Assembly: GCF_036053395.1 (NCBI RefSeq)
Contig: NZ_CP107942.1
Location: forward strand, 5,298,501 to 5,362,500
Reading direction: 5' to 3'
Length of the DNA: 64,000 bases
Origin: Actinoplanes sp. NBC_00393
GTDB lineage: Bacteria; Actinomycetota; Actinomycetes; Mycobacteriales; Micromonosporaceae
Shown one piece after another: positions 1 through 64,000 of this stretch. Every line of letters starts with the position of its first letter. Within the stretch, counting starts at the first letter, position 1. Under the pieces are notes generated by a model, which searched no databases, was not told where the DNA came from, and worked only from the letters and a program-made list of their open reading frames with translations. The translations under genes were made by a program, and so were the position numbers.

Positions 1-336
1 CAGCAGATGGCCGGCCTGGAGAGGGCGCGGCTCGGTGGCAGCGAGGCGCGGTTCGCGCCACCAGAACGCCGAGATCAAGAAGGACAGTACGACGGTCGCG
101 GCACCGGCCTGCAGCACCAGATCGAACGGCAGCGGCAGATCAGCCGAGCTGCCGACACCGTGAGCAAGGGCGCCGTGAAGAAAGACGCCGTGCGCAAGGA
201 CGCCGTGAGGAAAGGCGCCGTGAGCAAGGACGCCGTCCGCCAGGACGCCGTGAGCAAGGACGCCGTCAGCAAGGACGCCGTGAGCAAGGACGCCGTCAGC
301 AAGGACGCCACGAGGGAGGACAGTGTGATGCGTCAC
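1..336 (-). CDS. N-terminal part of a membrane protein with (GVLAH/D) repeats; runs off the window
   Basis: The reading frame is open to the window edge, so only about 112 N-terminal residues are visible. It starts at the first GTG after the preceding gene; no strong ribosome site supports this, so the start is tentative. Residues 10-59 are ten 5-residue units (GVLAD, GVLAH and variants). They are followed by a segment rich in aliphatic residues (ADLPLPFDLVLQAGAATVVL) that looks like a first membrane helix. The motif AHG followed by DLPLP resembles small actinobacterial membrane proteins of unknown function whose mature N-terminus begins near AHG. It is the third gene of a minus-strand unit with the two membrane-protein genes upstream. 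Histidines in the repeats could bind metal, but that is speculation. The function is unknown. Confidence 0.6.
   Translation of the reverse strand, partial: MTHHTVLPRGVLADGVLAHGVLADGVLAHGVLADGVLAHGAFPHGVLAHGVFLHGALAHGVGSSADLPLPFDLVLQAGAATVVLSFLISAFWWREPRLAATEPRPLQAGHLL
160..309 (-). repeat. Ten 15-bp tandem units inside a gene
   Basis: On the minus strand the unit is GGCGTCCTTGCTCAC or its GAC-ending variant. Ten units run without a gap and keep the reading frame, encoding GVLAH/GVLAD. Units seven and nine have diverged (GAFPH, GVFLH). Alternation of CAC and GAC ends suggests expansion of a 30-bp dimer. Confidence 0.9.
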
Positions 337-412
337 CGGAACTGGCCCGGGAAATGCCGACGGCCGCAACACAGCCGGGCGCGCGCGTGGCCGAGACCGC
401 CCAGCCGAAGCT

Positions 413-1435
413 TCACGGCCGGCCCTGTTCGGCGGCTTGGTGGGCCAGGCCCCGCAACACACCCGCGCCCGCCACGGCGACGCCGGCGCCCAGACCGAGG
501 GCGAGTACGACCAGGAGCCGTTCGAGGACGGCCGGGCCGGCGAACGGCAGGACCGCCCGGTGGAACGAGGTCACGTCGGGCAGGACGAACACCGCGGTGA
601 GGGCGGCGCCCGCGCACACAGCGAGCACACCTGCCGCCCGGCCACGCAGTGCGGTGACCGCCCCGCCGATCAGCAGCGGCCAGGCCAGCAGGTTGATCCC
701 GGCGGCGCTGAGGAAAGTTCCGGCCGGCGGCGCTGACTCGACGGCCATCGTGGAGCCGGCCACGTGCCCGATCGAGGCTGCGGCGGCGACGAGGCCGGCC
801 GCGGCCAGCAGCAGGTCGGCCCGGCGCAGGCGCCGCGCGAGTAGGAACACGGCGACTCCGGTGAGCGCGGCCGCCGCCCACCACAGGGCGGGTGCCGGCC
901 CCTGCTCACCGACGAGTTCGCCGGTGACCAGGACGGAGGTGCCGTTCGCGTCGAGTGGGACCGTCCACGGCACGACCTCGCCGGCCGGGACGGCACGCCC
1001 GTCCGGGGTGGCCCGTTCGTCGATCCAGGTCAGCTCGTCACCGGGCGCGACCACGGCCGGGGTCGCGGATCCGCCGCCGGCGACCACGGTGACCGGGCCG
1101 GTGGTGCCGTTGCGCAGTCGAAGCCGGGCTCCGTCCTCGATCGCGACCACGTCGAGGCCGGGCACCGCGGGCGTGACGGTGACGACCCGGCCACGCGAGT
1201 CGGTCGCGGTCAACCCGCCGGCGTGCGCATCGGCCGGCCCAGCAGCGCCGGCCAGCGCCACACCCGAAACGAGCAACACCGCACCCAGCCGGCCCAGCGC
1301 CCGGACGAACCACACCGAAACCAGCCAGCCCAGCGCCCGGACGAACGACACCGCACCCAGCCAGCCCAGCGCCCGGACGAACAACACCGAAACCAGCCGG
1401 CCAAGCGGACGAACGAGCGACGCCAGGCGGGTCAC
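413..1435 (-). CDS. Exported, membrane-anchored protein with CopC-like N-terminus, unknown function
   Basis: The 340-residue protein starts at a GTG sharing GTGA with the stop of the upstream gene. An unusually long hydrophobic leader (residues 1-70) is built from four 12-residue repeats and ends in AGPADAHAGG. Cleavage there would leave a His near the mature N-terminus, as in CopC-type copper proteins. A beta-rich domain follows (about 75-185, with TWIDERATPDG and VPWTVPL), then five or so hydrophobic helices to the C-terminus. This organisation resembles CopC/CopD-type actinobacterial membrane proteins, but canonical CopD residues were not identified, so a copper role is only a hypothesis. 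It is co-transcribed with the multi-pass membrane protein upstream. Confidence 0.65.
   Translation of the reverse strand: MTRLASLVRPLGRLVSVLFVRALGWLGAVSFVRALGWLVSVWFVRALGRLGAVLLVSGVALAGAAGPADAHAGGLTATDSRGRVVTVTPAVPGLDVVAIEDGARLRLRNGTTGPVTVVAGGGSATPAVVAPGDELTWIDERATPDGRAVPAGEVVPWTVPLDANGTSVLVTGELVGEQGPAPALWWAAAALTGVAVFLLARRLRRADLLLAAAGLVAAAASIGHVAGSTMAVESAPPAGTFLSAAGINLLAWPLLIGGAVTALRGRAAGVLAVCAGAALTAVFVLPDVTSFHRAVLPFAGPAVLERLLVVLALGLGAGVAVAGAGVLRGLAHQAAEQGRP
1271..1414 (-). repeat. Four 36-bp tandem units in a signal peptide
   Basis: Four consecutive 36-bp units encode variants of VRALGWLGAVSF (the first unit is VRPLGRLVSVLF). The core GCGCCCGGACGAAC recurs on the plus strand exactly every 36 bp. 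The repeat lengthens the hydrophobic leader of the exported protein well beyond a normal signal peptide. Confidence 0.9.
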
Positions 1436-2487
1436 TCCGGGAGGTGCTGGACGCTGCGGGCGACCAGCACAGTGGCCGCACCGGTCAGAGCGGTCAGCGT
1501 CAGCAGGCCGGTGACCATGTGGATGTTGAAGCCGGTGCTGCCCGTCTCCAGCTTGCCGACCAGCAGCACGGCGCCCCACATGGCCGGCGGCGCGACCAGA
1601 CCGAACACGATCCAGCCGGCGTTGGCCGAGAGCCTGACCAGCGGCGTGACCACGCGCAGCACGAGCTCGATCACGACGGCCGCGGCGGCCACGGTCAGGG
1701 CCGGCCACCAGGCGTCCTGCGAGTCGAACATCAGGTGCATGAGCACGGCGATGATCGCGACCAGGATGCTCGGCAGGCCGATCGGGAGCGGCCACCGCCG
1801 CCCGATGATGATGAACGGCAGGAGCAGGAGGATGGTGCTGAACACGTACCCGTGGATGAGCTGCGCGTCCGGCGAGAAGATCGGCACCGGGTCGGCGCCG
1901 CTGCCCAGGTGACGGAAGCCGATCGACGACGCGTGCAGCGAGTAGATGTGCACCGGGAGCACCGCGAACAGCGTGGAGATGCCGACCAGGAAGGCGCCGC
2001 CGAGGCCCAGCCGGGGCGAGGGGCCGGTGGCCAGCATCAGCGCCGGGCCCATGGCGACCAAGACCATGCCGAGGATGATGAACTCGTGGCTCGGGCTGAC
2101 GAAGATCTCCATGTCCCGCTCGATGCCGAACACGTTGTGCCAGAGCGTGTCCACACCCCCACCGACCAGCAGAAATGCCATGCCGGCGAGCGGGATCCGC
2201 AGGGCGTTGGGCAGGGCCAGCAGTGATCGGTACGTGGGGACGCCCGGCAGCCGCGACCGCATGATCCAGAGCAGGGTGAACCCGGAGGCGGCGATGCCGG
2301 AGTAGAGCACGCCGTGCCACGGGGTCCAGAACGTCTCGAGCTCGGGTGTGGTGGCGTGGGCGTACGCGTCCAATTGCAACCCGATGACCAGCCAGGCGCT
2401 CGCCACCAGCAGCACCCAGCGCTCGCGTGCGGTGAACGACAAGGCCGCGATCTCCGCGGTCGATGTCCGTTCCACGGAGGTCGTCAC
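1432..2487 (-). CDS. Multi-pass membrane protein, unknown function
   Basis: The 351-residue protein has about nine to ten predicted membrane helices and almost no soluble domain. I chose the GTG start because GGGAG lies 8 bases upstream; a longer reading would run through an inverted-repeat operator. Histidines are concentrated near helix ends (DAYAHATTPELETFWTPWHG, DTLWHN, SPSHEF, LIHGYVF, MHLMFDS), suggesting metal or haem ligands. The family is not one I can name. It heads a three-gene membrane unit read in the same direction as the hydroxyquinol genes, from which it is separated by a 52-bp gap carrying inverted repeats. Confidence 0.7.
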   Translation of the reverse strand: MTTSVERTSTAEIAALSFTARERWVLLVASAWLVIGLQLDAYAHATTPELETFWTPWHGVLYSGIAASGFTLLWIMRSRLPGVPTYRSLLALPNALRIPLAGMAFLLVGGGVDTLWHNVFGIERDMEIFVSPSHEFIILGMVLVAMGPALMLATGPSPRLGLGGAFLVGISTLFAVLPVHIYSLHASSIGFRHLGSGADPVPIFSPDAQLIHGYVFSTILLLLPFIIIGRRWPLPIGLPSILVAIIAVLMHLMFDSQDAWWPALTVAAAAVVIELVLRVVTPLVRLSANAGWIVFGLVAPPAMWGAVLLVGKLETGSTGFNIHMVTGLLTLTALTGAATVLVARSVQHLPE

Positions 2488-2525
2488 GTTTACCACTCCC
2501 CTGATCGATTCGACGATCGGTAAAC
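2488..2525 (-). promoter_or_regulatory. Nested inverted repeats upstream of the membrane-protein operon
   Basis: GTTTACC is mirrored by GGTAAAC with 24 bp between the arms. Inside lies a second inverted repeat, GATCG-attcga-CGATC. The element abuts the GTG start of the membrane-protein gene, an ideal place for a repressor. The cognate regulator is not identifiable here. Confidence 0.5.
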
Positions 2526-2539
2526 CTACATCGCCGTTG

Positions 2540-3445
2540 TTACATGCCTCGATCAGGAGCGAGCACAATGTCGAACCGGGTGCGGGACCACTTCCCCTCG
2601 ACGGCCCGCCCGTCCGGCGTGGCGGCACCGGCCGGCTGCTCTTCGAAGGACCGGATCAGCGATTCCTTGACCCCGAACACACTGTCCCGGTCCAGGTATT
2701 CGCAGCCCCGGACGAAGATGTGCGTGACCAGCGTGTGCAACCCCGGCGCGCTGACCTTGAAGTGCAGGTGCGACGCCCGCATCGGCGACCGTCCCACCGC
2801 CTGGAGCAGTTCCCCCACCGGCCCGTCGTCGGGGATCGGGTACGGCGTCGGCGTGACCGCCCAGAACGCGTACCGCCCGGCGGAGTCACTGAAAAGATGC
2901 CCGCGCGCCGACACCCGCCCGTCCCCGTACTGAACGTCGTAGAAGCCGTCCTCGTCGGCCTCCCACACCTCGATCCGGGCCCCGGCGACCGGTTTCCCGT
3001 CGGTGTCGCGGACCGTCCCTTCCACCCAGCACGGCTGCCCCGACGCCCCCTGCGCGACGTCCCCACCGATCGGCACGTGCGGCGACTCGTCCACGAAGAA
3101 CGGACCCATCACCGTGGCCTCGGTGGCGTCGGCATACGAATTGTTGACTGCGATCGTCTGCATGGACACCCCGAGCACGTCGCTGAGCAGGATGAACTCC
3201 TGCCGCTTGGCATCGGTGATGTCTCCGCACCGGGTCAGGAACGCGATCGCCGCCGCCCACTCCGCCTCGGTCAGCCGGGTCTCCCGCACGAATCCGTGCA
3301 GGTGCCGGGTCAGCGCCCCGAGCAGTTCCTTGAGCCGCTCCGACGACGCCCCGTCGAAGGACGCCACCACCTCACGGACCAGCGCCTCCTCGCGAGCCAC
3401 CTGCGCCGGCGAAGGGAAAGGGGAAGGGGAAGGGGAATCCGTCAC
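2540..3445 (-). CDS. Hydroxyquinol 1,2-dioxygenase
   Basis: This intradiol, non-haem Fe(III) dioxygenase opens hydroxyquinol (1,2,4-trihydroxybenzene) to maleylacetate. The 301-residue protein carries the four family iron ligands at Tyr169, Tyr202 (PYPIPDDG), His226 and His228 (SHLHF). Their spacing matches the characterised Nocardioides simplex enzyme with a constant offset of five. I chose the GTG start because GGAGG lies six bases upstream and GTGA overlaps the stop of the maleylacetate reductase gene. The first 13 residues are a Ser-Pro stretch. The neighbouring maleylacetate reductase favours hydroxyquinol over catechol or chlorocatechol as substrate. No gene making hydroxyquinol is adjacent. 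Confidence 0.9.
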
Positions 3446-4503
3446 GACCGTCCTCCATTCCACGCCGCACGCAACAGGTCTTCCAGAACCGGCAGTGAGA
3501 CCGCCACCGGGTTGGACGCGGGCACGACCGGCAGGATCCGCGCGGCCGCATCACCGATGTCGGCCTCCTCGAAGCCGACGTCCTTCAGGGCGCGCGGCGC
3601 GCCCACCGCTTCGCGGAGGCGGTCCAGCGCGGCCACCGGTTCGGTTCCGCCGAGTGCCTGGCCGATCCGCAGACCCCTTTCCGGTACGCCCGGAGCGTTC
3701 AGAGCCAGCACATGCGGCAGAACGATCGCATGCGTCTCCGCGTGCGGCAGGCTGTAGCTGCCCCCGAGCACGTGGCAGATCTTGTGGTGCAGACCGGAGC
3801 CGGCCGACGCGAACGACACCGCCGACAGATATGCCCCGTACAGACATTCGTCCCGCCCCTCGATCCCGGACGGGTCGGCGACCACCTTGGGCAGCCCCGC
3901 CGCCAGCACCCGGATGCCTTCCAGGGCCAGCGCCCGGTTGATCGGGTCGCTGCCGGGCGCCCACATCGAGTCGATGCAGTGCGCCAGCCCGTTGAAGCCG
4001 GATGCCACCGACAGACCGACCGGCAGCGAGAGGGTCAGTGTCGAGTCGTAGATGACCGTCGCCGGCAGCACCGAAGCGTGCACCCCGGTCGACTTGTGCC
4101 GGCCCTCGGTCAACCCCCACACGGCGGTCGCTTCGCTTCCGGCGTACGTCGTCGGCACCGCGATGATCGGGACCCGGCTGGTCAGGGCGACCGCCTTGGC
4201 CAGCCCGGTGGTGGAACCACCGCCGACCGTGACCAGAAGGTCGGCCCGGCACCGGGCCGCCGCCTCGCGGGCCCGTTCGGCCAGCTCAGCCGGCACGTGC
4301 TGGACCACCTCGGTCCAGCGCAGCGCGACCGGCAGGCCCGCGGCGACCCGGTCGGCGAGGGGCGCCTCGGCCTCGGCCGCGATCAGCATGATCCGTGCCG
4401 CGCCGAGCCGGTCGACCTCGGCGGTCAGGTGCCGGCCCGCGCCGCCGGCCTCGAGGATCACACGCTGGCCGAGGGTCTCGTGAACGAAGGAGTCAGTTGG
4501 CAT
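3442..4503 (-). CDS. Maleylacetate reductase
   Basis: This iron-type alcohol dehydrogenase-family enzyme reduces maleylacetate to 3-oxoadipate with NAD(P)H. The 353-residue protein shows the nucleotide-binding motif [11 protein letters not shown], the [10 protein letters not shown] motif, and the His cluster of the metal-site helix ([29 protein letters not shown]). The ATG start has GGAGG six bases upstream. It is translationally coupled to the hydroxyquinol dioxygenase, giving a two-step hydroxyquinol-to-3-oxoadipate module. The product is the substrate of the CoA-transferase encoded on the other strand at 9.3-10.8 kb. Confidence 0.92.
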
Positions 4504-4569
4504 ACGTCGCCTCCAGCCGAAGTAGTCCTATCCGACACCCTCGGGCACCGGTTCGGAAAGCATCCGGGC

Positions 4570-5334
4570 TCATCCGGCGCCGCGCATCTGCTCCTCGATG
4601 TCGCGGGCGGTCAGCGCCAGCGCGGTGACGATCTGCGGCAGCCGGTCCTGGGAGAACCGGCTGGTGGGCATGGAGACCGAGATCGCCGCCTCGACCCGCC
4701 CGTCGCTGTCGTGGATGCCCCGCCCGACCGCGGTCACCCCGGACTCGGTCTTCCCCGCGTTGATCGCGAAGCCGCGCTCGCGGATCGTGCGCAGCTCGCG
4801 GCGCAGGGCGGGCAGTGCGGGCCGCTCGTCGAGCCGGTCCGCCCATTTCTCGTCGCTGTAGAGCGCGTCCAGGCGCTCCGGCGGCAGGTCGGCCAGCATG
4901 ATCTTGCCGCCGGACGCGAAGTGGGCCGGGAAGACCATGCCCTCGCGGTTGCCGACGCGCAGCGCCTGGGTGCACTCCACCGAGCCGATGAAACGCACGT
5001 GGTCGCCGCTGAGGATCTGCAGGTTCGCACTCTCGCGGACCCGCTCGGTGAGTGCCGCGAGATGTGGCATCGCGATGCCACGCAACAGCGACGTACGCGA
5101 CTGCGAGCTCGCCCCCAGCGACAGCACCGGGCCGGCCGCATAGCGCCGGTCCTCGCGCTGCACCGCGAAGTCGCGGTAGACGAGCATCGCCAGGAGCCGG
5201 TGTGCCGTGGACGGGGCTACCCCGAGGCGCTCGGCCGCCTCGCCGACGCTCAGCGGCCCCTCCACCTGAAGCATCACCGCGAGCTGCAGCGCATGGTCGA
5301 CGCTGCGGATCGAGTAGTTCGGGGCGTTCTTCAC
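4570..5334 (-). CDS. IclR-family transcriptional regulator
   Basis: The 254-residue protein has an N-terminal winged helix-turn-helix (residues 8-70, LSVGEAAERLGVAPSTAHRLL) and a C-terminal IclR effector domain (about 80-250, with FASGGKIMLA and SVSMPTSRF). The GTG start is preceded by AGGAG. It is divergent from the gentisate operon and lies upstream of the maleylacetate reductase gene on the same strand. It probably controls one or both aromatic branches in response to an aromatic acid or ring-cleavage product. The effector cannot be read from sequence. Confidence 0.9.
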   Translation of the reverse strand: MKNAPNYSIRSVDHALQLAVMLQVEGPLSVGEAAERLGVAPSTAHRLLAMLVYRDFAVQREDRRYAAGPVLSLGASSQSRTSLLRGIAMPHLAALTERVRESANLQILSGDHVRFIGSVECTQALRVGNREGMVFPAHFASGGKIMLADLPPERLDALYSDEKWADRLDERPALPALRRELRTIRERGFAINAGKTESGVTAVGRGIHDSDGRVEAAISVSMPTSRFSQDRLPQIVTALALTARDIEEQMRGAG

Positions 5335-5404
5335 AGCAGAATCTCCTGTTCCATTCGCTGCCCCAGGCTACAAGCTTGGCGCAGCGACGAAGGGAGCGAA
5401 CCCC
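5335..5404. promoter_or_regulatory. Divergent promoter region between IclR and gentisate operon
   Basis: Seventy bases separate the two divergent starts. They contain TGTTCCATTCGCTG, similar to TGTTTCCATTC and TGTTTCCATAC seen at the IclR-flanking promoters near 38.85 and 40.51 kb. AAGGGAG lies 8-10 bases before the plus-strand GTG. It is a candidate IclR-family operator; no certain -10/-35 pair is visible. Confidence 0.45.
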
Positions 5405-6541
5405 GTGGAGAACCCCGTGCGTCTGACCGTTGTCGACGCCCCTGACCAGCCCACTCCCTCGGACGAGCTGGCGGAGCTGTATCGCGGATTCGAGCAGGAG
5501 TTGCTCGTACCCCTCTGGACCGAGATCGGCGACCTGATGCCGCCGCACCCGCGCTCCAAGGCCGTCCCCCACCTGTGGCGCTGGGCCGGCCTGCTGGAGC
5601 TGGCCGGCCGGGCCGGCCACCTGGTGCCGGTCGGTCGCGGCGGCGAGCGCCGTGCGATCGCGCTGGCGAACCCCTCGCTGGGCGGGCGCCCGTTCGCCAC
5701 GCCGACGCTGTGGGCGGCGATCCAGTACCTGATGCCGGGCGAGGACGCGCCCGAGCACCGGCACACCCAGCACGCGTTCCGGTTCGTCGTCGAGGGCGAG
5801 GGCGTGTGGACCGTGGTCGGGCAGGACCCGGTGCCGATGGGTCGCGGCGACTTCCTGCCGCAGGGCGGCTGGAACTGGCACGCTCACCACAACGCCGCGG
5901 ACCGGCCGATGGCCTGGATCGACGGCCTGGACATCCCGTTCCAGTACCTGACCGAGTCGCAGTTCTTCGAGTTCGGCCGCGACGCGATCAGCGACGCCGA
6001 GCGGATCACGCCGGACCGGTCGCGCTCCGAGCGGCTCTGGGGACATCCGGGCCTGCGGCCCGTGTCGGCGCCGGCCGCGCAGACCGGCAGCCCGCTGCTG
6101 AGGTACGCGTGGGCCGACACCGACCGTGCTCTCACCGACCAGCTCGAACTCGCCGACGAGGGCTACCCGGGCGTGCTCGAGCCGGGCCACGCCGCGGTCC
6201 GCTACACCAACCCGACGACCGCCGGGGACGTGCTGCCGACCATCCGGGCCGAGATGCACCGGATCCGGTCCGGCGCCGAGACCGCGCCGAGCCGGCAGAC
6301 CGGTTCGGCGGTCTACCAGGTGTTCGACGGCAGCGGCCGGGTCACCGTCGGCGACAGGTCGTGGTCGGTCACCCGCGGCGACCTGTTCGTGGTCCCGTCC
6401 TGGGTGCCGTTCTCGGCCAGGTCCGAGGCGTCGGCGTCGGACTCCGACTCGGGCGCTCTCGACCTGTTCACGTTCAACGACGCCCCCATCTTCGAGGCGC
6501 TGCGCCTCGACCGTTCCTCCGTTGAAGGAAAAGACGCATGA
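5405..6541 (+). CDS. Gentisate 1,2-dioxygenase
   Basis: This bicupin Fe(II) ring-cleavage enzyme converts gentisate to maleylpyruvate. The 378-residue length is typical. The N-terminal cupin holds EHRH (His118, His120) and a third candidate ligand at His159 (NWHAHHN), the usual 3-His site. A C-terminal degenerate cupin follows (about 255-365, SAVYQVFDGSGRVTVG). The GTG start follows AAGGGAG. Its stop overlaps the start of the fumarylpyruvate hydrolase gene as ATGA, heading a gentisate operon. A 1-hydroxy-2-naphthoate dioxygenase is the main alternative, but the downstream isomerase and hydrolase support gentisate. Confidence 0.9.
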   Translation: MENPVRLTVVDAPDQPTPSDELAELYRGFEQELLVPLWTEIGDLMPPHPRSKAVPHLWRWAGLLELAGRAGHLVPVGRGGERRAIALANPSLGGRPFATPTLWAAIQYLMPGEDAPEHRHTQHAFRFVVEGEGVWTVVGQDPVPMGRGDFLPQGGWNWHAHHNAADRPMAWIDGLDIPFQYLTESQFFEFGRDAISDAERITPDRSRSERLWGHPGLRPVSAPAAQTGSPLLRYAWADTDRALTDQLELADEGYPGVLEPGHAAVRYTNPTTAGDVLPTIRAEMHRIRSGAETAPSRQTGSAVYQVFDGSGRVTVGDRSWSVTRGDLFVVPSWVPFSARSEASASDSDSGALDLFTFNDAPIFEALRLDRSSVEGKDA

Positions 6542-7362
6542 AGCTCGCCACCATCCGTACGCTCGACGGCTCGACCCGCGCGGTCCGCGCCGACGGCGAC
6601 ACGCTGATCGATCTCGGCGTGGCCGACCTCGGCGAGCTGCTCGCCCGGCCCGGCTGGACCGAGGTCGCCGCGCAGGACGGACCGGCAGTGGTCGCCGCGG
6701 GCTTCGCGCCGGTGGTGCCGAACCCCGGCAAGATCGTGTGTGTCGGCCTGAACTATCGCAACCACATCCTGGAGATGGGCCGGCAGCTGCCCGAGCACCC
6801 GACGCTGTTCGCGAAGTACACCGAGGCGCTGATCGGCCCGAACGACGAGATCCAGCGGCCGGCCGAGTCCGACCAGGTCGACTGGGAGGCCGAGCTGGCG
6901 ATCGTGATCGGCAGACCGGTCCGCCGGGCAGGCGAGGACGAGGCAGCTGCGGCCATCGCCGGGTTCGCCGTGCTCAACGACGTCACCATGCGCGACTGGC
7001 AGTACCGCACCCCGATGTGGCTGCAGGGCAAGACCTGGGAAGCCAGCACCCCGTTCGGGCCGTGGCTGGTCACCCCGGACGAGCTGCCCGGCGGTGTGCG
7101 CCCGTCGCTGGAGCTGACCGGCGCGGTCGACGGCGAGGTCGTGCAGCGCGCAAACACCGCCGACCTGGTCTTCGACCCGGTCGCGCTGGTCCGCTACATC
7201 TCCACGATCGTCACGCTGAAGCCGGGTGACGTGATCGCCTCCGGCACCCCCGGCGGGGTCGGGCACGCCCGCAAGCCGGCCCGCTACCTGGCCGAGGGCA
7301 GCGTGCTGACCACCGAGATCGAGGGTCTCGGCCGGTCCGAGGCCAAGGTCGCCCGGTGCTGA
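6538..7362 (+). CDS. Fumarylpyruvate hydrolase (FAH family)
   Basis: The 274-residue member of the fumarylacetoacetate hydrolase family splits fumarylpyruvate into fumarate and pyruvate, the last gentisate step. The core motif KIVCVGLNYRNHILEMG is followed by the acidic metal site WEAELAIVIG (about 115-125) and the C-terminal SGTPGGVGHARKP loop. It lies between the ring-cleavage dioxygenase and the maleylpyruvate isomerase, overlapping both genes, so equal expression is expected. An acylpyruvate hydrolase of another pathway would look the same; the context decides. Confidence 0.88.
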   Translation: MKLATIRTLDGSTRAVRADGDTLIDLGVADLGELLARPGWTEVAAQDGPAVVAAGFAPVVPNPGKIVCVGLNYRNHILEMGRQLPEHPTLFAKYTEALIGPNDEIQRPAESDQVDWEAELAIVIGRPVRRAGEDEAAAAIAGFAVLNDVTMRDWQYRTPMWLQGKTWEASTPFGPWLVTPDELPGGVRPSLELTGAVDGEVVQRANTADLVFDPVALVRYISTIVTLKPGDVIASGTPGGVGHARKPARYLAEGSVLTTEIEGLGRSEAKVARC

Positions 7363-8048
7363 CGGACCACCTTCGCTGGGCCGCGCAGGGCACGCGGACG
7401 TTCCTCGGCGCCATGGCCACCCTGCCGGACGAGCGGCTCGACCAACCGACCGCCCTGCCCGGCTGGACCGGGAAGCATCTACTCGCCCACGTCGCCGCGA
7501 ACGCCGAGGCGCTGATCAACCTCACCACCTGGGCGCGGACCGGGGTGGAGACCCCGATGTACACCTCGCCGGAGCAGCGTGACGCGGACATCGCCGCCGG
7601 GTCCCGCCGGCCGGCCGGGGAACTGCGCGCGTGGGTCACCGAGTCGGCGGCCGCGCTCGAGGTGGCGATGACCGGCCTGCAACCCGTGGACTGGGAGCAG
7701 AAGGTCCGCACCGCGCAGGGGCGTACCGTGCCGGCCTCCGAGGTGCCCTGGATGCGGGCCCGTGAGGTGATGATCCACGCGGTGGACCTGGGCGCCGGGG
7801 TGCGGTTCACCGACCTGCCGTCCGGCTTCCTCGCCGCGCTGGTCGACGACATCGTGGCCAAGCGGTCCGCGGCCGGCGACGGTCCGGCCGTGACGCTGAG
7901 CGCCACCGACCACTACGGCAGCTGGACGGTCACCGGCGCCGGCGAACCCGCGCCGGTGATCGGCACGCTCGCCGGCATCGCCGCCTACCTGGCCGGGCGG
8001 GCTACCGACGGCGTGCGCCACGCGCCCGCTCTCCCCCGCTGGCTCTAA
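7356..8048 (+). CDS. Mycothiol-dependent maleylpyruvate isomerase
   Basis: The 230-residue DinB/MDMPI-fold protein isomerises maleylpyruvate to fumarylpyruvate. The zinc ligands His45, Glu137 and His141 (REVMIHAVDLG) have the same spacing as His52/Glu144/His148 of the Corynebacterium glutamicum enzyme. The GTG start overlaps the end of the hydrolase gene by 7 bp. Dependence on mycothiol rather than glutathione marks the host as an actinobacterium. A hairpin follows the gene. Confidence 0.92.
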   Translation: MLTDHLRWAAQGTRTFLGAMATLPDERLDQPTALPGWTGKHLLAHVAANAEALINLTTWARTGVETPMYTSPEQRDADIAAGSRRPAGELRAWVTESAAALEVAMTGLQPVDWEQKVRTAQGRTVPASEVPWMRAREVMIHAVDLGAGVRFTDLPSGFLAALVDDIVAKRSAAGDGPAVTLSATDHYGSWTVTGAGEPAPVIGTLAGIAAYLAGRATDGVRHAPALPRWL

Positions 8049-8058
8049 CCCCCAACCA

Positions 8059-8109
8059 GCTGACCGCCAGTGCTGCCTCCCGGCGCGAATAGCAGCGCTC
8101 ACGGTCAGC
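8059..8109 (+). terminator. Imperfect long hairpin between isomerase and hydroxylase genes
   Basis: The 18-base arm GCTGACCGCCAGTGCTGC is mirrored near-perfectly (three mismatches) by the arm ending at 8109, with about 15 bases between. No U-tract follows, as is normal for high-GC actinobacteria. It may end transcription partially or stabilise the upstream message, since the next gene continues the same pathway. Confidence 0.55.
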
Positions 8110-8136
8110 CGGATGACTTTCTCGAAGGGACTACAC

Positions 8137-9339
8137 ATGGCTACCGATGTGGTCGTGGTGGGTGGCGGGATCGGCGGACTCGCCACCGCCCTGGCGCTGA
8201 CCCGCAAGGGCCAGCGGGTCACCGTGCTCGAACAGGCGCCACGCTTCGGCGAGGTGGGCGCCGGCATGCAGATCGCCCCGAACTGCACCCGCATCCTGCA
8301 CGAGTGGGGCCTGCTCGACGAGATCAAGTCGCTCGGCGTGCTGCCCGAGAACATCGTCATGAAGGACGCGGTCGACGGCGGGGTGCTGAGCCGGCTCGAC
8401 CTGCACGACGTCGAGCGCCGGTACGGCTTCCCGTACCTGGTGATCCACCGCAGCGACCTGCACGGGACGCTGCTGCGGGCCTGCCGGGCGGCGGGCGTCC
8501 ACCTGGTCACCGACGTGAAGGTGACCGGCTACGAGCAGGTTCCCGGCGGGGCGGTCGCGCACGTCGAGGGCGGCGAACCGGTCCGGGGCGACGTCGTGAT
8601 CGCCGCGGACGGGCTGCACTCGACGGCGCGCAGGCTGTTCAGCGATGACGAGCCGGTCAGTTCGGCGTATGTCGCGTACCGCGGCGCGGTGCCGATCGAC
8701 AAGGTCGCCGAGCTCGACGTGCACCTCAAGGACGTCGTCGTCTACGTGGGCCCGCAGTGCCACCTGGTGCAGTACCCGTTGCGCGGCGGCGACATGTTCA
8801 ACCAGGTCGCCGTCTTCGAGTCGCCGAAGGCCAAGGCCGGCGAGGCGGAGTGGGGTACGCCGGACGAGCTCGACGCCGCCTTCGACCGCACCTGCGCCCA
8901 GGTCAAGGCAGGCCTGCCGTTGATGTGGCGGAACCGCTGGTGGCGGATGTACGACCGCGACCCGATCATGAACTGGGTGCAGGGCCGGATCGCGCTGACC
9001 GGCGACGCCGCCCACCCGCCGCTGCAGTACCTGGCCCAGGGCGCGGTGATGGCGATCGAGGACGCGTGGGTGCTCGCCGCCAACTTCCACGGGGACTGGG
9101 ACGCCGCACTCGCCGCCTACAACGCGGTCCGCCCGGAGCACTGCCGCCGGGTACTGACCACCGCCCGCGCGTGGGGCGAGTTCTGGCACCACGACGGCGA
9201 GCAGCGGGACTGGCGCAACCAAACCCTTCTGGAGCGGGACGTGTACGACTACACGTACATCGACTGGCTCTTCGGACCGACCGCGACCACCCCGGACCAG
9301 GAACCGGCGATGTTCATCTCTGGAGATCGTCTTGGCTGA
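8137..9339 (+). CDS. 3-Hydroxybenzoate 6-hydroxylase (FAD monooxygenase)
   Basis: This class A flavoprotein hydroxylates 3-hydroxybenzoate at C6, giving gentisate, with NAD(P)H and O2. The 400-residue protein has the FAD GxGxxG motif in VVVGGGIGGLATALAL near the N-terminus, a DG motif in VVIAADGLHSTAR and the second FAD motif ALTGDAAHPPLQYLAQG. I prefer the second ATG because AAGGGA lies six bases upstream; the ATG 24 bases earlier lacks a ribosome site. The assignment between 3-hydroxybenzoate 6-hydroxylase and salicylate hydroxylase rests on the gentisate genes next to it. It completes the route from 3-hydroxybenzoate to fumarate and pyruvate. Confidence 0.82.
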   Translation: MATDVVVVGGGIGGLATALALTRKGQRVTVLEQAPRFGEVGAGMQIAPNCTRILHEWGLLDEIKSLGVLPENIVMKDAVDGGVLSRLDLHDVERRYGFPYLVIHRSDLHGTLLRACRAAGVHLVTDVKVTGYEQVPGGAVAHVEGGEPVRGDVVIAADGLHSTARRLFSDDEPVSSAYVAYRGAVPIDKVAELDVHLKDVVVYVGPQCHLVQYPLRGGDMFNQVAVFESPKAKAGEAEWGTPDELDAAFDRTCAQVKAGLPLMWRNRWWRMYDRDPIMNWVQGRIALTGDAAHPPLQYLAQGAVMAIEDAWVLAANFHGDWDAALAAYNAVRPEHCRRVLTTARAWGEFWHHDGEQRDWRNQTLLERDVYDYTYIDWLFGPTATTPDQEPAMFISGDRLG

Positions 9340-10132
9340 GATCGTCAGCCTCGCCGAAGGCGTGGCCGACCTCGTGCGCGACGGTGACACCGTCGCCCTG
9401 GAAGGCTTCACCCATCTCATCCCGCACGCCGCCGGGCACGAGATCATCCGGCAGGGCCGGCGCGACCTGACCCTGGTCCGGATGACCCCGGACGTCGTCT
9501 ACGACCAGCTGATCGGCATGGGTTGCGCCCGCAAGCTGATCTTCTCGTGGGGCGGCAACCCGGGCGTCGGCTCGCTGCACCGGTTCCGCGACGCGGTCCA
9601 GCACGGCTGGCCGGTGCCGCTGGAGATCGAGGAGCACAGCCACGCCGGGATGGCGAACCGGTACGTGGCCGGCGCGTCCGGCCTGCCGTTCGCGGTGCTG
9701 CGCGGCTACGCGGGCACCGACCTGCCCCGGCACACCCCGAACATCGGGTTCGTGACCTGCCCGTTCACCGGCGAGGAGCTGGCCGCGGTGCCGGCGCTGA
9801 ACCCGGACGTGACGATCGTGCACGCCCAGCGCGCCGACCGCAGCGGCACGGTGCAGATGTGGGGCATCACCGGTGTGCAGAAGGAGGCCGTGCTCGCCGC
9901 GAAGCGCTCGCTGGTCACCGTCGAGGAGATCGTCGACCGCCTCGAACCGGTGCCCGGTCAGGTGGTCCTGCCCGGCTGGGCGGTCACCGCGGTCGCGGAG
10001 GTGCCGGGTGGCGCCCATCCCTCGTACGCCCATGGCTACACCGTCCGCGACAACGCGTTCTACCAGGCCTGGGACGAGATCAGCCGGGACCGGGGAACGT
10101 TCCTGTCCTGGATGCAGGGGGTCGCCGCGTGA
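9332..10132 (+). CDS. catI: 3-Oxoadipate CoA-transferase subunit A (CatI type)
   Basis: The 266-residue family I CoA-transferase alpha subunit should activate 3-oxoadipate with succinyl-CoA. Residues 22-90 (GFTHLIPHAAGHEIIRQGRR, IFSWGGNPGVGSL) match the CatI type from chlorocatechol/beta-ketoadipate clusters rather than the PcaI type. It starts at TTG, with GGAG six bases upstream, and overlaps the hydroxylase gene end by 8 bp. Its substrate would come from the maleylacetate reductase on the opposite strand, so the CoA-transferase links both halves of the cluster. No 3-oxoadipyl-CoA thiolase is recognised in the block. Confidence 0.82.
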   Translation: MAEIVSLAEGVADLVRDGDTVALEGFTHLIPHAAGHEIIRQGRRDLTLVRMTPDVVYDQLIGMGCARKLIFSWGGNPGVGSLHRFRDAVQHGWPVPLEIEEHSHAGMANRYVAGASGLPFAVLRGYAGTDLPRHTPNIGFVTCPFTGEELAAVPALNPDVTIVHAQRADRSGTVQMWGITGVQKEAVLAAKRSLVTVEEIVDRLEPVPGQVVLPGWAVTAVAEVPGGAHPSYAHGYTVRDNAFYQAWDEISRDRGTFLSWMQGVAA

Positions 10133-10827
10133 GTCACACCTCCGACGAGATGATGACCGTCGCGGCTGCCCGGGCGCTGCGTGACGGCGCGGCCTGCTTC
10201 GTCGGCATCGGCCTGCCCAGCACCGCGGCGAACCTGGCCCGGCGTACCCACGCCCCGAACCTCGTGCTGATCTACGAGTCCGGCTGCCTCGGCGCGAAAC
10301 CGGACCGGCTGCCGCTCTCCATCGGCGACGGCGTCCTGGCCGACACCGCCGACGCCGTGGTCAGCGTGCCCGAGGTGTTCAACTACTGGCTGCAGCCGGG
10401 CCGGATCGACGTCGGTTTCCTCGGCGCCGCCCAGCTCGACCGGCACGGCAACATCAACACGACGGTGATCGGCGGCGACTACGCCGACCCGAAGGTCCGC
10501 CTGCCCGGGGCGGGCGGCGCGCCCGAGATCGCCGCCTCCTGCCGTGAGGTGATCGTGGTGGTCCGGCACGGCCTGCGCACCTTCGTGGACCGGGTCGACT
10601 TCATCACCTCGGTCGGCCCTCCCCGCAAGGTGATCACCGACCTGGGCGTCCTGGCCGCCGGCCCGGGCACGTCCGAACTGGTCCTGACCCACCTGCACCC
10701 CGGCGTCACCGTCGAGCAGGCCCGCGCCGCGACCGGCTGGGACCTGGCCGTCTCCCCCGGCCTGACCGGCACCGAGCCACCGACCGAAGCCGAGCTCTCG
10801 GCCCTGCGGGCTTTCGAACAGGCCTGA
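10129..10827 (+). CDS. catJ: 3-Oxoadipate CoA-transferase subunit B (CatJ type)
   Basis: The 232-residue beta subunit carries the probable catalytic glutamate of family I CoA-transferases in IYESGCLG. The GTG start shares GTGA with the stop of subunit A and has GGGGG seven bases upstream. The glycine-rich GFLGAAQLDRHGNINTT motif is typical of the family. It is the last gene of the plus-strand aromatic operon and is followed at once by a strong hairpin. An acetoacetate or other 3-oxoacid specificity is possible. Confidence 0.82.
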   Translation: MSHTSDEMMTVAAARALRDGAACFVGIGLPSTAANLARRTHAPNLVLIYESGCLGAKPDRLPLSIGDGVLADTADAVVSVPEVFNYWLQPGRIDVGFLGAAQLDRHGNINTTVIGGDYADPKVRLPGAGGAPEIAASCREVIVVVRHGLRTFVDRVDFITSVGPPRKVITDLGVLAAGPGTSELVLTHLHPGVTVEQARAATGWDLAVSPGLTGTEPPTEAELSALRAFEQA

Positions 10828-10840
10828 CGAAGTCGACCGT

Positions 10841-10872
10841 GTGCTGCCCGGACAGCGTTGTCCGGGCAGCAC
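10841..10872. terminator. Bidirectional terminator hairpin
   Basis: A perfect 14-bp stem (GTGCTGCCCGGACA and its complement) has a 4-base GCGT loop and lies between two convergent genes, catJ and a livM-type gene. It can stop transcription from both sides. Confidence 0.85.
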
Positions 10873-10880
10873 CCGGGCAC

Positions 10881-11825
10881 CTATCCCCGCAGGCGGCGGG
10901 TTACCGCGGGGACCAGGCCTTTCGGCAGGAAGAGCACGCACACCACGAGGAGCAGGGCGTACACCGCGTAGTTCAGGACGGTGGGCGCGTAGTCCGGCAT
11001 GCCCGGCTGCGTGCCGAGCGTGTTCAGCACCTGCACCAGCAGCACGATCACGGTGGCGCCGACGACCGGGCCGGCGATCGTGCCGAGGCCGCCGACCACG
11101 GCCATCACCACGTACTCGATCGAGAGCAGCACCGGGAACGAGCCGGGCGCCAGATAGCCCAGGAAGAAGGCGTAGACGCCGCCGGCCAGGCCGGCGAACG
11201 CGGCGGACAGCGCGAAGACGGCCAGCCGGTAGCCGCCGACCGGGACCCCGCTGGCCGCCGCGGCGACCTCACTGGTCGCGGCCGCACGAAGGCCGCGACC
11301 TGCGCGGGAGACGACCACGTTGCGCGAGATCAGCAGGGCGATCAGCAGGACAGCGCAGGCGAGGTACGCGTAACCGAGGTCGTCGCGCAGCTCGAGACCG
11401 CCGACCGAGAACCGGGGGATGCCCTGCAGACCGATCGCGCCACCCGCCCAGTCAGCCTGGGCCAGCAGGGACAGCAGGATCAGCTGCACGGCGAGGGTGG
11501 CGAAGGCCAGATGGTGGCCGCGGAGCCGGAGCAGCGGGGCGCCGAGCAGCACCGCGGCGACCGCGGCGATCACCGGGGCGGCGAGCAGGCCCAGCAGCGG
11601 TGGGGTGCCGTGCACGGCCAGGAGGCCGGCCGCGTACGCCCCGATCGCGTAGAAGGACGCCTGGCCCAGCGAGACCTGTCCGGCGTACCCCATCAACAGC
11701 GAAACGCCGACGGTGACCGCCGCGGCCAGGGTGAGCAGCACAAACGTCGCGAGATGCCGTTCCGGCAGGAGCGGCGGAACGACGAGCAGCACGCCGGCCA
11801 GCCCGATGAGCCCCCACCGCCTCAT
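10881..11825 (-). CDS. Branched-chain-type ABC permease (LivM)
   Basis: The 314-residue inner-membrane permease has eight or more hydrophobic helices and the LivM signature region GYAGQVSLGQASFYAIGAYAAG (residues about 46-67), plus AFAGLAGGVYAFFLGY and VVGGLGTIAGPVVGA. It pairs with the LivH-type permease encoded just upstream (4-bp ATGA overlap) and with LivF/LivG ATPases and a LivK lipoprotein in the same unit. With aromatic catabolic genes on one side and PaaX on the other, aromatic-acid uptake is more likely than amino-acid uptake. Confidence 0.88.
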   Translation of the reverse strand: MRRWGLIGLAGVLLVVPPLLPERHLATFVLLTLAAAVTVGVSLLMGYAGQVSLGQASFYAIGAYAAGLLAVHGTPPLLGLLAAPVIAAVAAVLLGAPLLRLRGHHLAFATLAVQLILLSLLAQADWAGGAIGLQGIPRFSVGGLELRDDLGYAYLACAVLLIALLISRNVVVSRAGRGLRAAATSEVAAAASGVPVGGYRLAVFALSAAFAGLAGGVYAFFLGYLAPGSFPVLLSIEYVVMAVVGGLGTIAGPVVGATVIVLLVQVLNTLGTQPGMPDYAPTVLNYAVYALLLVVCVLFLPKGLVPAVTRRLRG

Positions 11826-12682
11826 CGGGCCGCCTCCGCGACCGGGCCGGTGCGTGCGGCCTGGACGATCATCACGGTGAGCATCAGCACGAGCGCGACC
11901 TCCACCTGGTAGGCGCCACCGCCGTAGCCGGCGACCAGCGTCTGCGCGACACCCAGCAGCAGCCCGGCGGCCAGGGCGACACCCGGCCGGGTCAGGCCGC
12001 CGAGAACCGCCCCGGCGAAACCGTTCACGATCAGGGCGACGTCACTGTCGAACGTCACCTGCTGCACCGGCGTGGTCAGCACCCCGGCCAGCCCGCCGAG
12101 CGCGCCACCGATCGCGAACGCCAGCAGCCCCATCCGCCGCACATCGATGCCGACGACCTGCGCGGCGTAGCGATTGGACGCGCAGGCGGAGAGCGCCTTG
12201 CCGAGATCGGTGCGCGCGAAGAACCACGCCATCACCGCGAACACCGGCGCGGTCACCGCGATGATCAGCAGATAGTGCGCCTGCAGCCGGGCGCCGCCCA
12301 TCTCAGCCACGCCGGGCACGCCCGGGAAGGAACGTGGCTGGTCACCCCAGATCAAGATCTCGATCGCGTACGCGAGAACGCCCAGCCCGAGCGTCACGAT
12401 GAGCGACGTTCCCGGGCTGGTGCCGGGCTTCCCGATCGCCACCAGGCCGACCAGCAGCCCGGTGACCGCGCCCAGCCCCACCCCGCCGAGCTCCGCGATC
12501 CCGTGCGGCACGCCCGCCCCGAGCAGCGACGCGGTCAGCATCGCGGCCAGCACGGCGAACGCGCCCTGCGCGAAGTTGACCACCCGGGTCACCCGGTAGA
12601 TCGCCACCAGCCCGCTGGCGACCAGCGCGAACCCGGCACCGATCCCGAGGCCGGTGAGCAGGTAGCCGATCAGGTCGCTCAT
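11822..12682 (-). CDS. Branched-chain-type ABC permease (LivH)
   Basis: The 286-residue permease shows the LivH opening: a helix, then YRVTRVVNFAQGAFAVLAAML. The central coupling loop (GKALSACASNRYAAQVVGIDVRRM) contacts the ATPase in this family. It forms the membrane channel with the LivM partner. The start overlaps nothing upstream; 46 bp separate it from the livF stop. Substrate specificity cannot be read from a permease. Confidence 0.88.
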   Translation of the reverse strand: MSDLIGYLLTGLGIGAGFALVASGLVAIYRVTRVVNFAQGAFAVLAAMLTASLLGAGVPHGIAELGGVGLGAVTGLLVGLVAIGKPGTSPGTSLIVTLGLGVLAYAIEILIWGDQPRSFPGVPGVAEMGGARLQAHYLLIIAVTAPVFAVMAWFFARTDLGKALSACASNRYAAQVVGIDVRRMGLLAFAIGGALGGLAGVLTTPVQQVTFDSDVALIVNGFAGAVLGGLTRPGVALAAGLLLGVAQTLVAGYGGGAYQVEVALVLMLTVMIVQAARTGPVAEAAR

Positions 12683-12728
12683 CGCCTCACCTCCGCCGCG
12701 GTCGGGCCTGAGCCCACGGATTCGTTCC

Positions 12729-13421
12729 TCATCGGCCCGCCTCTGTGGTGACGTGCCCGCCGAGGTAGGCCGCGGTCACCCTGGGGTCGCGGGCCAGCTC
12801 GGCGGCCTCACCGTGCACCGCGATCCGGCCGGTCTCCAGGACGTAGGCGCGTTCGCACAGGTCGAGGGCGAGGCGCGCGTTCTGTTCGATGAGCAGGACG
12901 GCCAGGCCGCGTTCGGTGTTGAGGGTGCGCAGATGCTCGACCAGGGTGGCGACGACCAGCGGGGCCAGGCCGAGGCTGAGCTCGTCCACCACGAGGACGT
13001 CCGGGCGGGCCATCAGCGCGCGGCCGATCGCGACCATCTGCTGCTGCCCGCCGGAGAGCGCCCCGGCCCGCCGCTTGCGCAGCGGGGCAAGCTCCGGCAA
13101 CAGCTCGTAGATGCCGGCTGTGTTCCGCCCGTGCCGCCCGTTACGCCACCCACCGAGCCGCAGGTTGTCATCGACGCTGAGATCCCCGAACATCTCCCGC
13201 CCCTCCGGCACCTGCGCCAGCCGCCCCCGCACGGTGATCGTCCCGGCGTCCGCCTTGACGAGCCCGGACAGAGCCTTGACCAGCGTGGACTTGCCGGCCC
13301 CGTTCGCCCCGATCAGCGCTACGAGCTCTCCCGCACCCACCGTAAGGTCCACGCTGTCCAGGGCGGTCGCCCCCGCATACCGAACCGTCAACCCGCGGAC
13401 CTCCACCACAGCGCGACTCAC
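12729..13421 (-). CDS. ABC transporter ATPase (LivF)
   Basis: The 230-residue ATPase has Walker A GANGAGKS, signature LSGGQQQMVAIGRAL, Walker B VLVVDELSLGLAP and H-loop LIEQN. I use the GTG (VSRAVVEVRGL) with GGAGG seven bases upstream; an earlier in-frame ATG would add 15 atypical residues. It is one of two ATPases in the importer. A 63-bp gap separates it from livG. Confidence 0.88.
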   Translation of the reverse strand: MSRAVVEVRGLTVRYAGATALDSVDLTVGAGELVALIGANGAGKSTLVKALSGLVKADAGTITVRGRLAQVPEGREMFGDLSVDDNLRLGGWRNGRHGRNTAGIYELLPELAPLRKRRAGALSGGQQQMVAIGRALMARPDVLVVDELSLGLAPLVVATLVEHLRTLNTERGLAVLLIEQNARLALDLCERAYVLETGRIAVHGEAAELARDPRVTAAYLGGHVTTEAGR

Positions 13422-13484
13422 CGCACGCCCTCCCCACCGGCCGCGCCGCTCACCACATGGCCCCATCGCCGCTGACCACGCCGC

Positions 13485-14732
13485 TCACCGCACGGCCCCG
13501 TTTCCGCCGGCCGGGCTGTCCTCCTGCGGTGTCGACCGTTCCGGCTCACCGGCATCTCCCGCTGCCGCGGCATGGACCCCGCGATCTTGATCCGCCGCGC
13601 CTTCAGCCTTGCCGCCGCCGAACATGCCGGATTTATCAGGCATGTCACTGGACTTGGCCGCCTCCGGCCCGCCGTGTGCTGCCTGGCCACTCGTTGGGTC
13701 CGACTTGTCGGACATGGCGCTGCCCGCGGCCGGGTGGGGCGTGCTCCCCGACCCTTCGGTCGCCGGACCCAGATACGCGGCTATGACGCGGGGGTCGGCG
13801 CGGATCTCGGCGGCGGTGCCCTCGGCGATGACGCGACCCAGGTCCAGGACCGTGACGCGGTCGGCGAGGCGCATCACGAACGCGACGTCGTGCTCGACCA
13901 GCAGCATGGTCAGGCCCTCGGCACGCAGTTCGCTGATCAGGGCGGCCAGGCGTTCGCGTTCGCCGGCGCGCAGGCCCGAAGCCGGTTCGTCGAGCAGCAG
14001 CAGGCGGGGGCGGGCGCAGAGGGCGCGGGCCAGTTGGAGGGCGCGCTGCTGGCCGAGGGGCAGTTCCTCGGCGGGGCGGTCCGCCCAGTCCGCGATGCCG
14101 GCGCGGGCCAGGCATTCCCGCGCGTGCTCACGGATCAGGCGTTCCTCCCGATGATGGACCGGCAGGCGCAGCGCCCCGGCCAGGAAGCCGGCCCGGGTGG
14201 TGGCGTGCGCGCCGACCATGACGTTCTCCAGCGCGGTCATGCCGTGGAAGATCCGGGCCCCTTGAAAGACCACGCTGATCCCGAGCCGAGAGCGACGGTG
14301 CGCGGCGAGCCGGTCGATGCGCACGCCGTCCAGCAGCACCTCCCCCGCCTGCGGCGCCAGCTGGCCCCCGATCAGCGCGAACAGCGTCGACTTGCCGGCG
14401 CCGTTCGGCCCGATCACCGCCCGCAGTTCCCCGGGCGCCACGGTCAGGCTGACATCCCGCACGGCGTAGACCCCGCCGAACGCCCGGTCGACACCGCTGA
14501 CCGTGAGCTGCGCGCCACCCTGCCCAGCACCGCCCGGCCCGGCACGGCCACGTCCGGCACTGCCCGGCCCAGCACCGCCTGGCCCTGCATTACCCGGCCC
14601 GGCACCGTGAGGCCCGGCATCGCCCGGCCCCGCACCGCCCGGCCCGGCACCGTCCGGCCCCGCATTACCCGGCCCCGCACCGCCCGGCTCGGGGCCCGGC
14701 CGGGCGGCGTCGGCACGGCCGGGGGTGGTCAT
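13485..14732 (-). CDS. ABC transporter ATPase (LivG) with low-complexity tails
   Basis: The 415-residue protein is about 160 longer than normal LivG. The ATPase core spans about residues 75-325: Walker [10 protein letters not shown]-loop VVFQGARIF, a degenerate signature [15 protein letters not shown] (LSGGQ usual), Walker [12 protein letters not shown] and H-loop LLVEHD. Residues 18-72 are Gly-Ala-Gly-Pro repeats. The last 90 residues are hydrophilic and rich in Ser, Asp and Lys ([20 protein letters not shown]). Both tails look disordered. It overlaps the livK gene end by 4 bp. The tails may be neutral repeat growth rather than functional domains. Confidence 0.85.
14517..14681 (-). repeat. 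15-bp Gly-Ala-Gly-Pro coding repeat in LivG
   Basis: Eleven or so 15-bp units ([15 protein letters not shown] and so on) form the N-terminal extension of the LivG ATPase. The unit length of 15 bp matches the repeats in the first gene of the window and in the nitrilase-family gene at 51.3 kb, though the sequences differ. Confidence 0.85.
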
Positions 14733-15913
14733 CCGCCGGCCTTTGCCAGGATTTCCTGGGAGAAGGGGGTGGGGACGAACTTGCCGGCCTGCACCTTGTT
14801 GATCGAGATGAAGTCCGTGGTCAGGCCGCTGTGGTTGGTGGCGGAGTAGGTGTAGTTGCCGTTCGGGGTGGTCAGCGTCAGGCCCTCCAGGGCGTCGCGG
14901 ACCTTGGGGCGGTCGGTGCCGCCGGCCTTTTCGATCGCGGCGGCCAGGAGCTTGACGCCGCTGTAGCCGTCCTGGGCGAACTGCGGGGGCGCGTAACCGT
15001 ATTTCTCGGTGAATGCGGTGGTCAGCTCGTCTACCGCGGTTTTCAGCTGGCCGGGTGGCAGGTGGTCGCCTACTACGCCGACTGAGCTGGCGATGGTTAC
15101 GCCCTCGGCTGCTGGGCCGGCCGGGTCCAGGAAGAGCTTGCTGGCCTGGGCGCCGGTCAGCACGAGTGGGATCTTCAGGCCGGAGGCGGCGTACTGCTTG
15201 GTCAGCGCCACCGCGGGGGCGCCGGTGGCCCAGACCATCAGGGCCTGCGCGTCCGACGAGCGGACATGGGTGAAGACCGCGCCGAACTCGGTGGCGGTGG
15301 TCTGGAACTCTTCGATCGGGTTGACCGTCACCCCGTACTGGGCGGCTTTTGCCTGAAGGCCCTTGGCGCCGGCCACGGCGTAGCTGCTCTTGGTGTCGTA
15401 GGCCAGTGCGACCTTGGCGATCTTGCTGGCCTGGAAGTACTGCAGGGCGGCCTCGGCGTAGGTGGCCGAGGTGGCGGGGACCACGAAGACGTACGGATGA
15501 ACGGGGTTGATCTGCTCGTCCGCGGGAGTGAGCGAGACGTAGGGGATCTCCTCGCGGTCGACCAGCGGGATCGTGGCGAGCGCGGAGTTGGAGAACGGCG
15601 ACCCGATGATCGCGTCGGAGTCGCCCTTCAGCTCGTTGAACGCGAGAACGGCCTGGTCGGGGAGGCTCTTGTCATCGCGCACGGTGAGCTGGATCTGGCG
15701 TCCCCCGACGCCGCCCGCGGCATTGATCTGGTCGACTGCCAGGGCGACCGACTTCTGGTTCTCGGTGCCGAGTGGGGAGTAATTGCCGGTCAGCGAGACG
15801 ATCTGGCCGACCCGGATCGGGTCCTCGCTGCCGCCGCTGGAATCGTCGCCGCCACAGGCGGCCAGGGATGTCACAAGAGTGAGTGAGGCGAGGATGGGCC
15901 CGGTTCTGCGCAC
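14729..15913 (-). CDS. ABC transporter substrate-binding lipoprotein (LivK type)
   Basis: The 394-residue type I periplasmic binding protein has a lipoprotein signal peptide ending in the lipobox SLAAC near residue 19, then an acidic linker GGDDSSGGSEDP. IRVGQIVSLTGNYSPLG starts the first lobe. I chose the GTG with GGAGG five bases upstream rather than the ATG ten codons earlier. It is the first gene of the importer unit, divergent from PaaX across a region with an inverted repeat. The ligand is probably an aromatic acid or CoA-pathway precursor, by context only. Confidence 0.88.
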   Translation of the reverse strand: MRRTGPILASLTLVTSLAACGGDDSSGGSEDPIRVGQIVSLTGNYSPLGTENQKSVALAVDQINAAGGVGGRQIQLTVRDDKSLPDQAVLAFNELKGDSDAIIGSPFSNSALATIPLVDREEIPYVSLTPADEQINPVHPYVFVVPATSATYAEAALQYFQASKIAKVALAYDTKSSYAVAGAKGLQAKAAQYGVTVNPIEEFQTTATEFGAVFTHVRSSDAQALMVWATGAPAVALTKQYAASGLKIPLVLTGAQASKLFLDPAGPAAEGVTIASSVGVVGDHLPPGQLKTAVDELTTAFTEKYGYAPPQFAQDGYSGVKLLAAAIEKAGGTDRPKVRDALEGLTLTTPNGNYTYSATNHSGLTTDFISINKVQAGKFVPTPFSQEILAKAGG

Positions 15914-15947
15914 GACGACCTCCTCGATGAGGGTCTGAGACATCGAA

Positions 15948-15987
15948 GTTAGGCGTTCTATACACAGCCGTCAACAAACTGCCTAAC
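15948..15987. promoter_or_regulatory. Inverted-repeat operator between livK and paaX-like gene
   Basis: GTTAGGC is mirrored exactly by GCCTAAC with 26 bp between arms, in the divergent region of the importer and the PaaX-type regulator. Widely spaced half-sites are known for PaaX-family repressors. It is a strong candidate for the regulator's own operator, controlling both directions. Confidence 0.6.
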
Positions 15988-16022
15988 ATCTTCCTCATGC
16001 CGCTCACCGGGAGGTCGTACCG

Positions 16023-16850
16023 TTGACCGACACCGCCATCGAGAGCTCGACCCGGCCGCAGACGCTGATGCTCATGCTGTTCGGCGACTTCGTCCTGGAC
16101 CGCGGCGTCTGCGTCTTCTCCGGCAGCGTGATCGACGCCTTCACCCGGCTCGGCATCTCGTCGCACGCCACCCGGTCGACGCTGGCCCGCATGGTCAATC
16201 GCGGTCTGCTGCGCCGGCAACGGCACGGGCGGCGGATGTACTTCGGGCTCACCGCCCGGTCCACCGCGATCCTGCACGACGGCCGGGACCGGATCTGGCG
16301 GACCGGCGCGGTCAACGACCGGTGGGACGGCAGCTGGACGCTGCTCTGCTTCTCGCTACCGGAGTCCTGGCAGCGGCAACGGCACGACCTGCGGTCGCAG
16401 CTGGCGTGGGCCGGGTTCGGGCCGATCCAGGGCGGTCTGTGGGTCGCGCCGGGGCTGGTGCCCGCGCAGGACATCGTCACCGGGCTGGGGCTGGAGGCGC
16501 ATGCTCGGGTCTTTCATGCGCGGGCCGACGAGCTGACCGACATCGGAGGGATGGTGCGGGATGCGTACGATCTGGCGGGTCTTGCTGCCCGCTATGAAGA
16601 ATTCCTGGCCCGGTGGGACCGGCCCGCGCCGCCCGCCGACCCGCTGGCGGCGCGCCTCAGCCTGATCGCGGAATGGCTGGACGCGATCCGCCGTGATCCC
16701 CGCCTGCCGGTCGAGCATCTACCCCGGGACTGGCCGGCGGTCCGCGCCCAGACGCTGTTCCGCGAGTTGGAGGCCGCCTACCTGAAGCCGTCCCGCGAGA
16801 TCGCTGCCGGCCTGCTCGACCTTCAACCGGACGAGCAGGCCGGTGCTTGA
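16023..16850 (+). CDS. PaaX-family transcriptional repressor
   Basis: The 275-residue protein has the PaaX order: an N-terminal winged helix (about 12-75, LMLMLFGDFVLDRG, SHATRSTLARMVNRGLLRRQRHG), a central domain with DGSWTLLCFSLPESWQRQRHDLRSQLAWAGFGPIQGGLWVAP split over about 100-145, and a C-terminal helical domain. It starts at TTG with GGGAGG upstream. Relatives respond to phenylacetyl-CoA or other aryl-CoA esters. As no phenylacetate genes are nearby, it more likely senses a CoA intermediate of whatever the divergent importer brings in. Confidence 0.9.
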   Translation: MTDTAIESSTRPQTLMLMLFGDFVLDRGVCVFSGSVIDAFTRLGISSHATRSTLARMVNRGLLRRQRHGRRMYFGLTARSTAILHDGRDRIWRTGAVNDRWDGSWTLLCFSLPESWQRQRHDLRSQLAWAGFGPIQGGLWVAPGLVPAQDIVTGLGLEAHARVFHARADELTDIGGMVRDAYDLAGLAARYEEFLARWDRPAPPADPLAARLSLIAEWLDAIRRDPRLPVEHLPRDWPAVRAQTLFRELEAAYLKPSREIAAGLLDLQPDEQAGA

Positions 16851-16861
16851 TCTGGCGATCG

Positions 16862-17410
16862 TCACGGCACCCGGGAGCCGGTCCCGTAGCCGGGGATACC
16901 CTCGGCCTCTGCGATGTCCCGCAGGGTCTGCTGGTGCCGGGTGATGATCGGCGAGGCGTCCTCGGCGAGCTGCTTGACCGACTGCTCGCTGCCCTCCTCG
17001 ATCTGCTCGGAAGCCATCTTCAGCGCCTCGCGATGCACGGCCAACTGGGTGGACACGTAGTACTCGTCGAAGGCCGTCGCCTCCGCGGCCTGGTAACGCT
17101 CGGTCAGCGCCTTCTGTTCGGCGGTGGGCTCCATCGGGAGGGTGACTTTGAGATTCCGGGCGACGGTGTAGAGATCGGCGTTCATGTGGATGTGGTCGCG
17201 CATGAGGGAGGCGGCCAGGCTCTTCACCGCCGGGTCTGTGGTCTTCTGCCACGCGATCCGGCCGCCTTGGATCTCGGCAAGGTTGCCCTGATATGCGGCG
17301 CGCAGGAAGGTGGCGTCCTGGGCCGAGGGCTGGTCGGCGTGGGCGGCGCCGGCGGGCAGGACTACGACAGCGGCGGCGGCCAGGGCGGTGGCGATACGTC
17401 GCGGAAACAT
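16862..17410 (-). CDS. Secreted DUF4142 protein
   Basis: The 182-residue protein has a clear Sec signal peptide (MFPRRIATALAAAAVVVLP, cleavage near AHA-DQ at residue 25). The rest is an alpha-helical, ferritin-like DUF4142 domain (DATFLRAAYQGNLAEIQGG, MRDHIHMNADL, DEYYVSTQLAVHREAL). Function of the family is unknown; histidines and acids in the helices could bind metal, but ferritin ligands are not obvious. It converges with the PaaX-type gene, with an 11-bp gap. Confidence 0.85.
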   Translation of the reverse strand: MFPRRIATALAAAAVVVLPAGAAHADQPSAQDATFLRAAYQGNLAEIQGGRIAWQKTTDPAVKSLAASLMRDHIHMNADLYTVARNLKVTLPMEPTAEQKALTERYQAAEATAFDEYYVSTQLAVHREALKMASEQIEEGSEQSVKQLAEDASPIITRHQQTLRDIAEAEGIPGYGTGSRVP

Positions 17411-17523
17411 GGGAATAGCTCTCCTTTGCGTTGGATTTTTAGACTATCCAGCCCAAATAAGGATTTTTCCGTTTCACGGCTTAGCTGACGGCCGACCGCC
17501 CGCTTGGCCCGGTCGGGCCGGAC

Positions 17524-17604
17524 CAAGTTGCCAGGCCGGGCCGAGTTGCCGGGCCGGGTTGCCGGGCCGGGTTGCCGGGCCGGGTGACCGGGCCGGGTGA
17601 CCGG
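17524..17604. repeat. 13-bp GC-rich tandem array
   Basis: Variants of TTGCCGGGCCGGG repeat head to tail about six times, the last ones reading TGACCGGGCCGGG. Each unit is itself GGCC-centred and can fold. No coding role is apparent. Confidence 0.75.
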
Positions 17605-17811
17605 ACTAGAGAGCATTCGGTGTCGAGGTCTGGCCGCCGCTCGCTTGTTTCGGGGCCGCCCGGATCCGCTGTCGCCATTCCTTGCTCGCGCCGGCCGGCC
17701 CGTCTCGATTCCCGGCCGGTCATCGGGCGCGGCGGATCCTTCTTCGCCCAGGACCGGTCTGCGCCGTGGCCCGCCAGCACCGGCCGGGGCGGAGTCGCCG
17801 AGCGAGGCTTC

Positions 17812-17873
17812 CCGGTACGCGGCCACACCCGCTGTGGGTGTGGCTACATCCGCAGCGAGTGTGCTGGCCTCCG
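17812..17873 (+). repeat. Dispersed hairpin-rich repeat, copy 1
   Basis: About 60 bp starting GGCCACACCCGCTGTGGG match the reverse complement of a stretch near 28.77-28.83 kb at roughly 80% by eye. Both carry successive CACACCC/GGGTGTG arms able to fold as short hairpins. Both copies sit in non-coding space. Confidence 0.6.
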
Positions 17874-18146
17874 GAGAACCAGGGAACCGCCGGCATGTGA
17901 CGGGGGGTGAGCGTCGAGTGTGGTGGATCGGGTTTCGTGGCTGCTCGGGTGGGCCTGGACGCACCCGAACAACCACGCTCGGCGCCGTCGACCCCGGAAC
18001 AGGCCGGCAGGTAGCGGAAGCGCTACCCCGGCCGCCGGCAGACAACGTCGGCTGGCGGCCAAGCGATCGAACAGGCCACGCGGCCCGCCCTGGCGATCGC
18101 GGGCATCACGGCCCCTGCCGGACCTCGACCACGCAGCTGTCTACGG

Positions 18147-18356
18147 CTGCCCGGCCACCGCTCAGGCATGCTTCCCGGCCCAGGTGACCCGCACCGCTGG
18201 CGGCTGGTGCTGCCCGGCCACCGCTCACGCATGCTTCCCGGCTAAGGTGACCCGCACCGCTGGCGGCTGGTGCTGCCCGGCCGCCGCTCACGCATGCTTC
18301 CCGGCTCAGGTGACCCGCGTCGCTGGCGGCTGGTGCTGCCGGGCCGCCGCTCAGAC
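18147..18356. repeat. 63-bp minisatellite, three full copies and a partial fourth
   Basis: GCATGCTTCCCGG recurs at 18166, 18229 and 18292, an exact 63-bp period, and GTGACCCGC and TGGCGGCTGGTGCTGCC recur in register. A fourth unit is cut after 20 bp. Copies differ by only a few bases. There are no unique spacers, so it is not a CRISPR. In one frame it would encode Cys-rich 21-residue units, but no supported gene contains it. Confidence 0.9.
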
Positions 18357-18632
18357 GTGTTTCGCGATGTTCAAAGCGTGGGTGGGTAGCAGCTCCTTCG
18401 GGTCGCCGGGCCGCTGGCGATGAGACGTGGGGCTGAGGCTGCCGTTAGGCGAGTGGCTGCCAGCCGATTCGGCTCGCCAGCCCGCCGGCGGGAGGGTTGG
18501 CCTTGGAGGGGTGGCCGAGAGTGAGTGCGGCTCCCTGCCTCCTGTCAGCGGGGCGATGACGGGACCTCGACGACAAAAGCTCTATAGGGCGGTCGGAGCG
18601 GGTCCGAGCCTGCGGCTTCGGGTGTGGGTGGG

Positions 18633-18971
18633 TCAGTGGCGGGCGAGTTGTTCCTCGAGGTGGAAGACCTGGTCGAGGACGAGCATGCCCTGGTCGGGGC
18701 GGGCTTCGCCGAGCGACGGGAAGAACTCGGCCATCGCGGCCTGCCAGCGGGCGTTCACCTCGGTGCGGGCCATCGCCTCCTGGGCCGCGGCGAAGTCGTC
18801 GGTCTCCAGCGTGCCGACCAGGAGGCCGTCGGAGCGGAGGAACAGCCGGTAGTTGCGCCAGCCGGTGGCGGCGAGCGCTTCCAGCATTTCGGGCCACACG
18901 GCGGCGTGCGCCTCCCGGTAGGCATCGAGCTTCGCCGGATCGACCTGAAGCGTGAAACAGACGTGCGTCAA
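18633..18971 (-). CDS. rhaM: L-rhamnose mutarotase
   Basis: The 112-residue protein interconverts alpha- and beta-L-rhamnose in the cytoplasm. The RhaM fold motifs are present: VCFTLQVDPAKLDAYREAH (with the conserved His), VWPEMLEALAATGWRNY and an N-terminal beta strand. I chose the TTG start with AAGGAG about six bases upstream; the ATG further upstream lacks a site and adds an atypical extension. Other rhamnose genes are absent, so it stands alone. Confidence 0.85.
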   Translation of the reverse strand: MTHVCFTLQVDPAKLDAYREAHAAVWPEMLEALAATGWRNYRLFLRSDGLLVGTLETDDFAAAQEAMARTEVNARWQAAMAEFFPSLGEARPDQGMLVLDQVFHLEEQLARH

Positions 18972-19202
18972 AGGGGGCTCCTTCTGCGCGGGGCCGATAG
19001 CTGGTCCGTCCGCCATCATGCCGAGCCCGGCCCGGCCCGCCAAGATCGGCGCCGGAGTTGGAGCCGGCGCCGAGTTCGGGGCCGGGCCGAGGGCCAGGTG
19101 GGTTCGGGCCGAGGGCCGGGTGGGTTCGGGCCGAGGCGAGGGTTGGCGCCGCGCTGGAACTAGGGCCGGGGCCGGGGCCGGGGCTGGGCCGGAGTGGGGT
19201 GG

Positions 19203-19568
19203 TCAGCAGGTGGAGTGGAAGAGGCCGCCGACCGGGGCGGTGCCGGCCAAGTCGTTGTAGAGGCGGACGGCCTCGGTGGTCTCGGCCTCGTGGACCGTCA
19301 CGCCGCGGGCTCGGAGCAGCTCCAACGTGGCCGGGTCGACCTGCAGCCGGCTCTCCATTCCCCGGGACAGGATGACCGTGGTGGCGCCGTGGTCGAGCAG
19401 GTCCTGCACGTCGGCAGGCTGGATGCCGGGCGAGTGGCGGGTGCCGGTCTCGTTCCAGTCCCACGGCCGGCCGCCGCCGGGGTACAGCTTGTAGTCCTTT
19501 CCGTCGGGCAGGCCTTCGACCGACATGTGGCCCCACGAGATCGATGCGATGCGAGGTGATGGCTCCAT
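19203..19568 (-). CDS. Mth938-like domain protein
   Basis: The 121-residue protein matches the Mth938/NDUFAF3-like fold: ISWGHMSVEG, KLYPGGGRPWDWNETGTRHSPGIQPADVQ split over residues about 25-55, then VILSRGMESRLQV. Members are small and mostly uncharacterised; eukaryotic relatives help assemble respiratory complex I. The start ATG lies 25 bp from the divergent hydrolase start, so the two share a very short promoter region. Its 3' side is a GGCCGAGGGCC-type repeat with no gene. Confidence 0.75.
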   Translation of the reverse strand: MEPSPRIASISWGHMSVEGLPDGKDYKLYPGGGRPWDWNETGTRHSPGIQPADVQDLLDHGATTVILSRGMESRLQVDPATLELLRARGVTVHEAETTEAVRLYNDLAGTAPVGGLFHSTC

Positions 19569-19586
19569 GACAGTCGATGCTACTTT

Positions 19587-19602
19587 ATTTCGCATGCGAA
19601 AT
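19587..19602. promoter_or_regulatory. 16-bp perfect palindrome over a start codon
   Basis: ATTTCGCATGCGAAAT is perfectly palindromic, and its centre contains the ATG I assign to the hydrolase gene. A possible -10 TACTTT lies just upstream at 19581-19586, so the message may be leaderless. The MarR regulator encoded at the end of the same unit is the obvious candidate to bind it. Confidence 0.6.
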
Positions 19603-20457
19603 AGCGAGATCAACGTGCCGGTCGCGAGCGGCGGCACGATCGGCGGCACACTGTGGGAGCCGGCGGGCGAGCCGCACGCCGCCCTCGTCATCCATCCCGC
19701 CACCGCGACGCCGGAGCGGTTCTACGCCAACTTCGCGGCGTTCCTCGCCGAGCACGGGATCGCGACGGTCACCTACGACTACCGCGGCACCGGGCGGTCC
19801 GGGTCGCCGCGCACGCACCGCACCCTCGGCATGCGCGACTGGATGGAGGACGACGTCCCGGCTGTCGCCGCCTGGGCAGCCGAGCGGTTCCCCGGCCTGC
19901 CGCAGCTGGCGATCGGGCACAGCCTCGGCGGGCACGCGTTGTCGCTGGGCAATGGCACTGCCGGGCTGGCCGCCTTCGCACTGCTCGCCTCGCACGCGGG
20001 CACGGTCAATGCGATTCCGGATCCGATGGAGCGGTTCCGCGTACGCCTGGTGTTGCACCTCCTCGGCCCGGCGCTCGGAGCGGCCCTGGGTTACGTGCCC
20101 GCGCGCCGCCTGGGTCTGGGTGAAGACATCCCGGCCGCGGCGATGAGCCAGTGGGGTGGCTGGGCGCGCCTCCCGCGGTACTTCTTCGACGACCCGGCGA
20201 TGCGGGCCAGTGAGCGGGCCGCCACGGTCACCCAGCCGGTGCTCGCGCTGGGGTTCACCGACGACCCGTGGGCCACGCCGGGGCAGATCGACGTGCTGAC
20301 CGGCCATCTCACCGCGGCCAGCGTGGAGCGGCGCACCTATTCACCGGCGGACGGCGGGGTTCCGAAGATCGGGCATCACGGTTTTCTGCGCCGCGGCGTA
20401 CGCGAAACGCTCTGGCCCGAGGTCCTCGGCTGGCTCCGCAAGCATTCCGTGCGATGA
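19594..20457 (+). CDS. Alpha/beta hydrolase
   Basis: The 287-residue enzyme has the oxyanion/nucleophile motif GHSLGGH (nucleophile Ser), an upstream YDYRGTGRSG motif and a late His region (IGHHGFLR). The short lid (residues about 140-190) fits small ester or lactone substrates. I place the start at the ATG inside the palindrome; a start 27 bases earlier with weak GAGGTG upstream is the alternative. It overlaps the MarR gene by 4 bp (ATGA), forming a two-gene self-regulated unit. The substrate is unknown. Confidence 0.78.
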   Translation: MRNSEINVPVASGGTIGGTLWEPAGEPHAALVIHPATATPERFYANFAAFLAEHGIATVTYDYRGTGRSGSPRTHRTLGMRDWMEDDVPAVAAWAAERFPGLPQLAIGHSLGGHALSLGNGTAGLAAFALLASHAGTVNAIPDPMERFRVRLVLHLLGPALGAALGYVPARRLGLGEDIPAAAMSQWGGWARLPRYFFDDPAMRASERAATVTQPVLALGFTDDPWATPGQIDVLTGHLTAASVERRTYSPADGGVPKIGHHGFLRRGVRETLWPEVLGWLRKHSVR

Positions 20458-20861
20458 GCAACCGCCTGGTCTTCGAACTGCTGAGCGCGGAGCGCTCGAT
20501 CCGGCGCTGGATCGATGCGCGGGCCGGCGGCACCGGCATCGGGGCGGCCGGCGCCGGCGTGCTGTTCCACCTGGCCGCGCACGACAATGCCCTGGTCGGG
20601 GACGTGACTGCGGCGCTGGGCGCGTCGGCGTCCGGGGTGAGCGGCCTGATCAGCCGGCTGGAGAAGGGTGGTTTCGTCACGAAGTCGCCGGATCCGGTCG
20701 ATGCCCGGGCCGTGCGGCTGGCTCTCACCCCGCTGGGGCGGGAGGCGGTGGGCACCGCCCGGATCGTGGTCCGCGACCTCAACGCGCACCTGACCGAGGG
20801 CTTCTCCGAGGAGGAGTTGCGGACGGTGGCGCGCTGGCTCAACCACGCGGCGGCAATCTGA
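20454..20861 (+). CDS. MarR-family regulator
   Basis: The 135-residue winged-helix protein reads GDVTAALGASASGVSGLISRLEKGGFVTKSPDPVDARAV in the DNA-binding region (about 48-86), including the wing acid-Arg pair, and ALTPLGREAV after it. It is coupled to the alpha/beta hydrolase and probably represses it through the 16-bp palindrome at the operon start. Its ligand may be a phenolic or other small aromatic compound, as in many MarR proteins. Confidence 0.85.
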   Translation: MSNRLVFELLSAERSIRRWIDARAGGTGIGAAGAGVLFHLAAHDNALVGDVTAALGASASGVSGLISRLEKGGFVTKSPDPVDARAVRLALTPLGREAVGTARIVVRDLNAHLTEGFSEEELRTVARWLNHAAAI

Positions 20862-20948
20862 TTCGCCACAGTGCGGTCGTGTGTACTTCCCTAACAGCCC
20901 GGGGCATACCAGTGTGGTTCGTGGGTGCCCTGAGCTGAGGAGTGCAGC

Positions 20949-22325
20949 ATGCGTCATCGCGTGGTAGTCGTCGGAGCTGGATTCGGGGGTCTGTTCGCCA
21001 TCAAGGCGCTGCGCCGGGCGGACGTCGACATCACCCTGATCAACGGTACGGCGTACCACCTCTTCCAGCCGCTGCTGTACCAGGTCGCCACCGGCATCCT
21101 CTCCGAGGGCGAGGTGGCCCCGCCGATCCGCGAGGTCCTGAAGCGGCAGAAGAACGTGGACGTGCGGCTCGGCTGGGTGCAGGACGTGGACGTCGAGACG
21201 AAGACGGTCTCGGTGGCCGGGCCGGGCATCGACTACACCGTGGAGTACGACACGCTGATCGTCGCGGCCGGCGCCTCGCAGTCGTATTTCGGCAACGACG
21301 ACTTCGCCGAGCACGCGCCGGGCATGAAGAGCATCGACGACGCCCTGGAGCTGCGTGCCCGGATCTTCGGCGCGTTCGAGGTGGCCGACCTGCAGACCGA
21401 CCCGGAGGCCGTGGAGCGCTGGCTCACCTTCGTCGTGGTCGGCGCCGGCCCGACCGGCACCGAGATGGCCGGGCAGATCGCCGAGCTCGCGCACCGGACG
21501 CTGCCGGGGCAATACCGGCGGATCGACCCGCACAAGGCCCGGATCATCCTGGTCGACGCGGTCGGCGCGGTGCTGAACACGTTCGGCGACCACCTCTCCT
21601 CGCGGGCGCAGAAGCAGCTGGAGAAGATCGGCGTCGAGGTCCGGGTGAACACCAAGGTGGTCGGGGTCGACTCGACCGGCATCGAGGTGGAGGGCGAGCA
21701 CGGGCGCGAGCGGATCGGCTCGATGACCAAGGTGTGGGCGGCCGGGGTGGCCGCGCCGCCGCTGGCCACCAAACTCGCCGACGCGACCGGCACCAAGACC
21801 GACCGGGCCGGCCGGATCCTGGTGGAGAAGGACACCACGCTCCCCGGCCATCCGGAGATCTTCGTGCTCGGCGACATGATGAACCTGGCCGGCGAGGACG
21901 GCCGGCCACTGCCGGGTGTGGCGCAGGTCGCGATCCAGAGCGGGCGGCACGCCGCCGACCAGATCAAGCGGCGGCTCACCGGTAAGGAGACCGGGCAGGC
22001 CTTCAAGTACTTCGACAAGGGCAGCCTGGCCACGATCTCCCGGTTCTCGGCGGTGGCGAGCATCGGCAAGCTGCGGCTGTCCGGCTTCCCGGCCTGGGTG
22101 GTGTGGGTCGCCGTGCACCTGTTCTACCTGGTCGGCTTCAAGAACCGGGTGACCGCGGTGCTGCACTGGTTCGTCAGCTTCCTGGGCCGGGGCCGCTCCG
22201 AGCGGGTGGCGACGCAGCAGCAGGCGTTCGCCCGGCAGGCCATCCGAGCGTACGGCGACCCGTTCCGCCGTGCAGCCGAGGAGAATCAGCGAGCGGTGGC
22301 GGAGAGCGAGCCGACCGGGTCCTGA
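20949..22325 (+). CDS. ndh: Type II NADH dehydrogenase (NDH-2)
   Basis: The 458-residue flavoprotein oxidises NADH and reduces quinone at the membrane without proton pumping. Two Rossmann folds are visible: VVVVGAGFGGLFAIKAL at the N-terminus (FAD) and FVVVGAGPTGTEMAGQIAELA near 160-180 (NADH). The FAD-binding LPGVAQVAIQSGRHAA and C-terminal amphipathic/hydrophobic segment (WVVWVAVHLFYLVGFKNR) anchor it. The quinone-site AQ..IQ motif is present. The ATG start follows GAGGAG. Confidence 0.9.
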   Translation: MRHRVVVVGAGFGGLFAIKALRRADVDITLINGTAYHLFQPLLYQVATGILSEGEVAPPIREVLKRQKNVDVRLGWVQDVDVETKTVSVAGPGIDYTVEYDTLIVAAGASQSYFGNDDFAEHAPGMKSIDDALELRARIFGAFEVADLQTDPEAVERWLTFVVVGAGPTGTEMAGQIAELAHRTLPGQYRRIDPHKARIILVDAVGAVLNTFGDHLSSRAQKQLEKIGVEVRVNTKVVGVDSTGIEVEGEHGRERIGSMTKVWAAGVAAPPLATKLADATGTKTDRAGRILVEKDTTLPGHPEIFVLGDMMNLAGEDGRPLPGVAQVAIQSGRHAADQIKRRLTGKETGQAFKYFDKGSLATISRFSAVASIGKLRLSGFPAWVVWVAVHLFYLVGFKNRVTAVLHWFVSFLGRGRSERVATQQQAFARQAIRAYGDPFRRAAEENQRAVAESEPTGS

Positions 22326-22386
22326 TCAGCCGGGAGCGGGCCAGGTAGCGTGTACCGGCCCGCTGATCACCCGAGGAAGGTTCACC

Positions 22387-23043
22387 TTGGTCCCGGTAAC
22401 AACCCCGCTGCCGATGCCGCGCACCCGGACCATGGCTCCGGTCTTCCACGAGTTGACGCTGTTCCACGGCAGCATGGGCGCCGGCAAGTCGACGCTCGCG
22501 CTGCAGAACGCGTACAACCGGCGGCAGGCGGGACGCCCGGGCATCCTGCTGACCAGCATGGACCGGGCGGGCTCCGGGGTGATGTCGTCGCGGCTGGGTG
22601 TGATGGCCGACGCCATCGAGGTGACCGGCAGCACCGATCTGACCGCGCTGATCGCCGCGGAGGTGCCGGCCGGCGGTTTCGTGATCGTCGACGAGGCGCA
22701 GTTCCTCAAGATCGAGCAGGTCGAGCAGCTGGCCTGGGCGGTCGACGAGCTCTGCGTGGACGTCGACTGCTACGCGATCGCCACCGACTTCCGCTCGCAG
22801 CTGTTCCCCGGCTCGCGGCGGCTGCTGGAGCTCGCCGACCACACCGTCTCGCTGCAGGTCGAGGTGACCTGCTGGTGCGGGCGGCCGGGCCGGCAGAACG
22901 CGCGGATCGAGGACGGCCGGGTGGCCCGGGTCGGCGCCCAGGTCGCGGTCGGCGACGTGTCGGACGCCGCCGAGGTCACCTACCGCGTGCTGTGCCGGCG
23001 GCACTGGCGCGACGGCGAAGTGGGCCCGGAGGGTCAGGGGTAG
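22387..23043 (+). CDS. tdk: Thymidine kinase
   Basis: The 218-residue type II thymidine kinase phosphorylates thymidine for nucleotide salvage. Walker A is GSMGAGKST and the Walker B-like motif is IVDEAQF; the lasso region includes FRSQLFPGS. Zinc-site cysteines are partly present (CWCG and a later C..H pair in VLCRRHW). I chose a TTG start with GGAAGG six bases upstream; ATG at 22432 is the shorter alternative. The stop region overlaps the convergent nuclease gene by 10 bp. Confidence 0.88.
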   Translation: MVPVTTPLPMPRTRTMAPVFHELTLFHGSMGAGKSTLALQNAYNRRQAGRPGILLTSMDRAGSGVMSSRLGVMADAIEVTGSTDLTALIAAEVPAGGFVIVDEAQFLKIEQVEQLAWAVDELCVDVDCYAIATDFRSQLFPGSRRLLELADHTVSLQVEVTCWCGRPGRQNARIEDGRVARVGAQVAVGDVSDAAEVTYRVLCRRHWRDGEVGPEGQG

Positions 23044-23972
23044 ATCATCCAGGCGCGCAGGTCGCCCTTCGGGTCGAAGAGGTAGCCGCCGTCGCCGTAC
23101 GAGCGGTTCGCCGGGTCGTAGTTGGTGAAGATCGGCTGGGTCAGGCCCCAGTACTTGTGGGTGGCGGTGTTCTTCCCCTTGCCGACGTGCACGTAAAGGA
23201 CACCGCGGGCGGGCACCACGGTCCCGGACCGGAAGGTGTAGCGGCGCAGCGCGGAGTCCCGGACCCACCAGCCGGCCAGCGACACCGCCTTCGACGATCG
23301 GTTGCCGATCCGGAACCACTCGCCGTTCAGGTTGTCCTGGTCGACGCCGGGCGCGTCGCCGTTGACCCGCAGCGACAGACCGGCGCTCTGGGCCGGGCCG
23401 GAACCGCACTTGTCGGTGTCGTAAAGGTTGCGGTGCTCGCGGGCGGCGGCCTTGGCGGCCCGCCGGTACGCGTCGTCCCACGCCCATTCGCCGGCGAACG
23501 GCAGCCAGAGGGCGTGGCCGCGGCGGACCAGGTCGAGGCCGATGTCCTGCCACTTGCCGTTGATCTTCACGGCGGCGGAGCGCAGGGGCCGTCCGCCGCT
23601 CTTGCTGGAGGACTTGATCGAGGTCAGGCGTACCTTGCCGCCCCCGGCCTTGACCAGCTGCTCGACCCGCGCGGTCGCGGCCAGGCTGTGGCAGGCGCCG
23701 CGCCGTTTCGCCGCGTCCGGTGAGTAGACGGTCTGCTCCATCGCCTGCACGCCGATCAGCCGGATCGACTTGAGCGCCGTGGTGCCGTCACCGGCGACGT
23801 CCACGCGCAGGGTGTCGCCGTCGGCCACCCAGGAGACCTTGCCGGTCCACACCTGGCAGCGCGGGCTGCCGGCGTAGGTGGTGCAGGCGGTGGTCGCGGC
23901 CTGCGCGGGGGCGGGGAGGCCGGCGATCCCGACGGCGGTGGCAACGGCAAGGGTGGCGAGGCGGCGGAACAT
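23034..23972 (-). CDS. Secreted thermonuclease with lamin-tail domain
   Basis: The 312-residue exported protein has a signal peptide (residues 1-25, ending AQA-AT). A staphylococcal-nuclease-like domain (about 38-195) contains VADGDTLRVDV, IRLIGVQAMEQ and DLVRRGHALWLPF. A C-terminal lamin-tail-like beta domain (about 205-310) contains NLNGEWFRIGNRSSKAVSLAGWWVRD split over two strands. Such proteins degrade extracellular DNA or RNA. It converges on tdk. Catalytic Arg/Glu are present in the expected segments, so it is probably active. Confidence 0.85.
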   Translation of the reverse strand: MFRRLATLAVATAVGIAGLPAPAQAATTACTTYAGSPRCQVWTGKVSWVADGDTLRVDVAGDGTTALKSIRLIGVQAMEQTVYSPDAAKRRGACHSLAATARVEQLVKAGGGKVRLTSIKSSSKSGGRPLRSAAVKINGKWQDIGLDLVRRGHALWLPFAGEWAWDDAYRRAAKAAAREHRNLYDTDKCGSGPAQSAGLSLRVNGDAPGVDQDNLNGEWFRIGNRSSKAVSLAGWWVRDSALRRYTFRSGTVVPARGVLYVHVGKGKNTATHKYWGLTQPIFTNYDPANRSYGDGGYLFDPKGDLRAWMIYP

Positions 23973-24078
23973 GCACCATCCATCGGTCCCGGTCGGGGTA
24001 CAGATGAGGAATCCGGCCGGGTCGCGGCTCCCCCTGACCCGATCCTCTCCCGCCTCAACCGGGACCGATGGTGACGGC

Positions 24079-24101
24079 TGTGCCAGAAGTGGTCTGGCAC
24101 A
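24079..24101. terminator. Hairpin after the carboxypeptidase gene
   Basis: A perfect 9-bp stem (TGTGCCAGA with TCTGGCACA) and 5-base loop lies 11 bp beyond the carboxypeptidase stop. It fits a transcription terminator for that gene. Confidence 0.7.
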
Positions 24102-24111
24102 CGTTGCATGC

Positions 24112-26628
24112 TCAGCCGGCCGTCCAGAACAGCGCGCGGGCGTACTGGGCGTACAGGCCCTTCGGGTGGGCCCGGAACAGCGGCTCGGTGCCGAACAGCA
24201 CGGCCCGGCCGTTGCCCGCGGTGGTCCCGGAGATCACCGCGGCCTGCCCGGCGGCCTGCGCCGGACCGTTCGCGCCGGCTTCCGTGGGCAGCCAGTGACC
24301 GGCCACCAGCGGGTCGGGGCCGTAGCGCTGCTCGACCGTGAACCCGCTGCCGGTGAACCAGAGCGGCGAGTAGATGAACGAGTTGGGCAGCGAGCCGGCT
24401 CCGACGACCGGGCCCTCGTTGGTGACGGTGACGACGCCGTTCGCGTCACCTCGGCCGGCGACCGCGGTGGCCGGGAGCAGGCCGGTCGCGGCGTTGAAGG
24501 CCGCGCCGGTGGCGCCCCGGGTGACCACGCCGCCGCCGGCCGCCAGGAACGCGTCGACCGTGGCCCGGCCGGTCGCGTTCAGGGTGGCGTAGGACAGGCC
24601 GGACGAGACGAGCAGAGTGTCGACGCCGTCCAGGTCGGCGCCGGCGTTCAGGGTCGCGGTGGAGACGGTCCGGACCGCGAAGCCCATCTCGGTCAGCGCG
24701 AACAGCTCGTCGGCGGAGATTGCGCCGGCGATCACGGGCTGGTCGAACACGTCGCCCTTGGCGCCATGGGAAGCGGTGAAGCGTACGCCGTACCGGTCTG
24801 CCACCGCAGCGGCCTCCGGGCGCGCCTCGGCCGGGACCACGACGGTGGCCGCGCCCGTACGCCGCAGTTTGATGCCCAGCGCGAGCAGCTCGTTGACCGC
24901 TCGCACGTCGTTGCCGTCGCGCAGCGACAGGGCGAGGTCCTTACCGCGCGGCGCGTCGACCGAGCCGGTCAGCGGCGCCCTACGGACCGGCGAGGTGGCG
25001 ACGCGGGGTGCGGCCGTGCGGCTGATGTCGACGGCGGCGCCCCAGAGCAGCCGGTGACTCCACCCGGAGATGTCGTACATCTGCGGGACGAGGTCGGAGA
25101 TGTCACGACCGGCCTCGAGCATCACGTTGGCGAGCCCACGCTTCGGCTGGTGCATGTCGACGAGGTAGGTGCCGGCCGGGTAACGCTTGCCGTTCAGGCT
25201 GAACGTGTGCCGCGCCCTGGTCACCCGCACGTCGTGGTCGACCAGGTGGTTGACCAGGCGCGCGGCCGCCGGCGTGCCGGCCGGGATGACGTACGCCCGC
25301 GGGAACTCGGTCGAGTACCGGTCCTCCGGGCCGAACCCCGGCACGAACCCGTCCGGGATCGTCGGCGACGGCTCACCGGCCCAGCCGCGGCGGAACTGCT
25401 CGATCTGGTCGGCCAGCAGGGTGGCCCGGTTGGTGTCGGAGTAGGTCAGCGTGGCCTCGATGGTCGCCGCCGCCACGTCGGTGTTCAGCGCCGACCGGCG
25501 GCGCAGCTCCTCGACCGGCAGGGTGTTGTACGCCGCGTTGTTGACCTGCAGCGGGATCTCCACGGTGTGCCCGATCGCGCCCTGGTACATCGCGTACATC
25601 GGGGTGAAGATCGGCGGCCAGTCGTCCCAGTCACCGGGCGCGTAGTCCCGGAACGGGATGTCCGCCCGGGTCGTCTCGGGGTAGCCGAGCTGCTGGATCG
25701 CGGCTTCCATCCCGAGCGCGTTCGGCAGCGCGTGCTTGATGTACAGATCGTACTCGTAGTTCTGCCCGTGCGGCGGGGTGGCCGGCTCGATCAGCGTGGT
25801 GCCGGTGTACCCGTGCTCGTCGAGCATCACGAACGGCTGCGTCCCGATCACCACGTCCCGGACCGCCCGCGATTCGGGCTGCGAACTGGTGGCGTGGTCG
25901 CGGTTGATGTCGAAGCCGTTGCCGTTGGCCCGGGTGCCGGCGATCCGGCCGTCCGGGTTGTTGGTGACGGTCACGTAGACCCGGCTGCGCTTGAGGAAGT
26001 CCCGGGTGGCCGCGTCGGTCGCGGTGGCCAGGCGCTCGATCACGCGCAGCGAGCCGTCGGTGCCCTCCCACTCGTTGCCGTGGATGTTCGCGTTGATCCA
26101 GATCGGCGTCTTGTAGCCCTTCGCCAGACTCCGGTCCCGCTTGGCCGCCCGCGGGTCGTCCTCGATCAGCTCGCGCCAGCGGTCCTGCCGGGCCGCTTCC
26201 GCGCCCGACTCCGGCGCGGTCACCGTGACCAGGTAGAGATCGCGGCCTCCGGCCGACTTCCCGATCACTTCGGCGGAGACCCGGTTGGAGGCCGCCTGCA
26301 GAGCATTCAATTTCGGAGCGATGGCATGGTACGGAATGAGCCCGAGCTTGATCGACCGGTCGTCCGGGTTCTCCGGGTAGACCGGCAACGTGTTCTGCCT
26401 CGGGTATCCGCGGGTCTTCGGCGTCCACCGGGTCTCCGCCTCGCCGGTGGCCCGCAGCAGTGTCGCCGCGCTCGCCGGAGCGACGGCGGCTACCTCGTTG
26501 CGTTCCGGACCGTTGCCGAAATCGCGTGTCGACGGGGAGTCACCGGGCGCGGCCGCGGCCGGGTTGGTGAGCAACGCCGCGGTCAGCACCACGGCGCCGA
26601 GTCCGGTCAGCGTTCGTGACAGGTCCAC
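24112..26628 (-). CDS. Secreted M14 zinc carboxypeptidase
   Basis: The 838-residue exported peptidase has a signal peptide (1-27, ending AAA-AP). The M14 domain lies at about 95-430: zinc ligands His183 and Glu186 in NIHGNEWEG, the substrate-binding segment NPDGRIAGTRANGNGFDINRD, a third His in LDEHGYTG, and a catalytic-type Glu in HTVEIPLQV. The C-terminal half (about 430-838) includes a glutamine-amidotransferase-like region (DGVDTLLVSSGLSYATLN) often seen in large actinobacterial M14 proteins. It probably trims peptides outside the cell and is transcribed alone. Confidence 0.88.
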   Translation of the reverse strand: MDLSRTLTGLGAVVLTAALLTNPAAAAPGDSPSTRDFGNGPERNEVAAVAPASAATLLRATGEAETRWTPKTRGYPRQNTLPVYPENPDDRSIKLGLIPYHAIAPKLNALQAASNRVSAEVIGKSAGGRDLYLVTVTAPESGAEAARQDRWRELIEDDPRAAKRDRSLAKGYKTPIWINANIHGNEWEGTDGSLRVIERLATATDAATRDFLKRSRVYVTVTNNPDGRIAGTRANGNGFDINRDHATSSQPESRAVRDVVIGTQPFVMLDEHGYTGTTLIEPATPPHGQNYEYDLYIKHALPNALGMEAAIQQLGYPETTRADIPFRDYAPGDWDDWPPIFTPMYAMYQGAIGHTVEIPLQVNNAAYNTLPVEELRRRSALNTDVAAATIEATLTYSDTNRATLLADQIEQFRRGWAGEPSPTIPDGFVPGFGPEDRYSTEFPRAYVIPAGTPAAARLVNHLVDHDVRVTRARHTFSLNGKRYPAGTYLVDMHQPKRGLANVMLEAGRDISDLVPQMYDISGWSHRLLWGAAVDISRTAAPRVATSPVRRAPLTGSVDAPRGKDLALSLRDGNDVRAVNELLALGIKLRRTGAATVVVPAEARPEAAAVADRYGVRFTASHGAKGDVFDQPVIAGAISADELFALTEMGFAVRTVSTATLNAGADLDGVDTLLVSSGLSYATLNATGRATVDAFLAAGGGVVTRGATGAAFNAATGLLPATAVAGRGDANGVVTVTNEGPVVGAGSLPNSFIYSPLWFTGSGFTVEQRYGPDPLVAGHWLPTEAGANGPAQAAGQAAVISGTTAGNGRAVLFGTEPLFRAHPKGLYAQYARALFWTAG

Positions 26629-26735
26629 AAAGCACCTCCGTTGGGATCCTCTCGAACCCTCTCCGGATCACCGACCGATGCACAAGGCTCTATATGGACC
26701 GTTGGCCATATCGTTCGGGTCATCGCTCCTGATGA

Positions 26736-27800
26736 TCAGGTGGCCGGTACCAGCAATCCGAACAGCCGCTGGCCGATCATCCCGGCCGGCGCGGGTGGCG
26801 GGGCGGCGGCGATCACCCGGGCGCCAGCCTCCCACGGCTCGCCGTCGAGCAGCAGCTCGTTGGTGATCAAGGAACCGTCCCGGTGACAGGTGAAGATCCG
26901 CAGCGCGTGCACGCCGTCGCTCAGCGGGACGTCCCGCAGCTCCTGCAGCAGCCGGTCGAGCAGCGGGCCGGCGGACGGGACCGGGTCCGGGGTGAACAGG
27001 GTGATCTGCGCGCCCAGGCACAGGTCGAAGGGGCCGCTCGGGTGCTCGTACCGTTCCCAGCTCACCTGGCCGGCGGCCGCGCCGCGGGCCAGCAGCGCCT
27101 CCACCACCGGATGGACCACGCCGCGCTGGAACATCGTCATCGCCTGGCGGATCGCCTCCCGCCAGGTCGACCCGGCCCCGGCGCAGCTCTCCACCATCCA
27201 CGGCTCGGCCAGCGCCGGATGATCGATGCCCACGTCGACCTGGGCCATCACCATCCCCGGCATCGGGCTCGGATGGGAGAAGAGCCGGACCGAGAACTCG
27301 GCGTCCCCGACACACAGGTTCTCCACCCGCAGCCCGTGCGCGGCCAGCAGACCGGCGAAGATCGCGGCCGGCGAGGGCACACCGCCGTCACCGGGCGCCG
27401 GCGCCGGAAGCGGCACGGCCAGCGCCACCGGGCCGAGGGCCAGGTCCGTCAGGTTCGAGCCGGCGTGCAGGGCGTTGTTGACCGCGGCGAACTCGGCGCT
27501 GCGCAGCCCGATCCGCTCGATGTCCGCCCGCCCGGCGATCTCAGCCTGGGCGATCGCTGCCACGAAGACCGGTTCGGCGTCGAGCGGCCGCTCGACGCCG
27601 CCGTCCAGGAAGGTGCCGGCGAACTGCACGCCGGTCAGGACACGACGGCCGTACGCCAGCGGCAGGAACACCAGCAGCCGCTCGGCCAGCCACGGCTCCA
27701 CCCCGGCGGCGCGCAGGCGTGCTCGCACCTCGTCGTCACCGGGCGGCTCCACGCCCTCCCGGAACGCGGCGACGCCCACCACCACGGCCTCGTCGGACAT
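26736..27800 (-). CDS. Hypothetical cytoplasmic protein
   Basis: The 354-residue protein has no signal peptide, helix or motif I recognise. It reads as two alpha/beta halves joined by a Gly/Pro-rich stretch (PLPAPAPGDGG, about residue 130). The second half contains PWMVESCAGAGSTWREAI and a repeated DG-hairpin pattern (SDGVHALRIFTCHRDGSL). Coding character is good, with strong GC3 and no internal breaks. It is followed 20 bp upstream by the TetR gene on the same strand, so they may be co-transcribed. A DUF6348-type protein is a weak possibility. Confidence 0.6.
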   Translation of the reverse strand: MSDEAVVVGVAAFREGVEPPGDDEVRARLRAAGVEPWLAERLLVFLPLAYGRRVLTGVQFAGTFLDGGVERPLDAEPVFVAAIAQAEIAGRADIERIGLRSAEFAAVNNALHAGSNLTDLALGPVALAVPLPAPAPGDGGVPSPAAIFAGLLAAHGLRVENLCVGDAEFSVRLFSHPSPMPGMVMAQVDVGIDHPALAEPWMVESCAGAGSTWREAIRQAMTMFQRGVVHPVVEALLARGAAAGQVSWERYEHPSGPFDLCLGAQITLFTPDPVPSAGPLLDRLLQELRDVPLSDGVHALRIFTCHRDGSLITNELLLDGEPWEAGARVIAAAPPPAPAGMIGQRLFGLLVPAT

Positions 27801-27819
27801 CGGGCGAGCTTAGATCATC

Positions 27820-28446
27820 TCAGCGCAGGATCGTGTCGAGCCCACGGTCGAACAGCACCTCGTCATCCCAGCGTGCCGGATCCAGGTGACCGGAGGCCTC
27901 GAGCGTCGGATAGGCCTGTGCGATCCGGCTGCCGTCCGACTGCGCGCCGGCCGTCCGGCGCCAGGTGGCCTCGGTGACCGCGGCGCCGATCACGTAGTTG
28001 GCCACCAGCCGGGTGGTCACCGCGAGCTCCAGCCCGCCGTGGCCGCCCCGCACCAGCGCGGCCTGCAGAAACTCGGTGCGGGCCAGCACATTCGGCCCGA
28101 GCATCGGACGCCCGATCAGCGCGGGCGCCCAGGGATGCGCCAGCATGGCAGCCCGCCAACCCCGCACGAGGGTACGCACGTCAGCACGCCAGTCCGCCCC
28201 CGGCTCGGGAATCGTCACCTCCCCGAAGATCTCGTCCACGGCCAGGTCGAGCACGTCGTCCTTGGTGGTGACGTGCCAATAAAGAGCGGTCGAGGTGACG
28301 TCGAGCCGTTGTGCGAGCTTGCGCATGGTCAGCCCGGCGACCCCGTCCTGGTCGAGCAGCACGACGGCCTCGGCAACGATCCGCTCCTGGGTCAGCTGGG
28401 GCGAGCGGCGTGGCCGCGAGCTCTCGTCACGAAGCCAGATCGTCAT
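27820..28446 (-). CDS. TetR-family regulator
   Basis: The 208-residue protein has an N-terminal helix-turn-helix (RIVAEAVVLLDQDGVAGLTMRKLAQRLDVTSTALYWHV, split across residues about 22-60). The C-terminal ligand domain is of the TetR_C_1 type associated with tetracycline-like or multidrug repressors (WRAAMLAHPWAPALIGRP). It is divergent from a small gene across a short region that contains a near-perfect inverted repeat. It probably represses itself and that small gene. Confidence 0.85.
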   Translation of the reverse strand: MTIWLRDESSRPRRSPQLTQERIVAEAVVLLDQDGVAGLTMRKLAQRLDVTSTALYWHVTTKDDVLDLAVDEIFGEVTIPEPGADWRADVRTLVRGWRAAMLAHPWAPALIGRPMLGPNVLARTEFLQAALVRGGHGGLELAVTTRLVANYVIGAAVTEATWRRTAGAQSDGSRIAQAYPTLEASGHLDPARWDDEVLFDRGLDTILR

Positions 28447-28456
28447 GGCGCTTAGG

Positions 28457-28488
28457 TTAACATCGGTAAGTCAGCTTACCGGCGTTAA
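28457..28488. promoter_or_regulatory. TetR-type operator
   Basis: CGGTAAG-tcag-CTTACCG forms a 7-bp-arm inverted repeat flanked by TTAAC and GTTAA outer arms (one base out of register). It fills the space between the divergent TetR gene and the small gene. This is a likely TetR binding site controlling both. Confidence 0.7.
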
Positions 28489-28502
28489 AGGGAGGCCTGG
28501 GC

Positions 28503-28727
28503 ATGCCCCTGATGCGGATACAGCTGGAGAGCGACCGGAGAACGGCTCGCCGCGTAATGGACCTGCACCTGGCCGGCCGCGCCGACCGCGCCAGCGTCGA
28601 CGCCGCCCGCGACCAGGTGTGGAAACACGGCCGCACCCCGGCCGCCGACCCGGTCTTCGTCGGCATCACCAACGGCGAGCCGGTCCGCCTCCTCTACGAC
28701 GTGGAGGTCTACCTGGAGACCGCCTAG
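28503..28727 (+). CDS. Small hypothetical protein under TetR control
   Basis: The 74-residue protein starts at an ATG with GGAGG seven bases upstream, which is the main reason to accept it. The sequence is mixed alpha/beta (MRIQLESDRRTARRVMDLHL, PVRLLYDVEVYLET) without membrane helix or cysteine. It is the only candidate target of the divergent TetR regulator. I do not recognise a family. Confidence 0.55.
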   Translation: MPLMRIQLESDRRTARRVMDLHLAGRADRASVDAARDQVWKHGRTPAADPVFVGITNGEPVRLLYDVEVYLETA

Positions 28728-28761
28728 ACACCTTCCCTGACTCCGGTGACATATGGGTTCC

Positions 28762-28830
28762 CGAACGCCGGCACACCCGTGGCGGGTGTAGGCACATCCG
28801 CTGTGGGTGTGGCCGTTCACCCGGAAGGCC
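28762..28830 (-). repeat. Dispersed hairpin-rich repeat, copy 2
   Basis: Read on the minus strand, the central 60 bp match the element at 17.81-17.87 kb with the same order of GGCCACACCC, TGTG, CTACA and CCGC blocks. Substitutions in one arm are often matched in the other, suggesting the folded form is kept. The rest of the 276-bp gap between genes (28728-29003) shows no gene. Confidence 0.6.
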
Positions 28831-29003
28831 TCCCGCCGCAGAGCGCCGGCCGCCGCGCGCACTTTGCTCTGCCGGCCGGCCGGCGGGCCCACCCGGCGCT
28901 GGCCGGCGCTCTGCCCACAAGCCGGCGACGCGCCCGCCCCGCGCCGCACAGCAGCAGACCGCGGTGTCGGAGCCCAGGGGCGGCGGGTCAGCGTGGCGGC
29001 GGG

Positions 29004-29642
29004 TCAGCGGGTGGGAGTTGACGGGCCGACGTGGTGGTCTAGCCACTGGCGCAAGGGCTGGCTAACCCGCAGGAAACCGACGATTCGCTCGAGCGCGGCC
29101 GGGGTGCCCATCCACTCGGCCGGTTCCCACTCCTGCCACGTGGTCAGGCCCTTGTGGCGCAGCAGCTCAGCGCGGGGATGGTCCTTCGGGTAGCCGCGGG
29201 GTGCGGTCTTCAGGGTGCCGTGGCCGTGCACGCTGATGCCGGCACCTTCGATGGTGGCCAGCAGGGAGGTCAGCTCGGGGCCGGCGGCGGTGCTCGCCAC
29301 CGCACGCCGGTAGCGGTCGATCTGGTCGGGCGCCATCTGGTACATGCCGCAGCCCGCGGCCAGGCCGTCGGCGGAGAGCTGGAGGTAGCCGCCGGACTCC
29401 AGCCAGGCGCCGATGTGCGTCTTGTACGGGCTCTTGTCCTTGCTGAAGCGGACGTCCCGGTACGGCCGGAAGATCCGCCCGGCCCCGAACTCCGGCTCCA
29501 ACTCGGCGAGCAGCTGCTCCATCGGCGCCCGCACCCGGGTCTCGTAGAACTCCTTGTGGGCGGTCCAGTACGTCTTCGAGTTGTCGGCGCTCAGACCGTC
29601 GTAGAACTCGAGGGCCTCGCTCGGCCAGCCACGGAACGTCAC
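29004..29642 (-). CDS. DUF2461 family protein
   Basis: The 212-residue protein begins VTFRGWPSEALEFYDGLSAD and contains NSKTYWTAHKEFYE, IFRPYRDVRFSKDKSPYKTHIG split over about 55-80, and GGYLQLSADGLAAGCGMY, the hallmarks of DUF2461. The GTG start overlaps the CitE-like stop by 4 bp. It is the last gene of the 12-gene minus-strand operon. Function of the family is unknown; it may be a passenger at the operon end. Confidence 0.82.
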   Translation of the reverse strand: MTFRGWPSEALEFYDGLSADNSKTYWTAHKEFYETRVRAPMEQLLAELEPEFGAGRIFRPYRDVRFSKDKSPYKTHIGAWLESGGYLQLSADGLAAGCGMYQMAPDQIDRYRRAVASTAAGPELTSLLATIEGAGISVHGHGTLKTAPRGYPKDHPRAELLRHKGLTTWQEWEPAEWMGTPAALERIVGFLRVSQPLRQWLDHHVGPSTPTR

Positions 29643-30505
29643 CCGGCGATTCTGCCACCGGCCAGAGCCAGCACCCGCCTCGCGTCGCGGACCACCGCCA
29701 GGTCGACCATCCGGCCGCGGGCGTCCAGGCACACCCCTCCCCCGGCGGCCTCGAAGCGTTCCACCAGGTCACGGGCCTCGGCCACCTCGTCGGCGGACGG
29801 GGTGAAGACCTCGTGCACGACCGGGAGCTGCGCCGGATGGATGCAGGCCCGTCCGCGGAAGCCGAGTCGTTTCAGGGTGCGGGTCGAGCGGCGCAGGGCG
29901 TCCAGGTCGCGGAAGTCGGTGGTGACGGCGGCGGCCGGCGGTTCGATCCCGGCGGCAGCCGAGGCGAGGACGACCGTGGAGCGGGCCAGGAGCAGCGAGT
30001 CGTCGCCCGGGGTGATCCCCAGCTCGGCGGCCAGATCAGCTTCGCCGATCTGCATCCGGGTGACGCGCGGCGCGCTCGCGAGATCGGCGGCGGCGAGGAT
30101 GGCCTGCGGAGTTTCCAGCAGGGGTACGAGTCCGACCGCCCCCGCCGGATCAAGGTCGTCGAGGAGATGGCCGAGGGTGGTGACCTGCTCCGGCGAAGCC
30201 TTGGCAACGACCAGGCCACGCAGCGTCGACGCCGCCGCACCGCCGGCGGCCGGCGCCGGGCGCAGCGCAGCGGTGACCGCGGCCCGCGCGTCCTCCAAAC
30301 CCGCCGGCCCGGCGTTGACGCGCACGTAGACCGGTGCGGCGGGCGGCACCGACGTCAGCCAGGCGGCCACCGCGTCCCGGGTCGCTGCCTTCTCGGCTGC
30401 GGGAACCGCGTCCTCCAGGTCGACGATGAGCGCGTCGGCCCCGCGGGACAGGGCGGTGGCCAGCATCTTCGGCTGGTTGCCGGGCACGTACAGAAAGGAT
30501 CTCAT
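29639..30505 (-). CDS. CitE-like acyl-CoA lyase (HpcH/HpaI family)
   Basis: The 288-residue TIM-barrel lyase has the CitE N-terminus RSFLYVPGNQPKML, an acidic metal site (IVDLEDAVP), VRVNAG, a central Glu in LVPLLETPQAILAA and GRACIHPAQL near the C-terminus. The family cleaves citryl-, citramalyl-, malyl- or beta-methylmalyl-CoA. Together with the family III CoA-transferase and MaoC hydratase of this operon, citramalyl-CoA-type cleavage to acetyl-CoA and pyruvate (or substituted versions) is the best guess. It is coupled to its upstream acyl-CoA dehydrogenase gene by overlap. Confidence 0.85.
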   Translation of the reverse strand: MRSFLYVPGNQPKMLATALSRGADALIVDLEDAVPAAEKAATRDAVAAWLTSVPPAAPVYVRVNAGPAGLEDARAAVTAALRPAPAAGGAAASTLRGLVVAKASPEQVTTLGHLLDDLDPAGAVGLVPLLETPQAILAAADLASAPRVTRMQIGEADLAAELGITPGDDSLLLARSTVVLASAAAGIEPPAAAVTTDFRDLDALRRSTRTLKRLGFRGRACIHPAQLPVVHEVFTPSADEVAEARDLVERFEAAGGGVCLDARGRMVDLAVVRDARRVLALAGGRIAG

Positions 30506-31665
30506 CCGATGGCCGCCGCGCCGCTGAGCAGCGCGCGGGCGATCACCGTGCGCTGGATGTCGTTGGTGCCCTCGCCGATCATCATGAGCGGCGCGTCCCG
30601 GTAGAGGCGTTCCACTACGAACTCCTTCGAGTAGCCGTAACCGCCGTGCACCTGCATCGAGTTGAGCGCGCAGAACATCGCCGCCTCGGAGGCGAAGGCC
30701 TTGGCCATGCCGGCTTCCATGTCGACCCGGTGGCCGCCGTCGGCGCGGGACGCGGCCCAGTAGACGAGCAGCCGGGCGGCCTGCACCTGCGCCGCCATCT
30801 CGGCGATCTTCAGCTGGATCGCCTGGAAGTCACCGATCGGCCTACCGAAGGCGTGCCGCTGCCCGGCGTAGCGCAGCGCCTCGTCGTACGCGGCCTGGGC
30901 GATCCCGAGCGCCCGGGCCGCCACGTTGATCCGCCCGGTCTCCAGGCCGGAGAGCACCTGCTGCATGCCCCGGCCCTCGACCCCGCCGAGCAGCTGCGCC
31001 GCCGGAACCCGGACGTCGTCGAGGAGCACCTCGCACGACTCGGTGCCCTTGTAGCCGAGTTTCGGCAGGTCCCGCTCGACGGTGAAGCCGGGCGAGCCGG
31101 CCTCGACGAGGAGCACCGACATGCCGCGATGGGCGGGTGAAGCGGTCGGGTCGGTCTTGCAGAGGACCGGGAGCGGGTCGGCGTACCGGGCGTTGGTGAT
31201 CCAGGTCTTGCGGCCGTTCAGGACGAAGAAGGAGCCGTCGCGGATCGCGGTGGTGGTGATGCCCTGCAGGTCGGAGCCCGCGTCCGGTTCGGTGAGGGCG
31301 ATGCCGGTGCGGCGTTTCCCGGTCGCCAGGTCCGGCAGGTAGCGCTGTTTCTGCTCCTCGGTGCCGTGCCGGGCGATCAGCCAGCAGGACAGCGAGTGAC
31401 TGCCGAGGATGCCGGCGACGCCCATCCAGCCCTTGGCGATCTCCTCGAAGACGAGCGCGAAGCTGACCATGTCGGCGCCGAGACCGCCGTACTCCTCGGG
31501 CACGGTCAGGCCGAACAGGCCCATCTCGCGCATGGTCGCGACGATCTCGGCCGGGTAGCGGCCGGAGTCCTCCCACTCCTGCACGACCGGGCGGATCTCC
31601 CGGTCGACGAAGTCGCGGAGCACGTCACGGAACATCCGCTGTTCGTCGGTGAGCTCAAAGTCCAT
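30502..31665 (-). CDS. Acyl-CoA dehydrogenase
   Basis: The 387-residue FAD enzyme introduces a C2-C3 double bond in an acyl-CoA. It has the three-domain pattern: FELTDEQRMFRDVLRDFV (N-terminal helices), GIALTEPDAGSDLQGITT (middle FAD loop) and a C-terminal domain with QVHGGYGYSKEFVVERLYRDA. The catalytic base is probably the Glu in the IGEGTNDIQR region, as in short-chain members. I chose ATG with GGAG five bases upstream; a GTG two codons earlier lies inside that site. Substrate range is unknown. Confidence 0.88.
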   Translation of the reverse strand: MDFELTDEQRMFRDVLRDFVDREIRPVVQEWEDSGRYPAEIVATMREMGLFGLTVPEEYGGLGADMVSFALVFEEIAKGWMGVAGILGSHSLSCWLIARHGTEEQKQRYLPDLATGKRRTGIALTEPDAGSDLQGITTTAIRDGSFFVLNGRKTWITNARYADPLPVLCKTDPTASPAHRGMSVLLVEAGSPGFTVERDLPKLGYKGTESCEVLLDDVRVPAAQLLGGVEGRGMQQVLSGLETGRINVAARALGIAQAAYDEALRYAGQRHAFGRPIGDFQAIQLKIAEMAAQVQAARLLVYWAASRADGGHRVDMEAGMAKAFASEAAMFCALNSMQVHGGYGYSKEFVVERLYRDAPLMMIGEGTNDIQRTVIARALLSGAAAIG

Positions 31666-31951
31666 CGTCACTCCGGAAGACTGGGGGTTCCCGGCCGGGA
31701 ACGAGCCGGACCGGCTGGTCGCACCGCGGGTCGGCGACGTCGATCAGGTGGGTGAGCACGATCGGGCCCTCGGTGAGCCGGACCCGGGCGAGGGTGTAGG
31801 GCGTCTCGGCCCGGTGGACCACGGTGAAGCTGTCCACCGTGCCGGTGCCGGCGGCGGGCACGTCGTGAAGCTCGCTGCCACCGCAGCCGGTGCACAGCAC
31901 GCGCGGGTAGTGCTGGAACCGCCGGCAGGTGCGGCACTGCTGGAGCATCAT
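31655..31951 (-). CDS. DUF35 zinc-ribbon/OB-fold protein
   Basis: The 98-residue protein has a rubredoxin-like zinc ribbon (Cys6, Cys9, Cys20, Cys23) and a short OB-fold (DSFTVVHRAETPYTLARVRL, VLTHLIDV). DUF35 proteins bind thiolase-like partners; in steroid side-chain degradation the DUF35 part of ChsH2 is needed by the aldolase Ltp2. The thiolase-like gene upstream overlaps it by 4 bp, so a complex is very likely. It is slightly shorter than the 120-140 residues usual for the family. Confidence 0.85.
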   Translation of the reverse strand: MMLQQCRTCRRFQHYPRVLCTGCGGSELHDVPAAGTGTVDSFTVVHRAETPYTLARVRLTEGPIVLTHLIDVADPRCDQPVRLVPGREPPVFRSDDGL

Positions 31952-33060
31952 CGGTCGGCCCTCAGGATCACCGTGGCGTGGCTGGAGAAGATGCCGCCGG
32001 TCCCGTGGGCGAGAGCGGTCGCGGCCCCCGGCACCTGCCGCTCACCGCACTCCCCGCGCAGCTGGCGCACTGCCTCCACCAGCAGCAACACGCCGAACTG
32101 GCCGGGATGGCAGTAGGCGAGCCCGCCCCCGCCGGTGTTGTGCGGCACGGTCGCGGACAGGCCCGCGCCGGGCGGGGCGAAGCCGAGCGCTTCCAGGCCG
32201 AGCGGGACCGAGATGGTGAACGAGTCGTAGAGCTGCACCACGTCGATGTCCGCCGGGACCAGACCCGCACGAGCGAAGGCGCGACGACCGGAATCGATCG
32301 CTCCGGTCCGCAGCAGGTCGGGCGCGGTCGCCATCCCGGTGTGGGTCAGCGCCTCGCCGTAGCCGAGCACCACCACCGGCGGTCTCGGCAGGTCCCGGGC
32401 CCGGTCGAGCGAGGTCAGCACGACCGCGCCACCACCGTCGGTGACCAGGCAGCAGTCCAGCGCGCCGAGCGGGCTGGAGATCATCGGGGCGGCGAGCACG
32501 TCGTCGACGGTCAGCGGGCCCCTACCGTAGGTCCAGGCCGTCGGGTTGCGCTGGGCACGGTCCCGCGCGGCCACCGCGACCGCGGCCAGATCGGCGCGGT
32601 CCAGGCCGTACGTGTGCAGGTAACGCTGGGCGACCATGGCGTAGTAGGAGATCGGGTAGAGCGGACGGTACGGCTCCTCGAACGCCGCCTCCGGCGTCCC
32701 TTCCTCGTAGGTCCCGGTCAGCTTGCGGCTGCGGGCGGAGCGCTGATTGCTGGCGTACGAGATGACGACAGTCGAACACTGTCCCGCGTTGATCGCCTGG
32801 GCCGCGCGTGCCACGTACATCTCGAAGACCGCGCCCCCAGCGAAGCTGGAGTCGCTCCAGGCCGGCTGGATCCCCAGGTAGTCCGCGAGTTGGGTCGCCG
32901 AGAAGCGGGAGATCCCGTTGGTGGCGAGGCCGTCCACGTCGGCCGGGGTGAGCCCGGCGTCGGCGAGCGCCCGGGTGACCGCCTGGGTCTGCAGCTCCAG
33001 GATCGACTTCCCGGTCTTCCCCAGGTCGCACTCGGCGGCCCCCGCGATCGCCACGCTCAT
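31948..33060 (-). CDS. Thiolase-like protein (Ltp2-type aldolase candidate)
   Basis: The 370-residue thiolase-fold protein resembles lipid-transfer-type thiolases rather than degradative thiolases. The nucleophilic Cys loop reads SDSSFAGGAVFEMYVA without a Cys, while the C-terminal motif NTGGGGLAYCHPGQFGVLLLVEAV remains. Loss of the first Cys is typical of Ltp2-like retro-aldolases that work with DUF35 partners and release an acyl-CoA from a side chain. The adjacent MaoC pair, acyl-CoA dehydrogenase and DUF35 protein make the same set as the steroid side-chain system. The substrate here is unlikely to be a steroid, since no sterol genes are present. Confidence 0.8.
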   Translation of the reverse strand: MSVAIAGAAECDLGKTGKSILELQTQAVTRALADAGLTPADVDGLATNGISRFSATQLADYLGIQPAWSDSSFAGGAVFEMYVARAAQAINAGQCSTVVISYASNQRSARSRKLTGTYEEGTPEAAFEEPYRPLYPISYYAMVAQRYLHTYGLDRADLAAVAVAARDRAQRNPTAWTYGRGPLTVDDVLAAPMISSPLGALDCCLVTDGGGAVVLTSLDRARDLPRPPVVVLGYGEALTHTGMATAPDLLRTGAIDSGRRAFARAGLVPADIDVVQLYDSFTISVPLGLEALGFAPPGAGLSATVPHNTGGGGLAYCHPGQFGVLLLVEAVRQLRGECGERQVPGAATALAHGTGGIFSSHATVILRADR

Positions 33061-33440
33061 GGCAGCGTCAGCACCGCCGAGGCCGGCGCGACCGCGATCC
33101 GGCCGTCGTCGACCACCTCGACGCGCAGGTCCAGCTCGACTTTCCCGGCGTCCCGGCCGCGCACCGAGCCGGCGCAGCGGATCGTCTCGCCGGCGAAGAC
33201 CAGGTTCTTGAACCGGAACGACAACTCGGTGACGACCGCGTCCGGCCCGAACCAGTCGCGCAGCGCGATCGCCAGGTACGCCCCGAACACCTGCCCGTCC
33301 ACGACCGGCCGGTCGAGTCCGCGTTCCCGCAGGTAGTCGGCGTCGTAGTGGAGCCGGTGCCAGTCCCAGGTGGCGCCCGCGTACGCGATCATGTCCGGCA
33401 GCTCGATCCTGCGCTCGAACGAGAGGTCACCGCTCGACAT
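33057..33440 (-). CDS. MaoC-like enoyl-CoA hydratase subunit
   Basis: The 127-residue single hotdog protein has the hydratase-2 motif region YAGATWDWHRLHYDADYLRE (Asp-His catalytic pair) and a PVVDGQVFGAYLA helix. The neighbouring gene encodes a second, FAS1-like hotdog domain with which it overlaps by 14 bp. The two probably form a heteromeric hydratase as in ChsH1/ChsH2-type enzymes, hydrating the product of the acyl-CoA dehydrogenase. Confidence 0.82.
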   Translation of the reverse strand: MSSGDLSFERRIELPDMIAYAGATWDWHRLHYDADYLRERGLDRPVVDGQVFGAYLAIALRDWFGPDAVVTELSFRFKNLVFAGETIRCAGSVRGRDAGKVELDLRVEVVDDGRIAVAPASAVLTLP

Positions 33441-33885
33441 AGATCAACGTCTCCTCGTTGACGGCGAGCACCCGGCCGGCCTGGTCGGTGTACGTGGCGA
33501 CCGACGTGACCACGAGCATCCGCTTGCTGCTGCCGGTGACCCGTTCGGTGATGCCGGCGAGCCTCCAGCGGGCAGTGATCACGTCGTCGGGGCCGACCGG
33601 CCGCTCGAACCGGTAGGCGTTCCCGCCCCGGACGAGCCGGGTCCCCGGCACGTCGAGGTGCCAGCCGTGCCCGGCGTAGCCGTCGGCGTCTCGTGGCAGT
33701 CCCGCGTACTGGTTGGTCTCGCAGATCAGCGTGGGCGGCGCGACGTCTCCGGCCAGGTGGGCCGGGTCGGTGTCGCCGGTGGCCAGCGCGAAGTAGCGGA
33801 TCGCCGCGCGGCCGAGCGGCTCCGGCGCGGTGTAGCTGACCTCCTCCCCGATCCGGGCGGCCAATGCCGGCGTCAGCAGTGTCAC
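33427..33885 (-). CDS. FAS1-like hotdog dehydratase subunit (MaoC N-terminal type)
   Basis: The 152-residue protein shows the FAS1_DH pattern: IGEEVSYTAPEPLGRAAIRYFALATGDTDP (split around residue 25), APPTLICETNQY, and LVRGGNAYRFERPVGPDDVITARW. These domains usually lack the full catalytic dyad and pair with a MaoC domain, here the downstream gene. It starts at GTG overlapping the RidA-like stop (GTGA). Confidence 0.8.
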   Translation of the reverse strand: MTLLTPALAARIGEEVSYTAPEPLGRAAIRYFALATGDTDPAHLAGDVAPPTLICETNQYAGLPRDADGYAGHGWHLDVPGTRLVRGGNAYRFERPVGPDDVITARWRLAGITERVTGSSKRMLVVTSVATYTDQAGRVLAVNEETLIYVER

Positions 33886-34865
33886 GACAGCACCGCCGTC
33901 GGCACGGCTTCGAGGAGGAATTCGGGCCGCAGCAGCGCCGAGCAGACCACCGAGGTGACCGCCGCGTTCGGGAAGTGTTTCTCCCGCAGGGCGCTGGTGC
34001 GCGGGTAGTCGGCGACCGCGGCCGGCGTCAGGTATTCCACGAGGTGGGTGACCTGCTCGCCGGTGGCGCCGGCCTCGGCCAGCACGGTCTCGATGCTGCG
34101 GTAGACGAAGTCGGCCTGGGCGAGCAGGTCCCCGTCGTGCAGCGCCGCCTGGGTGACCGGGTCGAGCGCGCCGAACCCGGCGAGGTAGACGGTGTCGCCG
34201 GCCCGCACGGCCGGCTTGTAGGTGAGGGTGTCGTAACGCGCCCACCCCGGGTTGAGCACGGTGAGCGGCCCGGCGGCGGCGATCGCGTCGAGCGACACCC
34301 GCGCTCCCGGCGTCACCGGCACGTCGACCAGGATGCCGGCCGCGCCCGGGTGCACCGGGCCGGGCAGCAGTTCGCGGCGGGGCCGGCCGCACCGCGGATA
34401 TTCGGCGCGGGTCGCGGTGGCCGTGTAGTCGACGGTGCGGACCAGGGCGCCGGTGTCCAGGCCGGCGGCGGCGAGCAGGGTGGCGATCCGTTGCAGGCAC
34501 CACCGGTACTGGTCGCGGAAGTCGCCGTCGGTGGTGTGCACGCTGGGCAGGTGGACCACCCCGCCGGCGACCCGCAGCACGTCGTCGCCGTCGGTGAGCA
34601 GGGCGCCGCCGCCGAAGTGCGCGGTCACCCCGACGGCGTAGGGCGCGTCGGTGTCGACGATCGCCTCGACCGGCACACGGGACACCGGCACCCGGTGATC
34701 GCCGAGCGCCGCGGCCCGCTCCTCGTCCAGGGTGGACGGCTCGGCGAGCGCGGCAGCCGTCACGTACTCGGTCACGTGGACGACATCCCGCACCCGCAGC
34801 CCGGCCTCGGCGAACACCGCGGGGAGCTGGTCGTAGCCGGGCACCGCCGGCAGATGAACGGTCAT
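33882..34865 (-). CDS. Double-domain RidA-family protein
   Basis: The 327-residue protein is two RidA/YjgF domains in tandem (about 1-165 and 180-327), each with a trimer-forming beta-alpha fold (second domain: PAVRAGDTVYLAGFGALDP, HDGDLLAQADFVYRSIETVLAEAG). RidA proteins hydrolyse reactive enamines/imines or related intermediates. Residues of the classic Arg site are not clearly kept in the first half. Its place between CoA-linked enzymes suggests a nitrogen-containing or enol intermediate. The ATG overlaps the MmgE/PrpD stop. Confidence 0.78.
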   Translation of the reverse strand: MTVHLPAVPGYDQLPAVFAEAGLRVRDVVHVTEYVTAAALAEPSTLDEERAAALGDHRVPVSRVPVEAIVDTDAPYAVGVTAHFGGGALLTDGDDVLRVAGGVVHLPSVHTTDGDFRDQYRWCLQRIATLLAAAGLDTGALVRTVDYTATATRAEYPRCGRPRRELLPGPVHPGAAGILVDVPVTPGARVSLDAIAAAGPLTVLNPGWARYDTLTYKPAVRAGDTVYLAGFGALDPVTQAALHDGDLLAQADFVYRSIETVLAEAGATGEQVTHLVEYLTPAAVADYPRTSALREKHFPNAAVTSVVCSALLRPEFLLEAVPTAVLS

Positions 34866-36130
34866 TTCAGGCACCCTTCGACAGCGTCCAGCAGAGCGGC
34901 GGGACCGTCGGCCGCGAAGACCGCGTCCGCTCCCGGCCCCAGGTTGGCGGCAGCCTTGGTCCGCACTCCCCCGCCGGTCGACCGCTCCACCCGCGAGGTG
35001 CGCCCGTCGCCCTCGACGATGCCGGGAGCGTCGGCCGCGACGGTCCCCGGATCGTGCGCCACGACGGTGATCCGGGCGGCGAGGTCGAGCACGTCGGGCC
35101 GGTCCAGGTCCTCGAACGAGTCCAAGTCCACCCAGCCGTCCACGACCATCGCCGCCACGCACCAGTAGACGCTGAACTTCGCCTCGTAGGCACTGCGCGG
35201 CCGCCGTTTCTCCGCCCCCGCGACGATCGGCACGGCGTCCGGGTGCAGCGTCACGGTGAGCGCGGACGGCTTGCTGCCGGTGAACTCGCCGGCGGCGTCG
35301 ATCGAGGCGTGGGTGAGCCGGCAGGCCGGATACGGCTTGATCCCGATCCGCGTGGTCTCCCAGCGCTCCCCGAGCGCGCCGAGCAGCACGTCACGATCGG
35401 GTTCGCGGGCGGCCAGGGCGCGGAACAGGCCGTACTCGCCGTCGAGGGCGCCGGGCGGTCCGGTGGCGCCGGCGGCGGCGAGCCGGGCGGCCAGGATGCC
35501 GTTCGCGGCGGCCGTGCCCGGGTGCAGCTGTTTCGTGCTCGCCGGGCTGTGCAGGAACTCCAGCAGCCCACTCGCGCCGCTGGCCGCGATGCCGATGGCG
35601 TGGGCGAGGGTCGGCGCGTCGAGACCGAGCAGTCTGCCGGCGGTCACGGCGGCGCCGACGACGCCGCACATCGAGGTGGCGTGCAGGCCGCGCGCATGAA
35701 AGCCGTGCGGCGCCGCGGCGCCGAGCCGGCACACCGTCTCCAACCCCGCGACCAGGGCGGTCACCATCTCGCTGCCGCCGGCCCCGGTCTGTTCGCCCAT
35801 TGAGAGAGCCACCGGTACGGTCACCGCGCTCGCGTGCACCAGCCCGCCGGCGTGGGTGTCGTCGAAGTCGAGCGCGTGCACCGCGACCGCGTTGCCGAAC
35901 GCCGCCGCGACCGCCCCGACCCGCTCCCCGGTGAACAACCGCGCCTCCGGTGGCCCGCCCAGCCCGCGCGCGACGGTCAGCGCGGGTGTCGCGGCACCCC
36001 GGCGGATCCCGGCGACCGCACAGCCGACCGCGTCGATCAGATGCTCCTGCGCCGCCGCGACGACCGCGTCCGGCAGGTCGGCGAAGCTCAGCCCGGCCGC
36101 CCACCTGGCGAGCACCACCGCGGCCGTCAT
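34862..36130 (-). CDS. MmgE/PrpD family protein
   Basis: The 422-residue protein is a member of the family of 2-methylcitrate dehydratase, cis-aconitate decarboxylase and iminodisuccinate epimerase. Signature segments include VDAVGCAVAGIRRG, ALDFDDTHAGGLVHASAVTVP, GLHATSMCGVVGAA, SPASTKQLHPG and IGIKPYPACRLTHASIDA. In Pseudomonas aeruginosa a paralogue (PA0881) sits in the itaconate operon. Here it neighbours the CoA-transferase gene with ATGA overlap. It may dehydrate, isomerise or decarboxylate a branched di- or tricarboxylate before CoA activation. Confidence 0.85.
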   Translation of the reverse strand: MTAAVVLARWAAGLSFADLPDAVVAAAQEHLIDAVGCAVAGIRRGAATPALTVARGLGGPPEARLFTGERVGAVAAAFGNAVAVHALDFDDTHAGGLVHASAVTVPVALSMGEQTGAGGSEMVTALVAGLETVCRLGAAAPHGFHARGLHATSMCGVVGAAVTAGRLLGLDAPTLAHAIGIAASGASGLLEFLHSPASTKQLHPGTAAANGILAARLAAAGATGPPGALDGEYGLFRALAAREPDRDVLLGALGERWETTRIGIKPYPACRLTHASIDAAGEFTGSKPSALTVTLHPDAVPIVAGAEKRRPRSAYEAKFSVYWCVAAMVVDGWVDLDSFEDLDRPDVLDLAARITVVAHDPGTVAADAPGIVEGDGRTSRVERSTGGGVRTKAAANLGPGADAVFAADGPAALLDAVEGCLK

Positions 36131-37326
36131 CCGGCGTCCTTGCCGAAGGCGCCCGCGGCACGCAGGTCGTCGAGGCGGTCCCCGGAATAACCGAGCAGCT
36201 CTGCGACGTACCCCAGATCTTCTCCTCGGCGCGGCGCCCGCCGGTAAGCCGGCGGCTGACCGCCGACCCGGACCGGGGAAGCGACCTGGCGGACCGTGCC
36301 GTAGTGCGGATGCTCGGTCTCCACCAGCAGACCGCGCGCGATCGTGTGCGGGTCGCGCAGCGCCGCTTCGACGTCGTTGACCGGACCACACGGGATGCCG
36401 GCCGGTTCCAGCACGGCCAGCCAGTCGGCGGTGGTCCGGCTCGCGAAGATCTCCTCGAGCATCGGCAGCAGCGAAGCCGCGTGCGTGCGGCGCTCGGCGA
36501 AGGTGGCGAAGCGGGCGTCGGCGAGCGCGGGAACGTTCAGGACCGCGACCAGGCGCTGCCAGAACTTCTCCTTGGCGCAACCGACCACGACCCAGCCGTC
36601 CGCGGTCGGGAAGAGCTGGAACGGCACCAGTGACGGGTGCGCCGAGTACCGCGTCCGGGACGGGGTGAAACCGGCGTTGAGGTGCCAGGCCGCCGGATAG
36701 GTCAGCATGCCGATCGCGGTGTCGAACAGGCTCAGGTCGCAGTCCATGCCGGCGCCGTCGCGGCGGGCCGCGTGCACGCCGGCCAGCAGGGCGATCGCGG
36801 CCACGAAGCCGCCCGAGTAGTCCACGATGGAGAGCCCGGACTTGGTGGGTGGGCCGCCCGGCTCGCCGGTGAGCTCCATCCAGCCGGCCAGGCCCTGCAG
36901 GATGTAGTCGTACCCGGGCTGCTTCGCGCGCGGCCCGGTCATCCCGAAGCCGGTCAGCGAGCAGCAGACGATCGCCGGGTTCAGGTGTTTCAGCTGGTCG
37001 TAGGTGATGCCGATCTTGGCGGGTACGTCGCCGCGCAGGTTCGACCAGACGGCGTCGGAGTTCGCCACCAGGTCCTCGAAGACCTGCCGGCCGGCCGGGC
37101 TGCCCAGGTCCAGCGAGAGCGAGCGTTTGCCGCGGTTGAACGTCTCGAAGAAGAGCGAGTCCTCGCCCTCCTGGTACGGCGGCACGTAGCGCCCCACGTC
37201 ACCACCGGTGCCCGGCTCCTCGATCTTGATGACGTCGGCGCCCAGGTCGGCCAGGTGCACCGAGCCGAACGGGCCGGCGCCGTACTGTTCGACCGCGACG
37301 ATCCGGATGTCCTCGAGAGGTCTCAC
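36127..37326 (-). CDS. Family III CoA-transferase (CaiB/BaiF)
   Basis: The 399-residue enzyme transfers CoA, probably from succinyl-CoA, to a carboxylic acid. The N-terminus IRIVAVEQYGAGPFGSVHLADLGADVIKIE, split at residue 20, RGKRSLSLDL and the catalytic Asp region GYDYILQGLAGWMELTG are typical. Family members include itaconate, mesaconate and formyl-CoA transferases. The GTG start overlaps the stop of the luciferase-like gene. In this operon it is the only CoA-activating enzyme, so it should act first on the acid being degraded. Confidence 0.87.
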   Translation of the reverse strand: MRPLEDIRIVAVEQYGAGPFGSVHLADLGADVIKIEEPGTGGDVGRYVPPYQEGEDSLFFETFNRGKRSLSLDLGSPAGRQVFEDLVANSDAVWSNLRGDVPAKIGITYDQLKHLNPAIVCCSLTGFGMTGPRAKQPGYDYILQGLAGWMELTGEPGGPPTKSGLSIVDYSGGFVAAIALLAGVHAARRDGAGMDCDLSLFDTAIGMLTYPAAWHLNAGFTPSRTRYSAHPSLVPFQLFPTADGWVVVGCAKEKFWQRLVAVLNVPALADARFATFAERRTHAASLLPMLEEIFASRTTADWLAVLEPAGIPCGPVNDVEAALRDPHTIARGLLVETEHPHYGTVRQVASPVRVGGQPPAYRRAPRRGEDLGYVAELLGYSGDRLDDLRAAGAFGKDAG

Positions 37327-38348
37327 CGCAGGCTCCCCACCAGTTCGAGCAGACGCTCCTGTGCTTCCCGGGTCTCTTCGGCGGGCAGGCCGTAGGACGG
37401 CGGGGACAGCTTGATCGCGTCGGCCAGCCCGTCGTAGGCGGCGATCCGGTCGGCGCACTGCCCCGGGGTGCCGGCGATCACGAAGGCGTCCACCATCGCG
37501 TCCGGGACCAGCCCGCCCAGTTCGTCGGCCGGCCGGCCGGCTTTGAGGGCGGCGGCGGCAGCCTCACAGACCTGCCCGAAACCGGCCGCCGCGAACGTCG
37601 GCGCATAGGACCGGACCGACGCGTAGAAGCCGACCACGTTCGCGGCCCGGCGGCGGGCCACGGCCGGGTCGGGATCGACCGAGCAGCACGCCGCGGCGAC
37701 CACGTCGAAGTCAGTTCTCCCGGCGCGGCGGACGTGGCCGGACCGCAGCGCGGGCCAGACCCGGTCCCGCAGTTCCGCGGGCGGGCACAGCTCGTGGGCG
37801 ATCCAGCCGTCCGCCACCTCGCCGGCGAGCGCGACCATCGCCGGCCCGACCCCGGCCAGGTAGACCGGAATGTGCTCGCGGACCCCCGGATAGGGCCGGC
37901 GCCAGCCGCGGACCCGGATCGACCGGACACCGCGGTGGTTGATCGGGTCACCGCCGGCCAGCACGGCCCGGACGATCGCCACGGTGTCGCGCAGCCGGGG
38001 AAGCGGGCGCTCGAACGGCACGCCGTGCCAGTCCTGGTTCAGCCGGGCCACGCCGGTGCCGAGCCCGAGCCGGAATCGGCCCCCGGACAGCTCGTCGAGA
38101 TCGGCGGCGGCCATGGCGGTGAGCATCGCGCTGCGGGCGAAGGCCAGGGCGATGCCGGTGCCGACCCCCACCCGCCCCTCGCCGCCGGATTCCTTCTGCG
38201 TGCCGGCGGCCATCGCGGTGGCCGTGGTGAAGGCGCTGCGGTGCAGCTCGGGGGCCCAGATCACTCCGGCGCCGGCGCTCTCCGCGGCCCGGGCCGCGGC
38301 GACCAGCTCGGCCATGGTCTCGCCCCAGGGCTGCAGGTCCAGCCTCAT
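37323..38348 (-). CDS. Luciferase-like (LLM class) flavin-dependent oxidoreductase
   Basis: The 341-residue TIM-barrel protein resembles F420-dependent LLM enzymes: IWAPELHRSAFTTATAMA, GTGIALAFARSAMLTAMAAADLDELSGGRFRLGLGTG (split at about 75-110), IPVYLAGVGPAMVALAGEVADGWI and IAGTPGQCADRI. F420 use is common in actinobacteria, but an FMN-type monooxygenase is not excluded. It could oxidise or reduce the compound before CoA activation. Genes on both sides overlap it by 4 bp. Confidence 0.82.
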   Translation of the reverse strand: MRLDLQPWGETMAELVAAARAAESAGAGVIWAPELHRSAFTTATAMAAGTQKESGGEGRVGVGTGIALAFARSAMLTAMAAADLDELSGGRFRLGLGTGVARLNQDWHGVPFERPLPRLRDTVAIVRAVLAGGDPINHRGVRSIRVRGWRRPYPGVREHIPVYLAGVGPAMVALAGEVADGWIAHELCPPAELRDRVWPALRSGHVRRAGRTDFDVVAAACCSVDPDPAVARRRAANVVGFYASVRSYAPTFAAAGFGQVCEAAAAALKAGRPADELGGLVPDAMVDAFVIAGTPGQCADRIAAYDGLADAIKLSPPSYGLPAEETREAQERLLELVGSLR

Positions 38349-38812
38349 CGGCCGGCGCCCGGACCGTGGCCGCGCTTGTAGACCAGCATCGTCCGGGTCC
38401 AGGTGATCACGTCGACGCCGTCCTGGTTGAAGCCGGTGGTGAAGACCTTGACGATCCCCGCGTACGGCCGGGACTTCGACTCGCGCAGCTCAAGGACGGT
38501 GGACTTCGCGTAGATGGTGTCGCCGACGAAGACCGGGTGGGGCATGTCGATGCGCTCCCAGCCCAGGTTGGCGAAGGCGTGCTGGCTGACGTCGGGAACC
38601 GACAGCCCGGTCACGATCGCCACCGTCAGGGTGGAGTTGACCAGCAGTCTCTGGTACGGCGTCCCGGCCGCGTAGTCGGCGTTGAAGTGGCTCTGGTTGG
38701 TGTTCATCGTCAGAAGCGTGAACCACGTGTTGTCCGCTTCGGAGATGGTGCGCCCGAGGGGGTGGCGGTACGTGTCGCCGACGGTGAAGTCTTCGTAATA
38801 GCGGCCGAGCAT
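38345..38812 (-). CDS. MaoC-family hydratase (itaconyl/mesaconyl-CoA hydratase-like)
   Basis: The 155-residue hotdog protein reads RYYEDFTVGDTYRHPLGRTI and then NQSHFNADYAAGTPYQRLLVN, with the hydratase Asp/His region, and DMPHPVFVGDTIYAKS. This long single-domain form is the one found beside CitE lyases and family III CoA-transferases, including itaconyl-CoA hydratase in Pseudomonas. It is the first gene of the 12-gene operon; its start faces a divergent membrane-protein gene over a 52-bp region with an IclR-like operator. Confidence 0.83.
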   Translation of the reverse strand: MLGRYYEDFTVGDTYRHPLGRTISEADNTWFTLLTMNTNQSHFNADYAAGTPYQRLLVNSTLTVAIVTGLSVPDVSQHAFANLGWERIDMPHPVFVGDTIYAKSTVLELRESKSRPYAGIVKVFTTGFNQDGVDVITWTRTMLVYKRGHGPGAGR

Positions 38813-38830
38813 GCGGCGAAGCTAGCACTT

Positions 38831-38857
38831 GTTTCGCACAGTGGAAAGGTGTTTCCA
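38831..38857. promoter_or_regulatory. IclR-type operator in the divergent promoter
   Basis: GTTTCGCACAGTGGAAA is an imperfect inverted repeat (TTTC..GAAA), followed directly by GGTGTTTCCATTC. The reverse complement of the site near 40.51 kb reads GTTTCGCGTATGGAAAC, nearly the same sequence with one base less spacing. GGAAA/TTTCC half-sites are typical for IclR-family proteins, and an IclR gene lies 0.7 kb away. It can control the 12-gene operon and the membrane-protein gene. Confidence 0.65.
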
Positions 38858-38864
38858 TTCAACG

Positions 38865-39560
38865 ATGCTCGAGGTGTTCCTCTATCTGCACATCGTCCTG
38901 ATGGTCTTCTGGCTCGGCGGCGACCTGGGCGTCTTCTACTCCAGCCGGTACGTCATCGACCCCACGCTGACCCCCGCCGCCAGGCTCACCGCGCTGAAGA
39001 TCATGTCCGGTCTGGACCTCGGGCCGAAGATCTGCCTGATCCTCTTCCTGCCCAGCGGCCTCACCCTGATCGCGCTCGACGCGCACGGCGGCTCGCTCTG
39101 GGGCATCGAACTGATCCCCTGGTGGCTGCTGGTGCCGGCCTGGCTCGGCGCGTTCGTCTGGCTCTGGCTGATGTGGACCGACCATCACGCGCCGGGAAAG
39201 CACCCGGTGGTCCGCCGGGTGGACTGGAGCATCCGGATCGCGGTGGTCGCCGGGATGACCGCGACCGGCGTCTACACCCTGGTCGCCACCGCGCCGTTCG
39301 GCGTCGACACGAACCCGAAGTGGCTGGGCGGGAAGGTGCTGCTCTACGCCCTGGCGATCGCCGCCGGGCTGGGCATCCGCCGCACGCTGCGCCCGTTCGG
39401 CCCCGCCTTCGGCGCGGTCATGGCCGGCACCGCCGGCGGCGAGACCGAGAGCGTCCTCAAGCGCAGCGTGAACGGGTGCCTCCCGTACGTCTGGGCGATC
39501 TGGGGATCGGTGCTGCTGGCCGGCCTGCTCGGCGTGGCCAAACCGCTGGCCGACCTGTAG
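38865..39560 (+). CDS. DUF2269-like integral membrane protein
   Basis: The 231-residue protein has about six membrane helices. The N-terminus LYLHIVLMVFWLGGDLGVFY has the His and Gly pattern of DUF2269/CopD-like proteins, and further His/Trp pairs (WLMWTDHHAPGK) face the loops. It starts at the ATG after a weak site and points towards the IclR gene, which it meets tail to tail with a 2-bp gap. It may be an exporter, sensor or haem protein linked to the pathway. Function is unknown. Confidence 0.7.
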   Translation: MLEVFLYLHIVLMVFWLGGDLGVFYSSRYVIDPTLTPAARLTALKIMSGLDLGPKICLILFLPSGLTLIALDAHGGSLWGIELIPWWLLVPAWLGAFVWLWLMWTDHHAPGKHPVVRRVDWSIRIAVVAGMTATGVYTLVATAPFGVDTNPKWLGGKVLLYALAIAAGLGIRRTLRPFGPAFGAVMAGTAGGETESVLKRSVNGCLPYVWAIWGSVLLAGLLGVAKPLADL

Positions 39561-39562
39561 CT

Positions 39563-40378
39563 CTAGTCGATCGGCTGGTACCCGAGCTGCGCGGAGATCC
39601 GGGCGGCGGCTTCGAGCAGGTCGGCCAGGCCCCGCTCGTCGGACTCCGGTTTGAACCGCAGCGCCGGCCCGGCCAGGCTGATCACGGCGACCACCCGGGC
39701 GTCGTGGTCGAAGATCGGCGCGGCGACCGACGCCGCCCCGGCCTGACGTTCGCCGAGCGAGGTCGCGTACCCCCGCTTGCGGATGGCCGCCAGATCCTTG
39801 CGCAGCTTGGCCGGGTCGGTGATGGTCTTGTCGGTCACCGACTCCAGCGGGTGCCTGCCGAGGTACGCCTCCACCTCGAAGTCCGGCAGGAAGGCCAGGA
39901 ACGCCTTCGACGAGGCGCCGGCGTTGAGCGGGAACGGGATGCCCAGGCTCACCTCCAGGCGCAGCTCCTGGTCGGGCACCACCTGGTCGACATAGAGCCG
40001 GGTGTCGCCCCGGCGCAGCGACAGGGTCGCCGTCTCGTGGGTGCGCTCGGAGAGGTGCTTGAGCTCGGGCGCGGCCATCGCGCGCACGTCGGTGCGAGCC
40101 AGGTACGCCCGGCCGAGCGCCACCGCGGCGTGCCCGAGCGCATAGCGGCGGGTGGCCGGGTCGACGGTGATCAGCTCCCGGCTGCGCAGCGCGGTCAGGA
40201 TGCGGTGCACGGCGGCCTTGGTGAGCCCGAGAGCGGTGGCGATCTCGGTGACCCCGAGATCAGGCTGATCAGTACGGCCGAAGTAGAGCAGAACATCCAT
40301 CGCGCGCTCGACGGCGGCGATGGACCGCGACTGGCTCTCGTCCTCGGCCGGTGCCGGCGGCACGGATCGGGTCGGCAC
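39563..40378 (-). CDS. IclR-family regulator of the catabolic island (proposed)
   Basis: The 271-residue protein has an N-terminal Ser/Pro/Glu tail (1-22), a winged helix (about 24-85, IAAVERAMDVLLYFG, GVTEIATALGLTKAAVHRILTAL) and an IclR effector domain (about 100-265, NAGASSKAFLAFLP, ISLAGPALRFKPESDERG). I chose GTG; a longer frame to 40621 would read through the operator region. It sits between two operons that carry matching operators, and its own leader contains GGTGTTTCC. It is the natural candidate regulator of the 29-48 kb genes. Confidence 0.87.
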   Translation of the reverse strand: MPTRSVPPAPAEDESQSRSIAAVERAMDVLLYFGRTDQPDLGVTEIATALGLTKAAVHRILTALRSRELITVDPATRRYALGHAAVALGRAYLARTDVRAMAAPELKHLSERTHETATLSLRRGDTRLYVDQVVPDQELRLEVSLGIPFPLNAGASSKAFLAFLPDFEVEAYLGRHPLESVTDKTITDPAKLRKDLAAIRKRGYATSLGERQAGAASVAAPIFDHDARVVAVISLAGPALRFKPESDERGLADLLEAAARISAQLGYQPID

Positions 40379-40380
40379 TA

Positions 40381-40389
40381 GGAAACACC
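40381..40389 (-). promoter_or_regulatory. IclR half-site before its own gene
   Basis: On the minus strand GGTGTTTCC lies directly upstream of the IclR GTG start. The same nine-base word occurs at 38849-38857 and 40508-40516 on the plus strand. This fits autoregulation. Confidence 0.5.
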
Positions 40390-40507
40390 CCCGGAACAGG
40401 AACGACAACTGATTCGGGCGAAGCCTAGCCTGCCATTCCGCCCTGGGAAACGCTGTACCGCTGCGCGGTTGACACGACCGGATGACCTCGTTACGTTCAG
40501 CGTAACG

Positions 40508-40526
40508 GTGTTTCCATACGCGAAAC
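40508..40526. promoter_or_regulatory. IclR-type operator before the oxidative operon
   Basis: GTTTCCATACGCGAAAC forms an inverted repeat (GTTTC-7-GAAAC), preceded by GGT. It lies 8 bp before the GTG start of the flavin-reductase fusion gene, with GAGG in between as ribosome site. It matches the 38.83 kb site in reverse orientation. Confidence 0.65.
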
Positions 40527-40534
40527 GAGGCTCG

Positions 40535-41581
40535 GTGGACAGCCAGACTTTCCGAACCGTCCTCGGCCAGTGGCCGAGCGGGGTCTGCGTGGTGACCACG
40601 GCCGGCCCGCGCGGCGCACACGGGATGACCGCCAGTTCATTCTCCTCCGTCAGCCTCGATCCCCCACTGGTCTCGGTGTGCCTCGGCAACCATCTGCCCA
40701 GCCGGGCACTCCTGGGCGAGGCGGGCAAGTTCGCGCTCAGCTTCCTCGGCAAGGACCAGGCGCACATCGGGCGCCGGTTCGCCGGGCAGCAGCCCGGGAT
40801 CACCGACCGGTTCGCCGGGCTCGACTGGATCACCACGCCGAACGGGTGCCCGGTCCTCGCCGACGCCGTGGCCTGGCTGGACTGCCGGGTCGCGCACGCG
40901 TACCCGGGCGGCGACCACACCATCTTCGTCGGCGAGGTCACCGCGGCCGCCACCCCGCGGATCATCTCGCCGCTGCTGTTCCACTCGCGCAACTGGATGC
41001 AGATCGCCGACCCGCTGCCCGCCTCGGTGCAGCTCACCGTGGACGTGCCGGCCGGCGGCCCGCTCGCCGACGAGCTGCGCCGCAGCGGCGCCCGGATCCG
41101 CGACGACGGCCGCTGCTACGAGTTCCTCGCCGACGGTCCCGCCGCGCTGCCCTCACCGGAGCGGATCATCGCGGCCAAGCGGGCCGGGCACACCGTGGTC
41201 GGTTACGTGACCGACGCCTTCGACCCGGACCGTGAGGACGACGTGCTCGCCACCATCAGCGCCCTGCACGCGCTCGGCTGCGACGAGGTCGGCTGCATGG
41301 AGTCGGAGCGCACGCCCGCGTCGCCGCTGCAGGTGCGCCGGGTGCTGCAGGACGCCGTGGTCCGGGTCCGGCCGGCCGTGCTGCGGGTCCGGCTCTCCGG
41401 ACAGAACCGTCTCGCCCTGGTCAACGCGCTCGTCGCGATGAAGAGCGGGGTGACGCACTTCGACGTCGTCGCACCCGGCGCCGGCTCGGCCGGGCTGCCG
41501 CTGGACGACCTGCTCCACCTGTCCCGCCAACTGGAGGTGGCCGGGCCGATCGCCGCCGACCTCGCATTGCTTAGGGAGTGA
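40535..41581 (+). CDS. Flavin reductase fused to an HMGL-like TIM-barrel fragment
   Basis: The 348-residue protein starts with a flavin reductase domain (about 1-155: FRTVLGQWPSGVCVVTT, GMTASSFSSVSLDPPLVSVCL, GDHTIFVGEVTAA). This should supply FMNH2 or FADH2 to a partner monooxygenase. Residues about 225-345 resemble the second half of HMG-CoA lyase/DRE-TIM enzymes (ALHALGCDEVGCMES, RVRLSGQNRLALVNALVAMKSGVTHFD). The first half of such a barrel is missing, so this part is probably not a lyase by itself and may mediate docking. The next gene is an acyl-CoA-dehydrogenase-fold protein, the likely oxygenase partner. Confidence 0.78.
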   Translation: MDSQTFRTVLGQWPSGVCVVTTAGPRGAHGMTASSFSSVSLDPPLVSVCLGNHLPSRALLGEAGKFALSFLGKDQAHIGRRFAGQQPGITDRFAGLDWITTPNGCPVLADAVAWLDCRVAHAYPGGDHTIFVGEVTAAATPRIISPLLFHSRNWMQIADPLPASVQLTVDVPAGGPLADELRRSGARIRDDGRCYEFLADGPAALPSPERIIAAKRAGHTVVGYVTDAFDPDREDDVLATISALHALGCDEVGCMESERTPASPLQVRRVLQDAVVRVRPAVLRVRLSGQNRLALVNALVAMKSGVTHFDVVAPGAGSAGLPLDDLLHLSRQLEVAGPIAADLALLRE

Positions 41582-41585
41582 CACC

Positions 41586-42872
41586 ATGGCCGACAGACTT
41601 ATCGGCGAGAAACTCGTCGACGACATGACCGTCGACGAGAAAGCCCGCGCGGCGCTCGTCGAACAGGTCCTGCCGGCGCTGCGGGCCCGGGCCGAGCAGG
41701 CCGACCGCGACGGCGCCTTCCCGCGCGAGCACATCGACGTGCTGCGCGAGGCCGGTCTGCTCGGGCTGATCGTCCCGGAGGAGTACGGCGGGCTCGGCGG
41801 GACACTGCGGGACCTGGCCGCGGCCACCTACGCGATGGGCAGCGCCTGCCCGTCCACCGCGCTGGCCTTCTTCTTCCACAACACCTCCGCGTCGCGCGGC
41901 CTGCTGCCGCTGGAGGCGATCGAGTCCGGGCTGTTCGCCGACGAGGACGTGCCGGTCGTCAGAGCGTTCGCCGAGAAGGTGCTGCGGCTGATGGCCGGCG
42001 GCACCTGGCTGGCGAACTTCGCGAGCGAGTCGGTGAAGAGCAGCGGCGCGAACATCTCGATCGCCACCACCGCGGTGCCGGCCACCCGTGACGGCGTCGC
42101 GGGCTGGGAGATCACCGGGGAGAAGTCGTTCGGCTGCGCCACCGGGATCGCCGACTACTACCTGGTCACCGCGCGACTCGACGGCTACGACACGGCCGAC
42201 GGGCTGGTCATGTTCCTGGTGCCGCGGGAGGCGCCGGGCGTCTCCGAGCGGCCGTTCTGGGACGGGCTCGGCATGCGCGGCAGCGCGAACCACGGCATCA
42301 AGCTGGACGCGGTGTTCATCCCGCAGGAGGACGCGCTGACCGTGCCGGGCGCGTTCGTGAAGATGCTGCAGTGCAGCCGGGGCAGCTTCGTCGGCAACCA
42401 GCTGGCGATCACCGCGGTCTACGTCGGCGCGGCCCAGGGGGTCTACGACGACACCCTGGAGCGGCTCACCCGCAAGACGTTCGCCGACACGGGCCGGCCG
42501 GTCGCCGAATCACCGATGCATCAGGTGATCATCGGCGACATGACCGAGAGCCTGGAGACGGCATATCTGTGGCTGCGCCGGCAGCTGCTGATCGAGACCT
42601 GCGAGCCGCCGATCGCCACCAAGACCGAGGTGTACGCCCAGTGGCGCATCGCCAAGGGCTCGATCTGCCAGGCGGCGTTCGACGTCGCGCTCGGCGCGTT
42701 CAAGGCGTCCGGCACGTCCGGGGCGACGATGAACGGGGTGGTCGGCCGGGCCCTGCGTGACCTGGCGATGGGCCTGGTCATGACGTTCCCGCCGGAGCGC
42801 GGCCGCTTGGAAGCCGCCTCGGTGATCACCAGCAACAAGGCGAACGCCCTGTTCGCGAGCGTGGCCCAGTGA
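41586..42872 (+). CDS. Acyl-CoA-dehydrogenase-fold flavin monooxygenase or dehydrogenase
   Basis: The 428-residue protein has the three-domain acyl-CoA dehydrogenase fold: VPEEYGGLGGTLRDLAAATYAMGSACPSTALAFFFHN (split about 60-95), a middle beta domain with ITGEKSFGCATGIADYYLV, and a C-terminal four-helix domain. The usual C-terminal catalytic Glu motif is not evident. With a flavin reductase as preceding gene, it fits two-component group D monooxygenases (HpaB/DszC-like) better than a CoA dehydrogenase. The substrate is unknown. Confidence 0.75.
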   Translation: MADRLIGEKLVDDMTVDEKARAALVEQVLPALRARAEQADRDGAFPREHIDVLREAGLLGLIVPEEYGGLGGTLRDLAAATYAMGSACPSTALAFFFHNTSASRGLLPLEAIESGLFADEDVPVVRAFAEKVLRLMAGGTWLANFASESVKSSGANISIATTAVPATRDGVAGWEITGEKSFGCATGIADYYLVTARLDGYDTADGLVMFLVPREAPGVSERPFWDGLGMRGSANHGIKLDAVFIPQEDALTVPGAFVKMLQCSRGSFVGNQLAITAVYVGAAQGVYDDTLERLTRKTFADTGRPVAESPMHQVIIGDMTESLETAYLWLRRQLLIETCEPPIATKTEVYAQWRIAKGSICQAAFDVALGAFKASGTSGATMNGVVGRALRDLAMGLVMTFPPERGRLEAASVITSNKANALFASVAQ

Positions 42873-44332
42873 GTTCGCCCGGCATCGCGGGCGAGCATGG
42901 CGTCAACGATCTCGTCGCCGGCGCCTGGGCCCCCTGCCTCACCCCGGTCGGCCTCGACCTGGAGGACCCGGCCACCGGCGAGGTCACCGGCCCGGCGCTC
43001 GGCTCCTCCCCCGAGCGGGTCGGGGACGCCCTCGCCGCGGCCGACGCGCTCGGCGCCTGGGATGCCCCGGCCGCCGTCCGGGCGGACATCCTGGACGGAG
43101 TGGCCGCCGCCGTCGGCGAGGCGGTCGCCGAGATCGTCCGGCTGGAGGCGGCCGCCACCGGCGTGCCGATCCGGCAGACCACGCCGCTCGGCATGATCCT
43201 GTCCGGCGCGTTCGCGCTGGCCGCCGCCCAGCTCCGCTCCGGCCTGCTGACCTCGACGGCCACCCGTGAGGACGGCCGCGAGGTTCTGGTCGAGCGACTC
43301 CCCTGGGGCCCGGCGGCCTGCCTGGTCCCGTGGAACGCCCCGGCCCCGATGGCCGCCCACAAGGTCGCCAACGCTCTCGCCGCGGGCTGCCCCACGATCC
43401 TCAAGCCCAGCGAGTACGCCCCCTACGGCACCGAACGTCTGGCCGTGGCGATCGACACCGCCCTGCGCGCGGCCGGCGCCCCGCCCGCGCTGTTCCAGCT
43501 GCTGCACGGTGGCGCCGAGGTGGGCGCCCAGATTGTCGCCGACCCGCGGATCCGGGCGGTGAGCTTCACCGGCGGCCTGGCCGGTGGGCGGGCCGTCGCG
43601 GCCGCCTGCGCCTACGACATCAAGCCGGTCCAGCTGGAGCTGGGCGGCAACAACGCGCTGATCGTCCTGCCGGACGCCGACGAGGCGATCGCCGCCCGCG
43701 CCGCCGCCGACCTGCTCACCACGCTGAACGGTCAGTGGTGCCGGGCGCTGGGCCGACTGATCGTGCCGGCCGGGCGGGAGGAGGCGATCACCAGGGCGGT
43801 GCTGGACCGCGTCGAAGGGCTGCGCACCGGCGACCCGGCCGAGGAGACCACCGACTACGGCCCGCTGATCCACTCCGGACACCGGGCGGCCGTGGTGAAG
43901 GCCCGCGACCAGCTCGGCGGGGCGGTGCACGAGGCCACCCTGACCGGGCCCGGCAACACGCTGGCACCGGCGCTGGTCGTCGGCGCCGACCCGGCCGGCA
44001 CCACCGACGAGATCTTCGGGCCGGTCGCCGCCGTGCACGGTTACACCAGCGTCGACGAGGCGGTGGCACTCGCCAACGGCACCCGTTACGGGCTCGAGGG
44101 CTACGTGATCGGCGCCGACGAGCAGGCCGCGCTCGCCGTCGCGAAACGGGTCCGGGCCGGCGAGGTCAAGGTCAACGGCTCGTCGATCATGAGCCTGCAC
44201 CTGTTCACGCCGCGCCCGGCCTGGGGCCTCTCCGGATACTCCGAGGAGGGCACCGCGGAGACATTGTTGTTCTTCACCAACCCGCGCGTCGTAGGCGTCG
44301 AGGGCGGGTTCGCGCTACACACTCCCTCATGA
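42869..44332 (+). CDS. Aldehyde dehydrogenase (first of two)
   Basis: The 487-residue NAD(P)-dependent enzyme shows WNAPAPMAAHKVANALAAGCPTILKPS split around the cofactor loop, catalytic Glu in LELGGNN and catalytic Cys in LNGQWCRAL. It starts at GTG overlapping the previous stop. Sequence divergence from the second aldehyde dehydrogenase of the operon implies a different substrate, not a recent duplication. It probably oxidises an aldehyde made by the upstream monooxygenase. Confidence 0.85.
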   Translation: MSSPGIAGEHGVNDLVAGAWAPCLTPVGLDLEDPATGEVTGPALGSSPERVGDALAAADALGAWDAPAAVRADILDGVAAAVGEAVAEIVRLEAAATGVPIRQTTPLGMILSGAFALAAAQLRSGLLTSTATREDGREVLVERLPWGPAACLVPWNAPAPMAAHKVANALAAGCPTILKPSEYAPYGTERLAVAIDTALRAAGAPPALFQLLHGGAEVGAQIVADPRIRAVSFTGGLAGGRAVAAACAYDIKPVQLELGGNNALIVLPDADEAIAARAAADLLTTLNGQWCRALGRLIVPAGREEAITRAVLDRVEGLRTGDPAEETTDYGPLIHSGHRAAVVKARDQLGGAVHEATLTGPGNTLAPALVVGADPAGTTDEIFGPVAAVHGYTSVDEAVALANGTRYGLEGYVIGADEQAALAVAKRVRAGEVKVNGSSIMSLHLFTPRPAWGLSGYSEEGTAETLLFFTNPRVVGVEGGFALHTPS

Positions 44333-45201
44333 CCGCCACCGCATTGCGAGCATTGCTCGCCTCCGACCAAGTCACGCACGTGCCGGGCGTCTACGACCCG
44401 GTGACCGCCGCGCTCGCGGTGCGGGCCGGCCACCGGGCGGTGCACCTGTCCGGCGCGGCCGTCTCGGCGATCGCGCTGGGCCGCCCCGACCTCGGTTACG
44501 TGCACGGCACACAGATCGCCGACCGGGCGTCCACCCTGGTCCCGGCGCTGGGCGGGGTGCCGCTGCTGGCCGACGCGGACACCGGGTATGGCAATCCGCT
44601 GCACGCGGTCTGGACCGGTCTGGCGTACGCCCGGGCCGGCATCTCCGGGCTGCACCTGGAGGACCAGGTCAACCCGAAGCGCTGCGGGCACCTGGCGGGC
44701 AAGGAGCTGATCGACGCCGAACTGGCGGCCGCCAAGGTCTCCGCACTGGCCGACCATGTGCCGCATCTCGCGCTGATCGCGCGGACCGACGCGTACGCCG
44801 GACACGGTCTGACCGAGACGATCGCGCGCTGCCGGGCGTACGCGGAGGCCGGCGCGGACGCGGTCTTCCCCGAGGGTGTCGACTCCCTCGACGAGCTGGC
44901 CGAGCTACACAAGGAGCTGCCCGGCGTACCGATCGTGATCAACCGCTCGGAGGCCGGCGGCAGCCGTCCCGTGCTCTCCGACGCCGACCTGGCCGCGGTC
45001 GGCGTACGTCTCGTCCTGCATCCGGTCTCGGCGCTGCTCGCCGCCATGCGTGCCGCGTCGCTGGCCTACCGGGCGATCGCCGAGGAGGGCTCGGCGGAGC
45101 CGGTCGACCGGATGCCGTGGGCGGCGTTCACCGCGCTGGTCGGCCAGGAGGAGGCGCTCGACCTCGACGCCCGCTACGTACCGGGGAGATTGCAGACGTG
45201 A
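44329..45201 (+). CDS. Isocitrate lyase/PEP mutase superfamily lyase
   Basis: The 290-residue TIM-barrel protein has the superfamily signature PLLADADTGYGNPLHAVW, LEDQVNPKRCGHLAGKEL with the active-site Cys, and ARTDAYAGHG. The KRCGH form is that of 2-methylisocitrate lyase and related C-C lyases, not PEP mutase. It should cleave a substituted malate or methylisocitrate-like acid into pyruvate/glyoxylate and a dicarboxylate. The ATG overlaps the aldehyde dehydrogenase stop. Confidence 0.83.
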   Translation: MTATALRALLASDQVTHVPGVYDPVTAALAVRAGHRAVHLSGAAVSAIALGRPDLGYVHGTQIADRASTLVPALGGVPLLADADTGYGNPLHAVWTGLAYARAGISGLHLEDQVNPKRCGHLAGKELIDAELAAAKVSALADHVPHLALIARTDAYAGHGLTETIARCRAYAEAGADAVFPEGVDSLDELAELHKELPGVPIVINRSEAGGSRPVLSDADLAAVGVRLVLHPVSALLAAMRAASLAYRAIAEEGSAEPVDRMPWAAFTALVGQEEALDLDARYVPGRLQT

Positions 45202-46352
45202 ACCGCATCCTGGTGGCCGGCGCCGGACCGGTCGGACTCACCGCAGCACTCGCCCTGGCCCGGCGCGGGCATCGCGTGACCGTGCTGGAGGCCGGCGACG
45301 GGCTGGCCGCCGAGTCGCGTGCCTCGACGTTCCATCCGCCCACCCTGGAGATGCTCGACGATCTCGGGGTCGGCGCGGAGCTGCAGGAACGTGGGCTGAT
45401 CTCGCCGGCCTTCGCCTACCGGGACCGGCGTGCGGGCCTGGTCGCGATGCTGGATCTGGCGGTGCTCGCCGGGGACACCCGGTATCCGTACCGGGTGCAG
45501 TGCGAGCAGTCCAAGCTCACGCCGATCCTGCTCGATCACCTGATGCGGCACGACGGCTGCGAGGTCCGGTTCTCCTGGCCGGTAGCGGACGTTATATCCG
45601 ATTTAGATAAGACGACCGCGGTCTGTGCCGACGGGCGAAGGGAATCCGGCGACTGGCTTATCGGGGCGGACGGCGCGCACTCGGCCGTACGGCGGGCCGC
45701 CGGGGTGACGTTCGACGGCATCACCTATCCGGAGCGGTTCCTGGTGGCGTCGGTGGACGAGGAACTGACCGGGTGGCTGGACGACCTGGCCGCGGTGAAC
45801 TACGTCTTCGACCCGGTCGAGTGGTGTGTGCTCCTGCGCACCCCGGACCACTGGCGGGTGCTGCTGCCGACGCCGTCGGACACGCCGGACGCCGACGAGT
45901 ACGCCCGCCTGGACGCCCGGCTGCGCGGCGTGCACGACCCGGGCCGGCCGTGGCGGATCGCGCACGCCAGCATGTACCGGGTCCACCAGCGGGTCGCCAC
46001 CTCGTTCCGGACCGGGCGGGTCCTGCTGGCCGGGGACGCGGCGCACGTCAACAACCCGCTCGGCGGGCTCGGCATGAACTCCGGTATTCACGACGCGGTC
46101 GCGTACGCCGCCGCTCTTGACTCCGGTGACGACGCCGCGGTCTGGACCGCGGCGGCCGATCGCCGCCGCATCGCGCTCGAATACGTGCAGAGCGTCTCCC
46201 ACCAGAACTACGAGCGGCTGCGCGCCACCGACCCGGACGCCCGTGAGGCCCACCTGAACAGCCTGCGCGCGATCGCCGCCGACCCGGCCAAGGCCCGCGC
46301 GTCACTGCTGCGCAGCTCGATGATCGCCTCGCTGCGCCCGGTCCCGGCATGA
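45198..46352 (+). CDS. FAD-dependent aromatic hydroxylase (class A)
   Basis: The 384-residue flavoprotein has FAD motif ILVAGAGPVGLTAALALARRG, ESRASTFHPPTLEMLDDLG, the DG motif IGADGAHSAVRRAAG, and GRVLLAGDAAHVNNPLGGLGMNSGIHDA. The order is that of phenol/aromatic hydroxylases of the MhpA/PheA type. A short AT-richer stretch (45.59-45.61 kb) lies in the middle but does not break the frame. It overlaps genes on both sides, so it belongs to the oxidative operon. Confidence 0.84.
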   Translation: MNRILVAGAGPVGLTAALALARRGHRVTVLEAGDGLAAESRASTFHPPTLEMLDDLGVGAELQERGLISPAFAYRDRRAGLVAMLDLAVLAGDTRYPYRVQCEQSKLTPILLDHLMRHDGCEVRFSWPVADVISDLDKTTAVCADGRRESGDWLIGADGAHSAVRRAAGVTFDGITYPERFLVASVDEELTGWLDDLAAVNYVFDPVEWCVLLRTPDHWRVLLPTPSDTPDADEYARLDARLRGVHDPGRPWRIAHASMYRVHQRVATSFRTGRVLLAGDAAHVNNPLGGLGMNSGIHDAVAYAAALDSGDDAAVWTAAADRRRIALEYVQSVSHQNYERLRATDPDAREAHLNSLRAIAADPAKARASLLRSSMIASLRPVPA

Positions 46353-47809
46353 ACACCCCCTCGGCTGGTTCTCAAGGCTGTTCCCGGGCCCCCGGAACAG
46401 CCCTGTCGACCAGCCGGGAAAATCCTGCGCGGTTCGCGGAGATCGTGGGCACCGTGCCGGAGACAGCGCCGGAGGCGGTCGACGAGGTCGTGCGGTGGGC
46501 GGACGCCGAGCAACGGGCCTGGGCGGCCCGGCCGCTGCCGGAACGGCTCGCCGCGCTGACATGCGCGGCGGACGCCATGGAGAACGCGATCGGCGAGCTG
46601 GGCACGCTGCTGGCGCGCGAGTCCGGCAAGGTGGTGGGTGACTGCCGCGGCGAAATCGGCTTCGCGGTCCGCTTCCTGCGGTGGGTGGTTTCGCATGCAC
46701 CCGCGGCGTACGCCGAAAGCGTGCAGGACGACGACCTGGGCAGACTGGTCGTGCAGCGGAAACCGTACGGGGTGGTCGCCGCGATCACGCCGTGGAACGC
46801 GCCGATCATCCTGACCCTGCTCAAGGTCGGCCCCGCCCTGGCCGCCGGCAACGCCGTCGTGGTGAAGCCGTCGCCGCTCGCCCCGCTCACCGTGGACCGG
46901 GTGCTCGGCCTGTTCGACGCGCCGGTCCGGGTGGTGCACGGCGGTCCGGCGACCGGGGCCGCGCTGGTCGGTCACGAGCTGGTGCGGAAGGTGGCGTTCA
47001 CCGGCGGCGCCGCGGGTGGGCGGGCGGTCGCGGCGCTCGCCGGTGACCGGCTCACCCCGACGGTGCTGGAGCTCGGCGGCAACGATCCGGCGGTGTTCCT
47101 CGACGACGCCCCGTTCGGCGACGACGCCATGGACCGTCTCGTCATGGCGAGCTTCGCGACCAGCGGGCAGGTGTGCATGGCGGCGAAACGGCTCTATGTC
47201 CCGCGTGGGCGGTTGTCGGACTTCGTCGACGCGTACCTCGCTGCCGCAGGCCGGGTCCTGGTCACCGGTGACCCTCTTCAGCCGGGGGTGACCATGGGCC
47301 CGGTGATCTCCGCGGCCGCGCAGCGAGCCGCTGCCCATCTCCGCCGCGGTGCCGGGCACGACCTGGGCCACTTCGACGCGGACCCGGCGACCGGCTACTT
47401 CGTCCGCCCCGCCCTGGTCGTCGACCCCGACCCGGCCGACCCGCTGGTCGTGCAGGAGCAGTTCGCGCCGGTGGTGCCGGTCCTCGGCTACGACGACGAG
47501 GAGTCGGTGCTGGCCGCGGCGAACGCCGGCGAACTCGGCCTGGGCGCCTCGGTGTGGAGCGCCGACGAGGAGCGGGCGTTCGTGTTCGCCCGGCGGTTCG
47601 AGGCCGGCTTCACCTTCGTCAACACGCACAACCGGACCGGCATGAGTCTGCGCGCCCCGTTCGGCGGGGTGAAACGCTCCGGCTGGGGCCGCGAGTACGC
47701 CGGTGAGGGCCTCGCCGAGTACGCCCAGACCTGCGTGATCCACGCCCCGGCCGCGTTCCGCCCGGGCGCGGCGTCGACCGGCAGTCCGTCGGCGTATCCC
47801 ACCGGGTGA
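46349..47809 (+). CDS. Aldehyde dehydrogenase (second of two)
   Basis: The 486-residue enzyme has the folding motif PYGVVAAITPWNAPIILTLLKVGPALAAGNAVVVKPS split over about 135-170, catalytic Glu in LELGGNDPAVF, catalytic Cys in SGQVCMAAKRL and the C-terminal FGGVKRSGWGREYAGEGL. The N-terminal 30 residues are Ser/Gly-rich and may be an extension; the ATG overlaps the previous stop. It ends the oxidative operon. It probably makes a carboxylate for the CoA-dependent enzymes of the divergent operon. Confidence 0.86.
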   Translation: MNTPSAGSQGCSRAPGTALSTSRENPARFAEIVGTVPETAPEAVDEVVRWADAEQRAWAARPLPERLAALTCAADAMENAIGELGTLLARESGKVVGDCRGEIGFAVRFLRWVVSHAPAAYAESVQDDDLGRLVVQRKPYGVVAAITPWNAPIILTLLKVGPALAAGNAVVVKPSPLAPLTVDRVLGLFDAPVRVVHGGPATGAALVGHELVRKVAFTGGAAGGRAVAALAGDRLTPTVLELGGNDPAVFLDDAPFGDDAMDRLVMASFATSGQVCMAAKRLYVPRGRLSDFVDAYLAAAGRVLVTGDPLQPGVTMGPVISAAAQRAAAHLRRGAGHDLGHFDADPATGYFVRPALVVDPDPADPLVVQEQFAPVVPVLGYDDEESVLAAANAGELGLGASVWSADEERAFVFARRFEAGFTFVNTHNRTGMSLRAPFGGVKRSGWGREYAGEGLAEYAQTCVIHAPAAFRPGAASTGSPSAYPTG

Positions 47810-47892
47810 TGTGATCCAGGCCACTCCAGTTCACGTCCGATGACTGCTCCCCGTCTCGTGCATGTCAACCGGCATGGGAGAGGAGCAGGGCG

Positions 47893-49044
47893 ATGCACGA
47901 GATCGTGATTCTGGGCGGTGGCTACACCGGGATGGGCGCGGCGACCACGCTTGCCGGCCTGACCAGGGGCCGCGACGACGTACGGATCACCGTAGTCAAC
48001 GGCAGTGAACGGTTCACCGAGCGGCTCCGGCTGCACCAGACGGCTTCCGGGCAGCGGCTCGCCGACCTGCGCATCCCGGATCTGCTGGCCGGGACCAGCG
48101 CCGGGCTGGTGACCGGTTGGGTGACGCGGGTCGACACCGGGGCGCGGGTGGTCCGGGTGGACGACGAGCGGGAGATCCACTACGACACGCTGGTCTTAGC
48201 GCTCGGCGGCGTCACGGACACCGCCGCTGTTCCGGGGGCGGACGAGAACGCGTACACCCTGGAGAACGCGGAAGCGCTCGCCCGGCGGCTGGACCGTCTG
48301 GGCAGCGGGACCGTGGCGGTCTGCGGCACCGGGCTGACCGGGATCGAGGCCGCCACCGAGATCGCCGAGCAGCACCCGGGCCTGGACGTGCTGCTGATCG
48401 GCCGCAGCGCGCCCGGCTCGGACCTGGGCCGGCGCGCCAAGACCTATCTGGACCGGTCGCTGGCCCGGCTGGGGGTACGCGTGCTCGCCGGCGCCGAGAT
48501 CACCAAGGTGCTGCCGGACGCCGTCGAGACGACCTCCGGCGAGACGATCGCGGCCGACGTGATCCTGTGGACCGGCGGCGTACGCGTCCCGGCGCTGCCC
48601 GCCACGGCCGGCCTCACCGTCGACGACAGGGGCCGGATCGTCACGGACGGCTCGCTGCGCTCGGTATCGCACCCCGACGTCTACGCGGTCGGCGACTCCG
48701 CCGCGATCCGCCAGAAGTACGGCGTCATGCACGGCACCTGCCAGGGCGGCATACCGAGCGCGGTGCACGCGGCCTACTCGATCGCGCGGGAACTCGACGG
48801 GCGGGAGCCGAAGCGGTTCCGGTTCGGGTACGTGCACCTGCCGATCAGCCTGGGCCGGCGGGACGCGGTCATCCAGTTCAGCCGGCCGGACGGCAGCCCC
48901 AAACGGCTGGCGCTCACCGGGCGGGCGGCGGTCTGGTACAAGGAGACGGTGAGTTCCTCGCCGTGGCCGTCGTTCCAGCGCCTCCTCAAGACCCCGGCAG
49001 TGGGCCTGTTCTCGTGGCGGCGGGGCGGCCGGTACACCCGATGA
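47893..49044 (+). CDS. NAD(P)/FAD oxidoreductase paired with an ECF41 sigma factor
   Basis: The 383-residue flavoprotein is of the NDH-2/AIF type: EIVILGGGYTGMGAATTLAGL at the N-terminus, VAVCGTGLTGIEAATEIAEQ for NAD(P)H and PDVYAVGDSAAIR for FAD. It lacks the C-terminal membrane segment of true NDH-2. The ATG follows GGAGAGGAG. Its stop overlaps the sigma factor start. Such oxidoreductases are the usual genomic partners (COE class) of ECF41 sigma factors and are their likely targets. Upstream, TGTGATC-17-CGTC resembles the ECF41 promoter pattern weakly. Confidence 0.83.
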   Translation: MHEIVILGGGYTGMGAATTLAGLTRGRDDVRITVVNGSERFTERLRLHQTASGQRLADLRIPDLLAGTSAGLVTGWVTRVDTGARVVRVDDEREIHYDTLVLALGGVTDTAAVPGADENAYTLENAEALARRLDRLGSGTVAVCGTGLTGIEAATEIAEQHPGLDVLLIGRSAPGSDLGRRAKTYLDRSLARLGVRVLAGAEITKVLPDAVETTSGETIAADVILWTGGVRVPALPATAGLTVDDRGRIVTDGSLRSVSHPDVYAVGDSAAIRQKYGVMHGTCQGGIPSAVHAAYSIARELDGREPKRFRFGYVHLPISLGRRDAVIQFSRPDGSPKRLALTGRAAVWYKETVSSSPWPSFQRLLKTPAVGLFSWRRGGRYTR

Positions 49045-49940
49045 GCAGCCCCTTCGAGGAATACCGCAACCTGCTGTTCTCGGTGGCCTACCGGATCCTC
49101 GGCACGGCCGTGGACGCGGAGGACGCGGTGCAGGACACCTGGGTCAAGTGGTCGGCGGCGGACCGCTCCCAGGTGGCCGAGCCGAAGGCGTACCTGGTGC
49201 GGATCGTGACCAACGTGGCGATGGACCGGCTGCGGTCGGCCCGGGCGCGCCGCGAGACGTACGTCGGGCCGTGGCTGCCCGAACCCATCCTGACCAGCAG
49301 CGACGCCGCCGACGACGTGGCCGTGGCCGAGTCGGTGTCGGCCGGGCTGCTGATGCTGCTGGAGAGCCTCAGCCCGCTCGAGCGTGCGGTGTTCGTGCTG
49401 CGGGAGGCGTTCGGCTTCGGCTACGCGGAGATCGCGGCGGCCGTGGAGCGCTCCGAGGAGACCGTGCGGCAGGCGGCGCACCGGGCGCGCGGGCACGTGC
49501 AGGACCGGCGGCCCCGGTTCGCCGCCACGCCGGCGCGGCACCGGCAGGTCACCGAGCGGTTCTTCGCCGCCGCCGGGGGCGGCGACATCAACACCCTGAT
49601 GGAACTGCTCGCTCCGGATGTCGCGCTCTGGACCGACGGCGGCGGACGGGTACGCCAGGCGCTGCGCCCGGTGATCGGCGCGGAACGGGTGGCGGCTTGG
49701 CTGGCCGGGGTGGGCAGCCGGGCGTACGAGGGGGTCGAGCCGGCCGACATGCGCGTCGAGATCGCCGAGCTGAACGGCGCGGCCGGCCTGGTCTTCCACG
49801 CGGCGGACCGGGTGCTGGCCACGATGACCGTCGAACTCGGCCCGGACGGCCGGATCGTCGCGATCCACAACGTCGCCAACCCGGAGAAGCTGGGCGCGGT
49901 CACCACCGGAACCGTGCACACCCTCCCGACCCCCGGCTGA
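49041..49940 (+). CDS. ECF41-type (SigJ-like) RNA polymerase sigma factor
   Basis: The 299-residue protein has sigma region 2 (EEYRNLLFSVAYRILGTAVDAEDAVQDTWVKW split about 6-36), region 4 (LSPLERAVFVLREAFGFGYAEIAAAVERSEETVRQ) and a C-terminal SnoaL-like domain (about 175-295, FFAAAGGGDINTLMELLAPDVALWTDGGG). In this class the C-terminal domain replaces a separate anti-sigma factor. It is translationally coupled to the oxidoreductase. The link to the surrounding catabolic genes is uncertain. Confidence 0.9.
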   Translation: MSSPFEEYRNLLFSVAYRILGTAVDAEDAVQDTWVKWSAADRSQVAEPKAYLVRIVTNVAMDRLRSARARRETYVGPWLPEPILTSSDAADDVAVAESVSAGLLMLLESLSPLERAVFVLREAFGFGYAEIAAAVERSEETVRQAAHRARGHVQDRRPRFAATPARHRQVTERFFAAAGGGDINTLMELLAPDVALWTDGGGRVRQALRPVIGAERVAAWLAGVGSRAYEGVEPADMRVEIAELNGAAGLVFHAADRVLATMTVELGPDGRIVAIHNVANPEKLGAVTTGTVHTLPTPG

Positions 49941-49949
49941 CCGTACCGA

Positions 49950-50231
49950 TCAGGTGGTGTAATCCACGACGGCGCGGGCGCTGAGCAGCGGGCGCAACCA
50001 CGTGCCCAGCTCGAGGTGCGCCGGGTGTGCCTGGTATGCGCGCAGATCATCCACATCGTGGTGCTCGGTGCGGAGGTAGAGGTCCCACGAGACGTCGGTG
50101 CGCAGCTCGTCGATCTCGGCGGTCAGCGAACGGATCTCGGGAACGGCATCGCCGAGCTCTTCCAAACGCACCTTGGCCTTGGCAGCATCGCCGGCATCAG
50201 AAAACTTCATCAGAACGACGTGAACCAGCAT
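49950..50231 (-). CDS. Dabb-domain stress-responsive protein
   Basis: The 93-residue protein has a ferredoxin-like alpha/beta barrel: MLVHVVLMKFSD, VPEIRSLTAEIDE, SWDLYLRTEHHDVDDLRAYQAHPAHLE (split). The conserved His of DYxAHPxH is present. Dabb proteins form dimers; some are cyclases or hydratases of aromatic polyketides or tetrahydrocannabinol-type precursors. It is divergent from the nine-gene operon, so it may share its control. Confidence 0.85.
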   Translation of the reverse strand: MLVHVVLMKFSDAGDAAKAKVRLEELGDAVPEIRSLTAEIDELRTDVSWDLYLRTEHHDVDDLRAYQAHPAHLELGTWLRPLLSARAVVDYTT

Positions 50232-50304
50232 TCCCCGCCCCCAAAAATATCTTCATCATCAAGAGAACCCCTGTTGCGAAAGCGGCACCCGAGTGTAGTT
50301 TTGG

Positions 50305-50319
50305 GAAACGCCGTTTCGC
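50305..50319. promoter_or_regulatory. Inverted repeat before the chlorophyll-breakdown-like operon
   Basis: GGGAAACGCCGTTTCGC contains a perfect GAAAC-3-GTTTC inverted repeat 13 bp before the first ATG of the operon. It uses the same GGAAAC and GTTTCGC words as the 38.83 and 40.51 kb sites, but arranged outward instead of inward. Control by the same IclR protein is plausible, not proven. Confidence 0.5.
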
Positions 50320-50332
50320 TAGGGGGAACCGG

Positions 50333-51976
50333 ATGTCCGGTGTTCTACGCGTCGCCGCCGCCCAGATCGAAGCCGGTCAGGACGTGCCCGCCAACCTCGC
50401 CGCCTGCCTGCGCGTCATCGACGCAGCCGCCGCACAGCGGGCCCAGCTCGTGGTGCTCCCCGAGTTCTGCAACCATCTGTCGTGGTATGCGTCGCGCGAG
50501 CAGGCCCACGAGCTGGCCACCCGCCCCGGCGACGCCTTCCTGAGCGCAATCTCGGCACGAGCGCGCCGGCACGGCATCTGGATCAAGATCAACGTCACTC
50601 ATGCGTACGCGGACGCGCGCACCGGCGGCACGAACCTGCTCTTCGACCCCGCCGGCGTCGTCGTCGCGCAGTGCGACAAGCAGACCCTGATGGGCGCGGA
50701 GAACGACTTCCTGCAGCCGGCGCCAACCGTCGGCCCGGTCATCGAGACGCCGCTCGGACGGCTCGGGATGTACGCGTGCATGGAAGGCGTGGTCAACGAG
50801 GTGGCCCGCGGGCTGGCGCTGCGCGGGGCCCAGGTGCTGCTGAACAGCCTGAACAGCTTCGCCCTGGACGAGTCGGACCTGCACATCCCGGTCCGGGCCG
50901 CGGAGAACAAGGTGTGGGTGGTGGCCGCCAACAAGGTCGGGCCGCTGCTGCCGCGCGACTCGCTGCCGGCGATCGCGGAGGGTCTGGGCGTGCCGCCGGA
51001 GTGGCTGCACGGCGCCGGCGAGAGCCAGATCGTCGCGCCGGACGGCACCGTGGTGGCGAAGGCGCCGCGCACCGGCGAGGCCGTGATCGTCGCCGACATC
51101 GACCCCTCGCTCGCCGACGACAAGCGGCGCCCGGACGGGACGGACATCTTCGCCACCCGCCGGCCGGCGCTCTACGGGCCGATCGCCGCGCCGCCGGTCG
51201 GGCGGCAGCGGCCACCCGGAGCACCGACGCTGCCGGTCGCTGTGGTCCGCTCACTGTCCGCCGTCCGGGACGCCGCACTGGCCGGCGTGCAGTTGCTGGT
51301 GCTGCCGCCCCACGCCGCCGCCGCGGCGCCCACCGCCGCCGCGCCCACCGCCGCCGCGCCCACCGCCGCCGCGCCCACCGCCGCCGCGGCCACCAGCGGG
51401 CACATTTCCGAAATTTCGGAAATGTTGGTCGGCACCGAAGCTCATGCCGTCATCGCGGCCGATGACGAGAGCTTCGTGATCAGCGCGGCCGGGATCGTCG
51501 CGCGGCAGCCGCGGTTGCACGGCGGGCCGGGCAAGGAGATCATCCCGGTCGATCTGGATTGGGGCCGCCTTGCGGTGATCGCCGGGGACGACGCGCTCTA
51601 CCCCGAGACCTTCCGGCTCGCCGCGCTGCTCGACGCCGACGTGGTGGCGGTGCCCTACCAGGCGCAGGAGCCCTGGGAGCTGGCGCTGGGCCTGCCCGAG
51701 CGGGCCGCCGAGAACCGGCTCAACCTGGTGGTCAGCACGCCGCTGGACCAGCCCGCGGCGATCTTCGCGATGACCCCGGACTTCACCCTCTGGACCAAGT
51801 GGGAGGGCCCGTTCACCGGGCGCATCTCCACACCGGTCCGGTTCGACGTGCCGGCCGGTGATCCGGTGGGCACGGCGAGCGTCGCTCCCGCCCAGGCCGC
51901 GAACCGCCTGGTGTCGCGCAACACCGATCTCGTCGACGGCCGTCCCTGGCGGCTGGCCGACGCCCTTATCAGATAA
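50333..51976 (+). CDS. Double nitrilase-superfamily amidase, second half degenerate
   Basis: The 547-residue protein contains a full carbon-nitrogen hydrolase domain (about 1-275) with catalytic Glu44 (VVLPEFCNH), Lys116 (CDKQTLMG) and Cys149 (GMYACMEG). A second, shorter nitrilase-like half (about 300-520) lacks the catalytic residues: the Cys site reads AVIAGDDALYPE. The two are joined by an (AAPTA)n stretch. The first domain should hydrolyse an amide or nitrile. As first gene of the operon it may open amide or lactam products of bilin-like or maleimide type, which is inference. The ATG has GGGGG upstream. Confidence 0.8.
   Translation: MSGVLRVAAAQIEAGQDVPANLAACLRVIDAAAAQRAQLVVLPEFCNHLSWYASREQAHELATRPGDAFLSAISARARRHGIWIKINVTHAYADARTGGTNLLFDPAGVVVAQCDKQTLMGAENDFLQPAPTVGPVIETPLGRLGMYACMEGVVNEVARGLALRGAQVLLNSLNSFALDESDLHIPVRAAENKVWVVAANKVGPLLPRDSLPAIAEGLGVPPEWLHGAGESQIVAPDGTVVAKAPRTGEAVIVADIDPSLADDKRRPDGTDIFATRRPALYGPIAAPPVGRQRPPGAPTLPVAVVRSLSAVRDAALAGVQLLVLPPHAAAAAPTAAAPTAAAPTAAAPTAAAATSGHISEISEMLVGTEAHAVIAADDESFVISAAGIVARQPRLHGGPGKEIIPVDLDWGRLAVIAGDDALYPETFRLAALLDADVVAVPYQAQEPWELALGLPERAAENRLNLVVSTPLDQPAAIFAMTPDFTLWTKWEGPFTGRISTPVRFDVPAGDPVGTASVAPAQAANRLVSRNTDLVDGRPWRLADALIR
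51326..51385 (+). repeat. Four 15-bp units encoding AAPTA
   Basis: GCGCCCACCGCCGCC is repeated exactly four times, with diverged copies at both ends. It lies within the linker of the degenerate nitrilase half. Confidence 0.9.
51403..51424. repeat. 22-bp perfect palindrome inside a coding region
   Basis: The arm CATTTCCGAAA is followed at once by its reverse complement. It is strikingly AT-rich for this genome and encodes HISEISE right after the repeat stretch. It could be a regulator site inside the gene, a hairpin in the message, or the scar of an inserted element. Confidence 0.85.
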
Positions 51977-51991
51977 GAAGGGTGCCCCATA

Positions 51992-52804
51992 GTGGCCGAG
52001 ACGATCCAGCACGTGGAGGACATGGTCGACGGTTCGCCGGTCGTCGACGTGCACGACACGTTCAACTATTACCGGCAGCTGCTCGCCGATCTGAAGGCGA
52101 AGATCGACGCCCGGTTCGAGACCTCCCGTGATCCCTCCACGCTGGACCTGCAGACCTACGGCACCTATCCGGACGGGCCGGGCGGCTCGCTGGAGGCGTA
52201 CGCCGGACCGGAGGTCGACTGGCTGGTCCACTCCTGGATCGGCAACCCCGGCGCCAGCTTCGCCAACCTGCACCTGACCTGTTGGCTCGGCCCGCAGGTG
52301 AAGGTGCCGCACCTGGGCATCGCGCTGCTGGTCTGGCCGGGCGGCTGGTTCTACCTGGACTCGGTGCCGCGGACGAACATGGTCGAGGACGCCGGCTACT
52401 TCGACAAGTACTACGCCGAACTGGACGAGGAGTGGCTGGAGCTGCGGGCCGATCCGCAGTTCGAGTATTTCGTGAGCCGGGCCGGGTTCATCCGGGCCAG
52501 CCTGTCGCCGACGGCGTACTGCTACTCGTTCGAGCGGTCGCAGCGGAACCTGGAGATCGTGTCGGCGCGGGCGCACGCGCACGTGGACCGGTGGCTGCGC
52601 TGGGTGGACGAGGCCGACGCCGTTCCGCAGGAGGAGCAGGCCGCGCTGGCCGCCACCGACGAGACGATCCGCCGGAACATCGCCGAACGGGACCCGGCGA
52701 ATGTGATGGGCGTCCGCTTCTTCGGCGAGGAGACGACGAACAAGCTGGTCCGGGCGCTGTGGGGCGGCGACCGGGAACTGCCGCGGCCGGGGACCGGGTC
52801 ATGA
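51992..52804 (+). CDS. Red chlorophyll catabolite reductase-like protein (bilin reductase superfamily)
   Basis: The 270-residue protein aligns by eye with plant red chlorophyll catabolite reductase (ACD2): VDWLVHSWIGNP, PHLGIALLVWPGGWFYLDSVPR, YFDKYYAELDEEW, YFVSRAGFIRASLSPTA (SPTA at 172-175) and RFFGEETTNKLVRALWG near the end, in the same order and spacing. The plant enzyme reduces red chlorophyll catabolite using ferredoxin. Plant catalytic Glu154 does not seem conserved, so the exact reaction may differ. The GTG start has AAGGGTG upstream. A second, more distant relative lies three genes downstream. A general hypothetical-protein call is the fallback. Confidence 0.62.
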   Translation: MAETIQHVEDMVDGSPVVDVHDTFNYYRQLLADLKAKIDARFETSRDPSTLDLQTYGTYPDGPGGSLEAYAGPEVDWLVHSWIGNPGASFANLHLTCWLGPQVKVPHLGIALLVWPGGWFYLDSVPRTNMVEDAGYFDKYYAELDEEWLELRADPQFEYFVSRAGFIRASLSPTAYCYSFERSQRNLEIVSARAHAHVDRWLRWVDEADAVPQEEQAALAATDETIRRNIAERDPANVMGVRFFGEETTNKLVRALWGGDRELPRPGTGS

Positions 52805-53760
52805 GCGTCCGGTCGGTGTGGTGGGCCGCGACGATTCCCGGGGCCGCGGCGCCGTTCGACACCGCCCATCTACGGGTTTTCTACCCCGCTCGCCCCACCG
52901 GTTCGGATCAGGAACGGCTCTCCGGGGTCTTCCCCGCCGACCCGTCGCTCGCTCCCTACCCGGTGGCCGTGATCGTGTCCGGCGTCAACGTCGGTCAGGA
53001 GGCGTATCGGTGGCTGGCTGTGGAGCTGGCGTCCCGTGGCTTCGTCGCCGTCACGTACGACTGGGTGGGTGAGCTGTTCGGGGGGCTGCGGGGGATCACG
53101 CCCGGCGTCGAGCTGGCGGCCGCCCGGCCGGATGCCTACGGCACGCGGGCGACCACGCCGTCGGTGCCGGCGGTCCTGGACGCGCTGGCGACCATGACGG
53201 GGCCGGTCGAAGGCCTGCTCGATCTCGACAGGGTCGGGCTGATCGGGCACTCGGCCGGCGGGACGGTCATCCTGCAGAGCGCGCGGTTCTTCCCAAGCGT
53301 GAAAGCGGTGGCGGCGTACGGCACGCACACCATGGTCGCCACGATGCTCGGCTGGCCGGCCGGGACCGTGCTGCCGGCGCAGGTGGACTGCCCGGTGCTG
53401 CTGATGAACGGCGAGAACGACGGGGTCATCAACGGTTCCGCCGACCGGTACGGCGAGGACGCCGCGACCCGGCGCGACCCGATCAGCCGCACCTTCGACG
53501 AGGCGCTGCCCAACAGGGGCGGCGAGAACGTGCAGGTCACCTTCTCCGGCGCGAACCACTTCGGGATCGTGCACCCGGTCGACGACACCGCTGCCCGCGC
53601 GTTCCTCGACCTCGAAGCCACCACCGACCCGGCCGCGACCCGGGCGGCACTCGCCGAGGTCACCGCGGCGTTCCTCGACACCCATCTGCGTGGCGCCACC
53701 GGCGACGCGCTCGACAAGGCCCTTCAGCACCCGGACATCGCCGGGATACGGCGGAGGTAA
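52801..53760 (+). CDS. Chlorophyllase-like alpha/beta hydrolase
   Basis: The 319-residue enzyme reads YPVAVIVSGVNVGQEAYRWLAVELASRGFVAVTYDWVG (split around the oxyanion loop), nucleophile motif GHSAGG, an acid loop LLMNGENDG and a His in ANHFGIVHP. The spacing of the sGVNVG.eaY..la..LASrGFvavt element recalls chlorophyllase and dienelactone-type hydrolases. It starts at ATG overlapping the RCCR-like stop. In context it could remove an ester (phytyl or methyl) from a porphyrin-like or other substrate; a carboxylesterase of another pathway is possible. Confidence 0.7.
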   Translation: MSVRSVWWAATIPGAAAPFDTAHLRVFYPARPTGSDQERLSGVFPADPSLAPYPVAVIVSGVNVGQEAYRWLAVELASRGFVAVTYDWVGELFGGLRGITPGVELAAARPDAYGTRATTPSVPAVLDALATMTGPVEGLLDLDRVGLIGHSAGGTVILQSARFFPSVKAVAAYGTHTMVATMLGWPAGTVLPAQVDCPVLLMNGENDGVINGSADRYGEDAATRRDPISRTFDEALPNRGGENVQVTFSGANHFGIVHPVDDTAARAFLDLEATTDPAATRAALAEVTAAFLDTHLRGATGDALDKALQHPDIAGIRRR

Positions 53761-53765
53761 CAGCC

Positions 53766-55007
53766 ATGCTCAAGAACTTCTGGTACGCGGTGGAGTTCTG
53801 CGACCGGGTCACCACCAAACCGGAGCGGATCACGGTGCTCGGGCAGCACTTCGTCATCTACCGCACCCCCAAGCAGGGCCGGGTCGTGGTTCTGAGCGAC
53901 CTGTGCGTACACCGTGGGGCGGCCCTCTCCGGCGGGTGGCTCAAGGACGACAAGATCGTCTGCCCGTACCACGGGTGGGAGTACGAGCCGGACGGGCAGT
54001 GCAGCAGGATCCCGGCGAATCTGCCGGGGCGGGGCATCCCTCGCAAGGCACGGGTGGACTCGTACCCCGTACAGGAGAAATATGGTTTTGTCTGGGTCTT
54101 TCTCGGTGACCTGCCCGAGGAGGAGCGGCCGCCGATGCCGGTCTGGCCGGAGTTCGACGACCTGGTGGAGAACGGCGGCAAGTTCCGCGTGGTGACCGGC
54201 GAGTTCCTGTGGAACGCCAACTACGAGCGGATCCTGGAGAACGGCTGCGACATCGCGCACGCGCCGTTCGTGCACGCCGGCCGGTTCGGCAATCCGGACA
54301 TGCCGCAGGTTCCGGACTACGAGGTGGAGCACCCGGACGAGTGGTCGGCGTTCGCCACCGTCGACCTGCACCCGCCGAAGCCGTCCGGTCTGTGGGGCAA
54401 GTTCGGCCGGCTGATCGGCAACGACCTGAAGAAGCGCCCGCCGGTCACCACGTCGGCCGGTTGGATGCTGCCCAACATGATCAAGCTGCACGTGCGGCTG
54501 CCGATCGGCGACATGATCATCTACGACACGAACATCCCGATCGACGAGACGCACACCCTGGTCAAATGGGTTGCGCTGCGCACCTTCTTCACCGGCACAT
54601 GGGCAAACAAAGATGCGATCAACCGTACGATGCGCATCTTCTACGAGGATGCGGCGGTGGTCGACAAGGTCCGGCCCGAGCTGCTGCCCTTCGACCTAGG
54701 CGCGGAACTGCACATCAAGAGCGACCTCATCGCCGTGGAGTACCGGCGGCGGCGTCAGGAGCTGGCCGACAAGGGCTGGCTGCTCAACGAGGAGGACTTC
54801 ATCACCGGCGACGTGCCCCGGCGCACCGCCACGGTGATCCCCTCGCCGGCCCGCCGGGAGAACGCCGAACTGAACCGGGCCTGGGTGCACAAGGCGCGCG
54901 GCGAACACCCGACCGTGGCCGCGGCCCGGCTGATGGGCGCCGGCCCTGACGAAACCGCCGACCCGCCTTCCGCTCCCGCCGAAGCAGTGAAGGAGACCGA
55001 CCAGTGA
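53766..55007 (+). CDS. Rieske non-haem iron oxygenase (pheophorbide a oxygenase/VanA-like)
   Basis: The 413-residue protein is a class I-type Rieske oxygenase alpha subunit. The 2Fe-2S site is Cys47-x-His49 and Cys66-x2-His69 (CPYHGW). The mononuclear iron site is Asp162, His165 and His170 (CDIAHAPFVH). The start FWYAVEF and the N-terminal Rieske domain resemble both VanA/KshA and pheophorbide a oxygenase. No C-terminal membrane helix or CxxC motif of plant PAO is present, so it should be soluble. GGAGG precedes the ATG. No ferredoxin or reductase gene is in the operon, so electrons must come from elsewhere. Confidence 0.82.
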   Translation: MLKNFWYAVEFCDRVTTKPERITVLGQHFVIYRTPKQGRVVVLSDLCVHRGAALSGGWLKDDKIVCPYHGWEYEPDGQCSRIPANLPGRGIPRKARVDSYPVQEKYGFVWVFLGDLPEEERPPMPVWPEFDDLVENGGKFRVVTGEFLWNANYERILENGCDIAHAPFVHAGRFGNPDMPQVPDYEVEHPDEWSAFATVDLHPPKPSGLWGKFGRLIGNDLKKRPPVTTSAGWMLPNMIKLHVRLPIGDMIIYDTNIPIDETHTLVKWVALRTFFTGTWANKDAINRTMRIFYEDAAVVDKVRPELLPFDLGAELHIKSDLIAVEYRRRRQELADKGWLLNEEDFITGDVPRRTATVIPSPARRENAELNRAWVHKARGEHPTVAAARLMGAGPDETADPPSAPAEAVKETDQ

Positions 55008-55693
55008 GCCTGCCTTCCGCGCTCTCCGACAGCACGCTCGCCAAGATCCTCGCCCGGGTGCCGGTATCGCTTGCGGAGGACCGCGCTCTCACCTCGCCGA
55101 TGAGCCCCACCCCGGTCGGACAAATCCGTGTTTGGCGGGGCGATGGTCCGGTGGTCAAGGTGGTCAACGTCAGCCTGGTCGTCCCTGCGATCGGCCTGGA
55201 CAGTCACATGATCTTCGCGTTCACCGCGCCGGACTCCGGAGTCCCGCACTTCACGCTGGATTCGGTCGCCAACGGCGAGAACTACGCCTTCCACCTCGAC
55301 CTGATCCCCCGGATCGACCTGGCGACCTCGCTGTCCTACCTGGACGAGGTGTATGAGCCGCTGACGACGGTCTTCACCGCGACGCGCAGTCGTGACGGGC
55401 TCTCTCCGGCTCACCTGGCCCCTCGCCAATATGCTCTTATGTCACCTTGGATGCTGGTCAATCGGGCGACTGAGGCCGCCTTCCGGTCGATCGATGACGC
55501 CGTCGACGCCTACTTCACTCACTGGGCTTCGCTGGTCGAAACCGGTATCAAGGCCGAAGGCACCGCGACTCGCGATGCAGCACATCGGGAGCTGCTGTTC
55601 AGCCCGGAGATCGACCCGGTCTGGAAGCAGACGGTACGGCTGCTGGGCGAGGAGCAGAGCGAGTCCGTCAGAAAACAGCTGGTGAGCAACTGA
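55004..55693 (+). CDS. Second bilin-reductase/RCCR-superfamily-like protein
   Basis: The 229-residue protein shows a weaker version of the bilin-reductase pattern: GVPHFTLDSVANGENYAFHLDLIPR (split around residue 90), YLDEVYEPLT, RDGLSPAHLAPRQYALMSPWMLV and a C-terminal helix with LLGEEQSESVRKQLV. PHF.LD and DL.PR are seen in ferredoxin-dependent bilin reductases. It differs from the first RCCR-like protein by length and most residues, so the two may act on different positions or form a heteromer. GTG start overlaps the Rieske stop. Confidence 0.52.
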   Translation: MSLPSALSDSTLAKILARVPVSLAEDRALTSPMSPTPVGQIRVWRGDGPVVKVVNVSLVVPAIGLDSHMIFAFTAPDSGVPHFTLDSVANGENYAFHLDLIPRIDLATSLSYLDEVYEPLTTVFTATRSRDGLSPAHLAPRQYALMSPWMLVNRATEAAFRSIDDAVDAYFTHWASLVETGIKAEGTATRDAAHRELLFSPEIDPVWKQTVRLLGEEQSESVRKQLVSN

Positions 55694-56613
55694 TGAGCGA
55701 ACCCAGCACCTGGCAGAAACGCATCGCCGGTGAATGGCACGGCCGGCCCTCCCTCTTCGATCACGCCGGCACGTGGTGCGGGTTCGAGGAGATCCGGCGC
55801 TCGTCGGACTTCGTCGACGGCGTGACCACGTACCGGATGGACGGCGGCCTGGTCGGCGGCGGACCCCTGGCCGGGCAGTTCCGCCTCGGCGCCCCGTTCT
55901 CGTTCGGCGTCGTCGACTCCGACCAGAACCGGGTCTACACCGGACCGGACTTCTTCGGCACCGGCCAGCCGTACGGCAGCTTCGTCGACTCGCACTACTA
56001 CGGGCCAGGCTGGCAGGTCGACCTGAACACGTGGAACCAGGTGCTCCCGGACGGCGACACCCAGGTCTACTCGTCGGTCCTCTACCAGGGCTGGGCGGTG
56101 GTCGGCTGCTTCAACGGCGTCTACACCCGGGAACCCTCGAAGGTCGACGATCTGATCGCGGCGGAGACCCGCAACGGGCCGGTGCCGTACATCCTGCCCA
56201 CCAAGGAAGCCGGCGCCTTCACCGGCGACCTGGAGTTGTGGAGCGCCGATCAGAAGTTGCGCGGCACCGTGTCGGCGTCGATCGCGCTCGAACCGATCGA
56301 CCTGCTGCGCACCCGGCGGACGATCACCTGGCAGGGCGCCGGCCTGGACCGTTCCGTTGCGGTGGAGACCCGGCGGGACGGCAACCGGCTCTTCTTCGAG
56401 GGGCCGCAGGCGTGGGGCAACGCGATCGGTTTCGGTCGCGCCTCGTTCCAGTCGCTGCACCTCACCGACGTCTGGAAGATCAAGGGGCGGGAGTTCTCGA
56501 TCGACGCGGCCCCAGGCATGTCGGCGGGCCGGCAGCTCGCGGTCGTCTACGAGCTGTTCGACGGCGGCAACCTGGACTCGGTGCTGCACGGCCTCCTGGA
56601 GTGGACCTCATGA
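55693..56613 (+). CDS. Hypothetical beta-rich protein, possibly lipocalin-like
   Basis: The 306-residue protein has many short alternating strands with Gly/Asp turns (YRMDGGLVGGGPLAGQFRLG, YYGPGWQVDLNTW, YSSVLYQGWAVVGCFNGVYTRE) and no membrane helix. The pattern suggests a double beta barrel that could bind a large hydrophobic ligand. I cannot assign a family; a lipocalin-type pigment carrier is only a thought. Its ATG shares one base with the upstream TGA, and its stop overlaps the SDR start, so it is an integral operon member. Confidence 0.62.
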   Translation: MSEPSTWQKRIAGEWHGRPSLFDHAGTWCGFEEIRRSSDFVDGVTTYRMDGGLVGGGPLAGQFRLGAPFSFGVVDSDQNRVYTGPDFFGTGQPYGSFVDSHYYGPGWQVDLNTWNQVLPDGDTQVYSSVLYQGWAVVGCFNGVYTREPSKVDDLIAAETRNGPVPYILPTKEAGAFTGDLELWSADQKLRGTVSASIALEPIDLLRTRRTITWQGAGLDRSVAVETRRDGNRLFFEGPQAWGNAIGFGRASFQSLHLTDVWKIKGREFSIDAAPGMSAGRQLAVVYELFDGGNLDSVLHGLLEWTS

Positions 56614-57365
56614 CCGTCGTGGTGGTGACCGGCGGGACCCGCGGGATCGGGCATGGCCTGGTCCGCGCCTTCCTCGCCGAGGGGGCGTCGGTGGCGTACT
56701 GCGGGCGTTCGCTGCCCGACGACGGCCCGCCGGAGGCGCTGGCCATGGTCGCGGACGTCACCGATCGCGCCGACGTGCGCATGCTCTGGGACGCCGCCGT
56801 CGACAAGTTCGGGAAAGTCGACATCTGGGTCAACAACGCCGGGATGTCGAACTCGCGCCGGCCGCTGTGGGAGCTGGATCCCGCCGAGATCGACTCGGTC
56901 GTGCAGCTCAACCTGCAGGGCACTCTGCACGCGAGCGCGGTCGTCCTGGAGGCGATGCTGGCACAGGGGCACGGCGCGCTCTGGAACATGGAGGGGCTCG
57001 GCTCCAACGGGCAGATCGTTCCGGGCCTCACCCCGTACGGCGCGACCAAGCGGGCCCTCACCTACGCCACGCTCGCCATGGCGAAGGAGCTGAAGGGCAA
57101 ACCGGTCAAGGTGGCGCTGCTCTCCCCCGGCATGGTCGTCACCGACCTGCTCATCCAGGACTACGACCCGGCCGAACTGGAGAAAGCCAAGAGGATCTTC
57201 AACATCCTGGCCGACCGGGTCGAGACGGTCACCCCCTGGCTGGCCCGCAAGGTGCTGGCCGGTACGAGCAACGGCGGCCGGGTCGCGTGGCTGACCAGCC
57301 GCAAGGCCGCCTATCGGTTCGCCACCGCGGCCTTCCGCAAGCGCGACGTCTTCGGGGAGCCGTGA
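56610..57365 (+). CDS. Short-chain dehydrogenase, NYC1/NOL (chlorophyll b reductase)-like
   Basis: The 251-residue SDR has the cofactor motif GGTRGIG (8-14), NNAG (75-78) and Tyr143-x3-Lys147. Beyond general SDR features it shares with plant NYC1/NOL the segments IWVNNAG..., RPLWEL, WNMEGLGSNG (plants: FNMDGAGSGG), SPGMVVTDLL, RIFNILADRVETVTPWL and a following WLTS. These are unusual among SDRs. NYC1/NOL reduce the 7-formyl group of chlorophyll b. The bacterial substrate may be another carbonyl on a tetrapyrrole-like ring. Plain SDR is certain; the NOL-like subgroup is my reading. Confidence 0.72.
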   Translation: MTVVVVTGGTRGIGHGLVRAFLAEGASVAYCGRSLPDDGPPEALAMVADVTDRADVRMLWDAAVDKFGKVDIWVNNAGMSNSRRPLWELDPAEIDSVVQLNLQGTLHASAVVLEAMLAQGHGALWNMEGLGSNGQIVPGLTPYGATKRALTYATLAMAKELKGKPVKVALLSPGMVVTDLLIQDYDPAELEKAKRIFNILADRVETVTPWLARKVLAGTSNGGRVAWLTSRKAAYRFATAAFRKRDVFGEP

Positions 57366-58006
57366 TGGAGTACCCGATCGCTCTGGCGCTCGAGGACTTC
57401 GTACCGGTCGTTCTCGGCACCACCGGATTCGCGCTGCTCGCGCGTACCGCTCCGAATCTGCCTGCGCAACGCGCGGGCCTGGCCGGAGCCCTGCTGATCG
57501 GCGCCGGCGGCATCGCCAAATGTGTCTGGAAGCTGGGGTACGCGGCCGGCGCCGGCGACTGGAAGCTGCTGGAACAGCTGCTGTTCCCGCTGATGGCGGC
57601 CGGCGCGACGCTACTCGCCTGGGCCCTCGCCGTCACCGTGCGGCGTGGCAGGCCGACCCGCTTCTGGCCGTTCGCGCTCGCCTTCGGGCTGTGCGCGGCC
57701 GGCGCGATCCTGGCCGGCAGCCTCAACCCGCTGTTCGTGGCGGCCACCCTCGGCGTCACCGCGATCAGCGTCCTCGGCGCGATCGTCGCCGGCCGGTACC
57801 GGCAGTGGTGGGCCGTGTCGCTCTACGTCCTCGGGCTGGTCCTGGTGATGGGGCTGGTGCCGCTGCGCTCGTCGGACGAGCACCACACGCTCGCCTTCCA
57901 GTGGCTGGAACAGTCGATCAACACCGCCGCGCAGGCCTGCCTGCTCGTCGCCGCCTGGCTCACCCTCCGCGCAACGCGGCCCGCACTCGTTGGAGCTTCG
58001 CAATGA
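57365..58006 (+). CDS. Membrane protein of the operon
   Basis: The 213-residue protein has six to seven predicted membrane helices with short loops and one conserved-looking DEHHT loop (SSDEHHTLAFQWLEQ). There is no transporter signature I recognise. Start and stop overlap the flanking genes, so it is stoichiometrically tied to the pathway. It might anchor the oxygenase complex, supply electrons or bind the hydrophobic substrate. Confidence 0.65.
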   Translation: MEYPIALALEDFVPVVLGTTGFALLARTAPNLPAQRAGLAGALLIGAGGIAKCVWKLGYAAGAGDWKLLEQLLFPLMAAGATLLAWALAVTVRRGRPTRFWPFALAFGLCAAGAILAGSLNPLFVAATLGVTAISVLGAIVAGRYRQWWAVSLYVLGLVLVMGLVPLRSSDEHHTLAFQWLEQSINTAAQACLLVAAWLTLRATRPALVGASQ

Positions 58007-58746
58007 CTGATGCCCTCGGCTGGCGCCGCAAGTTCGGCGTCATCGCCCCGTCGACCAACACGATCGTCGAGCCGGACTTCTACGCCATGGCCGTACCCGG
58101 TGTGACCTCGCACTTCTCCCGCATCCACATCCGCAACCAGGACCTGTCGGACGACGCCAACTTCGAGAATCTGCTGGTGCAGATCCGGGCGGAGATCGGC
58201 GCGGCCTGCGAGCGGGTGCTGACCTGCGAGCCGGACTACATGGTGATGGGCATGTCGGCCGAGACGTTCTGGGGCGGGGTGGAAGGCAACCGCGAGTTCG
58301 TGGCCCAGATCAAGGCGATCACCGGCCTGGACGTGGCCACCGGAGCGGAGGCCTGCGAGCGGGCCCTGAAGCTCTACGGTGCCCGCAAGATCGGCGTGGT
58401 CACGCCGTACCAGCCGGTCGGTGACGCCAACGTGGTCCGGTTCTTCGGCGAGATCGGGTTCGAGGTGGCCGCGATCCAGGGCCTGAAGTGCCCGACCGCG
58501 GTGTCCATCGCCCACGTGACCGAGGACGAACTGCGGGCCGCCATCCTCATGGTGAACACCCCGGACGTGGACGCCATCGTGCAGTGCGGGACCAACCTGT
58601 CGATGGTCCGCCTGGCCGACGAGGCCGAGCGCTGGCTGGGCAAGCCGGTGATCGCCATCAACGCGGCCACCTGGTGGATGGCGCTGCGGGAGAACGGCAT
58701 CAAGGACAAGGTCTACGGAGCCGGCAGTCTCCTGCGCGAGTACTGA
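58003..58746 (+). CDS. Maleate isomerase/arylmalonate decarboxylase-like protein
   Basis: The 247-residue Asp/Glu racemase-superfamily protein has APSTNTIVEPDF at the N-terminus, VMGMSAETFWGG near 81-92 and IVQCGTNLSM with Cys195. Maleate isomerases use two Cys; here the first site carries Met-Ser, while the second Cys is kept, as in arylmalonate decarboxylase. A cis-trans isomerase acting on substituted maleates, or a decarboxylase, is possible. It is the last gene of the operon, fitting a late step on a small dicarboxylate fragment. A hairpin follows. Confidence 0.75.
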   Translation: MTDALGWRRKFGVIAPSTNTIVEPDFYAMAVPGVTSHFSRIHIRNQDLSDDANFENLLVQIRAEIGAACERVLTCEPDYMVMGMSAETFWGGVEGNREFVAQIKAITGLDVATGAEACERALKLYGARKIGVVTPYQPVGDANVVRFFGEIGFEVAAIQGLKCPTAVSIAHVTEDELRAAILMVNTPDVDAIVQCGTNLSMVRLADEAERWLGKPVIAINAATWWMALRENGIKDKVYGAGSLLREY

Positions 58747-58759
58747 CCGCCTTCGGATC

Positions 58760-58803
58760 GGGGGTGTGGGACCGGCCCCGCGCAGTAGCCGGGCCCACAC
58801 CCC
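58760..58803. terminator. Bidirectional terminator between convergent operons
   Basis: GGGGTGTGGG and CCCACACCCC form a 10-bp stem enclosing about 23 bases that include a smaller CCGG-type stem. It lies between the end of the nine-gene operon and the convergent LPKTG gene. Confidence 0.7.
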
Positions 58804-58815
58804 TGAACCGGCTTC

Positions 58816-59505
58816 CTAGCGGAAGCCGGCCATCCGCCGGCGGCGGGCGGGCAGCAGCATCAGCAGGCCGATGCCGGGCAACATCAGGGCACTGCCGATC
58901 AGTACGACCGTCGCCCACTCCTGCCCGGGCCCGGTCTTCGGCAGCGCGCCCCCGGCGGCCGGAGTCGAGGACCGGCTGGTCGTGGTCCCCGCAGGAGTCG
59001 TCTTCGTCGCGGCCGGGCTCGTCGTCTTGCTGGGAGTCGGGCTGGCCGGACCACCACCGCCACCGCCGAAGGTGATCGGGACCTGTGCCTTGTTCGCCTC
59101 GACCACCTCAGGCTCGGCGGCCGACGGCAGGATCTGCGCGGCGATCACACAGCCGTCGGTGCCGCAGTCGTGCCCACCGAAGCTGGTGGCCAGCTTGAGC
59201 GAGATCTGCGCGGTGTTCCCGGACGCGTCGGCGTTCACGAAGACCGCGCCACCGGCAAGATTGCAGTCGGTCGAGGTGGCCGGGTCCTTGATGCACTGAC
59301 CCAGCGCGATGTTCGTCAGGCTGGCGGTGAAGCCGTTGCCGGACACGGTGACGGTGTCGCCGTCCTTGAGACCGCTCGTCTTGGAGACGGTCAGAGTCGG
59401 GGCGGCCGCGGCCGGCGTACCGGTCATCAGCACGACCGCGCCGGCACAGACCAGGCCGGCCGCGACCGCCGCGGCCAGCCGGCGGATGCGGGGATAACGG
59501 GGCAT
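58816..59505 (-). CDS. Cell-wall-anchored protein with neocarzinostatin-like domain (LPKTG)
   Basis: The 229-residue protein has a signal peptide (1-37, ending AAA-AP), a neocarzinostatin-like immunoglobulin domain (about 38-140, LTVSKTSGLKDGDTVTVSGNGF, four Cys in two expected disulfides), a Ser/Thr/Pro spacer and the sorting signal LPKTG followed by a helix and Arg-rich tail. Sortase should fix it to peptidoglycan. The domain could bind a small hydrophobic molecule, as neocarzinostatin does. The ATG has GGAGG upstream. No sortase gene is nearby. Confidence 0.85.
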   Translation of the reverse strand: MPRYPRIRRLAAAVAAGLVCAGAVVLMTGTPAAAAPTLTVSKTSGLKDGDTVTVSGNGFTASLTNIALGQCIKDPATSTDCNLAGGAVFVNADASGNTAQISLKLATSFGGHDCGTDGCVIAAQILPSAAEPEVVEANKAQVPITFGGGGGGPASPTPSKTTSPAATKTTPAGTTTSRSSTPAAGGALPKTGPGQEWATVVLIGSALMLPGIGLLMLLPARRRRMAGFR

Positions 59506-59525
59506 CGATAAACCTCCATCAGATG

Positions 59526-62318
59526 TCAGGATCGGGCGACGGCAGCCTCGTCGGTGCCGAGGTAGGACAGGACGACTGCGGGATGGGACCGGACCTCGTC
59601 CGGCGTCCCCTCCGCGATCACCCGGCCGGCGTCCATCGCGATCAGCCGGTCGGCGACCCGGGACAGCAGCGGGAGATCATGCTCGATGACGAGGATCGTG
59701 GTGCCGAGCTCGGCGCGAACCCGCAGCATCAGATCGGCGAGGCCGGCGCCGTCGGCCTGGGTGAGGCCGGACGACGGTTCATCCAGCAGCAGCAGCCGCG
59801 GGCGCAGGGTGAGCAGGCAGCAGAGCTCAACGACGCGGCGGGTGCCGGTGGAGAGCTCACCGACCGGGCGATCAGCCAGCCACCCCAACCCCATCGCACG
59901 CAGGGCCGCATCAGCGGCGCCGGCTTTGCTGATTTCGGCGCCGTCAACACCCAAGATCTCAAGCCCCAGCTGTACGGGTAGACCGCACTCCGCCGCCACC
60001 ATGACGTTCTCCCGGACCGTCATGGCCGGAAAGAGCCGAGCGTCCTGAAACGACCGGACCAGCCCGGCCCGGGCCCGCCGCTCCGGTGTCCACTTGGTGA
60101 CGTCCCGCCCCTGGTAGGCGACCGCTCCCCCGTCCGCCGAGGTGAACCCCGCAAGAATCTCGAAGAGCGTCGTCTTCCCGGCGCCGTTGGGCCCGATGAT
60201 CCCGACGATCTCCCCCACGCCGACGGTGAAGGTGGCTTCCTGCACGGCCCGCACCCCACCGAACGCCCGCCGGATGCCGCTGACCTCAAGAAGCGACCCG
60301 GGCCCGTCGTGCGGCACGAGCGGTTCGGCCGGCAGCCCAGAGATGCTCCAGAGTCGAGGCCGCCCTCCGAACGACAATTCCGGCACCTCGGCCGGCCCAC
60401 CCAACGGCTCGGTGCCAGACGGAACGGAATGGGTCGTTCCGTTCGGGAGCCACGCGGGTGCGGCCCGGAGGCGGGCCGGAGCGCGATGGAGCGGCGCAAC
60501 GCCGGGCCGGGAGACGGCACCGCGGAGCCGGCGTGGGAGGGACTCGGTCAGGAGGCCGCCGAGGCCGTTCGGCAACAGGATGACCACCAGGAGCCAGCCC
60601 AGCGTCAACGCAGCCTGGCCGGGAATGCCCAGCGGAAACAGCGCCGGCAAGCCGACGATGACGGCCGAGCCGAGGAGGGCGCCGCCGGTGCGGGCCAGGC
60701 CGCCGACGACGGCGATGGCGACCACGTCGATGCTGGCGGCGGCCGGGAAGCTGTTCACGCTGAGCTGGGACTGGCCGAAGCCGATCACGACTCCGCCGAG
60801 GCCGGCCAGGGCGCCGGCTACGGCGTACACCTGGAGTTTGCGCAATGGGGCCCGGACCGTCAGTGCCCGGCCGGCGTCCTCGTTGTCGCGCAGTGCCAGC
60901 AGGAGGCGGCCGAAGCCGCCGCCAGCGAGCCGGGCGGTGACCCACCAGCCGATCCCCAGCAACACCAGCGCGAACAGGTAGTAGTCGACGGCGGTGCTGA
61001 CCACGTAGCCGTTCCAGACCGGGTAGGGCACGGTCCGGCCGTCGCCGAGCAGCCACGGCTGGCGCAGCAGCCAGCCGCTGGTGGCCAGCGCGAAGGCGAG
61101 CGTGGTGACGCCCAGGGCCACGCCGCGCAGCCGCAGCGCCGGGATGCCGATCAGGACCGCGGAGAAGGCGGCGGCCGCGCAGCCGGCCAGGACGCCGAGG
61201 AACATGTTGCCGGTCAGGGTGGCGATCTGAACGGCGACCGCCGCGCCGATGCCGGCGAAGCCGAACTGGCCGAGGGAGAGTTCGCCGGCGATGCCGGTCA
61301 CCAGGATCACCGAGAGCGCGACCAGCGTGTAGCCGCAGACCGTGGTGAGGACCGACGCGGTCGCGTTGCTGACCACATAGGCCAGTCCGACGCCGGCAGC
61401 GGCGAGCAGGGCCAGCCCGATGCGGGCGGCGATGCCGGCCCGGTGGGTGGTCTGCCGCGGCCAGGGTGCGGGAGTCTCGCGACGGCCGGCCTGTTTCTGC
61501 AGCAACAGCGAGATCAGGATGACGGCGCCGAGGACGACGTCGACGAAGCCCATCGACTCGCGGGTGAGCAGCACCTGCTCCAGGACGCCGATGCCGATGG
61601 AGGCGACGAACGCGATCGGCAACGAGGTCATCCGGGCGATCACCGCGCCGGCCAGGCCGCGCAGCAGCAGTTGCGGGCCGAGCGATTCGATCGACTGCAC
61701 GCCCTGGGTGGGGGTGAGCAGGATGGCCGAGAACGCGGCGATGGCCCCGGCGACCGCCCAGGCCAGGCTGGCCATCCGGGGCGCCGGTACGCCGTTGACG
61801 GTCGCCGCGTCCGGATGGTCGGCGGCGGCCCGGATGCCGATGCCGAAGCGGGTGCGGCGCAGGAAGAACGCGAGGGCGGCCAGCAGCACCGGGGTGAGCA
61901 GCAGCATCGCGGTCAGCGACGAGCCGACGGCGGTGGTGCCGAGGGTGAACGCCGGCAGCCCGGGCGGCTTCGGGTAGGTGGCGCCGGAGAAGCTGTCCCG
62001 GGACACCAGCAGGGCCAGGACCAGGATGAACTGGGCCAGGCCGAGGGTGGCGATCATGCCGATCACCCGCGGCCGGCGGTAGAGGCGGCGGACCACGACC
62101 ATCTCGATGAGCGCGGAGAGCCCGCCGGCCACCGCGATGGCGATCGGGAACGCCAGCCAGTACGACATGCCGGTGGCGAGACGCGCCAGCACCGCCGCGC
62201 CGAAGACACCGACCGCGCCGTGCGCGAAGTTGACGAACCGGCTGGACCGGTAGACCAGCACCAGGCCGATGGCGAGCAGCCCGTACGTGAGTCCGGTGAA
62301 GAACCCGACCGCGATCAT
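59526..62318 (-). CDS. LivH-LivM-LivG fusion: two permeases and an ATPase in one chain
   Basis: The 930-residue protein joins three usual Liv subunits. Residues 1-285 are LivH-like (VLVYRSSRFVNFAHGAVGVFG). Residues 300-600 are LivM-like (GIAGELSLGQFGFAGIGAAVA, AVVGGLARTGGALLGSAV). After a Pro-rich linker of about 80 residues comes a LivG ATPase (about 680-925: Walker A GPNGAGKTT, signature region ELSTGTRRVVELCCLL, Walker B LLLLDEPSSGL, IEHD). The signature is LSTGT instead of LSGGQ. The ATG overlaps the livF stop. Permease-ATPase fusions are known; a triple one is uncommon. No frameshift or stop is seen at the joints. Confidence 0.87.
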   Translation of the reverse strand: MIAVGFFTGLTYGLLAIGLVLVYRSSRFVNFAHGAVGVFGAAVLARLATGMSYWLAFPIAIAVAGGLSALIEMVVVRRLYRRPRVIGMIATLGLAQFILVLALLVSRDSFSGATYPKPPGLPAFTLGTTAVGSSLTAMLLLTPVLLAALAFFLRRTRFGIGIRAAADHPDAATVNGVPAPRMASLAWAVAGAIAAFSAILLTPTQGVQSIESLGPQLLLRGLAGAVIARMTSLPIAFVASIGIGVLEQVLLTRESMGFVDVVLGAVILISLLLQKQAGRRETPAPWPRQTTHRAGIAARIGLALLAAAGVGLAYVVSNATASVLTTVCGYTLVALSVILVTGIAGELSLGQFGFAGIGAAVAVQIATLTGNMFLGVLAGCAAAAFSAVLIGIPALRLRGVALGVTTLAFALATSGWLLRQPWLLGDGRTVPYPVWNGYVVSTAVDYYLFALVLLGIGWWVTARLAGGGFGRLLLALRDNEDAGRALTVRAPLRKLQVYAVAGALAGLGGVVIGFGQSQLSVNSFPAAASIDVVAIAVVGGLARTGGALLGSAVIVGLPALFPLGIPGQAALTLGWLLVVILLPNGLGGLLTESLPRRLRGAVSRPGVAPLHRAPARLRAAPAWLPNGTTHSVPSGTEPLGGPAEVPELSFGGRPRLWSISGLPAEPLVPHDGPGSLLEVSGIRRAFGGVRAVQEATFTVGVGEIVGIIGPNGAGKTTLFEILAGFTSADGGAVAYQGRDVTKWTPERRARAGLVRSFQDARLFPAMTVRENVMVAAECGLPVQLGLEILGVDGAEISKAGAADAALRAMGLGWLADRPVGELSTGTRRVVELCCLLTLRPRLLLLDEPSSGLTQADGAGLADLMLRVRAELGTTILVIEHDLPLLSRVADRLIAMDAGRVIAEGTPDEVRSHPAVVLSYLGTDEAAVARS

Positions 62319-63046
62319 TCGGCGTGCCCTCCCAGGACCAGGCGGCGCGCGAGATCCGGGTCGGACCGCAGCCGGCCCGGGGTGTGCTCGGCGATGATCG
62401 TGCCGTGCTCCATGAACAACAGCCGGTCGGCGACCGACATGGCGACGTTCACCGACTGCTCGATGAGCAGGGTGGCGACGCCGGCCGTGGCGAGCCGGCG
62501 GACCAGTTCGAGCAGGCCGCCGACCACGACCGGGGCGAGGCCGAGCGAGAACTCGTCGACCAGCAGCACGCTGGGCCGCTGGATCAGGGTCTTGGCCAGC
62601 ACCAGCATCTGCCGTTCGCCGCCGGAGAGGGTGGCGGCGGGCTGGTCGGCGCGGGCGGCGAGGCGCGGGAACACCGCGAGGGCGCCGTCGACGGCGGTGG
62701 CGGTCTTCTCGTCGTGGCGGGGCACCGGGTACGCGTGCATGCGCAGGTTGTCGCGAACCGTGAGGGAGCCGAACGCCTGCTGCCCGATGACCGTGGACAT
62801 GCCGAGCCGGGCCCGTTTGGCGCCGGGCACACTCGTGATGTCGCGCCCGAGCAGGGTGACCGTCCCGGCGGTGGGCCGGCTGAGCCCGGAGATCATCCGG
62901 ACCAGGGTGGACTTGCCGACGCCGTTCGGCCCGCAGAGCGCCACCGTCTCGCCGCTGTGCACGGCCAGGTCGACGCCGAACAGCACCTGGATCGGCCCGT
63001 ACCCACCGGACAGGCCGCTGACCTCGAGGATCCGCTCACTCGCCAA
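62315..63046 (-). CDS. ABC transporter ATPase (LivF), second importer
   Basis: The 243-residue ATPase has Walker A GPNGVGKST, signature LSGGERQMLVLAKTL, Walker B VLLVDEFSLGLAP and IEQS in the H-loop position (Ser replaces the usual Asn/His). It starts at TTG without a strong ribosome site, overlapping the binding-protein stop by 11 bp, so translational coupling is likely. It pairs with the LivG domain of the downstream fusion. Confidence 0.85.
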   Translation of the reverse strand: MASERILEVSGLSGGYGPIQVLFGVDLAVHSGETVALCGPNGVGKSTLVRMISGLSRPTAGTVTLLGRDITSVPGAKRARLGMSTVIGQQAFGSLTVRDNLRMHAYPVPRHDEKTATAVDGALAVFPRLAARADQPAATLSGGERQMLVLAKTLIQRPSVLLVDEFSLGLAPVVVGGLLELVRRLATAGVATLLIEQSVNVAMSVADRLLFMEHGTIIAEHTPGRLRSDPDLARRLVLGGHAE

Positions 63047-64000
63047 GGGGAGTCACCGGCCCCTCGTACGCGAAACACGAGCACCCGGTGTCGTACTTGA
63101 TCACCCGGTATCCGCTGCCGGCCGCGTACCGATCCTCGCCGAGCTCCCCGCCGAAACCGGTCGCCGTGGCGAAGGACGTGCCCAGCGCCTGGGCCGCGGC
63201 GCCCCACGTGGCCGCGTTCAGATTCGGCCCGAGATCAGCCGCCGCGGCCTGCAGCAGCAGCCCGGCATCGCAGTAGGTGAACGCGACCCGGGCGTTCTCC
63301 CGCTGCTTGAAGGTGATCCCGGCGTCCGCGTAGATCTTCTGGCACTTCTTCTCGGCGTCGGTGTCCGGGAAGGCGAGCCGGCTGTCCGGCACGTCGTACC
63401 CCGGCGCGAAGCCGATCCCGACCATGCCCTCGAGCGCGGAAGGCGGGATCGTCCCCGGGTTGGCCACCATGAACGACGGGCTGTCGAAGGTGGAGATGCC
63501 GTACCGCGCGGTGTAGCTCTGTGCCGCCGCGCTGGTCATGAAGAACGGCGCGATCCGGGCTCCGCCGAGGAAGAACACCCGGTCGATCTCCCTGCCGCGG
63601 AAGCTGACCGCGGCCTGGGTGAGCCCGGTGTTGAGGGTGCCCAGGTCGGTGGTGTCAATCCACGCGACCGTGCCCTCGACGCCGAGCACGGCGAGCGCCG
63701 GCGCGACGATGTCGTCGTAGACGGCCCGGTTCGCCGGGCTGTCCGCCGCGACCAGGCCGGCCCGGTCCCGGTCGGTGAAGAACTTCTGCCGGTCCAGGAC
63801 CGCGAGGAACGACGAGGCGAACGCGTCGTACTCGGGGAACGATCCGGTCCAGAGGTACGGCGCCAGCTCGGTGAAGGTGGCCCGCGAGTTGGCGATCAGG
63901 GTGGCGTCCAGCATCAGGGTCTGCCGCTGGGCGTAACAGGGCCGGGCGTTGGACTGCAGCTGCCCGGTCAGGACCACCGCGAACGCCTGGTCGTCCTGGG
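63036..64000 (-). CDS. ABC transporter substrate-binding protein, cut by the window edge
   Basis: About 321 C-terminal residues are visible and the frame stays open to the end of the window (it reads DDQAFAVVLTGQLQ before the first internal start), so the N-terminus and any lipoprotein signal lie outside. The sequence has type I binding-protein character (DRVFFLGGARIAPFFMTSAAAQSY split, FTYCDAGLLLQAAAADLG) but is far from the LivK protein at 15 kb. It is the ligand-determining subunit of the second importer, next to the nine-gene operon. Confidence 0.8.
   Translation of the reverse strand, partial: QDDQAFAVVLTGQLQSNARPCYAQRQTLMLDATLIANSRATFTELAPYLWTGSFPEYDAFASSFLAVLDRQKFFTDRDRAGLVAADSPANRAVYDDIVAPALAVLGVEGTVAWIDTTDLGTLNTGLTQAAVSFRGREIDRVFFLGGARIAPFFMTSAAAQSYTARYGISTFDSPSFMVANPGTIPPSALEGMVGIGFAPGYDVPDSRLAFPDTDAEKKCQKIYADAGITFKQRENARVAFTYCDAGLLLQAAAADLGPNLNAATWGAAAQALGTSFATATGFGGELGEDRYAAGSGYRVIKYDTGCSCFAYEGPVTPLGE

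Follow-up and report, generated by a model that had tools for sequence, protein, structure and literature searches.

Organization and conservation of the operon

The window analyzed here is a 64,000-nt stretch of the Actinoplanes sp. NBC_00393 genome (GCF_036053395.1, contig NZ_CP107942.1, positions 5,298,501–5,362,500, forward strand). Between positions 50333 and 58746 of this window lie nine genes, designated A–I, all on the plus strand:

A, 50333–51976, plus: nitrilase-superfamily amidase (CN_hydrolase), candidate half-amide/lactam-acid hydrolase
B, 51992–52804, plus: RCC_reductase family (PF06405) protein (Pfam, AtRCCR match)
C, 52801–53760, plus: alpha/beta hydrolase, candidate esterase (Pfam, active site)
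D, 53766–55007, plus: Rieske non-heme iron oxygenase, VanA type (Pfam, active site)
E, 55004–55693, plus: second RCCR/FDBR-fold protein (predicted fold)
F, 55693–56613, plus: twin-calycin protein, candidate bilin/tetrapyrrole binder (predicted fold)
G, 56610–57365, plus: NYC1/NOL-like short-chain dehydrogenase/reductase (SDR; sequence comparison)
H, 57365–58006, plus: lineage-specific membrane protein (read by eye; no Pfam match)
I, 58003–58746, plus: maleate isomerase/arylmalonate decarboxylase superfamily protein (Amdase)

An earlier note on this DNA had described nine overlapping genes. The nine same-strand genes are confirmed, although the wording was slightly generous with respect to overlap, which occurs at six of the eight junctions (A–B and C–D are spaced by 15 and 5 bases, respectively). 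Of 38 loci from Micromonosporaceae and Nocardia, 37 preserve the gene order A–B–C–D–E–F–G–(H)–I; the odd one (L009) shows A, B and D alone. Among Micromonosporaceae, 11 of 12 loci contain H; among Nocardia, 5 of 26 do. I is absent from all 14 Acidimicrobiia-type loci, a set that includes records labeled Rhodospirillaceae (L038), ‘bacterium’ (L047), ‘Actinomycetota bacterium’ (L046) and ‘uncultured actinobacterium’ (L055). Conserved blocks of the operon recur in Actinobacteria, in MAGs of Acidimicrobiia type and of Chloroflexi, and in a single deltaproteobacterial MAG. In one family sample B, E and F co-occur exactly, in the same 29 of 200 genomes. The invariance of catalytic residues in the aligned rows, detailed below, argues that A–I are real genes and not chance open reading frames.

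With respect to scope, the first gene caller picked antisense open reading frames in high-GC loci and was replaced by a codon model seeded with operon homologues; group counts across loci rest on these gene calls and on sequence clusters, with Pfam/NCBIfam annotation for representatives only. G matches above E 1e-30 were left out of the locus set and those below 40% identity out of the gene-cluster counts, and the upstream-synteny comparison left out matches below 30 or 40% identity or covering less than half of the query. Alignments A1 and A2 each hold the window plus 33 loci, and A3 the window plus 32 of 74 loci. Active-site alignments omitted rows shorter than 80% of the window protein and, for I, also rows below 65% identity.

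Reductase-type proteins B and E and the NYC1/NOL-like protein G

The two RCCR/bilin-reductase-like proteins named in the earlier note are borne out, B by its Pfam and AtRCCR matches and E by its modeled fold. Specifically, B scores 66.4 bits against the Pfam RCC_reductase profile (PF06405; curated cut-off 24.9) and matches the AtRCCR structure 3agb with an E value of 8.8e-21; in profile and solved-structure searches it is nearer to RCCR than to FDBRs. E falls under both curated cut-offs, scoring 17.8 versus 31 bits for FDBR (PF05996) and 14.7 versus 24.9 bits for RCC_reductase (PF06405), and both proteins score below the Fe_bilin_red cut-off. The structure model of E matches the RCCR/FDBR fold with scores that tie with PebB and HY2, and neither protein showed a mismatch with this fold, which for B was deduced from sequence homology to solved RCCR. 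In a tree of RCCR, FDBR, B and E built from chosen representatives, not all rows, the deep branches did not resolve and carried a long-branch warning.

In terms of catalytic residues, we take Glu154 and Asp291 of AtRCCR to be acids with catalytic roles. The latter corresponds to Asp234 of B, which is invariant, Asp being found at this position in all 37 rows. The Glu154 position is occupied by Glu in 7 of 7 plant rows, by Ala (Ala111) in 11 of 11 operon B rows and by Ile in 6 of 6 gammaproteobacterial rows. Because Ala replaces the acid at this site, the chemistry of B may differ from that of plant RCCR; ferredoxin-dependent reduction of RCC is its candidate function by family membership. E retains both FDBR acids: Asp86 and Asp204 are invariant in 34 rows and align with the Asp/Asp pair of PebB, presumably the two catalytic acids. 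No ferredoxin or ferredoxin reductase was recognized by Pfam profile annotation among the nine operon genes, in agreement with the earlier reading. The gammaproteobacterial relatives of B lie near a two-component system and a ferredoxin, and a ferredoxin-type cluster lies close to B in 17 of 19 of these loci, with two members confirmed as Fer2.

G shares 34% identity with grape NOL. When its own genome was queried with NOL, G was the best of 50 SDR matches, and its counterpart was the best NOL match in 8 of 8 other operon-bearing genomes. G scores 99–111 bits with NOL, versus 88 bits with the best FabG-type protein among solved structures, and a tree of chosen representatives, not all rows, places it in a clade with NOL (support 99/99). 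Within the limited backgrounds compared (SDRs from the genome itself, 16 additional genomes and solved structures), these sequence relationships support a closer kinship of G to NOL than to other SDRs. The NYC1/NOL-like assignment thus held in reciprocal search, controls and tree, G grouping with NOL and not away from it. As with NOL, reduction of the chlorophyll b formyl group is a candidate activity.

Oxygenase D, hydrolase C and the remaining operon proteins

D contains Rieske (71.8 bits) and VanA_C (96.1 bits) domains, and its nearest solved chains are SxtDIOX, SxtT, NdmA and DdmC. The Rieske cluster residues C47, H49, C66 and H69 and the mononuclear iron ligands H165 and H170 are invariant in 55 rows. 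The PaO C-terminal domain (PF08417) is absent from D at E 0.1, and a profile search that was positive in two control genomes found no PaO-domain protein anywhere in this genome. D also lacks a C-terminal CxxC, which we take to be the motif of PAO-type enzymes; its last Cys is residue 161. Of the proposed Rieske oxygenase with PAO-type chemistry, the Rieske cluster and iron ligands stand, whereas membership of the PaO subfamily was rejected. Since D is VanA-type and the genome search gave no PaO-domain protein, D is only a candidate for the ring-opening enzyme.

C scores above cut-off for PETase (37.2 bits) and DLH (30.1 bits), and its S151, D207 and H253 are invariant in 50 rows. Its original description as chlorophyllase-like was abandoned, as C lies below the Chlorophyllase (PF07224) cut-off (16.4 versus 26 bits) and is the weakest of 13 matches to that profile in the genome (E up to 1). 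The assignment of A to a nitrilase-family amidase is supported in outline by an N-terminal CN_hydrolase domain (141 bits); its second half has no Pfam match, its nearest solved chains are 3ivz/1j31 of the nitrilase family, and E44, K116 and C149 are invariant in 49 rows. F has no Pfam match at E 0.1, and DUF3598 membership was not reached by sequence; its model is a twin calycin resembling DUF3598/BFA1, with an N-terminal domain that resembles nitrobindin and CpeS.

Maleate cis-trans isomerase employs two catalytic cysteines. I matches Amdase (73.1 bits) and maleate isomerase 2xed (E 1.4e-12), and its C195 lies at, or one residue before, the C-terminal catalytic position, where the alignment has a gap. 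The aligned N-terminal position is Met83. The label “maleate-isomerase-like” is therefore upheld in outline at the superfamily level, but I was rejected as a canonical maleate isomerase for want of the N-terminal Cys.

The surrounding gene cluster

The operon is best explained as the upper part of a catabolic cluster of ~34 kb, spanning about 29.6–63 kb of the window. The flanking genes are as follows:

29639–34865, minus: HpcH/HpaI lyase (citrate-lyase/citramalyl-CoA-lyase superfamily), an acyl-CoA dehydrogenase, a thiolase-like protein, two MaoC-type proteins and one RidA-type protein (Pfam)
34862–36130, minus: MmgE/PrpD family protein (MmgE_PrpD_N, 206.7 bits)
36127–37326, minus: CaiB-type (family III) CoA-transferase (CoA_transf_3, 409.7 bits)
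37323–38348, minus: luciferase-like monooxygenase (Bac_luciferase, 204.6 bits)
38345–38812, minus: mesaconyl-CoA-hydratase-like protein (MC_hydratase, 67.9 bits versus cut-off 26.5; match spans profile positions 21–167 of 353)
39563–40363, minus: IclR-family regulator between the divergent arms (IclR_C, 154 bits)
40469–41581, plus: flavin reductase-like protein, candidate partner of the next gene (Flavin_Reduct, 147.3 bits)
41586–42872, plus: acyl-CoA-dehydrogenase-fold protein, candidate flavin monooxygenase (Pfam)
42869–44332, plus: aldehyde dehydrogenase (Aldedh, 310 bits)
44380–45201, plus: isocitrate lyase/PEP-mutase superfamily C–C lyase (PEP_mutase, 137 bits)
45198–46352, plus: FAD-dependent monooxygenase (FAD_binding_3, 180.6 bits)
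46349–47809, plus: second aldehyde dehydrogenase (Aldedh, 374 bits)
47893–49940, outside the core: NDH-like oxidoreductase and sigma-factor-like gene (both read by eye)
58816–59505, minus: secreted neocarzinostatin-family protein, conserved neighbor (Neocarzinostat, 72.6 bits)
59526–63046, minus: branched-chain-amino-acid-type ABC importer, fused permease–permease–ATPase plus second ATPase (BPD_transp_2, 182.9 bits; ABC_tran)

The flavin reductase-like protein is HsaB/HpaC-like below cut-off, and its candidate partner matches the FAD-dependent oxidoreductases 3m9v/4kcf best among solved structures, nitrososynthase and DszC being further matches. The C–C lyase is methylisocitrate-lyase-like below cut-off, its second-best solved match being 2,3-dimethylmalate lyase 3fa3 (E 4e-44). 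The genes at 47893–49940 were left out of the core, as they lie upstream of the operon in two relatives only (L002 and L003). The IclR gene was found in 10 of 10 upstream stretches of relatives, and the genes at 29639–34865 are syntenic in relatives, although stretches L103, L107 and L110 stop short of the full left arm.

On the other side, 8 of 12 Micromonosporaceae loci carry the neocarzinostatin-family sequence cluster, as do 24 of 26 in Nocardia. The sequence cluster of the ABC importer is present in 8 of the 12 Micromonosporaceae loci and in 8 of the 14 of Acidimicrobiia type. At one and the same position, eight Acidimicrobiia-type loci carry either a dihydropyrimidinase/allantoinase-like cluster (four loci) or a hydantoinase A/B pair cluster (four loci), one member of each having been annotated; these would represent two unrelated ways to open a cyclic amide. 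The HpcH/HpaI lyase of L044 is RipC-like, and the lyase- and lactamase-type proteins fall short of the NCBIfam equivalog cut-offs. Heme oxygenase was rejected as a cluster member, since the window holds none and the two in the genome lie 2.8 and 3.7 Mb away. The Staygreen Mg-dechelatase was matched in 0 of 16 genomes, a result without bearing on the pathway, as the control genomes likewise gave no match.

Proposed pathway and alternatives

With moderate confidence, we propose that the substrate imported and degraded by the cluster is a tetrapyrrole, open-chain or macrocyclic, and that it most likely derives from chlorophyll (pheophorbide- or phyllobilin-like). What was observed comprises gene families, the modeled folds of E and F, conservation of active sites and of linkage, and B/E/F co-occurrence in one family sample; from these we infer the substrate, the step order and every reaction. 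A catabolic setting is indicated because IclR, ABC importer, CoA-transferase, mesaconyl-CoA-hydratase-like and HpcH/HpaI lyase genes lie alongside. The tetrapyrrole catabolic route suggested in the earlier note, which did not mention this surrounding cluster, is strengthened by it, although the substrate is still one that we infer.

In the proposed scheme, C would take off an ester and G would reduce a formyl or keto group, comparable to the action of NOL on chlorophyll b. D would introduce oxygen into the substrate, possibly with PaO-like opening of the ring. B and E would perform two successive reductions of the bilin system, drawing electrons from a ferredoxin whose gene lies elsewhere, and F would carry the open-chain pigment. 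The flavin monooxygenases and aldehyde dehydrogenases (40469–47809) could cleave the chain to single-ring imides or lactams, which A (in relatives also the cyclic amidohydrolase or hydantoinase A/B-type enzymes) may hydrolyze to methyl-maleate-like acids. I, the divergent arm (CoA-transferase, MmgE/PrpD, mesaconyl-CoA-hydratase-like protein, thiolase, HpcH/HpaI lyase) and the isocitrate-lyase-family enzyme would convert these to central metabolites.

Several features of the locus run against this scheme. ABC importers of this type usually serve small molecules, and the mesaconyl-CoA-hydratase match covers under half of the profile. B is without the Glu154 acid, D without the PaO domain and I without one of the two maleate-isomerase cysteines, I also being missing from the 14 Acidimicrobiia-type loci; C is not chlorophyllase-like. 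The NOL kinship comes from limited SDR backgrounds, and the deep RCCR/FDBR/B/E branches are unresolved.

An unlikely alternative is that the substrate is a haem-derived or phycobilin-type open-chain bilin (biliverdin, bilirubin, phycobilins) and not a chlorophyll product, with the Rieske enzyme and the SDR acting on side chains. The acid pair of E and its tie with PebB and HY2, the resemblance of the first domain of F to a phycobilin lyase and the two heme oxygenases of the genome fit such a substrate, but those oxygenases are megabases away in this genome, to which the search for their family was confined, B sits closer to RCCR than to the FDBRs, and biliverdin needs neither a NOL-like reductase nor an esterase. 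The linkage in the same genomes of two RCCR/FDBR paralogues, a NOL relative and a DUF3598/CpeS-like calycin, all from families tied to tetrapyrroles, makes it quite unlikely that these proteins were recruited for a non-tetrapyrrole, such as another conjugated heterocycle or amide, even though the lower pathway consists of generic genes, broad families account for D, C, A and the flavin enzymes, and B lacks one acid. That the cluster builds a tetrapyrrole-derived natural product or chromophore is very improbable: oxygenases, reductases and SDRs are frequent in biosynthesis and gammaproteobacterial B relatives sit near a two-component system and ferredoxin, but the importer, IclR regulator, CoA-transferase, thiolase-like and lyase genes and the exchangeable ring-opening enzymes are catabolic hallmarks, and no carrier-protein or assembly-line family occurs among the annotated operon and cluster genes.

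Extending the degradation of a chlorophyll-derived tetrapyrrole further, we tentatively suggest a bacterial chlorophyll-mineralizing pathway common to actinomycetes and uncultured Acidimicrobiia-type bacteria, in which upper steps resembling those of plants (reduction of the NOL type, opening by a Rieske enzyme, two RCCR/FDBR reductions in succession and a calycin pigment carrier) might feed pyrrole-derived methylmaleimides into a mesaconyl/citramalyl-CoA route. If this is true, plant NOL and RCCR would be relatives of, or descended from, enzymes of a bacterial scavenging pathway.

Significance

Chlorophyll is produced and lost at a planetary scale, and heterotrophic bacteria presumably share in its disappearance. 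Among the top-ranked papers of one open-access library, we found none reporting bacterial genes for opening and mineralizing chlorophyll; what bacterial homologues of Mg-dechelatase do physiologically is itself described as unknown (PMC8531759). Here, an actinobacterium carries a large conserved cluster in which key enzymes related to those that dismantle chlorophyll in plants are accompanied by genes with the potential to make the fragments usable as food. Should the substrate be confirmed, the cluster would give bacteria a pathway for one of Earth's most abundant pigments. The cluster makes bacterial chlorophyll breakdown testable in culturable actinomycetes, offers B, E and F as marker genes for metagenomes, supplies new RCCR/FDBR-type enzymes, and bears on the origin of plant NOL and RCCR.

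Comparison with known systems

Like the plant PAO/phyllobilin pathway (NYC1/NOL, PaO, RCCR), the operon combines an RCCR-family reductase, a NOL-like SDR and a Rieske oxygenase. It differs in that D is VanA-type without a PaO domain, the hydrolase is not chlorophyllase-like and a second RCCR/FDBR-type reductase is present. Plants store phyllobilins, whereas here an apparent mineralizing lower pathway follows.

E shares its fold and acid pair with the FDBRs and pre-PcyA of heterotrophic bacteria (PMC10151467), and its hosts are likewise heterotrophic. Unlike those systems, no heme oxygenase, bilin-binding globin or V4R family was found among the annotated genes here, B and E lie under the Fe_bilin_red cut-off, and the neighborhood is catabolic. 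Prokaryotic RCCR-domain proteins have been reported from Nostoc and Anabaena, with two neighboring genes in Nostoc punctiforme (PMC2716323); the main text of that paper does not contain the word “Actinobacteria”, and its passages on RCCR homologues describe no operon. The present proteins resemble these cyanobacterial homologues as prokaryotic RCCR-domain proteins and differ in belonging to an actinobacterial operon.

For the lower part of the cluster, itaconate/mesaconate degradation proceeds by a CoA-transferase, a hydratase and citramalyl-CoA lyase, and cyclic-imide hydrolysis is a separate known pathway. The former is matched here by mesaconyl-CoA-hydratase-like, CaiB and HpcH/HpaI (RipC-like in L044) genes, and the latter by the cyclic amidohydrolase or hydantoinase A/B genes in relatives' loci. 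In contrast to both pathways, the lyase- and lactamase-type scores here fall below the NCBIfam equivalog cut-offs, and the genes are linked to an RCCR/FDBR/NOL/Rieske upper module.

Operon organization and enzyme families

Gene coordinates bear out the nine plus-strand genes (A–I) that the earlier note placed at 50333–58746; their description as overlapping holds for six junctions, while two have tiny gaps. The host genome is a single contig of 11.43 Mb, and within the searched collection the operon's closest relatives are those of Actinoplanes and other Micromonosporaceae. The features are as follows.

50333–58746 (+): operon; A, nitrilase superfamily; B, RCC_reductase (PF06405); C, alpha/beta hydrolase; D, Rieske oxygenase; E, second RCCR/FDBR-fold protein; F, twin-calycin protein; G, NYC1/NOL-like SDR; H, membrane protein (by eye); I, maleate isomerase/arylmalonate decarboxylase superfamily
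Upstream of the operon, in order: IclR (−), flavin reductase, acyl-CoA-dehydrogenase-fold candidate monooxygenase, aldehyde dehydrogenase, isocitrate-lyase-family lyase, FAD monooxygenase, aldehyde dehydrogenase
29639–38812 (−): divergent arm; HpcH/HpaI lyase, acyl-CoA dehydrogenase, thiolase-like, MaoC-type genes, RidA, MmgE/PrpD, CaiB CoA-transferase, luciferase-like monooxygenase, mesaconyl-CoA-hydratase-like gene
58816–59505 (−): secreted neocarzinostatin-family protein (72.6 bits), a conserved cluster neighbour
5405–15943: separate region; FAD-dependent enzyme, CoA-transferase-like pair and second branched-chain-type ABC importer (by eye, from the starts of translations)

The kinship of G to NOL, of the plant NYC1/NOL chlorophyll b reductases, was tested with genuine plant NOL proteins as references. 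G aligns with grape NOL at 34% (116 bits) along its length, including the C-terminal part, and leads the 50 SDR matches of a NOL query against the whole window genome with 97 bits (runner-up 62.9). When 16 further genomes were queried, G was the top match in all eight that bear the operon (94–145 bits, positions verified against the operon loci), and the eight same-genus genomes lacking PF06405 gave best scores of merely 60–70 bits. A tree of 14 G, 6 NOL and 14 other SDR sequences grouped G with NOL at 99/99 support; the proposed NYC1/NOL-like reductase is supported. On a common bit scale, G scores 99–111 against NOL and ≤66 against the tested SDRs of its own genome. Among solved SDRs, its highest score is 88, with an enzyme of the FabG type, so that the margin over FabG-type enzymes is real but moderate. 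Separately, Micromonospora rubida encodes a further NOL-like SDR (L100:7939–8736 (−), 111.8 bits to NOL) ~27 kb upstream of its operon gene G.

In terms of B and E, we aligned 37 rows, including seven plant RCCRs and PebB/HY2 stretches as FDBR references, at the AtRCCR Glu154 and Asp291 positions, which we take to be active-site residues. The Asp291 column is Asp in 37/37 rows. At Glu154, the plant RCCRs have Glu (7/7), operon B has Ala (11/11), the aligned gammaproteobacterial B rows have Ile (6/6) and E has Asp (11/11), with Asp in PebB and Asn in HY2; B and E also share a His at the position of an RCCR Asn. These columns indicate that the predicted pocket of B differs from that of RCCR despite the RCCR-like sequence, and that the pocket of E is closer to the FDBR canon.

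Other assignments required revision. D, previously read as PaO-type, consists of Rieske and VanA_C domains (Pfam), and its closest solved structures are SxtDIOX, SxtT and the methylxanthine and dicamba demethylases; a profile search that was positive in two control genomes found no PaO-domain protein in the window genome. The supposed chlorophyllase-like hydrolase, C, is of the PETase/DLH type and the weakest of 13 chlorophyllase-profile matches in the genome. The maleate-isomerase likeness of I stands as far as alignment goes, but the N-terminal position has no Cys. In A (50333–51976), a low-complexity Ala/Pro/Thr linker connects the halves, the second of which has no Pfam match.

Distribution of the operon

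Using B as query, 74 loci were found by a non-exhaustive scan that picks relatives sharing short patterns with B.

Genes recognised at the loci, by group
Micromonosporaceae, 12 loci: A, B, D in 12; C, E–I in 11
Nocardia, 26 loci: A–G and I in 26; H in 5
Acidimicrobiia-type MAGs, 14 loci: B, D, E, F in 14; A in 11; C and G in 10; H and I in 0
Delta/Chloroflexi MAGs, 3 loci: B, C in 3; D, E, F in 2; A, I in 1; G, H in 0
Gammaproteobacteria, 19 loci: B only

PF06405 occurs in just 3 of 396 phylum genomes sampled, the window's own counted, and D adjoins B in both others. Across 200 family genomes, PF06405 (E up to 1e-3), E and F (each E up to 1e-10) occur in the identical 29, the window's own counted, with no match in the remaining 171. 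This exact co-occurrence, combined with patchy presence, points to one unit, inherited or exchanged. At one Actinoplanes couchii locus (L009), B was found with matches to A and D, and C and E–I were not found; this cluster is possibly decayed or different.

At the gammaproteobacterial loci (L056–L067 and L069–L075), B is represented by a diverged RCC_reductase relative, and the other operon genes are missing. Near it, a response regulator, a histidine kinase and a 2Fe-2S ferredoxin-type gene were recognised in 17 of 19 loci, which may represent a distinct system for making or sensing bilins.

Flanking genes

Ten 20-kb upstream stretches from operon-bearing family genomes were compared. IclR, the flavin reductase, the candidate monooxygenase, an aldehyde dehydrogenase and the isocitrate-lyase-family gene are each present in 10/10; HpcH and the mesaconyl-CoA-hydratase-like gene each occur in 7/10, at least three of the stretches being too short to cover the whole arm. 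Immediately upstream in M. rubida, a set of amidohydrolase, CaiB, cyclase, MmgE/PrpD and HpcH genes resembles the one flanking the operon in Acidimicrobiia-type MAGs. Among eight such MAG loci sharing the flanking block, four have the amidohydrolase cluster and four a hydantoinase A/B pair, the former allantoinase/dihydropyrimidinase-like in L044 and the latter caprolactamase-like in L046, both scoring under the cut-off.

Extra conserved genes adjoin B in Acidimicrobiia-type and Chloroflexi loci (L044:13625–16396 (−) and L051:1793–5212): one is F-like, one encodes a DUF3891 protein (112 bits, L044), and the products of two others lack a Pfam match but look calycin-like by eye. Nocardia loci have a second gene resembling the neocarzinostatin-family neighbour; a chromophore-binding protein at the cell surface, encoded next to a proposed pigment pathway, might serve in capture.

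Proposed function

Tetrapyrrole oxidation yields 3-methyl-4-alkyl maleimides, which are alkylated citraconimides. The outer modules could open such a cyclic amide and hydrolyse the half-amide, and the resulting citraconate/mesaconate-type acid could undergo CoA transfer, hydration and citramalyl-CoA-type cleavage. Because these modules are joined to RCCR, FDBR, NOL and calycin relatives, tetrapyrrole catabolism is the most economical reading of the genes. Chlorophyll products would be favoured as the substrate by the candidate esterase and the NOL-like enzyme, and by the finding of no heme oxygenase within the 64-kb window. RCC (1-formyl-19-oxophyllobiladiene) bears a formyl group (PMC4950323) that could be a target of G or the aldehyde dehydrogenases.

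Relation to known systems

Among the top-ranked open-access matches listed, we found no bacterial RCCR/NOL operon and no description of the operon, second reductase, NOL link or lower pathway, which does not imply absence from print. Published work treats FDBRs of heterotrophs, for which RCCRs and related sequences served as the outgroup (PMC10151467), RCCR homologues in Nostoc and Anabaena (PMC2716323), bacterial homologues of dechelatase (PMC8531759) and NYC1/NOL of plants (PMC3541173). The single-gene RCCR match of B is itself not new, since some of its protein-database homologues (P0035 and P0088, among the best 120 of 785) are already named red chlorophyll catabolite reductase.
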